A DNA stretch of 41,234 nt from Clostridia bacterium (GTDB taxonomy: Bacteria; Bacillota; Clostridia; Oscillospirales; Acutalibacteraceae), in contig JAFWYB010000045.1 in NCBI GenBank assembly GCA_017517865.1, positions 1-41,234 on the forward strand. The letters run 5' to 3'. The first letter of the stretch is position 1. Each line of letters begins with the position of its first letter. Shown here piece by piece: positions 1-41,234 of the stretch. Position numbers and translations under genes: made by a program. A model generated the notes under the pieces. That model made no database searches. It was not told the DNA's origin and was given only the letters and a program-made list of their open reading frames with translations.

Positions 1-171
1 GAAGAGCCTTATGCAATCATGGGACTATTTGACATCTCCCAGAGAAGTGTTACTATTAAAGACTACTTGTCGATGACTATGCCATATCAGCTTTGGGAAA
101 ATATGACTAAAGATTTAGACAAAAGCTGCCTGACTACTCATAGTTGGAAAAATATTGAGAAACGGCTATAA
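1..171 (+). CDS. C-terminal end of an unrecognised protein (5' truncated by window)
   Basis: Frame 1 is open from the first base to a TAA at 169-171 and gives 56 residues ending in NIEKRL. I see no motif that identifies it. The reading frame has no internal stop and the next gene follows in the same direction 62 bases later, so it is plausibly a real gene tail, but it could equally be a remnant. No function is proposed. Confidence 0.45.
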   Translation, partial: EEPYAIMGLFDISQRSVTIKDYLSMTMPYQLWENMTKDLDKSCLTTHSWKNIEKRL

Positions 172-233
172 GTGATAAATTCCAATTTACCGAACAGTTT
201 AACAAACAAAATTTTGCTAAGGAGTGTGATTGA

Positions 234-1067
234 ATGAAGCAGATTGATAAGGGAATACTTGAAAATTCGGTTATTCAGTTTTTCTCAAGCTCTGTCCTTG
301 CGAAAAAGCTTTATTATAACATCCTTTGCAAAGGCCACTTCTTCTGCGACGGCAACTATCACCTGAGCCGTGATAACTATGACAGTATTCTGCTTGTGCT
401 CGTCAGAGACGGCACTTTTACCTTCCGTGACGGAAAGGGAGAGCTTGTCACTGCACAGAAAAATTCTATGGTAATTCTTGACTGCTATGAGCCTCACGAG
501 TACTACACCGAAGCTTATGCCGAGTTTCTGTGGATGCATATTGACGGTGCAAATTGCCGTGATTTCTGTAAGGAGATAATAAATCTGAACGGCAATATTA
601 TAAAAGGGCCCGCTTACATAAAGGCTGAAAAGCTGTTTTCAGAATCTTACGACAGTACAGATGCCCACGAGGGTGAAATATCTACTCTGATTTATCGCTT
701 GCTTGTGAACCTTTCTTCAAACATTACTGCAGAATCGGACAGTAAAGGAAAGCTTACCGTTACCAAGGCAAGAGAGTACATCGCAGAGCATCTTGACGAG
801 GAGATAACAACAGGTATTTTAGCCGATGAGCTTCACATAAGCCCTACCCACTTGTCCAGACTTTTCAGACAGTATACGGGCTTTTCACCTTATGATTATG
901 TCATCGCTGTCAGAATCAGTAAGGCTAAGGAGTATCTTCTCACAACAGATAAAAGCATAACGGATATCGCATATCTGACAGGTTTTAACTCTCAGGCGAA
1001 TTTTATATATTGCTTCAAAAATCACGAGGGTATGTCACCGGGCAAGTTCCGCAAGCTTAAATTTTAA
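234..1067 (+). CDS. AraC family transcriptional regulator
   Basis: 277 aa with the usual two-part layout. Residues 1 to about 165 form a cupin-like sensing half (Y-E-P-H-E-Y and W-M-H-I-D-G stretches). Residues about 173-277 form the double helix-turn-helix domain, with helices around ITTGILADELHISPTHLSRL and the conserved tail TDIAYLTGFNSQANF...SPGKFRK. The start is supported by AAGGAG at 220-225. A strong terminator follows, so it is transcribed separately from the methyltransferase genes at 1169-4046. As the adjacent co-oriented regulator it is the likely local controller of them. Regulatory role from family knowledge; target and ligand inferred. Confidence 0.93.
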   Translation: MKQIDKGILENSVIQFFSSSVLAKKLYYNILCKGHFFCDGNYHLSRDNYDSILLVLVRDGTFTFRDGKGELVTAQKNSMVILDCYEPHEYYTEAYAEFLWMHIDGANCRDFCKEIINLNGNIIKGPAYIKAEKLFSESYDSTDAHEGEISTLIYRLLVNLSSNITAESDSKGKLTVTKAREYIAEHLDEEITTGILADELHISPTHLSRLFRQYTGFSPYDYVIAVRISKAKEYLLTTDKSITDIAYLTGFNSQANFIYCFKNHEGMSPGKFRKLKF

Positions 1068-1091
1068 TATGGCAGGATTTCTAAACTTTAA

Positions 1092-1124
1092 GGCAGTATT
1101 TTGAAATACTGTCTTTTATTTTTT
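1092..1124 (+). terminator. Rho-independent terminator after the AraC gene
   Basis: A 10-bp stem (GGCAGTATTT with AAATACTGTC, one G-T pair, TG loop) at 1092-1113 is followed by TTTTATTTTTT. A TATAAT at 1128-1133 right after it is a possible -10 for the next gene, though no good -35 is visible. Confidence 0.85.
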
Positions 1125-1168
1125 GAGTATAATCAGATTGATAGGTAAAATCTGAAAGGATTGATTTT

Positions 1169-2407
1169 ATGAACGCCAAGGACAGAGAAAGGCTCCGCTA
1201 TCTTGCAGCTCATCAGCTTGAAATAGCTAATTCACCTAAAAATCTTGAAAGAGTTGAGCTTTGGAAAAGACACAATATGTATAAGGGCGAAAGACCGCCT
1301 ATTCACATTGAGGTGAATACCTTTGCTCACGAGGCGATAACGCCTTTTCTTCAGTGCGAGGACGAAACTGCAAGAAATATTGAGTATAAGCTCATCAGCA
1401 ATTTCATCAACCTTGAGCAGTTTGATGACGACAAGGTTGTACCTCCGTATTTTCAGCAGACCTATGATATTTACTTCACTCTTTTCGGTCATCACATAAA
1501 GCAGACAACTATGAAAAAGGCTGACGGCACAGAAATGGGACATCATTTTGAGCATATCATAGATGACCTCTACGATGATTTTGATAAGATAAAGTCCCCG
1601 TCGGTTTACGGTGTCAATAAAGAAAGTACTATGCAGAAGTTTGAGCTGTATAATGACATTTTCGGTGATATTCTTCCCGTAAGGCTCATAAGCGACGGAC
1701 TATACTCTACCCCCACACAGCACGTGGTACATATGATGGGTATGGAAAATATGCTCTACTCAATGTATGACTATCCCGACGAGTTCAAAGAAATGATGGA
1801 CAGAATAGCCGACGATTACATCGCATACTTCAAAAAGCTCGAAAGCGAAAATGTACTTCTGCAGAACAAGGCTTTTGAATGGGTATGTCAGGGGTCTATG
1901 GCATTCTATGATGAGCCCGACAAAGAGGGGCAGATTAAAACCACAGACCTTTGGGGCTTTATGGACAGTCAGGAAACTGTGGGCATTTCACCACAGATGT
2001 TCCGTGAATTTATCTTCCCTTGCTACAAGAAAATCGCTTCTGTTTTCGGCAGACTCAATTACGGCTGTTGTGAGCCCGTCAATACATTTTGGGAGGATAT
2101 AAAGACTCTGCCTAATCTGAAAAAGGTGTCAATCTCACCCTGGTGTGACGAAGATTTTATGGCAGAGCAGTTAAGAGAATCGGGTATTATCTATCACAGA
2201 AAACCAAGCCCCAACTATCTCGGTGTGGGTGCAAAGCTTGACGAAGATGCTTTCAGAAAACATATAGAAAAGACCGTTAAAACTGCTAAGGGCTGTAAGC
2301 TTGAAATATGTCAGCGTGATGTTTATACGGTCAATAAGGATATGGATAAGGTCAGACGGTATGTTCAGATTATCAGAGAAACTATTGATAAATATTGGGA
2401 GGGTTAA
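1169..2407 (+). CDS. Uroporphyrinogen decarboxylase-family corrinoid methyltransferase (substrate-side candidate)
   Basis: 412 aa, a TIM-barrel protein of the UroD superfamily, whose methyltransferase branch moves methyl groups to or from corrinoid proteins. Possible zinc ligands are the Cys pair in YGCCE (C300/C301) and the late Cys in EICQRD (C381), replacing the HxC...C layout of MtaA. Start has GAAAGGA upstream. It lies 3 bases before the corrinoid-protein gene and is followed by a second, more canonical methyltransferase, so it most likely takes the methyl group from the substrate (MT1 role). A relationship to demethylases such as MtvB/MtoB is suggested by context only; the methyl donor is unknown. 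Confidence 0.8.
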   Translation: MNAKDRERLRYLAAHQLEIANSPKNLERVELWKRHNMYKGERPPIHIEVNTFAHEAITPFLQCEDETARNIEYKLISNFINLEQFDDDKVVPPYFQQTYDIYFTLFGHHIKQTTMKKADGTEMGHHFEHIIDDLYDDFDKIKSPSVYGVNKESTMQKFELYNDIFGDILPVRLISDGLYSTPTQHVVHMMGMENMLYSMYDYPDEFKEMMDRIADDYIAYFKKLESENVLLQNKAFEWVCQGSMAFYDEPDKEGQIKTTDLWGFMDSQETVGISPQMFREFIFPCYKKIASVFGRLNYGCCEPVNTFWEDIKTLPNLKKVSISPWCDEDFMAEQLRESGIIYHRKPSPNYLGVGAKLDEDAFRKHIEKTVKTAKGCKLEICQRDVYTVNKDMDKVRRYVQIIRETIDKYWEG

Positions 2408-2410
2408 ATT

Positions 2411-3049
2411 ATGTCAGTTATAAATGAAATATCGGCTCTTGTGCAAAAGGGCGACCGCAGAGGTGTAAAGACAGCTGTCGAAACGGCACTCAGTGAAGGC
2501 TTTACGGCTAAAGTAATTCTCGATGACGGTCTTATCGGCGGTATGATGGTTATCGGTGAAAAATTCAAGCGTGATGAGGTTTATGTACCCGAGGTGCTTA
2601 TCGCCGCACGAGCTATGAATATGGGTGTAAGTGTGCTCAAGCCTTACCTCACTCAAGAGGGCGTTGAGCCTGTTGGCAAGGCAGTTATCTGTACTGTTCA
2701 GGGCGACCTTCACGACATAGGCAAAAATCTCGTCAAAATGATGCTTGAGGGTGTAGGTATCGAATGTATTGACCTTGGTACCGATATTTCAGCCGAGCAG
2801 GTGGTTGAAGCCGTAAAAGAAAGTGGCGCTGAGATTGTTGCCCTTTCATCACTTCTTACAACCACTATGGAATATCATAAGGATATTGTTGATGCGCTTA
2901 AAGAGGCAGGACTTCGTGACAGCGTAAAGGTAATGATTGGCGGTGCTCCCGTTAACGCAGAATTTGCAAAGCAGGTTGGTGCAGACGGCTATGCACCCGA
3001 TGCCGCAACAGCGGCTGACCTTGCTCTTTCATTTTTCAAAAAGGATTAA
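2411..3049 (+). CDS. Corrinoid (B12-binding) methyltransferase carrier protein, MtbC/MtaC-like
   Basis: 212 aa, the usual size of stand-alone corrinoid carriers. Residues about 1-85 are the helical cap domain (GLIGGMMVIGEKF, YVPEVLIAARAM). Residues about 88-212 are the Rossmann-like cobalamin domain with the signature GDLHDIGKN: D99-L-H101-D-I-G104, where H101 is the lower axial cobalt ligand. The later VMIGGAPVN loop is also present. GGAGG precedes the ATG and the gap from the upstream gene is 3 bases, so the two genes are co-transcribed. The protein would shuttle a methyl group between the flanking methyltransferases. No RamA-like reductive activator gene is in the window. Confidence 0.95.
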   Translation: MSVINEISALVQKGDRRGVKTAVETALSEGFTAKVILDDGLIGGMMVIGEKFKRDEVYVPEVLIAARAMNMGVSVLKPYLTQEGVEPVGKAVICTVQGDLHDIGKNLVKMMLEGVGIECIDLGTDISAEQVVEAVKESGAEIVALSSLLTTTMEYHKDIVDALKEAGLRDSVKVMIGGAPVNAEFAKQVGADGYAPDAATAADLALSFFKKD

Positions 3050-3053
3050 GTCT

Positions 3054-4046
3054 ATGAAACCGACAGTAAAAAAGATTATAGAGAATAAAGAGAAAACAAT
3101 CCCTATTCTTTCATTCCCGTCCACACAGCTACTCGGTATTACTGTTAAAGAGCTTCTTGACAGTCCCGAAATGCAGGTCAGGGGTATGAAAGTAATAGCA
3201 GACAGATGCAATATCGGAGCGAGCCTTAATATGATGGATTTGTCCGTTGAAGCAGAGGCTTTCGGTGCTGAGATTGTCTACTACGACCACGATGTTCCCG
3301 CTGTAAGAAAAGGAATAATTGATGATATTTTCGATGCTGAAAGCATTGTTGTACCGCCTGTAGGTACGGGAAGAACTGCCGTTTGCATTGAGGGCATAAG
3401 ACAAGCTAAGAGGGAAATTACAGATATTCCCGTTTTCTGTGGTGTTATCGGACCTTATTCTCTTGCAGGCAGACTTTTTGATATGACAGAGCTTATGATG
3501 GAGTGCTATGACAGTCCGGATGAGGTTAAAATTCTGCTTTCAAAAGCGACGGAATTCATTATTTCTTACATAAAAGAGTTCAAAAAAGCCGGTGCTGACG
3601 GTGTAATTATGGCAGAGCCTGCGGCAGGTCTGCTTTCACCAAAGCTCAACGCAGAGTTTTCCGCACCCTTTGTGAAAGAGATTTTTGATGCGGTAAACGA
3701 TGATGATTTTGTAATCTGTTACCACAACTGCGGAAATGCAATCGGTGATATGACTGCTGAGATTAAAACCTACGGTGCTGATATTTATCATTTCGGTAAT
3801 GCTGTACCTCTTACAAAAATGCTTCCCGAAATGCCCTCGGATTCTCTTGTTATGGGCAACATCGATCCTGTGTTTTTCACTACATCAAAACCGGAAAAAA
3901 TAAAAGAGAGCGTGAAAGCTCTCTATGAGGAATGTAAGGCTTATGAGAACTTTATGATTTCGTCGGGCTGTGATATACCTGCTACGGCAAAGTGGGAGAA
4001 TATTGATGCTTATTTTGAAAAAGTAAAAGAGATATATTCCGAGTGA
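3054..4046 (+). CDS. MtaA/CmuA family corrinoid:acceptor methyltransferase (UroD superfamily)
   Basis: 330 aa from ATG 3054; an upstream ATG in frame would run 113 bases into the corrinoid gene, so the later start is chosen, 4 bases after the preceding stop. The classical zinc motif HxC-x(n)-C is visible as H224-N-C226-G and C306 in SSGCDIP, with MGNIDP at 268-273. In methanogens MtaA moves the methyl group to coenzyme M; a clostridial host would need another thiol or tetrahydrofolate acceptor, so the acceptor is unknown. Third gene of the module and probable MT2 component. Confidence 0.9.
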   Translation: MKPTVKKIIENKEKTIPILSFPSTQLLGITVKELLDSPEMQVRGMKVIADRCNIGASLNMMDLSVEAEAFGAEIVYYDHDVPAVRKGIIDDIFDAESIVVPPVGTGRTAVCIEGIRQAKREITDIPVFCGVIGPYSLAGRLFDMTELMMECYDSPDEVKILLSKATEFIISYIKEFKKAGADGVIMAEPAAGLLSPKLNAEFSAPFVKEIFDAVNDDDFVICYHNCGNAIGDMTAEIKTYGADIYHFGNAVPLTKMLPEMPSDSLVMGNIDPVFFTTSKPEKIKESVKALYEECKAYENFMISSGCDIPATAKWENIDAYFEKVKEIYSE

Positions 4047-4055
4047 TTGGTTTAA

Positions 4056-4090
4056 CCCCTGACCGTAAAAAGTCAGGGGCGTTTCTTTTG
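4056..4090. terminator. Bidirectional terminator, CCCCTGAC family copy 1
   Basis: Perfect 8-bp stem CCCCTGAC 4056-4063 and GTCAGGGG 4072-4079, then CGTTTCTTTTG. It sits between the converging methyltransferase and TetR genes. The same stem recurs at 5827, 9459 and 21247. Confidence 0.85.
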
Positions 4091-4100
4091 CTTTTAATAC

Positions 4101-4613
4101 TTACAAGGACTCAATAAACCTTTCTATCAGTTTTATTGTTTTATCAAGGTGTTCGTTATTGGGATTTAATATCAGTAATCTTAAAGCACCGCCTATACAA
4201 AACTTGACAGCAAATTCAGTATCCTCTGAAACATTTGAAACAGAAACTATTTTCAGCAATTCCTTTTCAACATCGTTAACCAAAGCATTTATGTCATTTT
4301 CATAAAGTCTTAAAATTATTTTTTCGTTTTTATTAAATAAAACATATATATCGTTTACAATTGCTTTTGTGTTTGTCAGTAATTCGTTTATATGAGCACA
4401 GCTGTTAAGAAGCTTTGAGGTATATTCCTGACATATCTGTTTTTTAAGAGTCTCTATTGTTTCATAATGTGCGTAAAATGTTGTTTTGTTTATCATTGCC
4501 TTTTCACACAGCTCTGTAACCTTGATTGGCTTTGCACTGTTTTCTTTTAAAGTCATATACGCTTCTTTGATTGCTATTTCAGTCTTTTTAAATCTTAAAT
4601 CATTTTTATTCAT
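4101..4613 (-). CDS. TetR/AcrR family transcriptional regulator
   Basis: 170 aa from ATG 4613, chosen because GAGGAG lies just upstream on the minus strand; the longer open frame runs through the AT-rich divergent promoter and is not likely to be translated. The N-terminal DNA-binding helix-turn-helix lies at residues about 10-55 (KVTELCEKAMINKTTFYAHY, with the TetR T-F-Y-x-H-Y hallmark). The rest is a helical ligand domain with no recognisable specificity. It is divergent from the AttH-like gene, and the shared intergenic region carries a mirrored 13-bp sequence over the -10 boxes, so autorepression and repression of the neighbour are likely (inference). Confidence 0.9.
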   Translation of the reverse strand: MNKNDLRFKKTEIAIKEAYMTLKENSAKPIKVTELCEKAMINKTTFYAHYETIETLKKQICQEYTSKLLNSCAHINELLTNTKAIVNDIYVLFNKNEKIILRLYENDINALVNDVEKELLKIVSVSNVSEDTEFAVKFCIGGALRLLILNPNNEHLDKTIKLIERFIESL

Positions 4614-4631
4614 ACAATTTCTCCTCATATT

Positions 4632-4691
4632 ATTATAAACAACTGTTTTTATTAATCGTCGGTTGATTATGCAACTGTAGTTGTTTATAAT
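4632..4691. promoter_or_regulatory. Divergent promoter with 13-bp inverted-repeat operator
   Basis: ATTATAAACAACT at 4632-4644 is exactly mirrored by AGTTGTTTATAAT at 4679-4691, 34 bases apart. The right arm contains the -10 (TATAAT 4686-4691) of a good promoter for the + gene, with TTGATT at 4663-4668 and a 17-base spacer. The left arm supplies an identical TATAAT for the TetR gene. The right site also has a local dyad CAACT-GT-AGTTG (4672-4683). This is the expected position of the TetR protein's operators. Confidence 0.75.
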
Positions 4692-4729
4692 TATAATACA
4701 AATAAAACATTTAATCAAGGAGGTTCTGT

Positions 4730-5740
4730 ATGAAAAACATAAAAATTGATTACAATCCCGATAAATTGACAAGTTTTGAAAAAGAGTGGCTCATTCACAA
4801 AAAATGTAAGGAGTGGTGGTATGCCACAGGCATTCTTTTTGACGATGAAAATAATATGTATTCTTATCAGTACACTCTGCTGCACATTAATTTCGGAATA
4901 ATAACTGCCAAAATCGCAATGATGGCTTTAACCGATTATAAGAATAAGCGCCATTATTATTTACAGACGCCTGCAAATAAATCTGCTCCGGTCACAGTAA
5001 ATGAAAGCGAGGCTTCAATCGGCAACATCGCTTCTGCAAAGAAATCAGAAAAAGGAATAAATATTATACTTAACCATAAAAGCTTTTCTCTTGATTTGTT
5101 TGCTGATTACGGCAAAGGTGCTTTCTGGCATTGTGATAACGGAAAATTACAAATGGGCATACCCGGTCAAAAAGAAACGACTCTTTATTACTCTTACACC
5201 AATATGCCCACTGAAGGAAAGCTGATACTTAATGGAAAAGAGATACATTTAAAGGGCAAAACATGGTTTGACAAGCAGGGTGGCACCTATAATATTGTCA
5301 ATACACAGACTCATTGGGAGTGGTTTTCTCTTCGCTTTTTTGATGAAGAAGAAGCTATGCTCTTCACTTTCCCGCAAAATGATCCGCCATATTATGACGG
5401 CACTTTTATTTCTAAGGAAGGTGTCTCTCACCGTTTGAATAACTATAAGTTAAAGCAAACTGTTTCAACCACTTTCGGCGGCTTGAAATGGTCATCAGGA
5501 TGGGAACTTCATATGGAAGAAAAAGAAAAGGATTATGTAATAGAGCCTGTTCAGGGAGGCCATATGAACTTTGCATATTTTGAACAGCTTTGTTACATAA
5601 AAAATATGCAGGGTGAAATTGTAGGCTATGCTTTCGCAGAGCTTTTGCCCGGTGTATTAAACAAAAAGATGGCAGGCAAAAGTAAGGACGGAGAGACATC
5701 CATTTCTGTTATAAATCTCTTTAAAAGAGTTGAGTTTTAA
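4730..5740 (+). CDS. AttH/CrtC-like lipocalin-domain protein
   Basis: 336 aa. The pattern of an N-terminal W-W-Y-A-T-G strand, the central KGKTWFDKQGG followed by W-E-W-F-S-L-R, and the late YAFAELLPG strand matches the double-lipocalin fold of the AttH / carotenoid 1,2-hydratase family (hydroxyneurosporene synthase type). Many bacterial members act on unknown hydrophobic compounds. No signal peptide is seen, so it is probably cytoplasmic. The start has AAGGAGG 7 bases upstream. Expressed from a promoter overlapped by the TetR operator, so it is probably induced by a small hydrophobic compound (inference). Carotenoid chemistry itself is not supported, as no other crt gene is present. Confidence 0.75.
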   Translation: MKNIKIDYNPDKLTSFEKEWLIHKKCKEWWYATGILFDDENNMYSYQYTLLHINFGIITAKIAMMALTDYKNKRHYYLQTPANKSAPVTVNESEASIGNIASAKKSEKGINIILNHKSFSLDLFADYGKGAFWHCDNGKLQMGIPGQKETTLYYSYTNMPTEGKLILNGKEIHLKGKTWFDKQGGTYNIVNTQTHWEWFSLRFFDEEEAMLFTFPQNDPPYYDGTFISKEGVSHRLNNYKLKQTVSTTFGGLKWSSGWELHMEEKEKDYVIEPVQGGHMNFAYFEQLCYIKNMQGEIVGYAFAELLPGVLNKKMAGKSKDGETSISVINLFKRVEF

Positions 5741-5826
5741 TTAAATGCATTAGCTCAAAAGAGACATAATCTGTCAAGATTTTAGATAGAAGAATTGAAC
5801 AACTTTTGATTAATAACAAACATCAC

Positions 5827-5858
5827 CCCCTGACCACAAAAGTCAGGGGCGTTTTCTT
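5827..5858 (+). terminator. Terminator, CCCCTGAC family copy 2
   Basis: CCCCTGAC 5827-5834 and GTCAGGGG 5842-5849 followed by CGTTTTCTTG; ends the AttH-like transcript. A TATAAT at 5891-5896 lies ahead of the next gene. Confidence 0.85.
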
Positions 5859-5931
5859 GCCTTCGGTTGAAATATCTGCCGGTAATATGATATAATCTGT
5901 TTGATTACTTCCGATTTATAAAGGTGATAAA

Positions 5932-6264
5932 ATGGCAATAACAATAAATATTTACTATTCAGGTACAAACGGTAATGCGAGAAAATTTGCAGAAGAGATG
6001 ATACGGGACGGTATTGTTGACGAAATCCGTGCCAAAAAAGGCAATCTCCGTTATGAATACTTTTTCCCGATGAAGGATGCTGAAACCCTGCTTCTGATTG
6101 ACAGTTGGGCAAACCAACAAGCCCTCGATATACACCACAAGTCACCTATGATGCAAAAAATTATCGACTTGCGTGAAAAGTATGGCTTGAGTATGAGGGT
6201 TGAACGGTATATTACCGACGACGGGGGAATACCTGAAAAGGATAAAGTATTTATAAAAAAGTAA
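5932..6264 (+). CDS. Antibiotic biosynthesis monooxygenase (ABM) domain protein, YgiN-like
   Basis: 110 aa, the usual size of these dimeric ferredoxin-like-fold proteins. The pattern NIYYSGTNGNARKFAEEM, then YEYFFPMKDAETLLLIDSW and HHKSPMMQKI is the ABM core, with W and H in the usual active-site strand and helix. Members are quinol oxygenases or detoxify reactive small molecules; the substrate is unknown here. GGTGAT precedes the ATG. First of a string of small same-strand accessory genes. Confidence 0.85.
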   Translation: MAITINIYYSGTNGNARKFAEEMIRDGIVDEIRAKKGNLRYEYFFPMKDAETLLLIDSWANQQALDIHHKSPMMQKIIDLREKYGLSMRVERYITDDGGIPEKDKVFIKK

Positions 6265-6309
6265 AAGCTATTTAATTCAGTTATAATCGACCTGAAATGA
6301 GGTGTTAAA

Positions 6310-7020
6310 ATGAACAGACCCTATATTATATGTCATATGACAATGTCCCTTGACGGCAAGGTGACAGGTAACTTCCTTTCACAAAAGGCAAGTGCTGCTG
6401 CCTGTGAAATATATTACGACATTAACCGCAAGCTTAAATCAAACGGATTTATCTGCGGCAGAGTAACAATGGAAGGGAGCTTTACGGGCGGATATTACCC
6501 GGAGCTTTCAGAATATGAGCCTGTTGTTCACGACCTTGGCTTGAAAATGGATTATATACTTGATGATATGACAGGCTTTTATGCCGTTGCCTTTGACCCT
6601 AAGGGTAAGCTCGGCTGGAAGTCAAACAGAATCATTGACCCTGACGGCGACCCGGGATATGAGGGAGCACAGATTATTGAAGTGCTGACCGAGCAGGTTG
6701 ACGAAAGATATTTGGGCTATCTTGAAAGTATGGAAATTCCTTACATATTTGCAGGTGAAACGGAAATAGTTGTGGAGCTTGCACTTTTTAAGCTCAGGAA
6801 TATCATCGGTTGTGAAACTCTGCTTTTAGAAGGCGGCAGTATTGTAAACGGCTATTTTCAGAGAGCGGATGTAATTGATGAGCTGAGCCTTGTTGTGGCA
6901 CCTGTTACGGGCGAAAAAGACGACAAGCCACTCTTTATGGATAGTGTAATTTCTGAGTATGAGCTTATCAAGGTAGAAAACATAAATGGAAATGTAGTTC
7001 TTAATTACAAGAAAATATAA
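6310..7020 (+). CDS. RibD C-terminal / dihydrofolate-reductase-like reductase
   Basis: 236 aa. The N terminus CHMTMSLDGKVTG is the RibD-C/DHFR-fold signature, FICGRVTMEGSF the NADPH-binding loop region, and LLLEGGSIVNGYFQ...DELSLVVAP the typical C-terminal motif (E-G-G-x-x-x-N-x-x-x). The family includes riboflavin pyrimidine reductases and many stand-alone NADPH reductases. It lacks the deaminase half and other rib genes nearby, so a riboflavin role is unlikely. Ribosome site GAGGTG precedes the ATG, with a TATAAT at 6282-6287. Confidence 0.85.
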   Translation: MNRPYIICHMTMSLDGKVTGNFLSQKASAAACEIYYDINRKLKSNGFICGRVTMEGSFTGGYYPELSEYEPVVHDLGLKMDYILDDMTGFYAVAFDPKGKLGWKSNRIIDPDGDPGYEGAQIIEVLTEQVDERYLGYLESMEIPYIFAGETEIVVELALFKLRNIIGCETLLLEGGSIVNGYFQRADVIDELSLVVAPVTGEKDDKPLFMDSVISEYELIKVENINGNVVLNYKKI

Positions 7021-7044
7021 AAAGATTTTGGAGAAGTGTTTGCT

Positions 7045-7758
7045 ATGGCTATGTGGAATCCTTGGCGAGGTTGTAAAAAATGCAGTGAGGGGTGTCTGCA
7101 TTGCTATATTCACAAAGGCGATGCCAAACGCGGCATTGATACAAGTGATATTGTTAAAACAAAAGATTTTTATAAACCTACCGAAAGGCTGAAAAACGGC
7201 AGCCATAAAATGAAAAGCGGTATTGTTTATATGTGCTTTTCTACGGATTTTCTAATAGAAGAAGCAGACGAATGGCGAAATGAATGTTGGTCTATGATAA
7301 AAGAGCGGCAAGACTGCACCTTTCTTTTTCTTACAAAGCGTATTGAAAGATTTGCTGACTGTATTCCCGATGATTGGGGTGACGGATATGAAAATGTGGT
7401 TGTTTGCTGTACCGTTGAAAATCAGAAGAATGCGGATAAAAAGCTATCGGTATTCAAGGGTTTGCCCATAAAGCACAAATGTATTACTGCACAACCCTTG
7501 CTTGAAAAAATACACATTGAACCGTATCTTGATAATATTGAGCTTGTCGTAGTCGGCGGAGAGTCGGATAAATTTGCAAGACCTCTTGATTATGACTGGG
7601 TGCTTGATATCCGTGAGCAGTGCATCAGAAAAAATGTCAGCTTTGAATTCAGACAGTGCGGTACACATTTTATCAAAGACGGCGAGAAATATAAACTACA
7701 GACAAAAGACCTTTGCAAGCAGGCGAAAAAAGCAGGTATTGATTATAAGAAATGTTGA
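7045..7758 (+). CDS. DUF5131 (phage Gp37/Gp68-type) radical-SAM-like protein
   Basis: 237 aa from ATG 7045; a GTG at 7036 is possible but is only 2 bases from the TTGGAGA site, whereas 7045 is properly spaced. The N terminus MWNPWRGCKKCSEGCLHCY includes C13-x3-C17-x2-C20, the [4Fe-4S] spacing of radical SAM enzymes. Other family marks are FLFLTKRIERF, CTVENQKNAD, and VVVGGESDKFARP. Homologues are common on phages and mobile DNA; the reaction is unknown. Follows the reductase gene by 24 bases and may be co-transcribed. Confidence 0.85.
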   Translation: MAMWNPWRGCKKCSEGCLHCYIHKGDAKRGIDTSDIVKTKDFYKPTERLKNGSHKMKSGIVYMCFSTDFLIEEADEWRNECWSMIKERQDCTFLFLTKRIERFADCIPDDWGDGYENVVVCCTVENQKNADKKLSVFKGLPIKHKCITAQPLLEKIHIEPYLDNIELVVVGGESDKFARPLDYDWVLDIREQCIRKNVSFEFRQCGTHFIKDGEKYKLQTKDLCKQAKKAGIDYKKC

Positions 7759-7861
7759 CAACAGGGAAATTCTTGCAAAGCTGTTTAATGCTGTGTATGG
7801 TGGATTCCTGAGCCGAAGAAAGAGAGATAAGAGTTTAACTAAAAGAAAAGAAGTGACGGAT

Positions 7862-8593
7862 ATGGAAGAAGGGGACTTTAAAAGAGAAACAATTTTTTCT
7901 GTTATATTGATATCTGTATATTTTGCATTGGTTAACCTGGCAAATAAATTATCTTACGCAATAAACACACCTAACAGTATCAATGCATTAACGGAAATAG
8001 TTTTTTTGATAGGAATAATTCTTTATCTGAAAAAGAAAAAACTCCTGTCATATTATGGTATCAACAATCTGAAAGGACTTGAATATAAAAATCTGCTTTT
8101 TTGTTTACCTATGATTATTATTGCATTAGTTAATTTGAGATATGGTATACATATCAATAATTCTTGGGAACAAATTGTTTATCTCTCTTTAGAAGCGTTG
8201 GGAGTAGGCTTTGCCGAGGAAATATTATTCCGCGGTTTTCTGATGAAAGCGATAATAAATAAAAGCGCAACCGCCGCAATTATAATTTCAAGCACAGTTT
8301 TCGGAATAATACATATCTTTAATTTGCTTTACGGTGCGGATACGGTAGCGACATTGGCACAGGTTGTTTATGCAACCGCTTTGGGTTTAATGTTCTCAAT
8401 ATTTTTTTACAAAACAAACAATATCGTACCTTGTGTGATATGTCATAGCCTTATAAATATGACTAACACATTTTTACCAAATGATTTATCAAATGAGCAG
8501 TTGTGTATTGGCTGGATTGCAATTATACTTCCGTCTGTATTCTATGCCTGGTATTTATATAAAACAAAAAAATCCTTGGTAAAAAACAATTAA
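7862..8593 (+). CDS. CPBP family intramembrane metalloprotease
   Basis: 243 aa, several hydrophobic helices. The three CPBP/Abi motifs are present: EEILFRGFL (E-E-x3-R), FGIIHI (F-x3-H) and CHSLIN (H-x3-N), which form the zinc site inside the membrane. Family members cleave membrane peptides or serve in bacteriocin self-protection. The open frame extends upstream into DUF5131 at 7574, but that part is out of frame with a convincing gene, so ATG 7862 is used; its ribosome site (AAAGAAGTGACGG) is weak. No peptide gene is seen beside it, so the substrate is unknown. Confidence 0.88.
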   Translation: MEEGDFKRETIFSVILISVYFALVNLANKLSYAINTPNSINALTEIVFLIGIILYLKKKKLLSYYGINNLKGLEYKNLLFCLPMIIIALVNLRYGIHINNSWEQIVYLSLEALGVGFAEEILFRGFLMKAIINKSATAAIIISSTVFGIIHIFNLLYGADTVATLAQVVYATALGLMFSIFFYKTNNIVPCVICHSLINMTNTFLPNDLSNEQLCIGWIAIILPSVFYAWYLYKTKKSLVKNN

Positions 8594-8636
8594 AAACATC
8601 TTTAAAATTACCTTACCGGCCGCAACAGACAGTTGC

Positions 8637-8665
8637 TTGTATCGTAAAACCCGCAGTGCTATAAT
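8637..8665 (+). promoter_or_regulatory. Sigma-A promoter for the XRE zinc-ribbon gene
   Basis: TTGTAT 8637-8642, 17-base spacer, TATAAT 8660-8665, 19 bases ahead of the ATG at 8685. Confidence 0.75.
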
Positions 8666-8684
8666 AGCTTCAGAGGTGATAATA

Positions 8685-9449
8685 ATGGATACTAAAGATA
8701 TTTTACTTGAACTGAGAACTAAAAAAGGCTTATCCCAGGAAGAGCTTGCCGAAAAGATTTTTGTTACCCGTCAGGCTGTATCCCGTTGGGAAAACGGTGA
8801 AACTACGCCGAACACAGAAACTCTCAAGCTGTTGTCGAAGCTGTTTGATGTTTCTATAAATACACTTCTCGGCTCTCCGAGACAGCTTATCTGTCAATGC
8901 TGCGGTATGCCTCTTGAGGACAGCAACATCAGCAAAGAGAAAGACGGCATTTTCAATGAGGAATACTGCAAATGGTGCTATGCTGACGGAGAATATATGT
9001 ATCACGATATGGACGATTTGATTGATGTCTGTGTCGGGCACATGGCAAATGAACAGTTCACGCCCGAACAGGTACGGGCATATATGAAGGATATGCTTCC
9101 GAAGCTGGATTATTGGAAGAAGTATAAAAACCTCGGCGGAGCAGAAAAGTTTGATGAATTCAAAAAACAGCTTATTGATGAAATAAACGCTTTGAATATA
9201 GAGGGAATGCCCAAGGTCGAAAAGCTCAATGCTCTTGTGGGCGGATATATCAATCTTGAATACAGACTTCCTAACGGTAAAATCGTAAAATTCCTTGACG
9301 ATAATGCAACCTACCTCGGAAATCAATTGGAATGTGAATTTGGCGGTGACAGATGCTTTGGTATTGCCGCAAATATGGATTTTATTCTCGTGTGTACTTA
9401 TGAGGAAAACGGTGAAAATCCTGAGCTGGTTGTTTATAAAAAGAGATAA
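8685..9449 (+). CDS. XRE-family regulator fused to a zinc-ribbon domain
   Basis: 254 aa from ATG 8685, chosen for the GAGGTG site just upstream. Residues 1-65 are a Cro/CI helix-turn-helix (LSQEELAEKIFVTRQAVSRW). Residues about 70-105 hold C-Q-C-C-G-M-P-L and C-K-W-C-Y-A-D-G, a two-knuckle zinc ribbon of the type found in clostridial stand-alone proteins. The C-terminal half is alpha-helical then beta-rich (VGGYINLEYRLPNGKI, CFGIAANMDFILVC) and unrecognised. Likely a one-component sensor, but effector and targets are unknown. Own promoter at 8637 and own terminator at 9458. Confidence 0.85.
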   Translation: MDTKDILLELRTKKGLSQEELAEKIFVTRQAVSRWENGETTPNTETLKLLSKLFDVSINTLLGSPRQLICQCCGMPLEDSNISKEKDGIFNEEYCKWCYADGEYMYHDMDDLIDVCVGHMANEQFTPEQVRAYMKDMLPKLDYWKKYKNLGGAEKFDEFKKQLIDEINALNIEGMPKVEKLNALVGGYINLEYRLPNGKIVKFLDDNATYLGNQLECEFGGDRCFGIAANMDFILVCTYEENGENPELVVYKKR

Positions 9450-9457
9450 TATACATA

Positions 9458-9490
9458 GCCCCTGACTTTTAAAAGTCAGGGGCATTTTCA
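9458..9490. terminator. Terminator, CCCCTGAC family copy 3 (perfect palindrome)
   Basis: A fully symmetrical 26-base palindrome at 9458-9483 with arms GCCCCTGACTTTT and AAAAGTCAGGGGC, followed by ATTTTCATG. Works in both directions between the XRE gene and the inverse tnpV remnant. Confidence 0.85.
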
Positions 9491-9502
9491 TGCATATATC
9501 AG

Positions 9503-9926
9503 CTAGTTGCAAACAATCTCATTTACTCTTGCCTTGATGTTATTCATCCTACCGACCCAACCCATCTGATTTTGCTCTTTGAGCTCTTCCGTGATACCTT
9601 CACTTTTCATCATCTGCTCTACGAGGGTATCGAACATATCCAGTGCCTGCTCGTCAATGTCGGCAAGGTGGGTGTGAAGTGTGAGGCTGCAGACGAGATA
9701 ATTATACACAGCTCTTTTGTGCCGTTGCAGATAGGTTTTGCGGAGATTGTCTCGCCTGCCGGCTCGGTCGGTTCGCCTGTTTGAGTGCCACCGGCACTCG
9801 TTCACCCCACTTGCCTATCGGACGGTTATCCTCCTGCTCGGGGAGGACCAAATCCGGCAGATAATAATCCCCGTGAAGGGTGTAACGGATGCCCGTTTGT
9901 TCGTTTGTGTAGTGTTTTGGTAACAT
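9503..9926 (-). pseudogene. tnpV: TnpV family transposon protein, frameshifted
   Basis: Two minus-strand frames together give a TnpV protein (the small product of Tn4451-like and related clostridial elements). The first, from ATG 9926 with AAGGAGG upstream, reads HYTNEQTGIRYTLHGDYYLP and reaches IGKWG near 9804. The second resumes as LRKTYLQRHKRAVYNYLV from about 9745, continuing HLADIDEQALDMFD and RMNNIKARVNEIV to the stop. Between them lie about 58 extra bases, GC-rich, with a perfect 7-bp hairpin (GAGTGCC 9783-9789, GGCACTC 9793-9799). The extra length is not a multiple of three and breaks the frame. No transposase, resolvase or mob gene accompanies it, so it is a decayed element remnant. 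Confidence 0.78.
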
Positions 9927-9933
9927 AAAAATT

Positions 9934-9975
9934 CCTCCTTAATCTTTGTGACTTAATTGTACAAAGTTAAGGAGG
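9934..9975. repeat. Inverted repeat covering the tnpV ribosome site
   Basis: CCTCCTTAATCTTTGT (9934-9949) pairs with ACAAAGTTAAGGAGG (9961-9975) apart from one bulged base. On the minus strand the left arm contains the AAGGAGG of tnpV, so folding would hide its ribosome site; it may also mark an element end. Confidence 0.7.
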
Positions 9976-10005
9976 TTTTGTCGAATGTGTGAGGAACAAA
10001 AAAAT

Positions 10006-10031
10006 AAGTCACCCAAGTTATTGAGTGACTT
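10006..10031 (-). terminator. Terminator of a (now truncated) tRNA gene
   Basis: An 11-bp stem with one mismatch (TTGAGTGACTT 10021-10031 and AAGTCACCCAA 10006-10016 on the + strand, GTTA loop) followed on the minus strand by a run of eight T. It starts directly after the CCA end of the tRNA fragment. Confidence 0.85.
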
Positions 10032-10059
10032 TGGTGGACGCCTGAGGATTCGAACCTCA
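10032..10059 (-). pseudogene. tRNA 3'-end fragment (T arm plus acceptor strand and CCA)
   Basis: Read on the minus strand, TGAGG-TTCGAAT-CCTCA forms a perfect 5-bp T stem with a 7-base loop, then GGCGTCC, a discriminator A and CCA. A complete gene would need GGACGCC and D/anticodon arms further upstream (plus-strand coordinates 10060-10120), but that DNA is AT-rich and unrelated. Only the 3' part survives, as expected at one end of an element that integrated into a tRNA gene. The amino acid identity cannot be read from this part. Confidence 0.8.
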
Positions 10060-10291
10060 CGCCTATGTCCCTATATATTAACGCACTCCATCTTATATAT
10101 AACCTTCAGCTACCTCAACAGCATCCACATAAGGCGGCGGAAAAATCCCCAGGAACACCTATCAATACCATACAAATCATCAACAAATACAGTCCTTTCA
10201 TTTCACATTTAAGCTCAAATCCATTTTTGAATTTCTTAATAATTGATAGTGTTGAGTTTGTTATAAATACGACTAGAGCACAAATAAAGGG
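10060..10291. other. AT-rich spacer without a recognised gene
   Basis: 232 bases between the tRNA fragment and the 408-aa gene. Short open frames exist but lack ribosome sites and resemble nothing known. The junction with the tRNA remnant lies at about 10060. Confidence 0.5.
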
Positions 10292-11518
10292 TTAATTAGC
10301 TATAAGATAAATATTATTGTTATCAAAGCAGATATCAGTCGTATGATTATATACAAAAATCAAATCATCCATTTTATCTGTAAACAAACTTGTTCCGGGA
10401 TTGCTCATCGTTGCAAATTCAGCAATGCTGTCTGTTTCGATTGATTTTACTTTGTCACTTATTTGATCACCTGCTTCCTGTAAGCGTTCATCAAGTTGTC
10501 CATCTTTGATTTTAGGAATGCTGCCGATAAATTTTCCGACAGCTTTGCTTGTAGCACTTACACCTTTTAATAAGTTAGATTCAACCGATGATTTTTCCAT
10601 ACCTTCCAAATACATTGAACATTCATCGTAAATATCTCTGTATGTAAATGCAAGCTTTTGGATTTCTTCTTTGATTGAGAGAATATTCTCTTCCTTGAAA
10701 TTACCGCTTAACATAATTTCAATCAATGATGACATTGAGAATGTAAATAATGACAATCTGTAATATTTGAAGTCTTTCATCAGTTCGTCGAGAGTTGTTT
10801 TAATTTTGTTTTGCAAAACCAAAAGTTTTTTCTCTTTAATTACATCCTTAACTTTTTTCTGATATGAGAGCATATTCTTTCTTGCAGTTCGTTGAATGTC
10901 AGTAACCATTTTGTGATTACTTGTAATAAACTGCTTGTTATCCCAATTGTGCTTATATTTTTCGATGATGTTTGAAAGAGTTTCAATGTCAGCTTCAATT
11001 TCAGACTCTTTCTCAATTTCAAGGAATGAAAGAATTTTCTTCTGCATTTCTGCTATATTACCGAGCTGTTGCTCAATAGAGAATAATGCAACTGCCATCA
11101 TCATTGTTGCAGGGTCGATAGGCATTACCATTGAATTAGTAGCTTGTATCGGTCCTGCCGATTGAAGTTGAACAAATTTTGAAGCACCGTCTGCCGTTTT
11201 GAAAGCTCCCCAAAAGTTTCCGTTCTTCGCAACCTTTAATGTGTCTCCAACGGCGGCATTTGCTAATCTAAATAAACCTTCGCCTACCACAGTCGATGTT
11301 TGTGTAACAGTTCTGAATGCAGGCAATAGTGAAGCAACACCCGCACCAAGTGCTGAAAGCTGTGCTATAGGCATACTTAGACTTTTGTTTTGTGATATAT
11401 CGGTTCTTGTGTCGAAAAGCACATTATCTGTTATGCTGATTAAGTTATTCGCTTCTTCGATAGGCAATGGTGATAATTCTTGTGAATCGTTGTTTTTAAA
11501 TTCAATTATATTATCCAT
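10292..11518 (-). CDS. Unrecognised 408-aa alpha-helical protein with two apolar segments
   Basis: Start at ATG 11518, with AAGGAGG 7 bases upstream and a promoter at 11585-11613; a longer frame to 11596 would overlap that promoter. No signal peptide. Residues 51-69 (IAQLSALGAGVASLLPAF) and 133-147 (MPIDPATMMMAVALF) are apolar, Gly/Ala-rich and helix-prone. Residues about 150-340 are long charged helices likely to form coiled coils (ILSFLEIEKESEIEADIETL; KKVKDVIKEKKLLVLQNKI). I do not recognise a family. The architecture of helical bundle plus apolar hairpin recalls alpha-pore-forming or membrane-associated effector proteins, but that is only a shape argument. Lies beside a cut tRNA gene in an AT-rich patch, so probably cargo of a genomic island. 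Confidence 0.85.
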   Translation of the reverse strand: MDNIIEFKNNDSQELSPLPIEEANNLISITDNVLFDTRTDISQNKSLSMPIAQLSALGAGVASLLPAFRTVTQTSTVVGEGLFRLANAAVGDTLKVAKNGNFWGAFKTADGASKFVQLQSAGPIQATNSMVMPIDPATMMMAVALFSIEQQLGNIAEMQKKILSFLEIEKESEIEADIETLSNIIEKYKHNWDNKQFITSNHKMVTDIQRTARKNMLSYQKKVKDVIKEKKLLVLQNKIKTTLDELMKDFKYYRLSLFTFSMSSLIEIMLSGNFKEENILSIKEEIQKLAFTYRDIYDECSMYLEGMEKSSVESNLLKGVSATSKAVGKFIGSIPKIKDGQLDERLQEAGDQISDKVKSIETDSIAEFATMSNPGTSLFTDKMDDLIFVYNHTTDICFDNNNIYLIAN

Positions 11519-11584
11519 ATTGAACCTCCTTACAAAATTATTCACAACATACTTTGTAATTTTCGCGAACATAGAACTATACTG

Positions 11585-11613
11585 ATTATACCACACTCAA
11601 CCCTCAAACTCAA
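11585..11613 (-). promoter_or_regulatory. Sigma-A promoter of the 408-aa gene
   Basis: On the minus strand TTGAGT (11613-11608), 17-base spacer, TATAAT (11590-11585) with a TGG extension. The leader to ATG 11518 is about 60 bases. Confidence 0.75.
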
Positions 11614-11634
11614 CACACATTTTTATTAAAAATC

Positions 11635-11675
11635 AACCTCCCTGATTTGTACATCATAGTACAACCAAGGAGGTT
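11635..11675 (-). terminator. Hairpin after the rhodanese gene, probable terminator
   Basis: Outer stem AACCTCC 11635-11641 with GGAGGTT 11669-11675, inner stem TTGTAC 11647-11652 with GTACAA 11659-11664. On the minus strand it is followed by GATTTTTAAT. It resembles the inverted repeat at 9934-9975 in carrying GGAGG arms. Confidence 0.6.
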
Positions 11676-11700
11676 AATTTTATATCCTATACAGTTAATA

Positions 11701-12135
11701 TCAAACAGTCTCGTAAGGCCAGTCAATGATTCCGCCAAACTCTTTAACATTGGTGTATCCCAATGATACAAGCTCGCTTGCGGCATTTTTGCTTCGTCTG
11801 CCGCTTCTACAGTAAACGAGAATAAGCTGTTTTTTATCTTTGAGTATATTTTCAGCCTTGGCGGCAATTTCATAGTCGGGGATTAGAATTGCACCGTTTA
11901 TATGAGCCTCATCAAATTCTTCCTGTGTGCGGACATCAAGAATAACATAATCATCTCTTTCGTCCATTATTTCTTTTGCCTTGGCAGGAGTAATCTGCTC
12001 GTATGAATTTTCCATTTTGTTTTCACCACCCGATGTACAGCCGTAAAGTATAGCAGTACACGTAATTATCAATATCAGTATTACCGAAAACCTTTTCATT
12101 ATCAGTACAGTATACTCTTCAAATATATCGTTCAT
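11701..12135 (-). CDS. Rhodanese-domain lipoprotein
   Basis: 144 aa from ATG 12135. A rhodanese (sulfurtransferase) domain covers about residues 45-142: ILDVRTQEEFDEAHI, then the active-site loop YCRSGRRS with the catalytic Cys109. A lipoprotein signal, MKRFSVILILI...ILYGC, places it outside the membrane anchored at Cys33. The start is unsettled: ATG 12135 has a perfect GGAGG but adds 12 residues (MNDIFEEYTVLI) ahead of a normal signal peptide starting at ATG 12099, which has no clear ribosome site. Those extra codons come from a duplicated cassette shared with the Fic gene at 20636, so the native start was probably 12099 and the present leader is a fusion. Confidence 0.88.
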   Translation of the reverse strand: MNDIFEEYTVLIMKRFSVILILIITCTAILYGCTSGGENKMENSYEQITPAKAKEIMDERDDYVILDVRTQEEFDEAHINGAILIPDYEIAAKAENILKDKKQLILVYCRSGRRSKNAASELVSLGYTNVKEFGGIIDWPYETV

Positions 12136-12254
12136 TTTTTCCTCCGATATAATTTAATTACTCAATAATTATACCATACATCGCAAAATAAATCCATGTT
12201 TTATAAGTAATTAGTTTGGTTGTTGTCGGTAGTTTATTATGAGAATGGCAAATG
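12113..12254. repeat. 142-bp duplicated promoter cassette, copy A
   Basis: Matches 20614-20755 base for base at offset 8501 with no gaps and 7 mismatches by my alignment. On the minus strand it holds an extended -10 (TGG then TATAAT, 12173-12168), GGAGG and the codons for MNDIFE. Here they drive the rhodanese gene. The right boundary falls inside the 5' end of the DUF2500-like ORF. Confidence 0.92.
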
Positions 12255-12606
12255 TATTTATATTTGTATCTGTATTTGTGCAATAATAATTTTTGCTTTA
12301 TACATCAGAAAAATTATAAAACCATATAAACAAAAAGAAAAAACTGAATCAAATTCATCGCCTTCGGAGATAAAAACTGAATTTGAAACTGTTAAATTTA
12401 AGGCTCAAATAGTTGATTTGCGCTGTCGTGTTGATATGGTAGGAATTAAAACGCAAAAAGCCGTTACAATTTATACCGTTGAATTTAAAACCGATGAAAA
12501 GATAATTAAGCTTGATATTCCTCAGGAAATGTATGACGGTCTTGAAATAGGACAAAGCGGTGAAGTAACATTGGTTGAGGGAGAACTGTATAGTTTTATC
12601 ATTTAA
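12220..12606 (+). pseudogene. DUF2500-like membrane protein with disturbed 5' end
   Basis: The frame ending at 12606 encodes a membrane segment (ICICAIIIFALYI), a basic/charged linker and a beta-rich domain (FKAQIVDLRCRV...YTVEFKTDEKIIKLDIP...LVEGELYSFI) resembling DUF2500. No ATG with a ribosome site opens it; its only upstream start is a TTG at 12220 inside the duplicated cassette. The ATG at 12239 reads a similar hydrophobic stretch (MRMANVFIFVSVFV) in another frame but stops at 12286. One base change in length near 12280 would join the two, so the gene is probably frameshifted, or its 5' end was replaced when the cassette arrived. Confidence 0.55.
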
Positions 12607-12686
12607 TCCGGTTATAAAGGAGTATATTTTATGACAGTTTTCAGATTTTGTATGATAAAACAGATTCTGAAATGAGACGTGATTCC

Positions 12687-12722
12687 AAAAAAACCCGTTC
12701 GTGTCAGCGAATGGGATTTTTA
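12687..12722 (+). terminator. Probable terminator
   Basis: AAAAACCCGTTCG and CGAATGGGATTTTT arms around TGTCAG, then TTTAAA. The stem has one bulge. A 14-codon frame (MTVFRFCMIKQILK) with AAAGGAG lies just before it at 12631-12675 but has no recognisable role. Confidence 0.6.
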
Positions 12723-12781
12723 AAATATATTTGTATATTTGCAACATAAAATAATGCTAATGTTTAGTCTTTTGTATTCTA

Positions 12782-12810
12782 TTGACAAAGCCCGACATTT
12801 GTCGTATTAT
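12782..12810 (+). promoter_or_regulatory. Sigma-A promoter of the five-gene flavoprotein/kinase operon with spacer dyad
   Basis: TTGACA 12782-12787, exactly 17-base spacer, TATTAT 12805-12810. The spacer contains a perfect dyad CGACA-TT-TGTCG (12793-12804), a good position for a repressor site. The leader to the TTG start at 12874 is about 57 bases. Confidence 0.78.
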
Positions 12811-12873
12811 GGTGTATATGGCTATTATACAAATTACATATAACATCTCATTGCATAAAGGGGTCTGATTCTG

Positions 12874-14577
12874 TTGAATATCGATAAAATCAATAAAAAG
12901 CTGCAGAAACAGTTCGGTTCAGCGGTAAAGGCTGAGCTCAGTGATAATATAATCACGGTAAAAGGTAAGCTTTCAAAATGGTCTGATGTTGTTGCCGCCT
13001 GTCAGACAGCGGCAACAAAGTACAGTGAAATTCACGTAGTAAACGATATTATCTGCGAGGAAGTGCAGAATAAACCGATGCGCGTACCGAAGCTTAAGGA
13101 TAATGCTCTTGACGGAAGAAAAGTTGATGTGCTCATCATCGGCGGCGGTATCTCCGGCGTTTCAATTGCAAGAGAGCTTTCAAAATGGAAGCTCAGTATT
13201 CTTCTTGTTGAAAAGGAGGCAGACCTGGCACTTCAGGCTTCAGGCAGAAACGACGGTGAGGTTCATCCCGGCGTTGACCTTTCAAAGGGGTCAAAAAAGC
13301 ATTATTACATAAGAAAAGGCAACGAGATGTACGGACAAATATGCAAGGAGCTTGACGTACCCTTTGAGCGTGTAGGTCAGTATGTATGCTTTGATAAGGC
13401 GTGGATGAAGGGCATTATATATCTGTATGCTCTCTGGAGAAAAAAGCACGACGGCATCAGCGACACGGAAATTATTTCAGGCGAAGAGCTGAAACGAAGA
13501 GAGCCCAACCTGAGAGAAGATTTCAAATTCGCAATTTCCAACCCCTCAACGGGCTGTGTATGTCCTTACGGGCTGACAATCGCCTACGCGGAAAATGCGG
13601 CAATGAACGGAGCGGAGATTTTTCTTAACACGGCTGTTACGGATATGCAGGTAGAAGGCGGAGAAATTAAAAGCGTTGAAACCAACAGAGGTACGGTTTA
13701 CCCCGCAATTGTTATCAATGCGGCAGGCGTTTTCTCCGAGGATATTGCGGCTATGGCTCAGGACAGATTTTTCTCAATTCATCCCCGAAGGGGCACAAAC
13801 TCAATTCTCGATAAAAAAGCGGGCGCCTTTATGCACTCGGTTGCTTCTACCGTAAGCCTCAACTTCGGCAAAAGCCATACTAAGGGCGGCGGCACAATCC
13901 ACACGGTGCACCATAATCTGCTTTTAGGCCCCGATGCTGTAGAAACCTACGAAAAGGAAAATACCGAAACAAGAAAAGAGAGCATTAAAACTGTTTTTGA
14001 TAAGCAGAAAAAAACCATGCCCTCTGTTTCGGAGAGAGATATCATCACCTATTTCACGGGTGTCCGCGCCCCCACCTTTGAAGAAGATTTTATTATTGAA
14101 AAGGGAAGAAAAACAAAAAATATTATTCACTGCGCAGGTATTCAGTCACCCGGTCTTACAACTGCTCCCGCAGTGGCTCTTGATATTGAAAAAATGGCAG
14201 TTGAAGAGCTGAAGAAAATCAGAGCGGTTGAAAAAAATCCTGATTATTCACCGATACGAAAGGGCGTTCCCGTGCTCAACGAAATGAGTGACGAAGAAAG
14301 AAATGAGCTTATAAAGCAGAATCCCGACTACGGAGTAATCGTATGCCGATGCGAGGAAATCAGCAAGGGCGAAATTCTTGATGCACTCAGGTCGCCTATC
14401 TGCGTTCCCACCGTTGACGGCATCAAAAAGCGTATCCGTCCCGGAATGGGCAGATGTCAGGGAGGCTTTTGTTCTCCTCTGGTAACTCAGATAATTGCGG
14501 AATTTCTCGGTGTTCCTCTGAGCGAGGTTAAAAAGTCATCGGAAACTTCTGTTATTACATACGGAAAAACAAAGTAA
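12874..14577 (+). CDS. GlpA-like FAD-dependent dehydrogenase with BFD-type [2Fe-2S] domain
   Basis: 567 aa from a TTG start (AAAGGGG upstream; no ATG fits). Residues 1-75 form a small alpha/beta BON-like domain. About 84-450 is a DAO-type FAD domain with DVLIIGGGISGVSIAREL. About 490-560 is a BFD-like domain with C-R-C near VIVCRCEEIS and C-x4-C in GRCQGGFC, suited to a [2Fe-2S] cluster. This is the architecture of anaerobic glycerol-3-phosphate dehydrogenase subunit A and its relatives. Next to a second flavoprotein, DUF1667 and an FGGY kinase, it should oxidise a phosphorylated polyol. Glycerol-3-phosphate is the default guess; another polyol phosphate such as an erythritol product is not excluded. 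Confidence 0.88.
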   Translation: MNIDKINKKLQKQFGSAVKAELSDNIITVKGKLSKWSDVVAACQTAATKYSEIHVVNDIICEEVQNKPMRVPKLKDNALDGRKVDVLIIGGGISGVSIARELSKWKLSILLVEKEADLALQASGRNDGEVHPGVDLSKGSKKHYYIRKGNEMYGQICKELDVPFERVGQYVCFDKAWMKGIIYLYALWRKKHDGISDTEIISGEELKRREPNLREDFKFAISNPSTGCVCPYGLTIAYAENAAMNGAEIFLNTAVTDMQVEGGEIKSVETNRGTVYPAIVINAAGVFSEDIAAMAQDRFFSIHPRRGTNSILDKKAGAFMHSVASTVSLNFGKSHTKGGGTIHTVHHNLLLGPDAVETYEKENTETRKESIKTVFDKQKKTMPSVSERDIITYFTGVRAPTFEEDFIIEKGRKTKNIIHCAGIQSPGLTTAPAVALDIEKMAVEELKKIRAVEKNPDYSPIRKGVPVLNEMSDEERNELIKQNPDYGVIVCRCEEISKGEILDALRSPICVPTVDGIKKRIRPGMGRCQGGFCSPLVTQIIAEFLGVPLSEVKKSSETSVITYGKTK

Positions 14578-14589
14578 GGAGGGATTGAT

Positions 14590-15849
14590 ATGAAAAGCTA
14601 TGATGTTGTTGTAATCGGCGGCGGCCCTGCAGGCCTCGCGGCAGCCATCAGCGCAAAGCAAAACGGCGCTTCGGTTCTTCTTGTTGAACGAGAAGCAAGG
14701 CTCGGCGGTATTCTTAAGCAGTGTATTCACGACGGCTTCGGCCTTGTAAGATTTAAAGAAAAGCTTTCCGGCCCCGAATACGCCGAAAGATTCACCGAGC
14801 TTTTTGAAGAAGAAAAAATCGACTCTCTCACTCTCACCTTTGTTACAAGAATTGAAAAGGAAAAAGACGGCTTCAGAGTAGTGCTCGTAAACCGTAACGG
14901 TGTTGAGGCTGTTTTTACAAAAGCGCTTGTTCTTGCAACCGGTTGCCGTGAAAGAACGGCTAAGCAGGTTATGATTCACGGAACGAGGCCCTCGGGTGTT
15001 TTCACCGCGGGCACCGCACAGCACTTCACCAATCTTTTAGGTGTTATGCCCGCTAAAAAATGTGTAATTCTCGGCAGCGGTGACATCGGTCTGATTATGG
15101 CAAGACGCCTCACCCTCGAAGGCGCCGAGGTTCTCGGTGTATACGAAGCAAAAAGCACTCCCTCCGGTCTTACAAGAAACATTCATCAGTGCCTTAACGA
15201 CTATAATATTCCCCTTCACCTCTCCCACACGGTTACAAGGGTTTTCGGCGAGGACAGACTCACAGCTGTAGAAATTTCAAGGGTTGACGAAAGAATGACC
15301 CCCATTGAGGGCACCGAAACAATTATCGAATGTGACGCTCTCATCCTTTCGGTAGGTCTTATCCCCGAAAACGAGCTTGCCGAAGCTCTTTCGGTAAAGC
15401 TTGACCCCCGAACAAAGGGTCCTGCCGTAAACGGTCAGCTGATGACAAGCATTGACGGAATTTTCTCCTGCGGTAATGCTCTTCATGTAAATGACCTTGT
15501 TGACTATGTTTCCGAAAGCGGTGAAATCGCAGGTAAAAATGCGGCACTTTACTGTAAAGCACAGCGAAAGGAAATTGACATCAGCATTTCGGATAAGCTT
15601 CTTTATGCCGTACCCCAGAAGCTCGACCTGAATAAAGATAACAGCAAAACCACTCTTTACTTCCGCAGCCGCGATGTGCTTAACGGTTGCACCTTCACAA
15701 TCAAAAAAGACGGTGAACCCGTATTTTCAAAGAAATATGCTTTTCTGAGACCTCCCGAAATGGAAAATCTGATTATAGATTTTTCCTCAATGAGTCTCAA
15801 CGAAAATTCAAAAATAGAACTTGATATCGAGGTGAAGAACAATGCGTGA
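14590..15849 (+). CDS. NAD(P)/FAD-dependent oxidoreductase
   Basis: 419 aa, two dinucleotide folds: FAD at residues 4-33 (DVVVIGGGPAGLAAAISAKQ) and NAD at about 155-185 (CVILGSGDIGLIMARRL), with the second FAD motif DGIFSCGNALHVNDLVDYV near 300. A C-terminal beta domain of about 75 residues follows. AAGGAGG stands before ATG. In clostridial genomes this protein type sits between GlpA-like and DUF1667 genes and is thought to pass electrons from the dehydrogenase to NAD or a carrier. Overlaps the next gene by 8 bases, indicating coupled translation. Confidence 0.9.
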   Translation: MKSYDVVVIGGGPAGLAAAISAKQNGASVLLVEREARLGGILKQCIHDGFGLVRFKEKLSGPEYAERFTELFEEEKIDSLTLTFVTRIEKEKDGFRVVLVNRNGVEAVFTKALVLATGCRERTAKQVMIHGTRPSGVFTAGTAQHFTNLLGVMPAKKCVILGSGDIGLIMARRLTLEGAEVLGVYEAKSTPSGLTRNIHQCLNDYNIPLHLSHTVTRVFGEDRLTAVEISRVDERMTPIEGTETIIECDALILSVGLIPENELAEALSVKLDPRTKGPAVNGQLMTSIDGIFSCGNALHVNDLVDYVSESGEIAGKNAALYCKAQRKEIDISISDKLLYAVPQKLDLNKDNSKTTLYFRSRDVLNGCTFTIKKDGEPVFSKKYAFLRPPEMENLIIDFSSMSLNENSKIELDIEVKNNA

Positions 15850-16204
15850 ACTTGTATGCATAGTCTGTCCCAGAGGCTGCAGTCTCACAATTGAAGGTGA
15901 AGGCGAAGGCATAAGCGTCAGCGGTAATTTCTGTAAAAAAGGCAAGGACTTTGCCGTTTCCGAAATGACCGAGCCCAAGCGCACAATCTGCACCACCGTA
16001 AAAACCGCCTACCCCCAATGCCCCGTTCTTCCCGTAAAGGTTTCTGCCGATATACCCAAGGACAAAATATTTGAAGTAATGGCAGAAATAAACAAAATCA
16101 CGGTTAACAAGAAAATTGCAAGAGGCGATGCTGTAATTGAAAATGTTCTCGGTCTGAACGTTGATGTTATTGCAACAAGCTCTATGCTGCTGAAGCTTAA
16201 TTAA
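15842..16204 (+). CDS. DUF1667 iron-sulfur protein
   Basis: 120 aa. The N-terminal cluster motif is C6-x2-C9-x3-C13 with C31 (LVCIVCPRGCSL; GNFCKKG), resembling the [4Fe-4S] site of molybdopterin oxidoreductases without the rest of that enzyme. C-terminal part reads VLPVKVSADIPKDKIFEVM and INKITVNKKIARGDAVIENVLG, typical of the family. It begins inside the preceding gene, so the two products probably form one complex with the GlpA-like subunit, in electron transfer. The exact acceptor is unknown. Confidence 0.92.
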   Translation: MRELVCIVCPRGCSLTIEGEGEGISVSGNFCKKGKDFAVSEMTEPKRTICTTVKTAYPQCPVLPVKVSADIPKDKIFEVMAEINKITVNKKIARGDAVIENVLGLNVDVIATSSMLLKLN

Positions 16205-16222
16205 CGGGAAGGAGTGAGCTCT

Positions 16223-17791
16223 TTGGATAATCCTCTTATTCTTACCTTTGATGTCGGCACTCAGAGTGCCCGTTGTCTGCTTGTTAAAACGGATGGCAGC
16301 TTTGAAGACATTCATCAGGTAAAATACGAAACGCCCTATTACTCTCCCAACCCCGGCTGGGCAGAGCAGAAGGCCGACTTTTACTACGAGCAGATCTGCG
16401 AGGCAGGAAAGATTATAGCGGAAAGAAACAAGGATAAGCTGGACAGGGTTATTGCCGTAACTCTTACGGTCATCAGAGATACCGTTCTCTGTCTCGATAA
16501 GGACAACAAGCCGCTGAGAGATATTATTCTGTGGCTTGACAAGCGTCAGGCAGATTTCAACGATCCCTTCCCCTTATACAAGAAGGCCCTTTTCAAGCTT
16601 GTAGGCATGGGAGAAGCCACAAAAATTATTTATCAGGCCTCTGTATGCAACTGGGTTATGCAGTATCAGCCTGAAATCTGGGAAAAAACCGCAAAATATG
16701 TTATGCTTCCGACTTATCTTAACTACAGAATAACGGGTAATCTTGTTGACAGCGAAGCAAATATGATAGGTCACATTCCCTTTGACTATCAGAAGCGTGT
16801 ATGGAGAAGTAAAAACAATCTTAACCGCTGTATCTGCGATGTACCCTCAGATAAATGCTGTGACCTGGTTAAGTCCGGAGAGGAGCTCGGAAAGATTTCA
16901 AAGGAATTTTCGGAAAAAACGGGCATCCCCGAGGGACTTCCTTTAATCGCCACCGGCTCTGACAAGGGGTGCGAAACCGTAGGCCTTTCCGTTGTACATA
17001 AAAATCAGGCCGCAATTTCTCTGGGCACAACCGCCACCGTTCAGCTTGCGCTCAAAAATTACGTTGAGCCTCAGAGATTTATGCCCGCCTATCCCGCGGT
17101 ACCCAATGATATGTTCAACCCCGAAATAGAGATTTACAGAGGCTTCTGGCTTATATCCTGGTTTATAAACGAATTCGGTGCCAAGGATGAGATGGAGGCT
17201 AAGGAGCTCGGCATTCACACGGAAAAGCTTCTTGACGAAAAAATCAAAGAGCTTCCGCCGGGCTGTGACGGACTTCTTCTTCAGCCCTATTGGACTCCGG
17301 GTGTAATCAACCCGACCTCAAAGGGAGCCGTAATAGGCTTTTCCGACCATCATACAAGGTACCACCTCTACAGAGCTATTATTGAAGGTCTCGGCTTTGA
17401 GCTTTATCACTCCCTTAAAAATATGGAAAAGCGTGCAAAGCTCAACATTGATGAGGTTTATATAGCCGGCGGCGGTGCAAGAAGTGACATTGTCTGTCAG
17501 ATTTTTGCAGACATTATCGGTCTTCCCGTGAAAACAATTCAGACACACGAGGCCTGCTCAATAGGTGCTTCAATGGTTGCCTTTATCTCAAAGGGCGTTT
17601 TCAAGGACTACGATGATGCCATCGCAAGTATGGTTCACAACAAAAAGGTGTTTGTGCCTAATGAAGAAAACCACAAGGCCTATATGGTAATTTACAAGAG
17701 TGCCTACAGCAAAATTTTCGGCAGTCTTGAGCATATTTATAAAAAGACAATCAAACTCACCAAAAGATTCGAAAGGAGACAAAAAATATGA
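16223..17791 (+). CDS. FGGY-family carbohydrate (polyol) kinase
   Basis: 522 aa from TTG 16223, 8 bases after GGAAGGAG; a GTG at 16214 overlaps that site and is rejected. N-terminal ATPase loop LTFDVGTQSARCLLV, the substrate-side LWLDKRQ, the second-domain phosphate loop ISLGTTATVQL and adenosine motif IAGGGARSDIV are all visible. FGGY kinases phosphorylate sugars or polyols at a terminal hydroxyl. Sequence alone does not fix the substrate: glycerol kinases are near this length, as are erythritol kinases. Context with a polyol-phosphate-type dehydrogenase suggests a glycerol-like or tetritol-like compound. Confidence 0.9.
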   Translation: MDNPLILTFDVGTQSARCLLVKTDGSFEDIHQVKYETPYYSPNPGWAEQKADFYYEQICEAGKIIAERNKDKLDRVIAVTLTVIRDTVLCLDKDNKPLRDIILWLDKRQADFNDPFPLYKKALFKLVGMGEATKIIYQASVCNWVMQYQPEIWEKTAKYVMLPTYLNYRITGNLVDSEANMIGHIPFDYQKRVWRSKNNLNRCICDVPSDKCCDLVKSGEELGKISKEFSEKTGIPEGLPLIATGSDKGCETVGLSVVHKNQAAISLGTTATVQLALKNYVEPQRFMPAYPAVPNDMFNPEIEIYRGFWLISWFINEFGAKDEMEAKELGIHTEKLLDEKIKELPPGCDGLLLQPYWTPGVINPTSKGAVIGFSDHHTRYHLYRAIIEGLGFELYHSLKNMEKRAKLNIDEVYIAGGGARSDIVCQIFADIIGLPVKTIQTHEACSIGASMVAFISKGVFKDYDDAIASMVHNKKVFVPNEENHKAYMVIYKSAYSKIFGSLEHIYKKTIKLTKRFERRQKI

Positions 17792-19539
17792 GTACAAAGC
17801 CTTACAAAGGATTCGAGCCCAAATGGCTTCTTACACCCGCCCCCGAGGGCAGCTACCGTTCAATTTTCCGTTGGGGTGACCCTAACTTCTTCAAGTATCC
17901 CAAGGAATCGCTCTACAAGCTTATGAAGGAAACCTTCAAAATGACCGACGAGGATTTCAAGGAATATACCGACGATATCGGCTTTGACCAGGTTGACCTT
18001 TCAAGCGTTCCCTCAAAAATCGACGAAAAGCACATTGCGGCTCTCAAGAAAATTGTAGGCGACGACTTTGTTACTACCGGAGACTATCAGCGTCTTTCCG
18101 TTGCCTACGGTGCAACAGCCTACGACCTTCTCAGGCTCCGCCATAAAATATTCGAAAACATCCCCGACGTTGTTGTTTATCCCGATACAACAGAGCACGT
18201 TGAAAAAATTGTAAAGTATGCGGTAGAAAATAAAATCCCTCTTTATGTTTACGGCGGCGGCAGCTCCGTTACAAGAGGTATGGAAGCAGTCAAGGGCGGC
18301 ATCACTCTTGATATGAGAAAGCGCTTCAACAAGCTTATCTCCTTCAACGAAACCGACCAGACCGTCACCGTTCAGGCAGGTATGTCAGGCCCCGATCTTG
18401 AAAATATGCTTCAGAATGCCCCGACGACCCTCGGTGCAAAGCGTGCATACACCTGCGGCCACTTTCCCCAGTCATTTGAATACAGCTCGGTAGGCGGCTG
18501 GACAGTTACAAGAGGCGCAGGCCAGAACAGTACATATTACGGCACAATTGCAGACATCGTGCTTTCTCAGAAATATGCAACTCCTATCGGCACAATCAGA
18601 ACTCCTCACTACCCGAGAGAAGCAACGGGCCCCGACCTTAATCAGATTATGATGGGTTCAGAGGGTACCTTCGGTGTTCTTACAGAGGTTACTCTCAAGG
18701 TCTGCCGTTGGATGCCCGAAAACCGCAAGCGTTTCTCGTATATGTTCAAGAACTGGGAAATCGCTATGGATGCCGCAAGAGAAATGATGCAGTGCGAAAG
18801 CGGTTATTCTTCCGTATTCCGCCTTTCAGACCCCGAAGAGACCCACCTTATGCTGAAGCTTTACAACGTTGACGAAACGCCTCTGCAGCCGATTCTCGAC
18901 AAATTAGGCTATAAGGATATGGAACGCTGTCTCTTCCTCGGATTTACAGACGGCGAAAAGGGATTTTCAAAGAATGTTGCAAAGAACATCAACAAAATCG
19001 CTCTCAAGCACGGCGGTATGCCTATGACGGGCTTTGTATGCAAGAGCTGGGAAAAGGGCCGCTTCAACGACCCCTATCTGCGCGATTCAATGATGGACTT
19101 CAGCGTTGTAACCGATACTCTTGAATGTACCGTTACATGGTCAAATATGGCTCAGGTGCACCGCGACGTTAGAAAGGTTTGCCACGCACTTCCCAACACG
19201 GTTGTAACAACACATATGTCACACTGCTATCCTCAGGGAGCCAACCTCTATTTCATCTTCATCACAAAGATGAACGACGAAAAAGCATTCAAGGCGTATC
19301 ACACAACAATTCTCGATGCAATTCAGAAATCAGGTGCGGCAATTTCCCACCATCACGGCATCGGTAAAATGTTTGCACCGTGGCTTGAGGGCTACATCGG
19401 CGAAAAGGAATACGGTGTATTCAAGGTGCTCAAGGACTACTTTGACCCAGATTACCTTATGAATCCCGGCGGAACAATCGGCCTTGACCTTGAGCCCGAG
19501 GAAAAGAAGTTCCTCAACGAACGCAAGGATTACAGATAA
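17788..19539 (+). CDS. FAD-binding oxidoreductase of the alkyl-dihydroxyacetonephosphate synthase (AGPS) type
   Basis: 583 aa; starts at ATGA overlapping the kinase stop. A PCMH-type FAD domain covers about residues 110-300 (DVVVYPDTTEHVEKIVKY, YGGGSSVTRGM, GSEGTFGVLTEVTLKV). The C-terminal substrate domain carries the triple His of AGPS, H521-H-H523 in SHHHGIGK, and ends LMNPGGTIGL. AGPS swaps the acyl chain of acyl-DHAP for a fatty alcohol; glycolate/lactate-type oxidases share the fold but generally not HHHGIG. Its place in an operon with a polyol kinase and GlpA-like genes ties it to DHAP or a related phosphate ester. Whether it makes an ether bond or just oxidises a substrate is open. 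Confidence 0.85.
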   Translation: MSTKPYKGFEPKWLLTPAPEGSYRSIFRWGDPNFFKYPKESLYKLMKETFKMTDEDFKEYTDDIGFDQVDLSSVPSKIDEKHIAALKKIVGDDFVTTGDYQRLSVAYGATAYDLLRLRHKIFENIPDVVVYPDTTEHVEKIVKYAVENKIPLYVYGGGSSVTRGMEAVKGGITLDMRKRFNKLISFNETDQTVTVQAGMSGPDLENMLQNAPTTLGAKRAYTCGHFPQSFEYSSVGGWTVTRGAGQNSTYYGTIADIVLSQKYATPIGTIRTPHYPREATGPDLNQIMMGSEGTFGVLTEVTLKVCRWMPENRKRFSYMFKNWEIAMDAAREMMQCESGYSSVFRLSDPEETHLMLKLYNVDETPLQPILDKLGYKDMERCLFLGFTDGEKGFSKNVAKNINKIALKHGGMPMTGFVCKSWEKGRFNDPYLRDSMMDFSVVTDTLECTVTWSNMAQVHRDVRKVCHALPNTVVTTHMSHCYPQGANLYFIFITKMNDEKAFKAYHTTILDAIQKSGAAISHHHGIGKMFAPWLEGYIGEKEYGVFKVLKDYFDPDYLMNPGGTIGLDLEPEEKKFLNERKDYR

Positions 19540-19553
19540 GTTTTAAATTAAGG

Positions 19554-19585
19554 GAGCTGCAAAAAACGAAAGTTTTTTGCAGCTC
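19554..19585. terminator. Strong bidirectional terminator
   Basis: Perfect 14-bp stem GAGCTGCAAAAAAC 19554-19567 with GTTTTTTGCAGCTC 19572-19585, GAAA tetraloop, then ATTTGTTATTT. Separates the operon from the converging Fic gene and overlaps the Fic stop codon. Confidence 0.93.
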
Positions 19586-20636
19586 ATTTGTTATTTACTT
19601 TCCAATATCCGAAGCGTTTTCCGCCTTCTCGTGAGATAATTCCCTTTGCTTTTAATGAATCAATTGTACGTTTCACAGTTCTGGAAGATTTGTTTATTGA
19701 TGATGCAATTCTTTCCTGTGTTATTTGCGGATCGGTTTTTATGAGCTCCAGTATAACAGATTCGTCCAAAGTGACATCCAAAGTGACATTTTTTGAATTG
19801 TCGTGGCACTTTGGATCCTCTAAAGTGCCACTGATATGCAAATATCTGTTCTTTAACTCGTTCTTTTCCCCGAACAACAGATTTCTCAAAAAAGCTTCAA
19901 GATATTCTGTAGTTTCGTGAACACCCTTCTGCAGGTTGGTGTAATTTGCTCTGACGAGGGCGTTGCGGAAGTACCATGCGTTTTCAGCGAAAATATCATT
20001 TGCAACATCAAAGCCGAGTGTTCGCAGATATTTTATAAAGAAAACTGCAGTTGTTCTGGTGTTGCCTTCGGAAAAAACATGAATCTGCCAAAGACGGGAA
20101 ATAAAAACAGCAAGGTGTTTTATTGTTTGCTCCAAGGAAAGATTCTTATAACTGAAGTCACGCTCTTGCGAAATATCGTAATCAAGAGTCGCTCTTAAAT
20201 CTGAAGCACCGCCATACATAACGGTATCACCGTCAAGAACCCATTCGGATTTGCTTATGTTATAATCTCTGATTTTGCCTGCATGCTTGTAAACACCTTC
20301 AAAAAGTCTTGCATGAATTGATATATACTGTGCAGGGGACATAACAAAGGACTTTTCTGAAATCAGATGTGCAATACGCACTGAAACCTTGTCTGCTTCT
20401 TCCGTTCTGTCATTTCCTGTATGGGATATATTCTCCTTATAATAGCTGTGAATAAGACGGTCGGCTTCTTCAAAAGTGATGTCTCCTTCGATGTTTCTTT
20501 TTGCTGTATCTATCAGATAGTCACTTGTTTTAAGCCCGTCTACAGCCTGAAGACCAATCGCTGTATGCCAGGCGTAGACTTTTTCTTTTTTCTGAGGCTC
20601 TTTTTCCCTTAGGTACACTTCAAATATATCGTTCAT
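19584..20636 (-). CDS. Fic family protein with C-terminal winged helix
   Basis: 350 aa. The Fic core is at residues about 100-265 with the active-site loop HVFSEGNTRT (186-195); the catalytic His186 is kept, Pro is replaced by Val, and GNTR replaces GNGR as in many clostridial Fic proteins. Fic enzymes transfer AMP or similar groups to protein hydroxyls. About 285-350 is a winged helix (PQITQERIASSINKSSRTVK) that could bind its own promoter. I could not find a clear inhibitory S/T-x3-E-G/N helix. GGAGG precedes ATG; the promoter and first codons lie in the duplicated cassette. The adjacent gene debris suggests acquired DNA. Confidence 0.92.
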   Translation of the reverse strand: MNDIFEVYLREKEPQKKEKVYAWHTAIGLQAVDGLKTSDYLIDTAKRNIEGDITFEEADRLIHSYYKENISHTGNDRTEEADKVSVRIAHLISEKSFVMSPAQYISIHARLFEGVYKHAGKIRDYNISKSEWVLDGDTVMYGGASDLRATLDYDISQERDFSYKNLSLEQTIKHLAVFISRLWQIHVFSEGNTRTTAVFFIKYLRTLGFDVANDIFAENAWYFRNALVRANYTNLQKGVHETTEYLEAFLRNLLFGEKNELKNRYLHISGTLEDPKCHDNSKNVTLDVTLDESVILELIKTDPQITQERIASSINKSSRTVKRTIDSLKAKGIISREGGKRFGYWKVNNK

Positions 20637-20755
20637 TTTTTCCTCCGATATAATTTAATTACTCAATAATTATACCATACATTGCAAAATAAATCCATAT
20701 TTTATAAGCAATTAGTTTGGTTGTTGTCGGTAGTTTATCTTGAGAACGGCAAATG
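20614..20755. repeat. 142-bp duplicated promoter cassette, copy B
   Basis: Counterpart of 12113-12254. It contains the Fic promoter (extended -10, TATAAT on the minus strand at 20674-20669), GGAGG and the first six Fic codons. Since the cassette fits the Fic gene without a leader problem, this is probably the parent copy. Confidence 0.92.
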
Positions 20756-20770
20756 CAGTAACATTTCAGC

Positions 20771-20917
20771 TTAACCTTTTATAAACGTATCATACGCAAA
20801 CCTCGCACCAAACCTGAACCCTGATATAAAACTACCAGAATTACTTATACTTGAAAACTCATTGTGAGCATTCACATAATTTGCAAACAGCTCTTTTTCC
20901 TTTTCGGGTACAGAAAC
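20771..20917 (-). pseudogene. C-terminal remnant of a small DUF6809-like protein
   Basis: Minus-strand frame of 48 codons with no start, ending SNSGSFISGFRFGARFAYDT then TAA. The S-F-x-x-G-F-x-x-G-A-R ending is typical of small proteins on clostridial mobile elements (DUF6809-like). An in-frame stop lies immediately upstream at 20918-20920, so only the tail survives. Confidence 0.42.
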
Positions 20918-21235
20918 TTAAGCAGCTTTATTTGGCTTTTGGCTGACGCTGACATTCTTCCTGTTGAAACGGAGCTTTTAGTTTTAAAGAAGGATTTTGA
21001 AATAGAAGAGATTATGCTCGACGGCAATTTCCCGACGGCGCTTCTTGTCTGTGAGCTTGTTCCCGGTGCACTTGACGGCAGAAGGCGGATGTATATTCCG
21101 AGTACCGCCGCCGACTGCTGTGAGGACATTGCCGCAGTTGAGGCCTTTGACAAGACCTTCGGGCCAAAGGAAAAGAAGCGGATGCCGAGCCAGGAAGAGT
21201 TTTATATCTACAGCCATTCTAACCTGGTCAGATAA
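20864..21235 (+). CDS. Orphan ORF, probably a truncated gene
   Basis: The frame from GTG 20864 gives 123 aa, but the first 20 residues are antisense to the remnant at 20771-20917 and lack a ribosome site. The credible part begins near 20920 (SSFIWLLADADILPVETEL) and runs through EIEEIMLDGNFPTALLVCEL and CCEDIAAVEAFDKTFG to the stop. I do not recognise it. The codon use looks coding, and a terminator follows, so this may be the 3' part of a gene cut at about 20920. Confidence 0.4.
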   Translation: MSIHIICKQLFFLFGYRNLSSFIWLLADADILPVETELLVLKKDFEIEEIMLDGNFPTALLVCELVPGALDGRRRMYIPSTAADCCEDIAAVEAFDKTFGPKEKKRMPSQEEFYIYSHSNLVR

Positions 21236-21246
21236 ACGTAAAAATG

Positions 21247-21278
21247 CCCTTGACTTTTTGATGAGTCAGGGGTGATTT
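21247..21278 (+). terminator. Terminator, CCCCTGAC family copy 4 (imperfect)
   Basis: CCCTTGACT 21247-21255 pairs with AGTCAGGGG 21264-21272 with one mismatch; followed by TGATTTTG. Confidence 0.65.
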
Positions 21279-21290
21279 TGTTGCTATAGG

Positions 21291-21320
21291 TTGAAAACGG
21301 AATAATAAGTATGGTATAAT
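21291..21320 (+). promoter_or_regulatory. Sigma-A promoter of the xyl operon
   Basis: TTGAAA 21291-21296, 18-base spacer, TATAAT 21315-21320 with TGG extension. No XylR gene and no clear operator dyad are visible around it. Confidence 0.75.
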
Positions 21321-21356
21321 CAAAAAGGAAAATAAAACCGAAAAGGAGAAAGCATC

Positions 21357-22667
21357 ATGGAATATTTCAAGTTTGCAGACAAGGTAAGATACGAAGGGAA
21401 GGACAGTAAAAACGCTATGGCCTTCCGATACTACGACAAGGACCGTGTTATCCTCGGTAAAAAGATGAGTGAGCATCTTCCTTTTGCTATGGCGTGGTGG
21501 CATACTCTCGGTGCCTGCGGTGTTGATATGTTCGGTGCAGGTACTGCCGACAAGAGCTTTCTGAGTGAAAAAGCAACAATGGAGCATGCCAGAGCAAAGG
21601 TTGACGCAGGCTTTGAATTTATGAGTAAGCTCGGCATTGAGTATTTCTGCTTCCACGATGTTGACCTTGTTCCCGAGGATGAAGACATAAACGTAACAAA
21701 CGCCCGCCTTGACGAGATATCAGATTACATACTCGTAAAAATGCAGCAAACGGGTATAAAGTGTCTCTGGGGTACTGCAAATATGTTCGGTAACCCCAAG
21801 TTTATGAACGGTGCCGGCAGTACAAACAGTGCTGAGGTTTACTGCTTTGCGGCGGCACAGATCAAAAAGGCTCTCGATATTACCGTCAAGCTCGGCGGTA
21901 AGGGCTACGTTTTCTGGGGTGGCAGAGAGGGCTACGAAAGTCTGCTTAATACCGATGTTAAGTTTGAGCAGGAAAATATTGCAAGACTTATGAAAATGGC
22001 TGTAGATTACGGCAGAAAGATTGGCTTTACAGGTGATTTCTATATTGAGCCCAAGCCCAAGGAGCCTATGAAGCATCAGTACGATTTCGATGCCGCTACC
22101 GCTATCGGCTTCCTTCGTCAGTACGGTCTTGATAAGGATTTCAAGATGAATATTGAGGCTAACCATGCAACTCTTGCGGGTCACACCTTCCAGCACGAGC
22201 TTCGCATTTCAGCTATAAACGGTATGCTCGGCTCAATAGATGCCAATCAGGGTGACCTTCTTTTAGGCTGGGATACAGACGAATTCCCCTTTGACGTTTA
22301 CGAAGCAACAATGTGTATGTATGAGGTAATCAAGGCAGGAGGCCTTACCGGAGGTTTCAATTTTGACGCTAAAAACCGCAGACCCAGCAACACTCCCGAG
22401 GACATGTTCTACGGCCATATTCTTGCTATGGATACCTTTGCTCTCGGTCTTATCAAGGCGGCAGAGATTATCGAAGACGGCAGAATTGATGCTTTCATTA
22501 AGAATAAGTACTCTTCATTCAACGAGGGTATCGGTGAAAAAATCTTAAGTGGTGAAGCAACTCTTGAAGAGCTTTCAGCTTACGCCTGCGAAAAGAGGGT
22601 TACAACAAATCCCGAATCGGGCAGACAGGAATATTTGCAGACGATAGTTAATCAGATTCTTTTTTAA
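21357..22667 (+). CDS. xylA: Xylose isomerase
   Basis: 436 aa, the size of the long (class II) enzymes of Bacillota. It converts D-xylose to D-xylulose in the cytoplasm. Visible marks: catalytic His49 in MAWWHT, FHDVD with H100 and D103, the metal-binding [27 protein letters not shown], and GWDTDEFP. Start has AAAAGGAG 8 bases upstream and its own promoter. Ten bases upstream of xylB in one operon. It provides an entry to the pentose phosphate pathway for xylose released from glycosides or xylo-oligosaccharides. Confidence 0.98.
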
Positions 22668-22677
22668 GAGGTAAGAT

Positions 22678-24126
22678 ATGAATTATTATGTTGGTATTGA
22701 CCTTGGTACTTCCTCAGTCAAAGCTCTGCTTTTAAGCGGTGACGGTGAGTCGGTTGCCTCGGTTACTAAGGAATATCCCCTGTATTTCCCTCATAACGGC
22801 TGGAGTGAGCAGAACCCCGGTGACTGGTACAATCAGACGGTCGCTTCGCTTAAAGAGCTTTTAAGCGGAATTGACGCAGAAAGTGTGCGCTCGTTCTCTT
22901 TTTCGGGGCAGATGCACGGCCTCGTTATGCTTGACAGTGAGGATAATGTTATACGCCCCGCGCTTTTATGGAATGACTCAAGAAGTCAGATGCAGACGGA
23001 TTTTCTTAATGAAGATAAGGATTTTCTTCTCGACAACACGGCTAACATTGCCTTTGCGGGCTTTACCCTTCCGAAGCTTCTTTGGGTAAAGGAAAACGAA
23101 CCGGACAATTATGCGAAAATCAGCAAAATTATGCTGCCGAAGGATTATGTTGCTTACAGGCTTTCAGGTTCCTTCTGCACAGATGTTTCAGACGCTTCGG
23201 GTACGCTTTATTTTGACGTTGAAAACCGTTGCTGGTCAAAGAACATTCTTGAAAAGTTCGGTATAGAGGAAGCGTGGTTACCCAAGGTGCTTGAAAGTGA
23301 TGAGTGTGCAGGTACGCTTAAAGCTGACCTTGCCGAAGCACTGGGCCTTAGCGAAGTTAAAATAATCATCGGTGCAGGGGATAATGCGGCTGCGGCTATC
23401 GGCACCGGTACGGTAAAAGACGGTGACTGCAATATTTCTCTCGGCACAAGCGGCACAATTTTCACCGTAAGTGATAAATTCAGCCTTGACAGAGAAAGTG
23501 CAATTCACTCCTTCTGCTCTGCAGGCCGTAACTATCATCAGATGGCCTGTATGCTTTCAGCTGCGGTATGCTGTAACTGGTGGGTAGAAAAGATTCTCCG
23601 TGACGGCTATGACGAGGTGCTTTCAAAGGAAGACAGACTCGGTGAAAACGAGGTTATGTTCCTGCCGTATCTTATGGGTGAGCGTTCACCTGTCAACGAC
23701 ACTCAGGTAAGAGGTATGTTTTACGGTATGAGTCTTGATACCGATAAGGATGATATGAGCCTTGCTGTTCTTGAGGGCGTTGCCTTCGCTCTGCGTCACA
23801 GTATTGATATTATCAGAAATATGGGCATCAATATTAAAAGGTCAAATATATGCGGTGGCGGCACAAAGAATAAGCTGTGGCTTAAAATTATATCAAATGT
23901 GCTCGGTATAGAGCTTCTCATTCCTGAAAGCCGTGAGGGTGCTTCTCTCGGTGCGGCGCTTCTTGCGGCAAAGGGTATAATGACTGCACATGAATATGAA
24001 GCTCTTGAAAGTAAGGTTTATAAAACAGCTGAAACCGTAAAGCCCGAAGACGGACTTACGGCAAAGTACGAAGAGAGATATCTTAAATGGAGAAAGCTAT
24101 ACCCTGCCGTCAGGGGTATAAATTAA
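22678..24126 (+). CDS. xylB: Xylulokinase
   Basis: 482 aa FGGY kinase that phosphorylates D-xylulose at O5. The N-terminal DLGTSSVKALL loop, QMHG at 78-81 (xylulokinase signature), LLWNDSR, the catalytic D235 in GAGDNAAAAIGTG, and ICGGGTKNKLW are present. AAGAGGTAAG precedes the ATG. It is directly downstream of xylA and followed after 12 bases by the anchored heparinase-like gene. Confidence 0.97.
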   Translation: MNYYVGIDLGTSSVKALLLSGDGESVASVTKEYPLYFPHNGWSEQNPGDWYNQTVASLKELLSGIDAESVRSFSFSGQMHGLVMLDSEDNVIRPALLWNDSRSQMQTDFLNEDKDFLLDNTANIAFAGFTLPKLLWVKENEPDNYAKISKIMLPKDYVAYRLSGSFCTDVSDASGTLYFDVENRCWSKNILEKFGIEEAWLPKVLESDECAGTLKADLAEALGLSEVKIIIGAGDNAAAAIGTGTVKDGDCNISLGTSGTIFTVSDKFSLDRESAIHSFCSAGRNYHQMACMLSAAVCCNWWVEKILRDGYDEVLSKEDRLGENEVMFLPYLMGERSPVNDTQVRGMFYGMSLDTDKDDMSLAVLEGVAFALRHSIDIIRNMGINIKRSNICGGGTKNKLWLKIISNVLGIELLIPESREGASLGAALLAAKGIMTAHEYEALESKVYKTAETVKPEDGLTAKYEERYLKWRKLYPAVRGIN

Positions 24127-24138
24127 GGCGGTGAAAAT

Positions 24139-26142
24139 ATGAAAAAAGGAAGAAAAGCCAAAAAAGCCAAAAAAGCGATACTCGGCATATTTATTTCCGT
24201 AGCACTTGTTATTGTTTTGGGTGCCTCTGATATTGTGCCGCATTTTGCCGTTATTCCCGATATGATAAGGGTTGGTATAGATTACATAAGCCTTGACAGA
24301 AATCCCGATTATCCCGATAAGAAGGAAATAGAAGAGGCTCTTAACGGGAATGCTGAGGTGAAGCACCCGTTTATCCTTGCCGACAGTGCTGATTTTGATA
24401 AGGTAAGAGAAGAATATGAAACGAAGAAGTTTACTGCTTATACCGAAAAGCTTCTTGAATACGTTCTTTCAAATGCAGATGCTCTTCTTGACACAGCAAT
24501 TTACCCACCTATGGACTATGTACTTGATGAAGAGGACAGCATACTTCCCATTTCCCGTGAGGTTATCTGCCGTATGGTTATTTTAGGCTATGCGTGGCAG
24601 ATTACAGGTGAAGAAAAATATGCGGAAAGAGCGAAGGCTGAGCTTGAAAAGGTATGCGGTTATGACGATTGGTGCACCTCTCATTTTCTTGCAACGGCTG
24701 AAATGGCACTTGCTGTTTCTATCGGCTATGACTGGCTTTACGATTACCTTGACGAGGATTTCAAGAGTCTTATGGAAGAAAAGGTGTGGGATTATGCTAT
24801 CAGTTCCGCTCTTGACGATAACCATTGGTTCACCTGGTCAAAGAATAACTGGAACAGCATATGCTACAGCGGTATAGGTATAGCCTGTATGACCTTTTTT
24901 AACGGTGATATTGACAGATCTGCAGAATTCCTTTCAATGTGTTACAAGAATATGCCTATAGCCTTCGAAAACTTTACCCCTGACGGCGTTTATGCCGAGG
25001 GTCCCGGCTACAGTCAATCGGGTATGGATGCTATTGTCAATTTTGTGGCAACAAGCAAAAATTTCTTCGGCACAGATTTCGGTATGAGTGAAATTGCAGG
25101 CTTTAAGGAGCTCGGCAAATTCCCGGTTTATATCACTACGCCTACAGGTGTGTTCAATTTCGGCGATAACAAGGCGAGAATGTGCTTTACTCCCTCTCTC
25201 CATTGGTACGCTGCGGAGTATGAATCACCTTTGCTTGCCTGCTATCAGATGAGTGACGAGCCGGGCGAATTTACTCCCGACACCTCTGAAAACACCGAAA
25301 GAAACGGTGGCGGCAAAAGCTATGCACTGTCTTCTCTTTGGTATAACAGAGCCTACACTCCCGAAAGTGCCGATTTTTCAGACGAAGGACTTTATCTTCA
25401 GCTTGATTCGGACGCAGGTCAGGATATGGTGCTTATGAGAAGCGCCTATCTGGATGAAAACGCTACCTTCGCAGGCATCAAGGGCGGATATAATTTCATC
25501 AACCACGGTGACCTTGATATAGGTACATTTGTCTTTGACTCAATGGGTGTTCGTTGGGCAGAGGAATTGGGCCCCGGTCCCTATGATGCACCGAATTATT
25601 TCCTCAACACTCCCGCGGGGGGCAGATGGAAGAACTATTCAAAGCGTGCCGAGGGACAGAACACACTTGTTATTAACCCCGATATGACCCTTGATGACCA
25701 ATATGTATTGGCAGAGGGTAAGTTTACCGATTGCGAAGAAACCGAAAACGGGGGATTTGCAACTCTTGATATGACAGATGCCTACCGTATGAACGGTGCT
25801 GGCAAGGTTACGAGAACTTTTGAACTTTACAACAGCAGAACATCTCTTAAAATAACCGACAACGTAAAATGCCTTATCAAGAGTGATATTTACTGGTTTA
25901 TGCATACCAAGGCAGATATAGAAATTTCCGAAGACGGTAAGACTGCAATTCTTACAATCGGTGACAGTGAGCTGAAGGCTGTCTCTCATTCCGACGGTAT
26001 ATTCTCTGTTATGAAGGCTGAAAGGCTTAAGGGTGAATGGGAGTGGGATGAGGAATATCCCGACATTCAGAAGCTGACAGTCAGGCTTGAAGATGTTAAA
26101 AATGCAGAAATCTGTATAACCTTAGAGCCGTTGGATAAATAA
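24139..26142 (+). CDS. Membrane-anchored heparinase II/III-like protein
   Basis: 667 aa. Very basic N terminus (12 Lys/Arg in the first 14) then a membrane helix at about 14-34 with no lipobox or obvious cleavage site, so a signal anchor facing outside. Residues about 60-370 look like the alpha/alpha toroid (WNSICYSGIG; GVYAEGPGYSQSGM). About 400-660 is the beta-sandwich half, with YNFINHGDLDIGTFVFD as the heparinase-type motif. Superfamily members are polysaccharide lyases acting on uronic acid polymers; the usual H-N-H-N-D motif is replaced by N-H-G-D, so activity is uncertain. It is the last gene of the xylAB transcript, linking it to pentose-containing glycans. Confidence 0.8.
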   Translation: MKKGRKAKKAKKAILGIFISVALVIVLGASDIVPHFAVIPDMIRVGIDYISLDRNPDYPDKKEIEEALNGNAEVKHPFILADSADFDKVREEYETKKFTAYTEKLLEYVLSNADALLDTAIYPPMDYVLDEEDSILPISREVICRMVILGYAWQITGEEKYAERAKAELEKVCGYDDWCTSHFLATAEMALAVSIGYDWLYDYLDEDFKSLMEEKVWDYAISSALDDNHWFTWSKNNWNSICYSGIGIACMTFFNGDIDRSAEFLSMCYKNMPIAFENFTPDGVYAEGPGYSQSGMDAIVNFVATSKNFFGTDFGMSEIAGFKELGKFPVYITTPTGVFNFGDNKARMCFTPSLHWYAAEYESPLLACYQMSDEPGEFTPDTSENTERNGGGKSYALSSLWYNRAYTPESADFSDEGLYLQLDSDAGQDMVLMRSAYLDENATFAGIKGGYNFINHGDLDIGTFVFDSMGVRWAEELGPGPYDAPNYFLNTPAGGRWKNYSKRAEGQNTLVINPDMTLDDQYVLAEGKFTDCEETENGGFATLDMTDAYRMNGAGKVTRTFELYNSRTSLKITDNVKCLIKSDIYWFMHTKADIEISEDGKTAILTIGDSELKAVSHSDGIFSVMKAERLKGEWEWDEEYPDIQKLTVRLEDVKNAEICITLEPLDK

Positions 26143-26203
26143 AAATGGGGCTATAAAAAACTAAACGCCTAAAACTCTTATAAATAAAAGAAAAGCAAAT
26201 ACC

Positions 26204-26246
26204 AAAACCGTTGTAAAAGCCCAAAAAGCTTTACAACGGTTTTTTA
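26204..26246. terminator. Strong terminator of the xylAB transcript
   Basis: AAAACCGTTGTAAAAGC (26204-26220) pairs with GCTTTACAACGGTTTT (26228-26243) with one bulge, followed by TT; stem of about 16 bp. AAAA on the other side lets it work on the minus strand as well. Confidence 0.9.
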
Positions 26247-26265
26247 CTGTTACGTTTTGTTTACT

Positions 26266-26394
26266 GCAGACTTAAATTCGCACTTTCATCTGTCTGCCCG
26301 AAAAGACAGAGCTGTAAAATCATCAGATTTTATAGGGTGAATCCTGACTGGCCGGCTGCTCAGAAGGGCTGCATTTTTTTTACAGCCCCATTTT
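26266..26394 (+). ncRNA. Structured intergenic segment with switching hairpins (possible small RNA)
   Basis: Three successive hairpins on the + strand: TCTGTCT 26289-26295 with AGACAGA 26304-26310; CTGTAAAATC 26312-26321 with GATTTTATAG 26326-26335; GGGCTG 26366-26371 with CAGCCC 26383-26388, then CATTTTATT. GCAGAC 26266-26271 can instead pair with GTCTGC 26292-26297, which excludes the first hairpin. No open frame. No promoter is obvious, so a 3'-UTR structure is as likely as a free RNA, on either strand. Confidence 0.35.
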
Positions 26395-28018
26395 ATTCGG
26401 TTATAATTTCAAAGGAAAGTTCGCTTACACCTTCCTTTAAAAGAAAATCATAACAGTAGACTGTTATATCATCAGCATTGTATTCGTGCGGAGTGTGTTT
26501 TTCTTCTTTGACCGAAAGAATGACTTTATCTAAAGGATAAAGCATTTTTGTTCTGCCGAAAACAAGAGCATCTTTTTTTATTTCTGCTTTTCTTAAGCTG
26601 ACAAATCTTTCTGTTATGCAGAGGTTATCACAGAAGCGGAATTTATCGGTAATTGTTATTCCGTTTTCTTTGATTTCGGCTTCTCTTAAAGCCGAGATAA
26701 GCTCTTTTTCACCGTAGGGCTTTGTTATATCACATACTGCCGTACCGTTCTCGCAGCTTAGTGAGGCGGTATATTCTTTTCCGCAAAGCTGACTCTTACC
26801 GTTTATAACGGGTACGCTGTGAGAAAATGAGGAATTACAGAAAATGCCGTATCTCTTTTTCTCGTCGAAATAATCTCCGGTATATCTTCCCGAGCCTAAA
26901 TCGCAGAAGACCTGACCGTCATTATCGGCATAGATAAAGGAGCCGAGATCGTTGTGGTTGTGGGGCTCACCGTTACTGCCGCCCTTGAAAGCAAAGGAAT
27001 AAATATCCTTGTTGACAATCAGCTGATTTGCCACGGGGGAATATGCGCCTTTATTTTTCAGAGAGGGGGTGATATCGTCAGAAGCTTCCCATATAACCGC
27101 TCTGTAACAGTTAATCCACTTTGTGTTTGTTGCGGCAAGATTATCATTAGTCATATTTCTGCAAGGAGATGTACCGGGAAGCTTTCCGTGAATATAATTC
27201 TGTAAAGCATAGTCGGCGGTGAATTTCATATCAGAATCGGAAAAGCTCAGACTTGCACCGCCTTTAAGGCGGCATTTTTCGCCGTAGGAAGCTATATTTT
27301 TTATTTTAGGGCAGTCAAAAAGGTCGCTTTTTCCTGCTGTGAATTTATAAAGCATATCGGCGAAGACACAGTAAGCCGTAAAGCCGTATTGCCAGTAGGA
27401 AGGGCCCTCAAAACAGAACCCGTCGTCGGTGAAGCCGCTTATGTAGCGCTCAAGAGTCTTCAGAATACGTTCTCTGAGCTTTAGAAATTCACCCGGAAAC
27501 AGATATAAAAGCGTTCCCCCGATATAGGAAGCGCAGACAGATGCCCAATTCATTTCACAGCTTTCCCACCAGAATGTATTTTGTATGTAGTTATCAAGAA
27601 GCCTTGATTTTATTTCTTTTCTGACTCTGTTATATGTTTCGGGTGTCATTTTATCCTTGAAAACCGTAGAGATTTCCGCCAAGGCAAAAGAGGTCTCCGC
27701 TACAAAAAGGTCGATAAAATTTTCACCGTGAATTATATGCGCCGGTAACATCCACGAGCACTCATCACATACAGCGGAAATCACTTTTTCCAGCTTGCTT
27801 ATATAACTGTCATCAAAAAGAGAAAGTATGGCTGTGGCGGAAAGGTAGTCACGCCTTTTGAAATAAAGCTTTTCAAAATCCTGTCGGTTGCCGCTTTTAA
27901 GAAACTTTTCTCTTTCGCTTAAGGGGAAATCCTTAAGGTCATCGTCACAGCTTTTCAGATAAAGCTCCTGGGCTAACTTAAACAGAACAGGATAGTCTGT
28001 TTTATTATAAATACTCAT
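26393..28018 (-). CDS. Heparinase II/III family protein
   Basis: 541 aa from ATG 28018, 4 bases after the upstream stop; a longer frame to 28108 overlaps that gene. No signal peptide, so cytoplasmic. The alpha/alpha toroid region is seen at about 40-290 (NWASVCASYIGG; GFCFEGPSYWQYGF) and the C-terminal beta region carries the family hallmark EPHNHNDLGSFIYAD near residue 350, followed by FCDLGSGRYTGDYF. It is a likely oligosaccharide lyase for uronic-acid-containing chains, though some members have other roles. Last gene of the minus operon; a distant paralogue of the anchored protein at 24139-26142. Confidence 0.88.
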   Translation of the reverse strand: MSIYNKTDYPVLFKLAQELYLKSCDDDLKDFPLSEREKFLKSGNRQDFEKLYFKRRDYLSATAILSLFDDSYISKLEKVISAVCDECSWMLPAHIIHGENFIDLFVAETSFALAEISTVFKDKMTPETYNRVRKEIKSRLLDNYIQNTFWWESCEMNWASVCASYIGGTLLYLFPGEFLKLRERILKTLERYISGFTDDGFCFEGPSYWQYGFTAYCVFADMLYKFTAGKSDLFDCPKIKNIASYGEKCRLKGGASLSFSDSDMKFTADYALQNYIHGKLPGTSPCRNMTNDNLAATNTKWINCYRAVIWEASDDITPSLKNKGAYSPVANQLIVNKDIYSFAFKGGSNGEPHNHNDLGSFIYADNDGQVFCDLGSGRYTGDYFDEKKRYGIFCNSSFSHSVPVINGKSQLCGKEYTASLSCENGTAVCDITKPYGEKELISALREAEIKENGITITDKFRFCDNLCITERFVSLRKAEIKKDALVFGRTKMLYPLDKVILSVKEEKHTPHEYNADDITVYCYDFLLKEGVSELSFEIITE

Positions 28019-28022
28019 AACA

Positions 28023-29063
28023 CTATTTTGAAAGCCAGTCAAAGGATTTTCTTCCGCAAACGGCGTGCTTACCGGGGAAAACATCAATATGAAGCTTATC
28101 CTCGGCATTCATAAGGGAATACACTTTTTTTATTTTGCTGTGCGCCTGCTCAGAGGCCTTTATGGGGAAGAGCTTATCCTTTTTGCCGGATTCGATAAAC
28201 AGCTCCTTAGGTGCCAGAGCAGAAGCAAAATCGTATATTTCACCCACCTCAAGAATGTGCGGAATGTAGTTATCGGGGCAGTGCCACATTGAAAGAATAC
28301 TGTCCTTGAATGTGTTGATATACCCGCAGATAACGGTTTTGTAAATGCTGTCATCAAGAAGCGAAGCATAAAGAGCTGTAAGCCCTCCTCCTGAAATGCC
28401 CATAAGCGAAACCTTGCTTTCGTCAACGGCTTCCATTCTTCTTAAAAGTTTTGCACAGGTAAGAGCCTGATAAACCCTTAGGGATGCGGTGGTAAGCCCG
28501 TAGGGGAGAAGATGACGGGAAAGCTCATCGCAGGAGCTTATGTAAAAGGGCTTCCATAAATCGTGTGATAGTCTTGCCTCACCGAAGCCGAAAAGCTCGG
28601 GAGCAATAACCGTGCAGCCTCTTTTTGCCATTTCTGCGGCAAAGTTATTCTGATAATTGTCGATATAGCTAAAATGCTTTTTGTTGCCGCTTTTTGAGAT
28701 GTTCAGTATCTGCCTTACACCGTAGCCGTGGCCGCAAAGAGCCACAACGCCGCCCGTTTTGCCTTGGACATTTTTCGGTTCAAGGATATAAACAAGGCTG
28801 TTTAATCCCTCAAGAATTTCCGCGGAATATTTTTTCAGTGTGTATTCGGGATAATCAAGCTCTTTGCCGACGGGGACAAGCTTTAATTCGGTTGCCATTG
28901 AGTTTAATTTTTCAAGTGAGAAAAGCTCTGCGGCCTTTTCTTTTATGCTCTGCCCGATTTCAAGAGCCTCCTCATAAGAGACTGCATTTTTATAAGGCTC
29001 TGCCTTTACCTTGCCGTAAAGACCTGACATAAATTTATCGGGTGAATAGGGACTGTTTTTCAT
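28023..29063 (-). CDS. Alpha/beta hydrolase (acetyl-xylan-esterase / dienelactone-hydrolase-like)
   Basis: 346 aa from ATG 29063, correctly spaced from GAGGTGA; a GTG at 29072 lies on that site. The oxyanion strand is VVALCGHGYG, the nucleophile elbow LMGISGGG, the acid in FIESGKKDKLFP, and the base in GKHAVCG, giving a full Ser-Asp-His triad. No signal peptide, so it acts on imported substrate. The family contains carbohydrate esterases; in this operon removal of acetyl or acyl groups from a glycoside or oligosaccharide is a reasonable inference. Gap of 10 bases from the GH3 gene. Confidence 0.85.
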   Translation of the reverse strand: MKNSPYSPDKFMSGLYGKVKAEPYKNAVSYEEALEIGQSIKEKAAELFSLEKLNSMATELKLVPVGKELDYPEYTLKKYSAEILEGLNSLVYILEPKNVQGKTGGVVALCGHGYGVRQILNISKSGNKKHFSYIDNYQNNFAAEMAKRGCTVIAPELFGFGEARLSHDLWKPFYISSCDELSRHLLPYGLTTASLRVYQALTCAKLLRRMEAVDESKVSLMGISGGGLTALYASLLDDSIYKTVICGYINTFKDSILSMWHCPDNYIPHILEVGEIYDFASALAPKELFIESGKKDKLFPIKASEQAHSKIKKVYSLMNAEDKLHIDVFPGKHAVCGRKSFDWLSK

Positions 29064-29073
29064 AGCACTCACC

Positions 29074-31146
29074 TCAGAAAACTATCTTACCGGCTACGGT
29101 TAGCTTTTTACTGTCTGCACCTACATAAACCGTGTAGCCTTCGTCAAGCTCCCAGCTGCCGCTTTCAGGGTTATAAAATCTGATATCATCAATAAGCACG
29201 TCAACCTCTGCAGAAACAGCTTCACCTGCCTTAACGCTTACACGCTTAAAGCCCTTGAGCACCTTAACGGGTCTGTCTTTTTCCGTGCTGTTACTGCCTA
29301 CATAAACCTGTATTACTTCATCACCGTCAACATCACCTCTGTTTGTTACATTAACGGCAATTTTGATTTTCTCTTCATCTTTTTCGCAGGATAAGCATTC
29401 AAGCTCAAAATCCGTATAAGAAAGGCCGAAACCGAAGGGGAAATGAGGCTCAATTCCCTTTTTATCAAAGAGGGTATAGCCGTGATAATAGCCGTACTCG
29501 ATGTTTTTATCCTTTGCACCAAGGTGCAGGAAGGGTGGATAGTGCTCTGCCTTTCCGGCTATAGTAAAGGGAAGCTTGCCCGCGGGAGTAACATCACCGC
29601 TGATGATGTCTGCAAGGGCATTACCGCCCTCAAGACCGCTGTAAAAAGACATAACAACGGAATCTGCAAGGTCAATCCAGTCCTTGATAACATAAGCACT
29701 GCCGCCCATAATGTTGACAATAAGCTTTTTGCCGAGGGTTGAAAGAGCTCTGATAAGTGTTACATCCTCTTCGGGAATTCTTAAATCTGCTCTGTCACCG
29801 CCGGAGCCCTTCGGCTTTTTCTTGACGTTGCCGAGGTTAACGAGAAACTCACCCTCCTGAAGCCAGTCACTGCCCACACATACCACAATGTAGTCGCAGT
29901 TAACAGCAGCTTTCATTGCTTCCTTACAGCTTGAGCCGCTGTAAACAGAAACATTTTCCTCGCCGAAACGGTTTTTGATACCTTCATAAGGTGTAACTGC
30001 ATAGGGGCTGAAAACATTACTGCTTCCGTGGTCACCCGTGTTACGCTTGTTTGCATATCTTCCCACTACGGCAATCTTTTTGCCCTCGGGAAGGGGAAGA
30101 GCTTTATTTTTATTCTTAAGAAGCACAATGCCCTTTGTTGCCGCTTCTCTTGCCAAAGCAATATGCTCCTTTGAAAGAATAACGGACTTATCCTGCTTTT
30201 TGTGCTTCGGAAGAGTAGAAATAAGTGCTCTTAAAATTCTTGCGGCTGATTTGTTTATGTCTTCTTCAGTTATCTCTCCTTTTTTAAGAAGACAGGAAAG
30301 TGTGGCATAACGGAAAAGATAGGGCATTTCCATATCCATACCGGCCTTAAGGCTTCTCTTTGCATCGTAAATACCGTAGAAGAAATCGGAAAGCGAAAAG
30401 CCGTCAAAGCCCCACTTGCCGTGAAGAATATCTGTAAGAAGCTCTTTGTTTTCGCAGGCATAGGTGCCGTTGACCTTATTGTAAGCACCCATTATTGACA
30501 TTGCGCCTGCATCAATACACTTTTTAAAATGAGGCAGATATACCTCGTGGAGAGTTCTTTCGTCAGCAATTGCGTTGGCTGAAAAACGAAGGTCCTCAAT
30601 GCTGTTGAGAGCGTAGTGCTTCGGACAGGCGATAATGCCGTTATCCTGCATAGCCCTTGTAAGAGCCGCCCCCATTCTGCCTAAAAGGCAGGGGTCCTCA
30701 CCGTAGGTTTCCTGAGCTCTGCCCCACATAGGGTTGCGCAGAAGATTTATACATACGCCCGCAAAAAGGTTAGCGTCAAGTGCCGACGCCTCTTCGGCAA
30801 AGACCTCACCGATGCGGTATTCAAGCTCATCGTCAAAGGAAGCGCCACGAAGCATAGAAACGGGGAAGCAGGTGCATTTACCCATAACGATACCGCGGGG
30901 ACCGTCGGTAAACATTACGGGCGGTATGCCTAATCTTTTGCAACCGCCTGCAGGATAAGCCTCACCGTTATAAAATCTGCCTTTTGTGAGAAAATTCTTT
31001 GCCGTAACACCGAGAGCGTGTCCCTGAAGAAGACGGATTTTCTCTCCCACGGTCATTTCCCTTAAAAGCAAATCTGACGCCTCGTAAAGCTTTTCTTTTG
31101 TAGGTTCATTTTTATAAAGCTCAAGTGCTTTTTCAAAAGTAAACAT
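29074..31146 (-). CDS. Glycoside hydrolase family 3 (beta-glucosidase / beta-xylosidase type)
   Basis: 690 aa, cytoplasmic (no signal). Domain order is the GH3 barrel (about 30-310), alpha/beta sandwich (about 330-530), then a fibronectin-III-like tail (about 580-690). Substrate-binding D81 in DGPRG, K176-H177 in KHYALN, and nucleophile D254 in SLSDFF are all visible. GH3 enzymes release beta-linked glucose, xylose or other sugars from non-reducing ends; the specificity is not readable. GAGGTG precedes the ATG. It lies in an operon with a GPH importer and opposite xylA/xylB, so beta-xyloside or beta-glucoside cleavage inside the cell fits. Confidence 0.95.
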   Translation of the reverse strand: MFTFEKALELYKNEPTKEKLYEASDLLLREMTVGEKIRLLQGHALGVTAKNFLTKGRFYNGEAYPAGGCKRLGIPPVMFTDGPRGIVMGKCTCFPVSMLRGASFDDELEYRIGEVFAEEASALDANLFAGVCINLLRNPMWGRAQETYGEDPCLLGRMGAALTRAMQDNGIIACPKHYALNSIEDLRFSANAIADERTLHEVYLPHFKKCIDAGAMSIMGAYNKVNGTYACENKELLTDILHGKWGFDGFSLSDFFYGIYDAKRSLKAGMDMEMPYLFRYATLSCLLKKGEITEEDINKSAARILRALISTLPKHKKQDKSVILSKEHIALAREAATKGIVLLKNKNKALPLPEGKKIAVVGRYANKRNTGDHGSSNVFSPYAVTPYEGIKNRFGEENVSVYSGSSCKEAMKAAVNCDYIVVCVGSDWLQEGEFLVNLGNVKKKPKGSGGDRADLRIPEEDVTLIRALSTLGKKLIVNIMGGSAYVIKDWIDLADSVVMSFYSGLEGGNALADIISGDVTPAGKLPFTIAGKAEHYPPFLHLGAKDKNIEYGYYHGYTLFDKKGIEPHFPFGFGLSYTDFELECLSCEKDEEKIKIAVNVTNRGDVDGDEVIQVYVGSNSTEKDRPVKVLKGFKRVSVKAGEAVSAEVDVLIDDIRFYNPESGSWELDEGYTVYVGADSKKLTVAGKIVF

Positions 31147-31157
31147 TATTCTTCACC

Positions 31158-31901
31158 TCAGTAGCTTTTCAGCCTTTCAATATCTTTATACAACTGCTTT
31201 TCACTGCTTCCCGAAACGAACTCAACCATAACAATTCCCTTAAAATCCTTTTCTCTGAATTTTTTAAGCAGAGTGTCAAGATAGTATTTGTCCTTTTTTC
31301 TGAAAAGCTGCTCTCTTTTTAAATCACGGTAAGAAACGTGAACGTTTTCCGTGAAATCATAGGTTCTGTCAATTCTGTCAAGGTCATATTCCATACGGAA
31401 ATATCTTGACTGAAAATAAGTCCGGAAATTGTCTTTTTTCAGTTCCTCTTTAAATTTCAGAATAGCATCGGTATTGTTGTTAAAGGTTTTGCCGTGGCAT
31501 TCGGGGCAGACAAGCAGACCGTATTTTTCTGCAACAGCGCACATCTTTTCTGTGTTTTCAAGAAGCGTCTCATATTCGGCCTCGCTTGTTTTTTCGCTGT
31601 CCTTTCTGCCGAGCCACACCCTTATTGAAGAAGCACCCATTTCTTTTGTGCATTCGCAGATGTCAATCCATTTGCTTTCACTGTAATCAGCACAGTTAAA
31701 GTAGCTGCCGTAGGAGCTGACCGTAATTCCCGCCTCGTCGCAGAGCATCTTTACCTTACGGGCGTCATCAACAGCTTTAACGTGAACGTCTGCGCCCCAT
31801 TCAATATAAGCAATACCTGCATTTTCAGCAATTCTGACTATTTCCTCTGCACTCTTTTTCCTGAAGGTTACACTGCAAAGACCAAGTTTAAAACAGCTCA
31901 T
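31158..31901 (-). CDS. Sugar phosphate isomerase/epimerase family TIM-barrel protein
   Basis: 247 aa of the xylose-isomerase-like / AP-endonuclease-2 barrel. N terminus FKLGLCSVTFRK, EWGADVH metal-side strand, IRVWLG, CPECHGKTF with metal-type Glu and His, and MVEFVSG at the end. Members isomerise or epimerise sugars, and related proteins cleave 3-keto-glycosides. Length and motifs do not decide which. AAGGTGAT precedes ATG; 11 bases from the symporter stop. In this operon it may act on the sugar freed or modified by the neighbouring enzymes. Confidence 0.85.
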   Translation of the reverse strand: MSCFKLGLCSVTFRKKSAEEIVRIAENAGIAYIEWGADVHVKAVDDARKVKMLCDEAGITVSSYGSYFNCADYSESKWIDICECTKEMGASSIRVWLGRKDSEKTSEAEYETLLENTEKMCAVAEKYGLLVCPECHGKTFNNNTDAILKFKEELKKDNFRTYFQSRYFRMEYDLDRIDRTYDFTENVHVSYRDLKREQLFRKKDKYYLDTLLKKFREKDFKGIVMVEFVSGSSEKQLYKDIERLKSY

Positions 31902-31912
31902 ATACTATCACC

Positions 31913-33523
31913 TTATGCCTTAACTGCTTGCGTAAGCTCGTTTTCCATAGCCTGCTCCTTCTGCTTCCTGTATTCGACAAGCTTTGCTTCAACGGCGTTT
32001 TCGTCAAATTTAAAGAAGAACATAGGTATAGCCTGAGCAATAAGAGCAATTGCACCCAAGGCTGTGAGCATAAAGAAAATTCCGTTGAGAAGGCCGGTGT
32101 AATTTATACCGTCGATAATATTTGCCTCTAAGGTTGATGAGATAAGAGGAATTCTTGCACCGTCGGTGATAGCCTCCATTTTTTCTGCATTGTAGCCGAG
32201 GTTGTCAATAATCTGAAGAACAACAACGTTGAACAGGGCTGCTGAAATTTTGTAAAGCAGACCCTTGAATGAATATACGGTAGCCTCGATTCTTTCGCCC
32301 GATTCCATTTCGATACTGTCTGTTACGTCGGCTATAATTGAGGTGAGAAGAACGACGCTCATACCGACGGGGAAGTTTGTAAAGAAACGGAGGAAAGCAT
32401 AAAGAATAAAGCCCGGAACAGTGTTATAGGGCACAACGTATATGCCTATTATGTAAACGACGATGTTTGCCAAAGCTCCGAGTAAGGACATCCATATCCA
32501 GAGCTGTTTTTTTGTAAGCTTCTTAAGAAGCGGCGGTACAACCAGCATTGAAAGCATATATGATATACCGCTCATAACCGAAAGAATGGTGGGGAGAATT
32601 GCTACCGCATCAATGTTGGGGTTTTTTCCTATGATGCCTTCAATAAAGCTGTTAATCTGATCCATGGGGAGAATACCGATGCAGTTCCAGCGTGCGAAAT
32701 ATGAAAGGAACATAGCACCGAGATTGATGATACCGCTGAAGAAAGCGGCAACGAGCAAGGCGAGAACTCTTTTGTCTTTCAGCATTCTCTTAAGGTTGGC
32801 TGACGACTTGGCTTTTTTAGGCGGGATGTAAACCTTTTCCCTGATGCCGAAGAAGGAGCCCATCATAATAGCAGCACCCATAAATGCGAAAATAGCAGCC
32901 GACCAGAAGTAGCCCATATCGGTCATATCCTTTTTACCGTTGCCTAACAGTCCTGCCATAGTCCAGATAAGAACGGAGGGAAGAATAGTGCCGAGTGAGC
33001 CTACTGTATTTGAAATCGAAACGGCTTTAACCCTTAAATCCTTCTGAGGAAAAACAAGGGGAGTAAGACTGTTTCGGGGAATTTCCATAGCTGTGTATGC
33101 GGTGATATAAACCATATACATAATGAGCATATAGATGAAATTACCTGCATTACCTAAATTGGTGCCGTCTGCAGTAATGATATTCCAGCTTTCGGGGAAT
33201 CTGACCGGCAAGAAAAGAAGTGCGGTAGTAATTGCAAACGGGATAGATATCCACAGAAGATAAGGTCTGCATTTGCCCCACTTTGTTCTGGTGCGCTCAA
33301 CAATCTGCCCCATAATGGGGTCGTTTACAGCGTCCCACACCTTTGTGCCTAAAAGTACGATTGATACGAGGCCCATGCTCAGCTTCAGAACGTCGGTCAT
33401 ATAAAAGTTGATTACCGTGTAAACTGTGCAGTCAATAAAGAAAAATCCGAGAGGTAAAAGTGAAAACGCAAGGATTTCCTTCCTCGTTGCATTTTTGATG
33501 TCTATTCTTCTGCTTCCGGTCAT
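31913..33523 (-). CDS. Glycoside-pentoside-hexuronide (GPH) cation symporter
   Basis: 536 aa membrane protein with about 12 helices. The GPH signature is clear in WDAVNDPIMGQIVERT followed by T-K-W-G-K-C-R-P-Y, together with MEIPRNSLTP and SGERIEATVYSF. The family brings in oligosaccharides, pentosides or glucuronides with Na+ or H+. As the only importer in the operon it defines the cluster's entry point, and the compound is probably a small glycoside. Confidence 0.95.
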   Translation of the reverse strand: MTGSRRIDIKNATRKEILAFSLLPLGFFFIDCTVYTVINFYMTDVLKLSMGLVSIVLLGTKVWDAVNDPIMGQIVERTRTKWGKCRPYLLWISIPFAITTALLFLPVRFPESWNIITADGTNLGNAGNFIYMLIMYMVYITAYTAMEIPRNSLTPLVFPQKDLRVKAVSISNTVGSLGTILPSVLIWTMAGLLGNGKKDMTDMGYFWSAAIFAFMGAAIMMGSFFGIREKVYIPPKKAKSSANLKRMLKDKRVLALLVAAFFSGIINLGAMFLSYFARWNCIGILPMDQINSFIEGIIGKNPNIDAVAILPTILSVMSGISYMLSMLVVPPLLKKLTKKQLWIWMSLLGALANIVVYIIGIYVVPYNTVPGFILYAFLRFFTNFPVGMSVVLLTSIIADVTDSIEMESGERIEATVYSFKGLLYKISAALFNVVVLQIIDNLGYNAEKMEAITDGARIPLISSTLEANIIDGINYTGLLNGIFFMLTALGAIALIAQAIPMFFFKFDENAVEAKLVEYRKQKEQAMENELTQAVKA

Positions 33524-33535
33524 GTGTCTTTCTCC

Positions 33536-35323
33536 TTACATATCGTTTTCGTTTATTTCGTTCAGGTATTGCTCAAAGGGCTTTTGCCCGTAAGGTACGG
33601 GTGAAACCTTTATGAATTCTGCCTTGCCGTCTTTTGTGACAGTAAGATAATCTCTGTAATAAGGCCTTTCTTCTGCCGTTTTGCCGTCTTTTATAAATAC
33701 CGCACCGCCGCGGCTGCCTGTTTCGGGGCATTCTGCTATTACAGCTTCAAGCAGCGCTTTCATACTGATGAGCATATCCTTGTCGCGGTAGTAGTCATAA
33801 AGGCTTTTATGCTTTTCAGGATAAGAAGCGACGGCTTCGTTTATTTTGCCCAAAAGAGCCGCACAGCCCTCATAATCTCTTCTGAAGGAAGCGACCCTGC
33901 TCATTTCGGCTTTGAAATGAGCATAGCTTATGCTTTCGTCAACGGTAAAATCAGCTTCGTCATTGCTGAAAGCATCAAAAGTTCTTTCGTCAGAAAAGCC
34001 GTCGGCTTTATCGGCTATATGTCTTGCACAGACAAGCCCGCTTACCTGGGTATCGTTAAGTGCAGAGCCACCCGGCCTTGATAAACCGAACGTGCCTGCT
34101 GCTTCTCCGATAACATAAAGGCCTTTGATATCACTTTCAAAGTTGCAGTCGGTATAAACGCCGCCGTTGTTATGCTGAGCACATACTGCAATACGAAGCA
34201 TATCCGTTTCAAGGCTGAGACCCTGACGCAGATAAACGTCAATGGCCTTGCTGTTAAGCTTTTTAAGCCTTTCAAAGGGTGTATCGGCCATACATCCGGT
34301 TGAATTTATGTAATCCTTTGCTTCATCACACAGATTTTCAAAGCTGAAATGAGCAGGATTTTTTCTGTAATCCAGATAAACTCTTCTGCCCTTATCGGTT
34401 TCGCTGTGTACGGCAAAATCTATCTGTGAGCTTCCCTTTGCTCTGCCGTAAGAGAAGGGCCACTGATAACCCTTAAGGAAAACGAAGCTGTAGGCCTCAT
34501 TTATATCTTTAAAATAATCACATAAAAATTCGTATTCGTTACCGTTTTTATCTATACTGACAAAACGGGGGATAACCTGCATAAAGCTTCCCGAAACATT
34601 CCAACGGAAATCCACCGAAGCCATACCGTATTGCCATTGGGTGAAATTACACATTCTTACTCCTGCCTCAAGCAATACGCCCGTCATACCGTGCTGTGAG
34701 GCGGGATAAACGGAATTCTCATAAATGCAGGCAGGGGCACCCGTGGCGCATATTACATTTTCGGCAAAAATGTTTTCGGTTTTGTCCGTCACGGTGTCCA
34801 GCACCTTCACACCGTAGGCCTTGCCGTTACGGGTAAGAATTTCTGTTACAAGCTTATTGTCAAAAAGAGGAGTTTTGTTTCTTTCAAGAACAACCCTTTC
34901 AAGCTTTTCCGTCATTATTTTTGATGTAAGGGGACCTACCGAGGTTGCCCTTACCGTATCGTCGTGATCGGTTTTGTATCCCGGGTAGCCGCCGTAGGAA
35001 TCTTTGGGGAAATTTACTCCGTATTCGCACAGACGAAGAAAGCAGTGCTGACTGTTTACGGCTTCAAGATACATCTTTTCTCCGTCACAGCAGCCGCCCG
35101 AAAACATATCGGATGCCATCTTGTAGGGGCTGTCGGAAGTAAAGCCGTCCATTGAAAGCTTATAATAAGTCTGCTTATCACTTCCCGTGTTTCTTGATGT
35201 GCCCGAAAGGCGGTTTTCCGTAACTATGGCAATATTATCTACGCCTTCTTTGTAAAGCCGGTCCGCACATCCGTAGGCCGCTGCACCGCTGCCGATTATA
35301 AGAGCCTTATATATTTTTCTCAT
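33536..35323 (-). CDS. FAD-dependent oxidoreductase, fumarate reductase / succinate dehydrogenase flavoprotein type
   Basis: 595 aa. N-terminal FAD fold ALIIGSGAAAYGCADRL; the family motifs CAQHNNGGVYTD and GEAAGTFGLSRPGGSALND lie at about 385-430; a C-terminal helical domain completes the usual layout. The start overlaps the SDR stop by 4 bases (ATGA). No SdhB/iron-sulfur partner or membrane anchor gene is present, so it is likely a soluble reductase or oxidase of a C-C bond rather than a respiratory enzyme. Related soluble members include tetrahydrodaidzein reductase and L-aspartate oxidase. Substrate unknown. Confidence 0.88.
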   Translation of the reverse strand: MRKIYKALIIGSGAAAYGCADRLYKEGVDNIAIVTENRLSGTSRNTGSDKQTYYKLSMDGFTSDSPYKMASDMFSGGCCDGEKMYLEAVNSQHCFLRLCEYGVNFPKDSYGGYPGYKTDHDDTVRATSVGPLTSKIMTEKLERVVLERNKTPLFDNKLVTEILTRNGKAYGVKVLDTVTDKTENIFAENVICATGAPACIYENSVYPASQHGMTGVLLEAGVRMCNFTQWQYGMASVDFRWNVSGSFMQVIPRFVSIDKNGNEYEFLCDYFKDINEAYSFVFLKGYQWPFSYGRAKGSSQIDFAVHSETDKGRRVYLDYRKNPAHFSFENLCDEAKDYINSTGCMADTPFERLKKLNSKAIDVYLRQGLSLETDMLRIAVCAQHNNGGVYTDCNFESDIKGLYVIGEAAGTFGLSRPGGSALNDTQVSGLVCARHIADKADGFSDERTFDAFSNDEADFTVDESISYAHFKAEMSRVASFRRDYEGCAALLGKINEAVASYPEKHKSLYDYYRDKDMLISMKALLEAVIAECPETGSRGGAVFIKDGKTAEERPYYRDYLTVTKDGKAEFIKVSPVPYGQKPFEQYLNEINENDM

Positions 35324-36057
35324 AAGCGCCTCACATTAAATCCGCCGTCACAGTCTATAACCGTTCCCGTGCAGAAATCAAAGTTGCCCTCTGCAACGGA
35401 AACAACACACCTTGCAACATCCTCGGGTCTGCCCATTCTGTTTATGGGGGTTATGCCCTCTGCTATAAGCTTTTCGTATTTTTCTTTGACCCCGGCTGTC
35501 ATATCCGTTTCGATTATGCCGGGCCTTATTTCAATTACACTTACACCGTACTCTGCAAGTCTTGCGGCAAAAAGCTTCGTTATCATTGAAATGCCTGCTT
35601 TTGAAATGCAGTATTCTCCACGGTTTACTGAGGCGGTATAAGCTGACACGGATGAGATGTTTACTATTCTTGATGCGTTGCTTTTAATCAGCAGGGGAGT
35701 AAGCTCCTGAGTTACGAAAAATGTACCCTTGAGATTTATGTCTGTAATATAATCGAAATCCTCGGGAGAGATTTCAAGTATATCCTTTCTTTCCTTCGGT
35801 GCCACACCTGCATTGTTTACAAGAAGGTCAAGCCTGCCGAAGCTTTCTTCCACGAACAAGGCGAGATTTTTGCGACCCTCTTCCTTTGAAATATCGCAGG
35901 GCACAAAAAGCACCCTTCCGTTATATGCTTTTTCAAGCTCTTTGGTTTCTTCGCCCTTGTTTCTTGCCGTAACAATAACGGTAAAGCCCTTTTTCAGCAG
36001 TGCTTCGGCAATTCCCTTGCCTATGCCTCTGCTGCCGCCGGTTACAACTGCAACCAT
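35320..36057 (-). CDS. Short-chain dehydrogenase/reductase (SDR)
   Basis: 245 aa from ATG 36057 (AAGGTG six bases upstream; a GTG at 36066 lies on that site). NAD(P) loop TGGSRGIGKGIA, NNAGVAP, catalytic Ser in ISSVSA and YCISK as the Y-x3-K motif, PGIIETDM after it. A classical SDR that interconverts a hydroxyl and a ketone. Tightly coupled to the flavoprotein downstream (overlap) and to the OYE-type gene upstream (10-base gap), so the three probably carry out consecutive redox steps on one compound. Confidence 0.95.
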   Translation of the reverse strand: MVAVVTGGSRGIGKGIAEALLKKGFTVIVTARNKGEETKELEKAYNGRVLFVPCDISKEEGRKNLALFVEESFGRLDLLVNNAGVAPKERKDILEISPEDFDYITDINLKGTFFVTQELTPLLIKSNASRIVNISSVSAYTASVNRGEYCISKAGISMITKLFAARLAEYGVSVIEIRPGIIETDMTAGVKEKYEKLIAEGITPINRMGRPEDVARCVVSVAEGNFDFCTGTVIDCDGGFNVRRL

Positions 36058-36067
36058 AAATTTCACC

Positions 36068-37291
36068 TTATTTCTTCATTACATATTTCTGATAGTAGGG
36101 CATATAGCATTCACTGTCTCTTATTACACAGCCCGAAACGGTACCTGCTCTCATAAGCTCTGAGCATTTGCTGCATTTGATACACACCTTGCTCTTGTCA
36201 AGTGCACCCGTTTCAAGATAATCCTTATAGAAGGTGGGGTAAGCAAAGGTCATTCTGCCGAAGCCCGCAAAATCACCTACACCTTCAGAAAGCAGCTTTT
36301 CCGCATACTCCGTTGCAGCTTCACCGGGATATGTAAGAGCCGAAACAACAAACTTCATATCGGGGAAGGCTGAGGTGATTTCCTTTGTTACGCCGTAAAC
36401 TCTCTTCATACCGATGCTGCCGTCCTCGGGAGCTTTGACAGCGTAGGGTCTGTTGGTGTGGGGAATGAGATAGGGGTTACCTATTGTGAGATTTACAAGC
36501 TCTATGCCTTTTTCCTTAAGCTTTGCAATTATCTGCTTTGTTTCTTTAAGGTCAATTTCTCCTTTTTCGTTTACACCGTAACCGTAGCCGTAGGGAAAGC
36601 AGTCGCAGGAATTGAGTCTGGTGGTGACGAAGGCCTTATCACCTACAGCCTCTTTGACTGCATCGATACAGTCGAAATAAAGCCTTGTTCTGTTTTCAAA
36701 TGAGCCGCCGTATCTGCCCTCACGGTTATATGCACTCAAAAATTCATTGAAAAGATAGCCGTGACAGCACTTTACGTCCATGCCGTCAAAGCCTGCTTCA
36801 AGGGCGAGCTTTGCAGCTTTTTTATACATAGCGGGAATTGTGTCAAGATATTCATCTGTGGCAATAACAAAGGGCTGCTCTTCCTTACCTTTCTCCCAAA
36901 GCTCGTTGCGGTAAGCAACTATAGGCTCGGGAGTGCCCTTTGGCTTACTGTATCTGCCGCTATGTGTAAGCTGAACTATAACAAGAGGCTCAAAGCCGTT
37001 AAGCTTTTCGGATTTTTTCTTGATTTCGGCAACGAGATTTCTGAAGCTTTCAAAGGTGCTTTCGTTTATATAAAGCTGCCGCGGATTAGCTCTGCCCTCG
37101 TTACATACGGCAGTTGCCTCAAACCATATAACTCCGGGTGCGCCTTCAACGAAACGGAGATATCTGCGTTTCGTCAGCTCGTCAATTGCACCGTCTGCGG
37201 TGCCGTCGCAACCTTCCATAGGTTGAAAAAGAACTCGGTTGCGGACTTCTTTGCCGTATATGTCGGTTTTATCTGAAAGAGAAATTTGCAT
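36068..37291 (-). CDS. NADH:flavin oxidoreductase, Old Yellow Enzyme family, with C-terminal Cys cluster
   Basis: 407 aa. The FMN barrel covers about 1-360: VLFQPMEGCDG, VIVQLTHSGR, HGYLFNEFLS, RYGGSFENR. It ends in C-x2-C-x2-C-x11-C (VCIKCSKCSEL...SGC), close to the [4Fe-4S] site of 2-enoate-reductase-type enzymes, which is usually C-x2-C-x3-C-x11-C. The large C-terminal FAD/NAD domain of BaiCD, 2-enoate reductase and daidzein reductase is missing, so it would need an external electron donor or bind NADH directly. First gene of the eight-gene minus operon. Confidence 0.9.
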   Translation of the reverse strand: MQISLSDKTDIYGKEVRNRVLFQPMEGCDGTADGAIDELTKRRYLRFVEGAPGVIWFEATAVCNEGRANPRQLYINESTFESFRNLVAEIKKKSEKLNGFEPLVIVQLTHSGRYSKPKGTPEPIVAYRNELWEKGKEEQPFVIATDEYLDTIPAMYKKAAKLALEAGFDGMDVKCCHGYLFNEFLSAYNREGRYGGSFENRTRLYFDCIDAVKEAVGDKAFVTTRLNSCDCFPYGYGYGVNEKGEIDLKETKQIIAKLKEKGIELVNLTIGNPYLIPHTNRPYAVKAPEDGSIGMKRVYGVTKEITSAFPDMKFVVSALTYPGEAATEYAEKLLSEGVGDFAGFGRMTFAYPTFYKDYLETGALDKSKVCIKCSKCSELMRAGTVSGCVIRDSECYMPYYQKYVMKK

Positions 37292-37321
37292 AACATCATT
37301 CCTTTTGCTGTTGTCTCGATT

Positions 37322-37372
37322 ATTTTACCATTTAGATGAAAAAAATACAATATTAAAATGAGATTTTGTATT
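37322..37372. promoter_or_regulatory. Promoter of the eight-gene minus operon with adjoining dyad
   Basis: Minus strand: TTGTAT (37350-37345), 17-base spacer, TAAAAT (37327-37322) with TGG extension. The -35 is one arm of a perfect dyad, AATACAA 37344-37350 and TTGTATT 37366-37372, whose other arm faces the divergent dehydrogenase gene. One regulator could govern both; none is encoded nearby. Confidence 0.65.
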
Positions 37373-37437
37373 GTTTATATAAATAAAATGTGATAAGCTT
37401 TACACATAATGAAAAAGTCAAAAAGGTTGGAAGAAAA

Positions 37438-38433
37438 ATGAAAATAGCGCTTTTCGGAACAAATCAGAGACAGTTTTCCAAGGTATACACCCCCGAGGTT
37501 TTAAAAAAGCTCGGTGAATACGGTGAGCTTTCGCCGAAAATAAATAAAAAGAATCTCAGTGAAAACAAGGCTTTTCTTTCAGAATGTGAAATTGCCTTTG
37601 CTACCTGGGGTATGCCGAAATTCACTAAGGAAGAAATAAAAGAATATATGCCGAAACTGAAAGCCGTGTTTTATTCGGCAGGTACGGTTCAGTATTTTGC
37701 AAGACCGTTTCTCGAAAGCGGAATAAAGGTTTTCAGCGCCTTTGCCGCCAATGCGGTTCCCGTTGCCGAATATACCTTTGCACAGATTACACTTGCATCA
37801 AAGGGTTATTTTCAGTCGGCAAAATGTTACCGTACACTTCTGCCCCGTTCATTTGCTTTTGCAAATTCATCACCGGGTAATTTCAAATGCAAGGTCGGTC
37901 TTGTGGGCCTTGGAGCTATCGGTCAGGCTGTTGCAAAAAAGCTAAGGTCGCTTGATGTTGAGGTTTATGCCTACGACCTTTTTGTCAGTCAGGAAAAGGC
38001 AGATGAATTTGGCGTGAAGCTTATCGGGTTAGAGGAGCTTTTCAGCACCTGTGATGTTATCAGTAATCATCTTGCAAATAAGCCTGAACTTAAAAACGTA
38101 TTTAACCGTAAGCTTTTCAGCAAAATGAAAAAGCACTCCACCTTTATAAATACAGGCAGAGGGGCACAGGTTTCAGAATATTCACTCGCTTTAACGCTGA
38201 TTATGCATCCGTCAATAACCTTCGTTGCAGACGTTATTAAGAATGAATATTTCCCATATATCAATCCTCTTTTCTGGTGTCCTAATGCTATACTTACTCC
38301 TCATATTGCAGGCAGTACGGGTAATGAACCCCAGAGAATGGCTTATTATATGACGGAAGAGCTGGAACGCTTCATTAAAGGTGAGCAGACGGAATATGAA
38401 GTCACACTTGAGGCGTTGGAAAAAATGGCGTGA
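37438..38433 (+). CDS. D-2-hydroxyacid dehydrogenase family protein
   Basis: 331 aa from ATG 37438; the upstream ATG at 37390 has no ribosome site. NAD fold GLVGLGAIGQAVAKKL, the Arg of FINTGRGAQ, the acidic ADV...NEY segment and the His of LTPHIAGSTG give the full R-E-H catalytic set. Enzymes of this family reduce 2-keto acids or oxidise 2-hydroxy acids with NAD(P)H. Divergent from the glycoside/redox operon and sharing its control region, so it probably takes part in the same pathway, perhaps on an acid from the lyase branch (inference). Confidence 0.9.
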   Translation: MKIALFGTNQRQFSKVYTPEVLKKLGEYGELSPKINKKNLSENKAFLSECEIAFATWGMPKFTKEEIKEYMPKLKAVFYSAGTVQYFARPFLESGIKVFSAFAANAVPVAEYTFAQITLASKGYFQSAKCYRTLLPRSFAFANSSPGNFKCKVGLVGLGAIGQAVAKKLRSLDVEVYAYDLFVSQEKADEFGVKLIGLEELFSTCDVISNHLANKPELKNVFNRKLFSKMKKHSTFINTGRGAQVSEYSLALTLIMHPSITFVADVIKNEYFPYINPLFWCPNAILTPHIAGSTGNEPQRMAYYMTEELERFIKGEQTEYEVTLEALEKMA

Positions 38434-38459
38434 TGCTGAAGCGCTACACTTTCATTACG

Positions 38460-38495
38460 GGGCAGGGCTTTCTTTTCTCAGAGAAGTTCCTGCCC
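38460..38495. terminator. Hairpin between the dehydrogenase and methyltransferase genes
   Basis: GGGCAGG 38460-38466 pairs with CCTGCCC 38489-38495, and TTCTC/GAGAA pair inside. Followed by GAAAACC, not a T run, so it may stabilise or weakly attenuate the transcript. Confidence 0.4.
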
Positions 38496-38527
38496 GAAAA
38501 CCTATAAAGCACAAAGCAGGAGGAAAT

Positions 38528-39349
38528 ATGAGCAGCATAACAGAAATAACAGATTTTTTTGCACCTGAGCTTGACGTATATGCACGCCTTACAGAAAATC
38601 AGCTTTTAAACAGAGAATTCCCCGAAAAGGGAATGTTTATAGCGGAAAGCCCCAAGGTTATAGGAAGAGCTCTTGACGCGGGCTATGAGCCGATATCATG
38701 CCTTATGGAAAAGAGCCACATTGAGGGGGAGGGGAAGCAGATTCTTGCCAGAATAAAGGATGTGCCCGTTTTTTGTGCCGAGTCCGATGTTCTGACACAG
38801 CTTACAGGCTTTAAGCTTACAAGAGGTATGCTGTGTGCAATGAAGCGCAGACCCTTGCCTGCGGTTAAAGAAATCTGCGAAAACAAAAACAGAATAGTAA
38901 TACTCGACAGAGTAATGAACCCGACCAACGTGGGTGCAATAATCCGTTCTGCCGCCGCACTCGGAATGGATGCAGTGCTTCTGACACCCGGATGCTCCGA
39001 TCCCTTATACCGACGTGCCGCAAGGGTAAGCATGGGTACGGTATTTCAGATTGAGTGGACCTTTTTATCCGGTGACGGCTTCGATGAAATCAAGGATCTC
39101 GGCTTCAAAACCGTAGCTATGGCGCTTAAGGAAAACTCGCTTTCTGTTGATGATCCGAGGCTTACGGCTGAAAAGAAGCTTGCTGTTGTTATGGGCACGG
39201 AGGGTGACGGACTTTCCGATAAAACCATATCCGCTTGTGATTACACGGTTAAAATCCCTATGTGTCACGGTGTTGATTCACTTAACGTTGCTGCCGCTTC
39301 TGCGGTTGCCTTCTATCAATTCGGTAAATCACAGGTCAGAGAGGAGTAA
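38528..39349 (+). CDS. TrmH/SpoU family RNA 2'-O-methyltransferase
   Basis: 273 aa from ATG 38528 behind AGGAGG; the longer open frame to 38381 overlaps the dehydrogenase. The three SpoU motifs are present: NPTNVGAIIRSAAALG, VVMGTEGDGLSD and IPMCHGVDSLNVAAAS, forming the knotted SAM site. The N-terminal 100 residues match the substrate-binding domain seen in RlmB-like enzymes. It would methylate a ribose in rRNA or tRNA; the position is unknown. Housekeeping in type and not linked in function to the metabolic clusters. Confidence 0.93.
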   Translation: MSSITEITDFFAPELDVYARLTENQLLNREFPEKGMFIAESPKVIGRALDAGYEPISCLMEKSHIEGEGKQILARIKDVPVFCAESDVLTQLTGFKLTRGMLCAMKRRPLPAVKEICENKNRIVILDRVMNPTNVGAIIRSAAALGMDAVLLTPGCSDPLYRRAARVSMGTVFQIEWTFLSGDGFDEIKDLGFKTVAMALKENSLSVDDPRLTAEKKLAVVMGTEGDGLSDKTISACDYTVKIPMCHGVDSLNVAAASAVAFYQFGKSQVREE

Positions 39350-39355
39350 TGTTTG

Positions 39356-39384
39356 TTGACAATCTGTTAGTTTTGATATATAAT
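39356..39384 (+). promoter_or_regulatory. Consensus sigma-A promoter
   Basis: TTGACA 39356-39361, 17-base spacer, TATAAT 39379-39384, ahead of the exported LCAT-like gene. Both hexamers are perfect, so expression should be high. Confidence 0.9.
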
Positions 39385-39413
39385 TGTTTGGAATTTATAA
39401 GGAGGTGTCATCT

Positions 39414-41012
39414 ATGAAAAAAGTTATATCCGTTTTATTGTGTGTGCTTTTCCTTTTTTCCGCTTTTGCTTTTGCGGCGGTTGCTGCCGAAAATGCAGAA
39501 AAGAGCGATATTCCCGTAATTTACATTAAGGGCAGAAACAACAGAACTATTTTAAAGGCAGACGGAACTCCCGCAGCCAATGCCAAGGAGCTTGACAGGC
39601 TTGAATACATCAGCAATGTTGCAGGTCCTGTGCTTGAGGAGTTTGCAAAGGCTTATATAACTGACGATTACAGCGACTGGATGGATGCACTTGTAGACTC
39701 AATTGCACCGATTTATGATGACTGGCGTCTTGACCCGGACGGAACTGCAACCGAGGTAGGCTCATATATTAACTGGGACCCTGCTACCTGCAGCATAAAG
39801 AAAAAGACCTCGGACTACGGAATAATGGATTATATGTTCTATTATGACTGGCGTCTCAGTCCCTTTGATGTTGCCGATCAGCTTGATACTTACATTGAAA
39901 GAGTGTGCAAGGTGACAGGTCATGATAAGGTTAATATTCATGCCCGCTGTCTTGGCGCGAACTTTGCCATGGCTTATATTTATAACAGCCATACAGGTGA
40001 ATACGATCACGAATTCCGTGTATCAGGTCTTGTGCTTAATACATCGGCACTTGCAGGTTATATTTCAGCAGGTGCGCTTTTCTCAAATAAAATTCTCTTT
40101 GACCCCGATGTTATTGATCAATATGCTTCCTTCCACGGCAATGACGCATTTGATGACCCTCTGTATAATACAATTCTCACAACGATGGTATCTGTATGCA
40201 ATATGGCAAAAATCCTCGGCTGGGGTACCGAGATGATTGAAGAAATATACGGTAAGGTCGGCGATGAGCTTATTCCGAGAATTATTATGGCTTCCTACGG
40301 CGGCTTCCCCTCATACTGGAGTATGATAAGTGACAGCTATTTTGATGAGGCAAAGGCGGCTGTTTTTTATAATGAAGAGCTTGAAGAAAAATATGCAGGT
40401 CTTATTGAAAGAGCAGACGAGTATCACGAAAAGCTCGGCAAGGTTAATAAAGAAACGGGCTACACCGGCTATGAACAGCTTATTCTCGACTGTAAGCAGG
40501 CTCACGGAATGAGTACTGCTGTTATCGCAAAATACGGAAGGCCCTTTATTCCCGTTATTGAAAATTCAAACATCACGGGCGATGGAAGAGGCACCGCAGA
40601 AGAGCTTTCATTAGGTGCAACCTGCACGACAATTGACGAAACCTTCTCAGAGGAATATCTTGCCGAGGCCAGGGAAAAGGGCACGGATAAGTATATTTCA
40701 AAGGATCTTACGGTTGATGCCTCAACCTGCCTTTTACCCGATACTACCTGGTTTGCAAAGGGTCTGGCACACGAGGATTGGCCCGAGGAACATCACAACC
40801 TTGCAATCAGATTCTTTAACAGTAAGGGCGAGCTTACCGTATGGAATGAGGAAGCAGTTCCGGCACAGTTTGTTGAATATGACGAGTCGGGAGAAGGCTT
40901 TACCGAGGTTGAAGAGCCCTCAGGCAGCGGATGGACTGACAGCAAGTTCGGTATTCTTTACAAGTTCATTAAGATGGTTATTGAAGTGTTGGTAAGACTC
41001 TTCACAAAATAA
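39414..41012 (+). CDS. Exported LCAT-like alpha/beta-hydrolase-fold protein with Cys at the nucleophile site
   Basis: 532 aa from ATG 39414, 8 bases after AAGGAGG. A signal peptide (residues 1 to about 25, ending AAVAA) sends it out of the cell. The stretch MFYYDWRLSP followed by an amphipathic helix and VNIHARCLGANFA matches the lecithin-cholesterol acyltransferase / lipase pattern of Y-D-W-R and then V-x-x-S-H-S-M-G-G. Here His and Ser are replaced by R178 and C179. The last 20 residues (GILYKFIKMVIEVLVRLF) are an amphipathic or membrane helix. Either a Cys-dependent acyltransferase or hydrolase, or a protein that has lost activity. Single-gene transcript with a perfect promoter. Confidence 0.75.
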   Translation: MKKVISVLLCVLFLFSAFAFAAVAAENAEKSDIPVIYIKGRNNRTILKADGTPAANAKELDRLEYISNVAGPVLEEFAKAYITDDYSDWMDALVDSIAPIYDDWRLDPDGTATEVGSYINWDPATCSIKKKTSDYGIMDYMFYYDWRLSPFDVADQLDTYIERVCKVTGHDKVNIHARCLGANFAMAYIYNSHTGEYDHEFRVSGLVLNTSALAGYISAGALFSNKILFDPDVIDQYASFHGNDAFDDPLYNTILTTMVSVCNMAKILGWGTEMIEEIYGKVGDELIPRIIMASYGGFPSYWSMISDSYFDEAKAAVFYNEELEEKYAGLIERADEYHEKLGKVNKETGYTGYEQLILDCKQAHGMSTAVIAKYGRPFIPVIENSNITGDGRGTAEELSLGATCTTIDETFSEEYLAEAREKGTDKYISKDLTVDASTCLLPDTTWFAKGLAHEDWPEEHHNLAIRFFNSKGELTVWNEEAVPAQFVEYDESGEGFTEVEEPSGSGWTDSKFGILYKFIKMVIEVLVRLFTK

Positions 41013-41032
41013 AGTAAAATAAATATCCGCTT

Positions 41033-41073
41033 AAGGGAGACGCTTCGCAAAGGGGTTGTCTCCCTTCGCTTTT
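41033..41073 (+). terminator. Terminator of the LCAT-like gene
   Basis: AAGGGAGAC 41033-41041 pairs with GTCTCCCTT 41058-41066, followed by CGCTTTTTC. Confidence 0.85.
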
Positions 41074-41089
41074 TCTGTATGGTAAAAAT

Positions 41090-41234
41090 GATGCTTCCGG
41101 TTAGGGTGGCGAGCATAATCCGAACCCCGTTTTTTACGGGCGGATTTCCGCCAATACTTCGTTAAAATACTCGTAAATCCGATAGGATTTACTGCGTTTT
41201 GTGTCTTGTCTTGCCAAAAATCCGCTCCGCAAAA
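41090..41234. other. Non-coding end segment with small hairpins
   Basis: No gene recognised. Two perfect hairpins: GGCGGA/TCCGCC around 41140-41153 and GTAAATCC-GATA-GGATTTAC at 41173-41192. The sequence continues past the window edge, so their context is unknown. Confidence 0.5.

Follow-up and report, generated by a model that had tools for sequence, protein, structure and literature searches.

The OYE-SDR-flavoprotein trio in the DNA analyzed here (the window, 41,234 nucleotides from a Clostridia bacterium) is a conserved cassette, present mainly in MAGs of gut Clostridia. Our best reading is that the trio is the heart of a conserved cassette that processes uronides rather than reducing aglycones: Its context points to uronic acids and away from flavonoids or steroids. 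The cassette comprises three to five redox and isomerase genes whose order is shared by many gut bacteria. Often located beside enzymes that cut acidic sugar chains, it may finish a cut acidic sugar by an undescribed route.

Operon layout and conservation of the trio

A prior sequence-only reading had described a glycoside operon in which the three redox genes are separated by gaps or overlaps of 10 bases or less and are followed by genes for a GPH symporter, a TIM barrel, GH3, an esterase-type hydrolase, and a heparinase-like protein. The ORF list and translations confirmed all eight minus-strand genes and their coordinates; the locus comprises the following features:

36068..37291, minus strand: OYE-type FMN/4Fe-4S protein lacking an FAD/NAD domain, cassette gene 1 (Pfam PF00724, Oxidored_FMN, 101.6 bits)
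35320..36066, minus strand: SDR, PRK12745 family, cassette gene 2 (adh_short_C2; NF009386, 304.5 bits)
33536..35323, minus strand: FAD protein with FrdA/NadB fold and altered active site, cassette gene 3 (FAD_binding_2)
31913..33523, minus strand: GPH/MFS_2-type cation symporter, accessory (PF13347, 180.1 bits)
31158..31901, minus strand: AsbF-like TIM barrel, putative keto-activated beta-eliminase, recurrent partner (AP_endonuc_2)
29074..31146, minus strand: GH3 beta-glycosidase, accessory (PF00933/PF01915/PF14310)
28023..29072, minus strand: alpha/beta hydrolase, esterase-type, accessory (Abhydrolase_7, PF12715, 32.6 bits)
26393..28018 (ORF as called, 26393-28108), minus strand: PL33-like lyase (PDB 8r73, E 2e-31)
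37390..38433, plus strand, divergent: D-2-hydroxyacid dehydrogenase (HADH), recurrent partner (PF02826, 127.9 bits)
24139..26142, plus strand, convergent: PL35-like lyase (PDB 9o3q, PL35 chondroitinase, E 7.3e-57)
21357..24126, plus strand: genes resembling xylose isomerase and xylulokinase (assigned by eye on the translated sequences), upstream of the lyase of PL35 type

The OYE and SDR genes lie 1 base apart and the SDR and flavoprotein genes overlap by 4 bases; gaps of 11–12 bases set off the GPH, TIM, and GH3 genes, and 1 base separates GH3 from the hydrolase. As called, the PL33-like ORF overlaps the hydrolase gene; an internal ATG at 28018 gives a 4-base gap. HADH is divergent and therefore outside the operon's transcript.

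Flavoprotein relatives were found at no fewer than 573 places in a one-genome-per-species set, and the best 80 of these came mainly from MAGs titled Clostridia, Oscillospiraceae, or similar. From 116 sources (the window and L034–L148), exclusion of duplicates and of loci without a flavoprotein ORF left 102 non-redundant loci. Because ORF calling overlooked genes in GC-rich loci, where it returned antisense ORFs, trio order was recounted with tblastn: OYE, SDR, and flavoprotein genes occur in this order, with successive genes no more than 1.5 kb apart, at 73 of the 86 non-redundant loci that include at least 2.3 kb upstream, and in 88 of 94 loci an SDR lies upstream at a distance of 1.5 kb or less. 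Loss of gene order in relatives had been named as a possible refutation of the prior reading; the order is conserved, and to an extent that is more than chance. Distances among the OYE, SDR, TIM, HADH, and PL33-like proteins likewise track flavoprotein distances (r 0.57–0.77, P = 0.001 each, n = 13–85).

Two further genes recur beside the trio: Among the 88 loci that span at least 8 kb, counting the window, the AsbF-like TIM barrel was found in at least 46 and the D-2-hydroxyacid dehydrogenase in at least 42, with lyases in 26. By these counts, none of the three is obligatory nearby. GPH-cluster proteins occur in at least 13 of the 88, and GH3-cluster proteins and the hydrolase in at least 12 each (10 of the hydrolase loci shared with GH3); the latter two genes are lineage-specific additions. 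Locus counts for TIM, HADH, GPH, GH3, hydrolase, and AraC rest on ORF clusters and are lower bounds.

Lyases and uronate genes around the trio

The protein previously called heparinase-like matches Hepar_II_III_C weakly (20.7 bits vs. a cutoff of 24) and PL33 strongly. The catalytic residues of BtPL33 are N238, Y291, H444, and Y470 (PMC11848413); counted on the printed alignment, they correspond to N187, Y238, H383, and Y409 in the window's protein, positions at least 92% conserved in 18 cluster sequences (window and one duplicate contig included). By alignment, then, it is a PL33-like lyase with all four catalytic residues. Read from 28018, it has no signal peptide by eye and looks cytosolic. 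The PL35-like protein, which matches 9o3q over residues 76–600, begins with a hydrophobic segment (by eye) and is probably exported.

A good share of the loci have polysaccharide lyases or uronate enzymes as neighbors of the trio. At three loci a lyase gene sits within the trio itself, in the order OYE-lyase-SDR-flavoprotein (L056, L066, and L080). Elsewhere the trio is adjoined by PL8 plus a full heparinase II/III (L054, with cluster mates in L055), a KDPG-aldolase/PfkB fusion (L093), a PfkB kinase (L064), a PL22-like protein under its cutoff (L038), or GH30 (L091, with cluster mates in L113 and L136), and some loci have GH3, GH30, GH43, or GH78 neighbors. PL8, KDPG-aldolase, and rhamnosidase neighbors are confined to single or few loci each, and a Pfam tally of 79 mixed neighbor proteins, out of 94 listed, gave no dominant further family.

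Genome content showed the same association. We compared genomes with and without the trio in samples of 364 (1 of 72 flavoprotein matches dropped: G071, 31%) and 150 (4 of 38 OYE matches dropped, at 30–37% identity: G119, G103, G135, and G065), counting the host itself in both and ignoring relatedness throughout. Heparinase-type lyases were present in 40/71 trio genomes vs. 17/293 others in the larger sample (P = 9e-21). In the smaller sample, UxaC was present in 33/34 vs. 53/116, KDPG aldolase in 31/34 vs. 52/116 (using the 83 of 85 matches over the cutoff), and PF04962 (KduI/IolB) in 18/34 vs. 31/116. UxaC, the strongest partner, is part of ordinary hexuronate breakdown. The sequence-only reading had allowed for an unusual sugar as the reduced moiety, and the lyase and uronate neighbors together with these co-occurrences point there.

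The same associations accommodate a different substrate: The cassette could act on a free modified uronic acid (e.g., a methylated or epimerized hexuronate or its keto acid) after ordinary hydrolysis, feeding the UxaC and KDG route, with lyases supplying chains whose unsaturated ends are not its substrate. The near-universal UxaC and KDPG aldolase of trio genomes suit this account, as do the KDPG-aldolase/PfkB fusion, the PfkB kinase, and the glycoside hydrolase neighbors at some loci. Left unexplained by it are the lyases inside the trio at three loci, which appear catalytically intact by their residues and cytosolic, and the lyase co-occurrence in more than half of the trio genomes. We regard it as rather unlikely.

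Of the canonical genes for clearing unsaturated uronides, GH88/105 and kduD, and perhaps KduI, are missing in the host by the models used. Its genome (95.6% complete) gave no GH88/105 match, no PRK00924 KduI match, and nothing over the kduD cutoff (best 188.7 of 338.85 bits); one PF04962 match exceeds its cutoff (C5:21033-21767, E 1.3e-48), in a family that covers both KduI and IolB. Strict replacement of GH88 by the cassette is weakened by the wider survey: GH88 showed no association with the trio among 150 genomes (9/34 vs. 29/116, E 1e-3), and GH88/105 was mildly enriched in trio genomes among 364 (21/71 vs. 34/293, E 1e-5). Within lyase genomes, GH88/105 occurred in 7/40 with the trio, leaving 33 of those 40 without it, vs. 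7/17 lacking the trio, a complementarity trend that is nonsignificant (P = 0.09).

Active sites of the cassette enzymes

As previously noted, the OYE (407 aa) has no FAD/NAD domain: It matches Pfam over residues 14–232 only and ends soon after its Cys cluster. The cluster reads C-x2-C-x2-C-x11-C, one residue shorter than the C-x2-C-x3-C-x11-C of Escherichia coli FadH. Its four Cys and Lys174, which occupies the place of the first His in the usual H-x-x-H, do not vary across 26 aligned sequences, the window's among them. Scores fall far under the curated cutoffs for BaiCD (88.1/825 bits), bilirubin reductase (83/750), and NamA (108.7/431). The SDR exceeds the PRK12745 model cutoff (NF009386, 304.5 vs. 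250 bits) and stays under that for kduD (151.8 vs. 338.85); on this score, and with AP_endonuc_2 as the TIM barrel's only Pfam match, we rejected identity of the cassette with KduI/KduD itself.

The flavoprotein has the complete FrdA/SdhA/NadB fold, including the C-terminal domain. At the position of the catalytic Arg, NadB R290 (FrdA R287), all 24 sequences compared have Ser (Ser298 here); this placement rests on alignment rather than on superposed structures. By alignment also, NadB R386, the carboxylate Arg, corresponds to an invariant R416, and the NadB His351 position holds Gln383, with His384 adjacent. The operon contains no FrdB-like gene. We rejected fumarate-reductase chemistry for this protein on the Arg-to-Ser change.

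These features bear on the analogy with daidzein-to-equol and bile-acid pathways drawn from the trio's composition. On that account, GH3 would deglycosylate a plant glycoside (flavonoid, lignan, or steroid) and the trio would reduce the aglycone, as in equol formation. The equol pathway's daidzein, dihydrodaidzein, and tetrahydrodaidzein reductases do belong to the trio's three superfamilies, and the nearest profile to GH3 is exo-alpha-L-arabinopyranosidase, although at 372.1 bits against a cutoff of 1300. GH3, however, was seen in only at least 12 of 88 loci, the partners are lyases, UxaC, and KDPG aldolase, and the flavoprotein lacks the catalytic Arg. The equol-like or bile-acid reading was dropped on the curated profile scores, the missing FAD/NAD domain, and the neighbor survey, and we consider aglycone reduction improbable. 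The evidence supports import and degradation of a sugar conjugate with redox steps afterward; it does not support an aglycone as the part reduced.

By sequence and fold, the TIM barrel's best relative is the 3-dehydroshikimate dehydratase AsbF, with five identical active-center residues (Tyr70, Arg102, Glu142, His144, and His198 equivalents). Of these, the counterparts of the Glu142-x-His144 pair and Arg102 (E134, H136, and R94) are invariant in 38 sequences. AsbF Asp172, a metal ligand (PMC9324987), is replaced by an invariant Gln164, and His175 and Lys200 are not kept. By these residues, the protein retains the E-x-H pair of keto-activated beta-eliminases. The kinship with AsbF also raises degradation of a quinate/shikimate-type cyclitol acid, in which the SDR and FAD protein would oxidize quinate or shikimate, the AsbF-like protein would form protocatechuate, OYE and HADH would balance redox, and the hydrolase would free quinate from esters. 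The lost metal ligand and the His175 and Lys200 changes weigh against this scheme, as do the 42 of 88 loci in which TIM was not seen (ORF-cluster count), and it leaves the lyases and uronate genes unexplained; we give it little credence. HADH conserves Arg257, Glu286, and His305 in 47 sequences. Among the accessory proteins, the transporter exceeds the Pfam MFS_2 cutoff (180.1 vs. 27 bits) and falls short of NCBIfam gph (TIGR00792; 179.9 vs. 231.35), and the search of the PDB with the hydrolase yielded a single weak match.

A proposed uronide route and its relation to known systems

We propose, tentatively and with less than even confidence, that the cassette handles the lyase-made uronyl end via ketone formation, elimination, and ene-reduction, not hydrolysis. 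The exported PL35-like lyase (24139-26142) would cut a glucuronic-acid-containing chain, the resulting pieces would enter through the GPH symporter, and in the cytosol the PL33-like lyase would trim them to delta-4,5-unsaturated uronyl ends. Since the host has no GH88/105, and no KduI/KduD by equivalog models, disposal of the unsaturated end is assigned in this proposal to the cassette: The SDR or FAD protein would oxidize one of the ring's hydroxyls to a ketone, with the allylic C3-OH as the likeliest target; the AsbF-like TIM barrel would expel the C1 substituent by keto-activated beta-elimination; and the OYE would reduce the enone left behind. HADH would reduce a 2-keto acid, and GH3 and the hydrolase would process the rest of the oligosaccharide. 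We infer the substrate, the cell location of the lyases, and, for all redox steps, both their sequence and their direction.

A more specific version, which we hold to be distinctly unlikely, is fully hydrolase-free clearance of lyase products. Oxidation of the allylic C3-OH would yield an analogue of 3-dehydroshikimate with oxygen in the ring (carboxylate-C=C-C=O, alpha proton, and beta leaving group), from which the TIM barrel could expel the whole sugar partner; what remains would be a comenate-like hydroxy-4-pyrone carboxylate or the corresponding dihydro compound. This product would then be reduced by the OYE and the altered NadB-like flavoprotein, so that gut anaerobes could use unsaturated uronate as an electron sink.

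Open-license PMC text on the trio with uronates or lyases contained no "old yellow enzyme" among the matches listed. If the cassette clears unsaturated uronides, lyase genomes without GH88/105 could complete acidic-glycan breakdown another way, and two flavoenzymes and an AsbF-like protein would gain a function.

The window shares parts with several known systems. The equol-pathway OYE is long and carries an FAD/NAD domain, unlike the short OYE here, and that pathway differs further in the flavoprotein site and the uronate/lyase neighbors. The flavoprotein resembles FrdA/SdhA/NadB in its whole fold and in R416, and departs from them at Ser298 and Gln383 and in lacking an operonic FrdB partner. 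Fold and five residues tie the TIM barrel to AsbF, whereas the other active-site positions and the glycan context separate them. Catalytic residues and sequence link the PL33-like protein to known PL33 lyases, and its E value the PL35-like protein to PL35; unlike known PL33 lyases, the former appears to be cytosolic and shares its operon with redox genes. We know of no OYE or NadB-like component in the 3-keto-glycoside beta-elimination systems (OGE/CGE, DgpABC). In PMC10628242, these act on flavonoid C- and O-glucosides, and the CGE TIM barrel has a Glu-x-His that carries the catalytic His; the window's TIM barrel shares this motif, and oxidation before elimination is a proposed analogy. The canonical unsaturated-uronide route, as set out in PMC12838403, runs from lyase through GH88/GH105, KduI/DhuI, and KduD/DhuD to KDG. 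The host differs from it in having no GH88/105 or PRK00924 KduI match (PF04962 matches once) and an SDR that is not KduD by cutoff. Common to both are lyases, an importer, an SDR, a genomic KDPG aldolase, and, if our reading is right, the substrate class; to these the window adds the TIM barrel of AsbF type along with two flavoproteins.

Conservation and spread of the redox trio

The trio of an OYE, an SDR and a FAD flavoprotein of the FrdA/NadB fold is a conserved unit. Among 101 non-redundant loci besides the window, 86 had at least 2.3 kb available upstream, and in 73 of these the genes run OYE–SDR–flavoprotein on one strand with successive genes at most 1.5 kb apart. The SDR lies within 1.5 kb upstream of the flavoprotein in 88 of 94 loci. 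Flavoprotein distances correlate with the protein distances of the OYE (r 0.66, 77 loci), the SDR (0.57, 85), an AsbF-like TIM-barrel protein (0.77, 46), a D-2-hydroxyacid dehydrogenase (HADH; 0.58, 42) and a PL33-like protein (0.73, 13; permutation p 0.001 each), a pattern compatible with both shared descent and shared function.

Of 150 genomes in the host's family, 38 have an OYE match with E no higher than 1e-20; 34 orthologues were accepted (the host and 33 at 39-86% identity) and four at 30-37% excluded. Scanning with the flavoprotein alignment confirmed at least 573 places. Among the best 80 of these, which were retained, 37 titles name a mammalian-herbivore gut (sheep, goat, deer, horse, yak, buffalo, cattle), two name spirochaetes and two Defluviitaleaceae. 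The trio also occurs outside Clostridia, at L114 and L140, in records titled Spirochaetaceae and Spirochaetales. Within the host's genus, g1, two of six genomes (G000, the host; G138; G003; G224; G289; G340) have the trio, so it comes and goes, suggesting loss or transfer; G138 carries the flavoprotein.

The operon within a wider cassette

The window is contig C35 of the host genome (2.69 Mb, completeness 95.6%) and contains these features:

37291 to 26393, minus strand: eight genes, in order OYE, SDR, FAD flavoprotein, GPH-type symporter, TIM barrel, GH3, alpha/beta hydrolase, heparinase-like protein
37390-38433, divergent from the eight-gene run: HADH
24139-26142, plus strand, convergent group: second heparinase-like protein, PL35-like
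In the convergent group with the 24139-26142 lyase, plus strand: xylose isomerase-like and xylulokinase-like genes (by eye)
234-4046: AraC-type regulator, uroporphyrinogen-decarboxylase-like methyltransferases and corrinoid protein (by eye from translations), possibly a corrinoid-dependent demethylation group
12874-19539, one plus-strand run: GlpA-like FAD protein, second FAD/NAD-type oxidoreductase, FGGY-type kinase and FAD oxidase resembling alkyl-DHAP synthase (by eye)

Partners were counted by ORF cluster, giving lower bounds, across 88 loci at least 8 kb long, the window among them. The most recurrent are the TIM barrel (at least 46), HADH (at least 42) and an AraC-type regulator (at least 30), with a heparinase-type lyase near the trio in at least 26. 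The symporter (at least 13), GH3 and the hydrolase (at least 12 each, together in at least 10) each accompany few loci; thus the "glycoside operon" of the sequence-only reading, whose eight genes are indeed present, is one local variant of a broader cassette, in which the TIM barrel and HADH recur beside the trio. Further down the trio operons at L060, L091, L098, L113 and L136, a PHP-domain protein (one member scanned) turns up repeatedly, and a 537-564 aa protein of cluster c48, with no Pfam match in the one member scanned, recurs near the trio in L043, L081 and L144.

Lyases and uronate enzymes around the cassette

The genomic context of the cassette points to uronic acid. The window's heparinase-like protein matches PL33 (E 2e-31); N238, Y291, H444 and Y470, residues discussed for PL33 catalysis in PMC11848413, correspond on the printed alignment to its N187, Y238, H383 and Y409, which are at least 92% conserved across 18 sequences of its cluster. 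The convergent lyase is PL35-like at E 7.3e-57. In L056, L066 and L080 a lyase gene interrupts the trio, separating the SDR from the OYE. Other neighbours are each confined to a single locus or a few: PL8 with a full heparinase II/III (L054), a weak PL22 match under cut-off (L038; 25.1 of 30 bits), GH30 (L091), GH43 (L095), GH78 (L116), a KDPG-aldolase/PfkB fusion (L093) and a PfkB kinase (L064).

Genome-wide counts point the same way. Among 150 genomes, trio genomes exceed others for heparinase-type lyases (22/34 versus 8/116), UxaC (33/34 versus 53/116), KDPG aldolase (31/34 versus 52/116) and the KduI/IolB family (18/34 versus 31/116); among 364, lyases occur in 40 of 71 trio genomes versus 17 of 293 others (p 9e-21). 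In both samples the tests treat genomes without regard to relatedness.

Two distant OYEs were also seen. In L048 (7381-10071, genome G103), uxaC lies directly upstream of an ordinary one (36% identity), a second OYE-uronate link; in L047 (8560-11344), a short one (30%; C-x2-C-x2-C) lies next to an FGGY kinase that clusters with the window's XylB-like protein.

A possible route and its place among known systems

GH88/105, KduI and KduD canonically finish unsaturated uronides after lyases. In the host genome these steps are missing or uncertain: GH88/105 and PRK00924 KduI gave no match, KduD none above cut-off (best 188.7 of 338.85 bits), and the broader PF04962, which also covers IolB, one. GH88/105 is absent from 33 of 40 lyase-plus-trio genomes versus 10 of 17 lyase-only genomes (p 0.09, again without regard to relatedness), and it is somewhat commoner with the trio across the 364 genomes (21/71 versus 34/293); strict replacement is therefore not established.

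A uronide as substrate class is supported; for the order and direction of the redox steps, we infer the following. Oxidation by the SDR or flavoprotein would place a C3 ketone on a delta-4,5-unsaturated uronide, creating a carboxylate-C=C-C=O system in which the C2-H is acidic and C1 bears a leaving group. This product would be the ring-oxygen counterpart of 3-dehydroshikimate, the AsbF substrate. Elimination by the TIM barrel and ene-reduction by the OYE would follow, and HADH would finally reduce a 2-keto acid. The TIM barrel of this cluster is unseen in 42 of 88 loci, so if the proposal holds, an unlinked TIM barrel or a TIM-free version must exist.

The cassette's combination did not appear among the papers listed from openly licensed literature on it and on neighbouring topics. 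Each of its protein families is already known, and the cassette probably belongs to uronide catabolism, a known kind of system, with a smaller chance that it represents a new pathway type.
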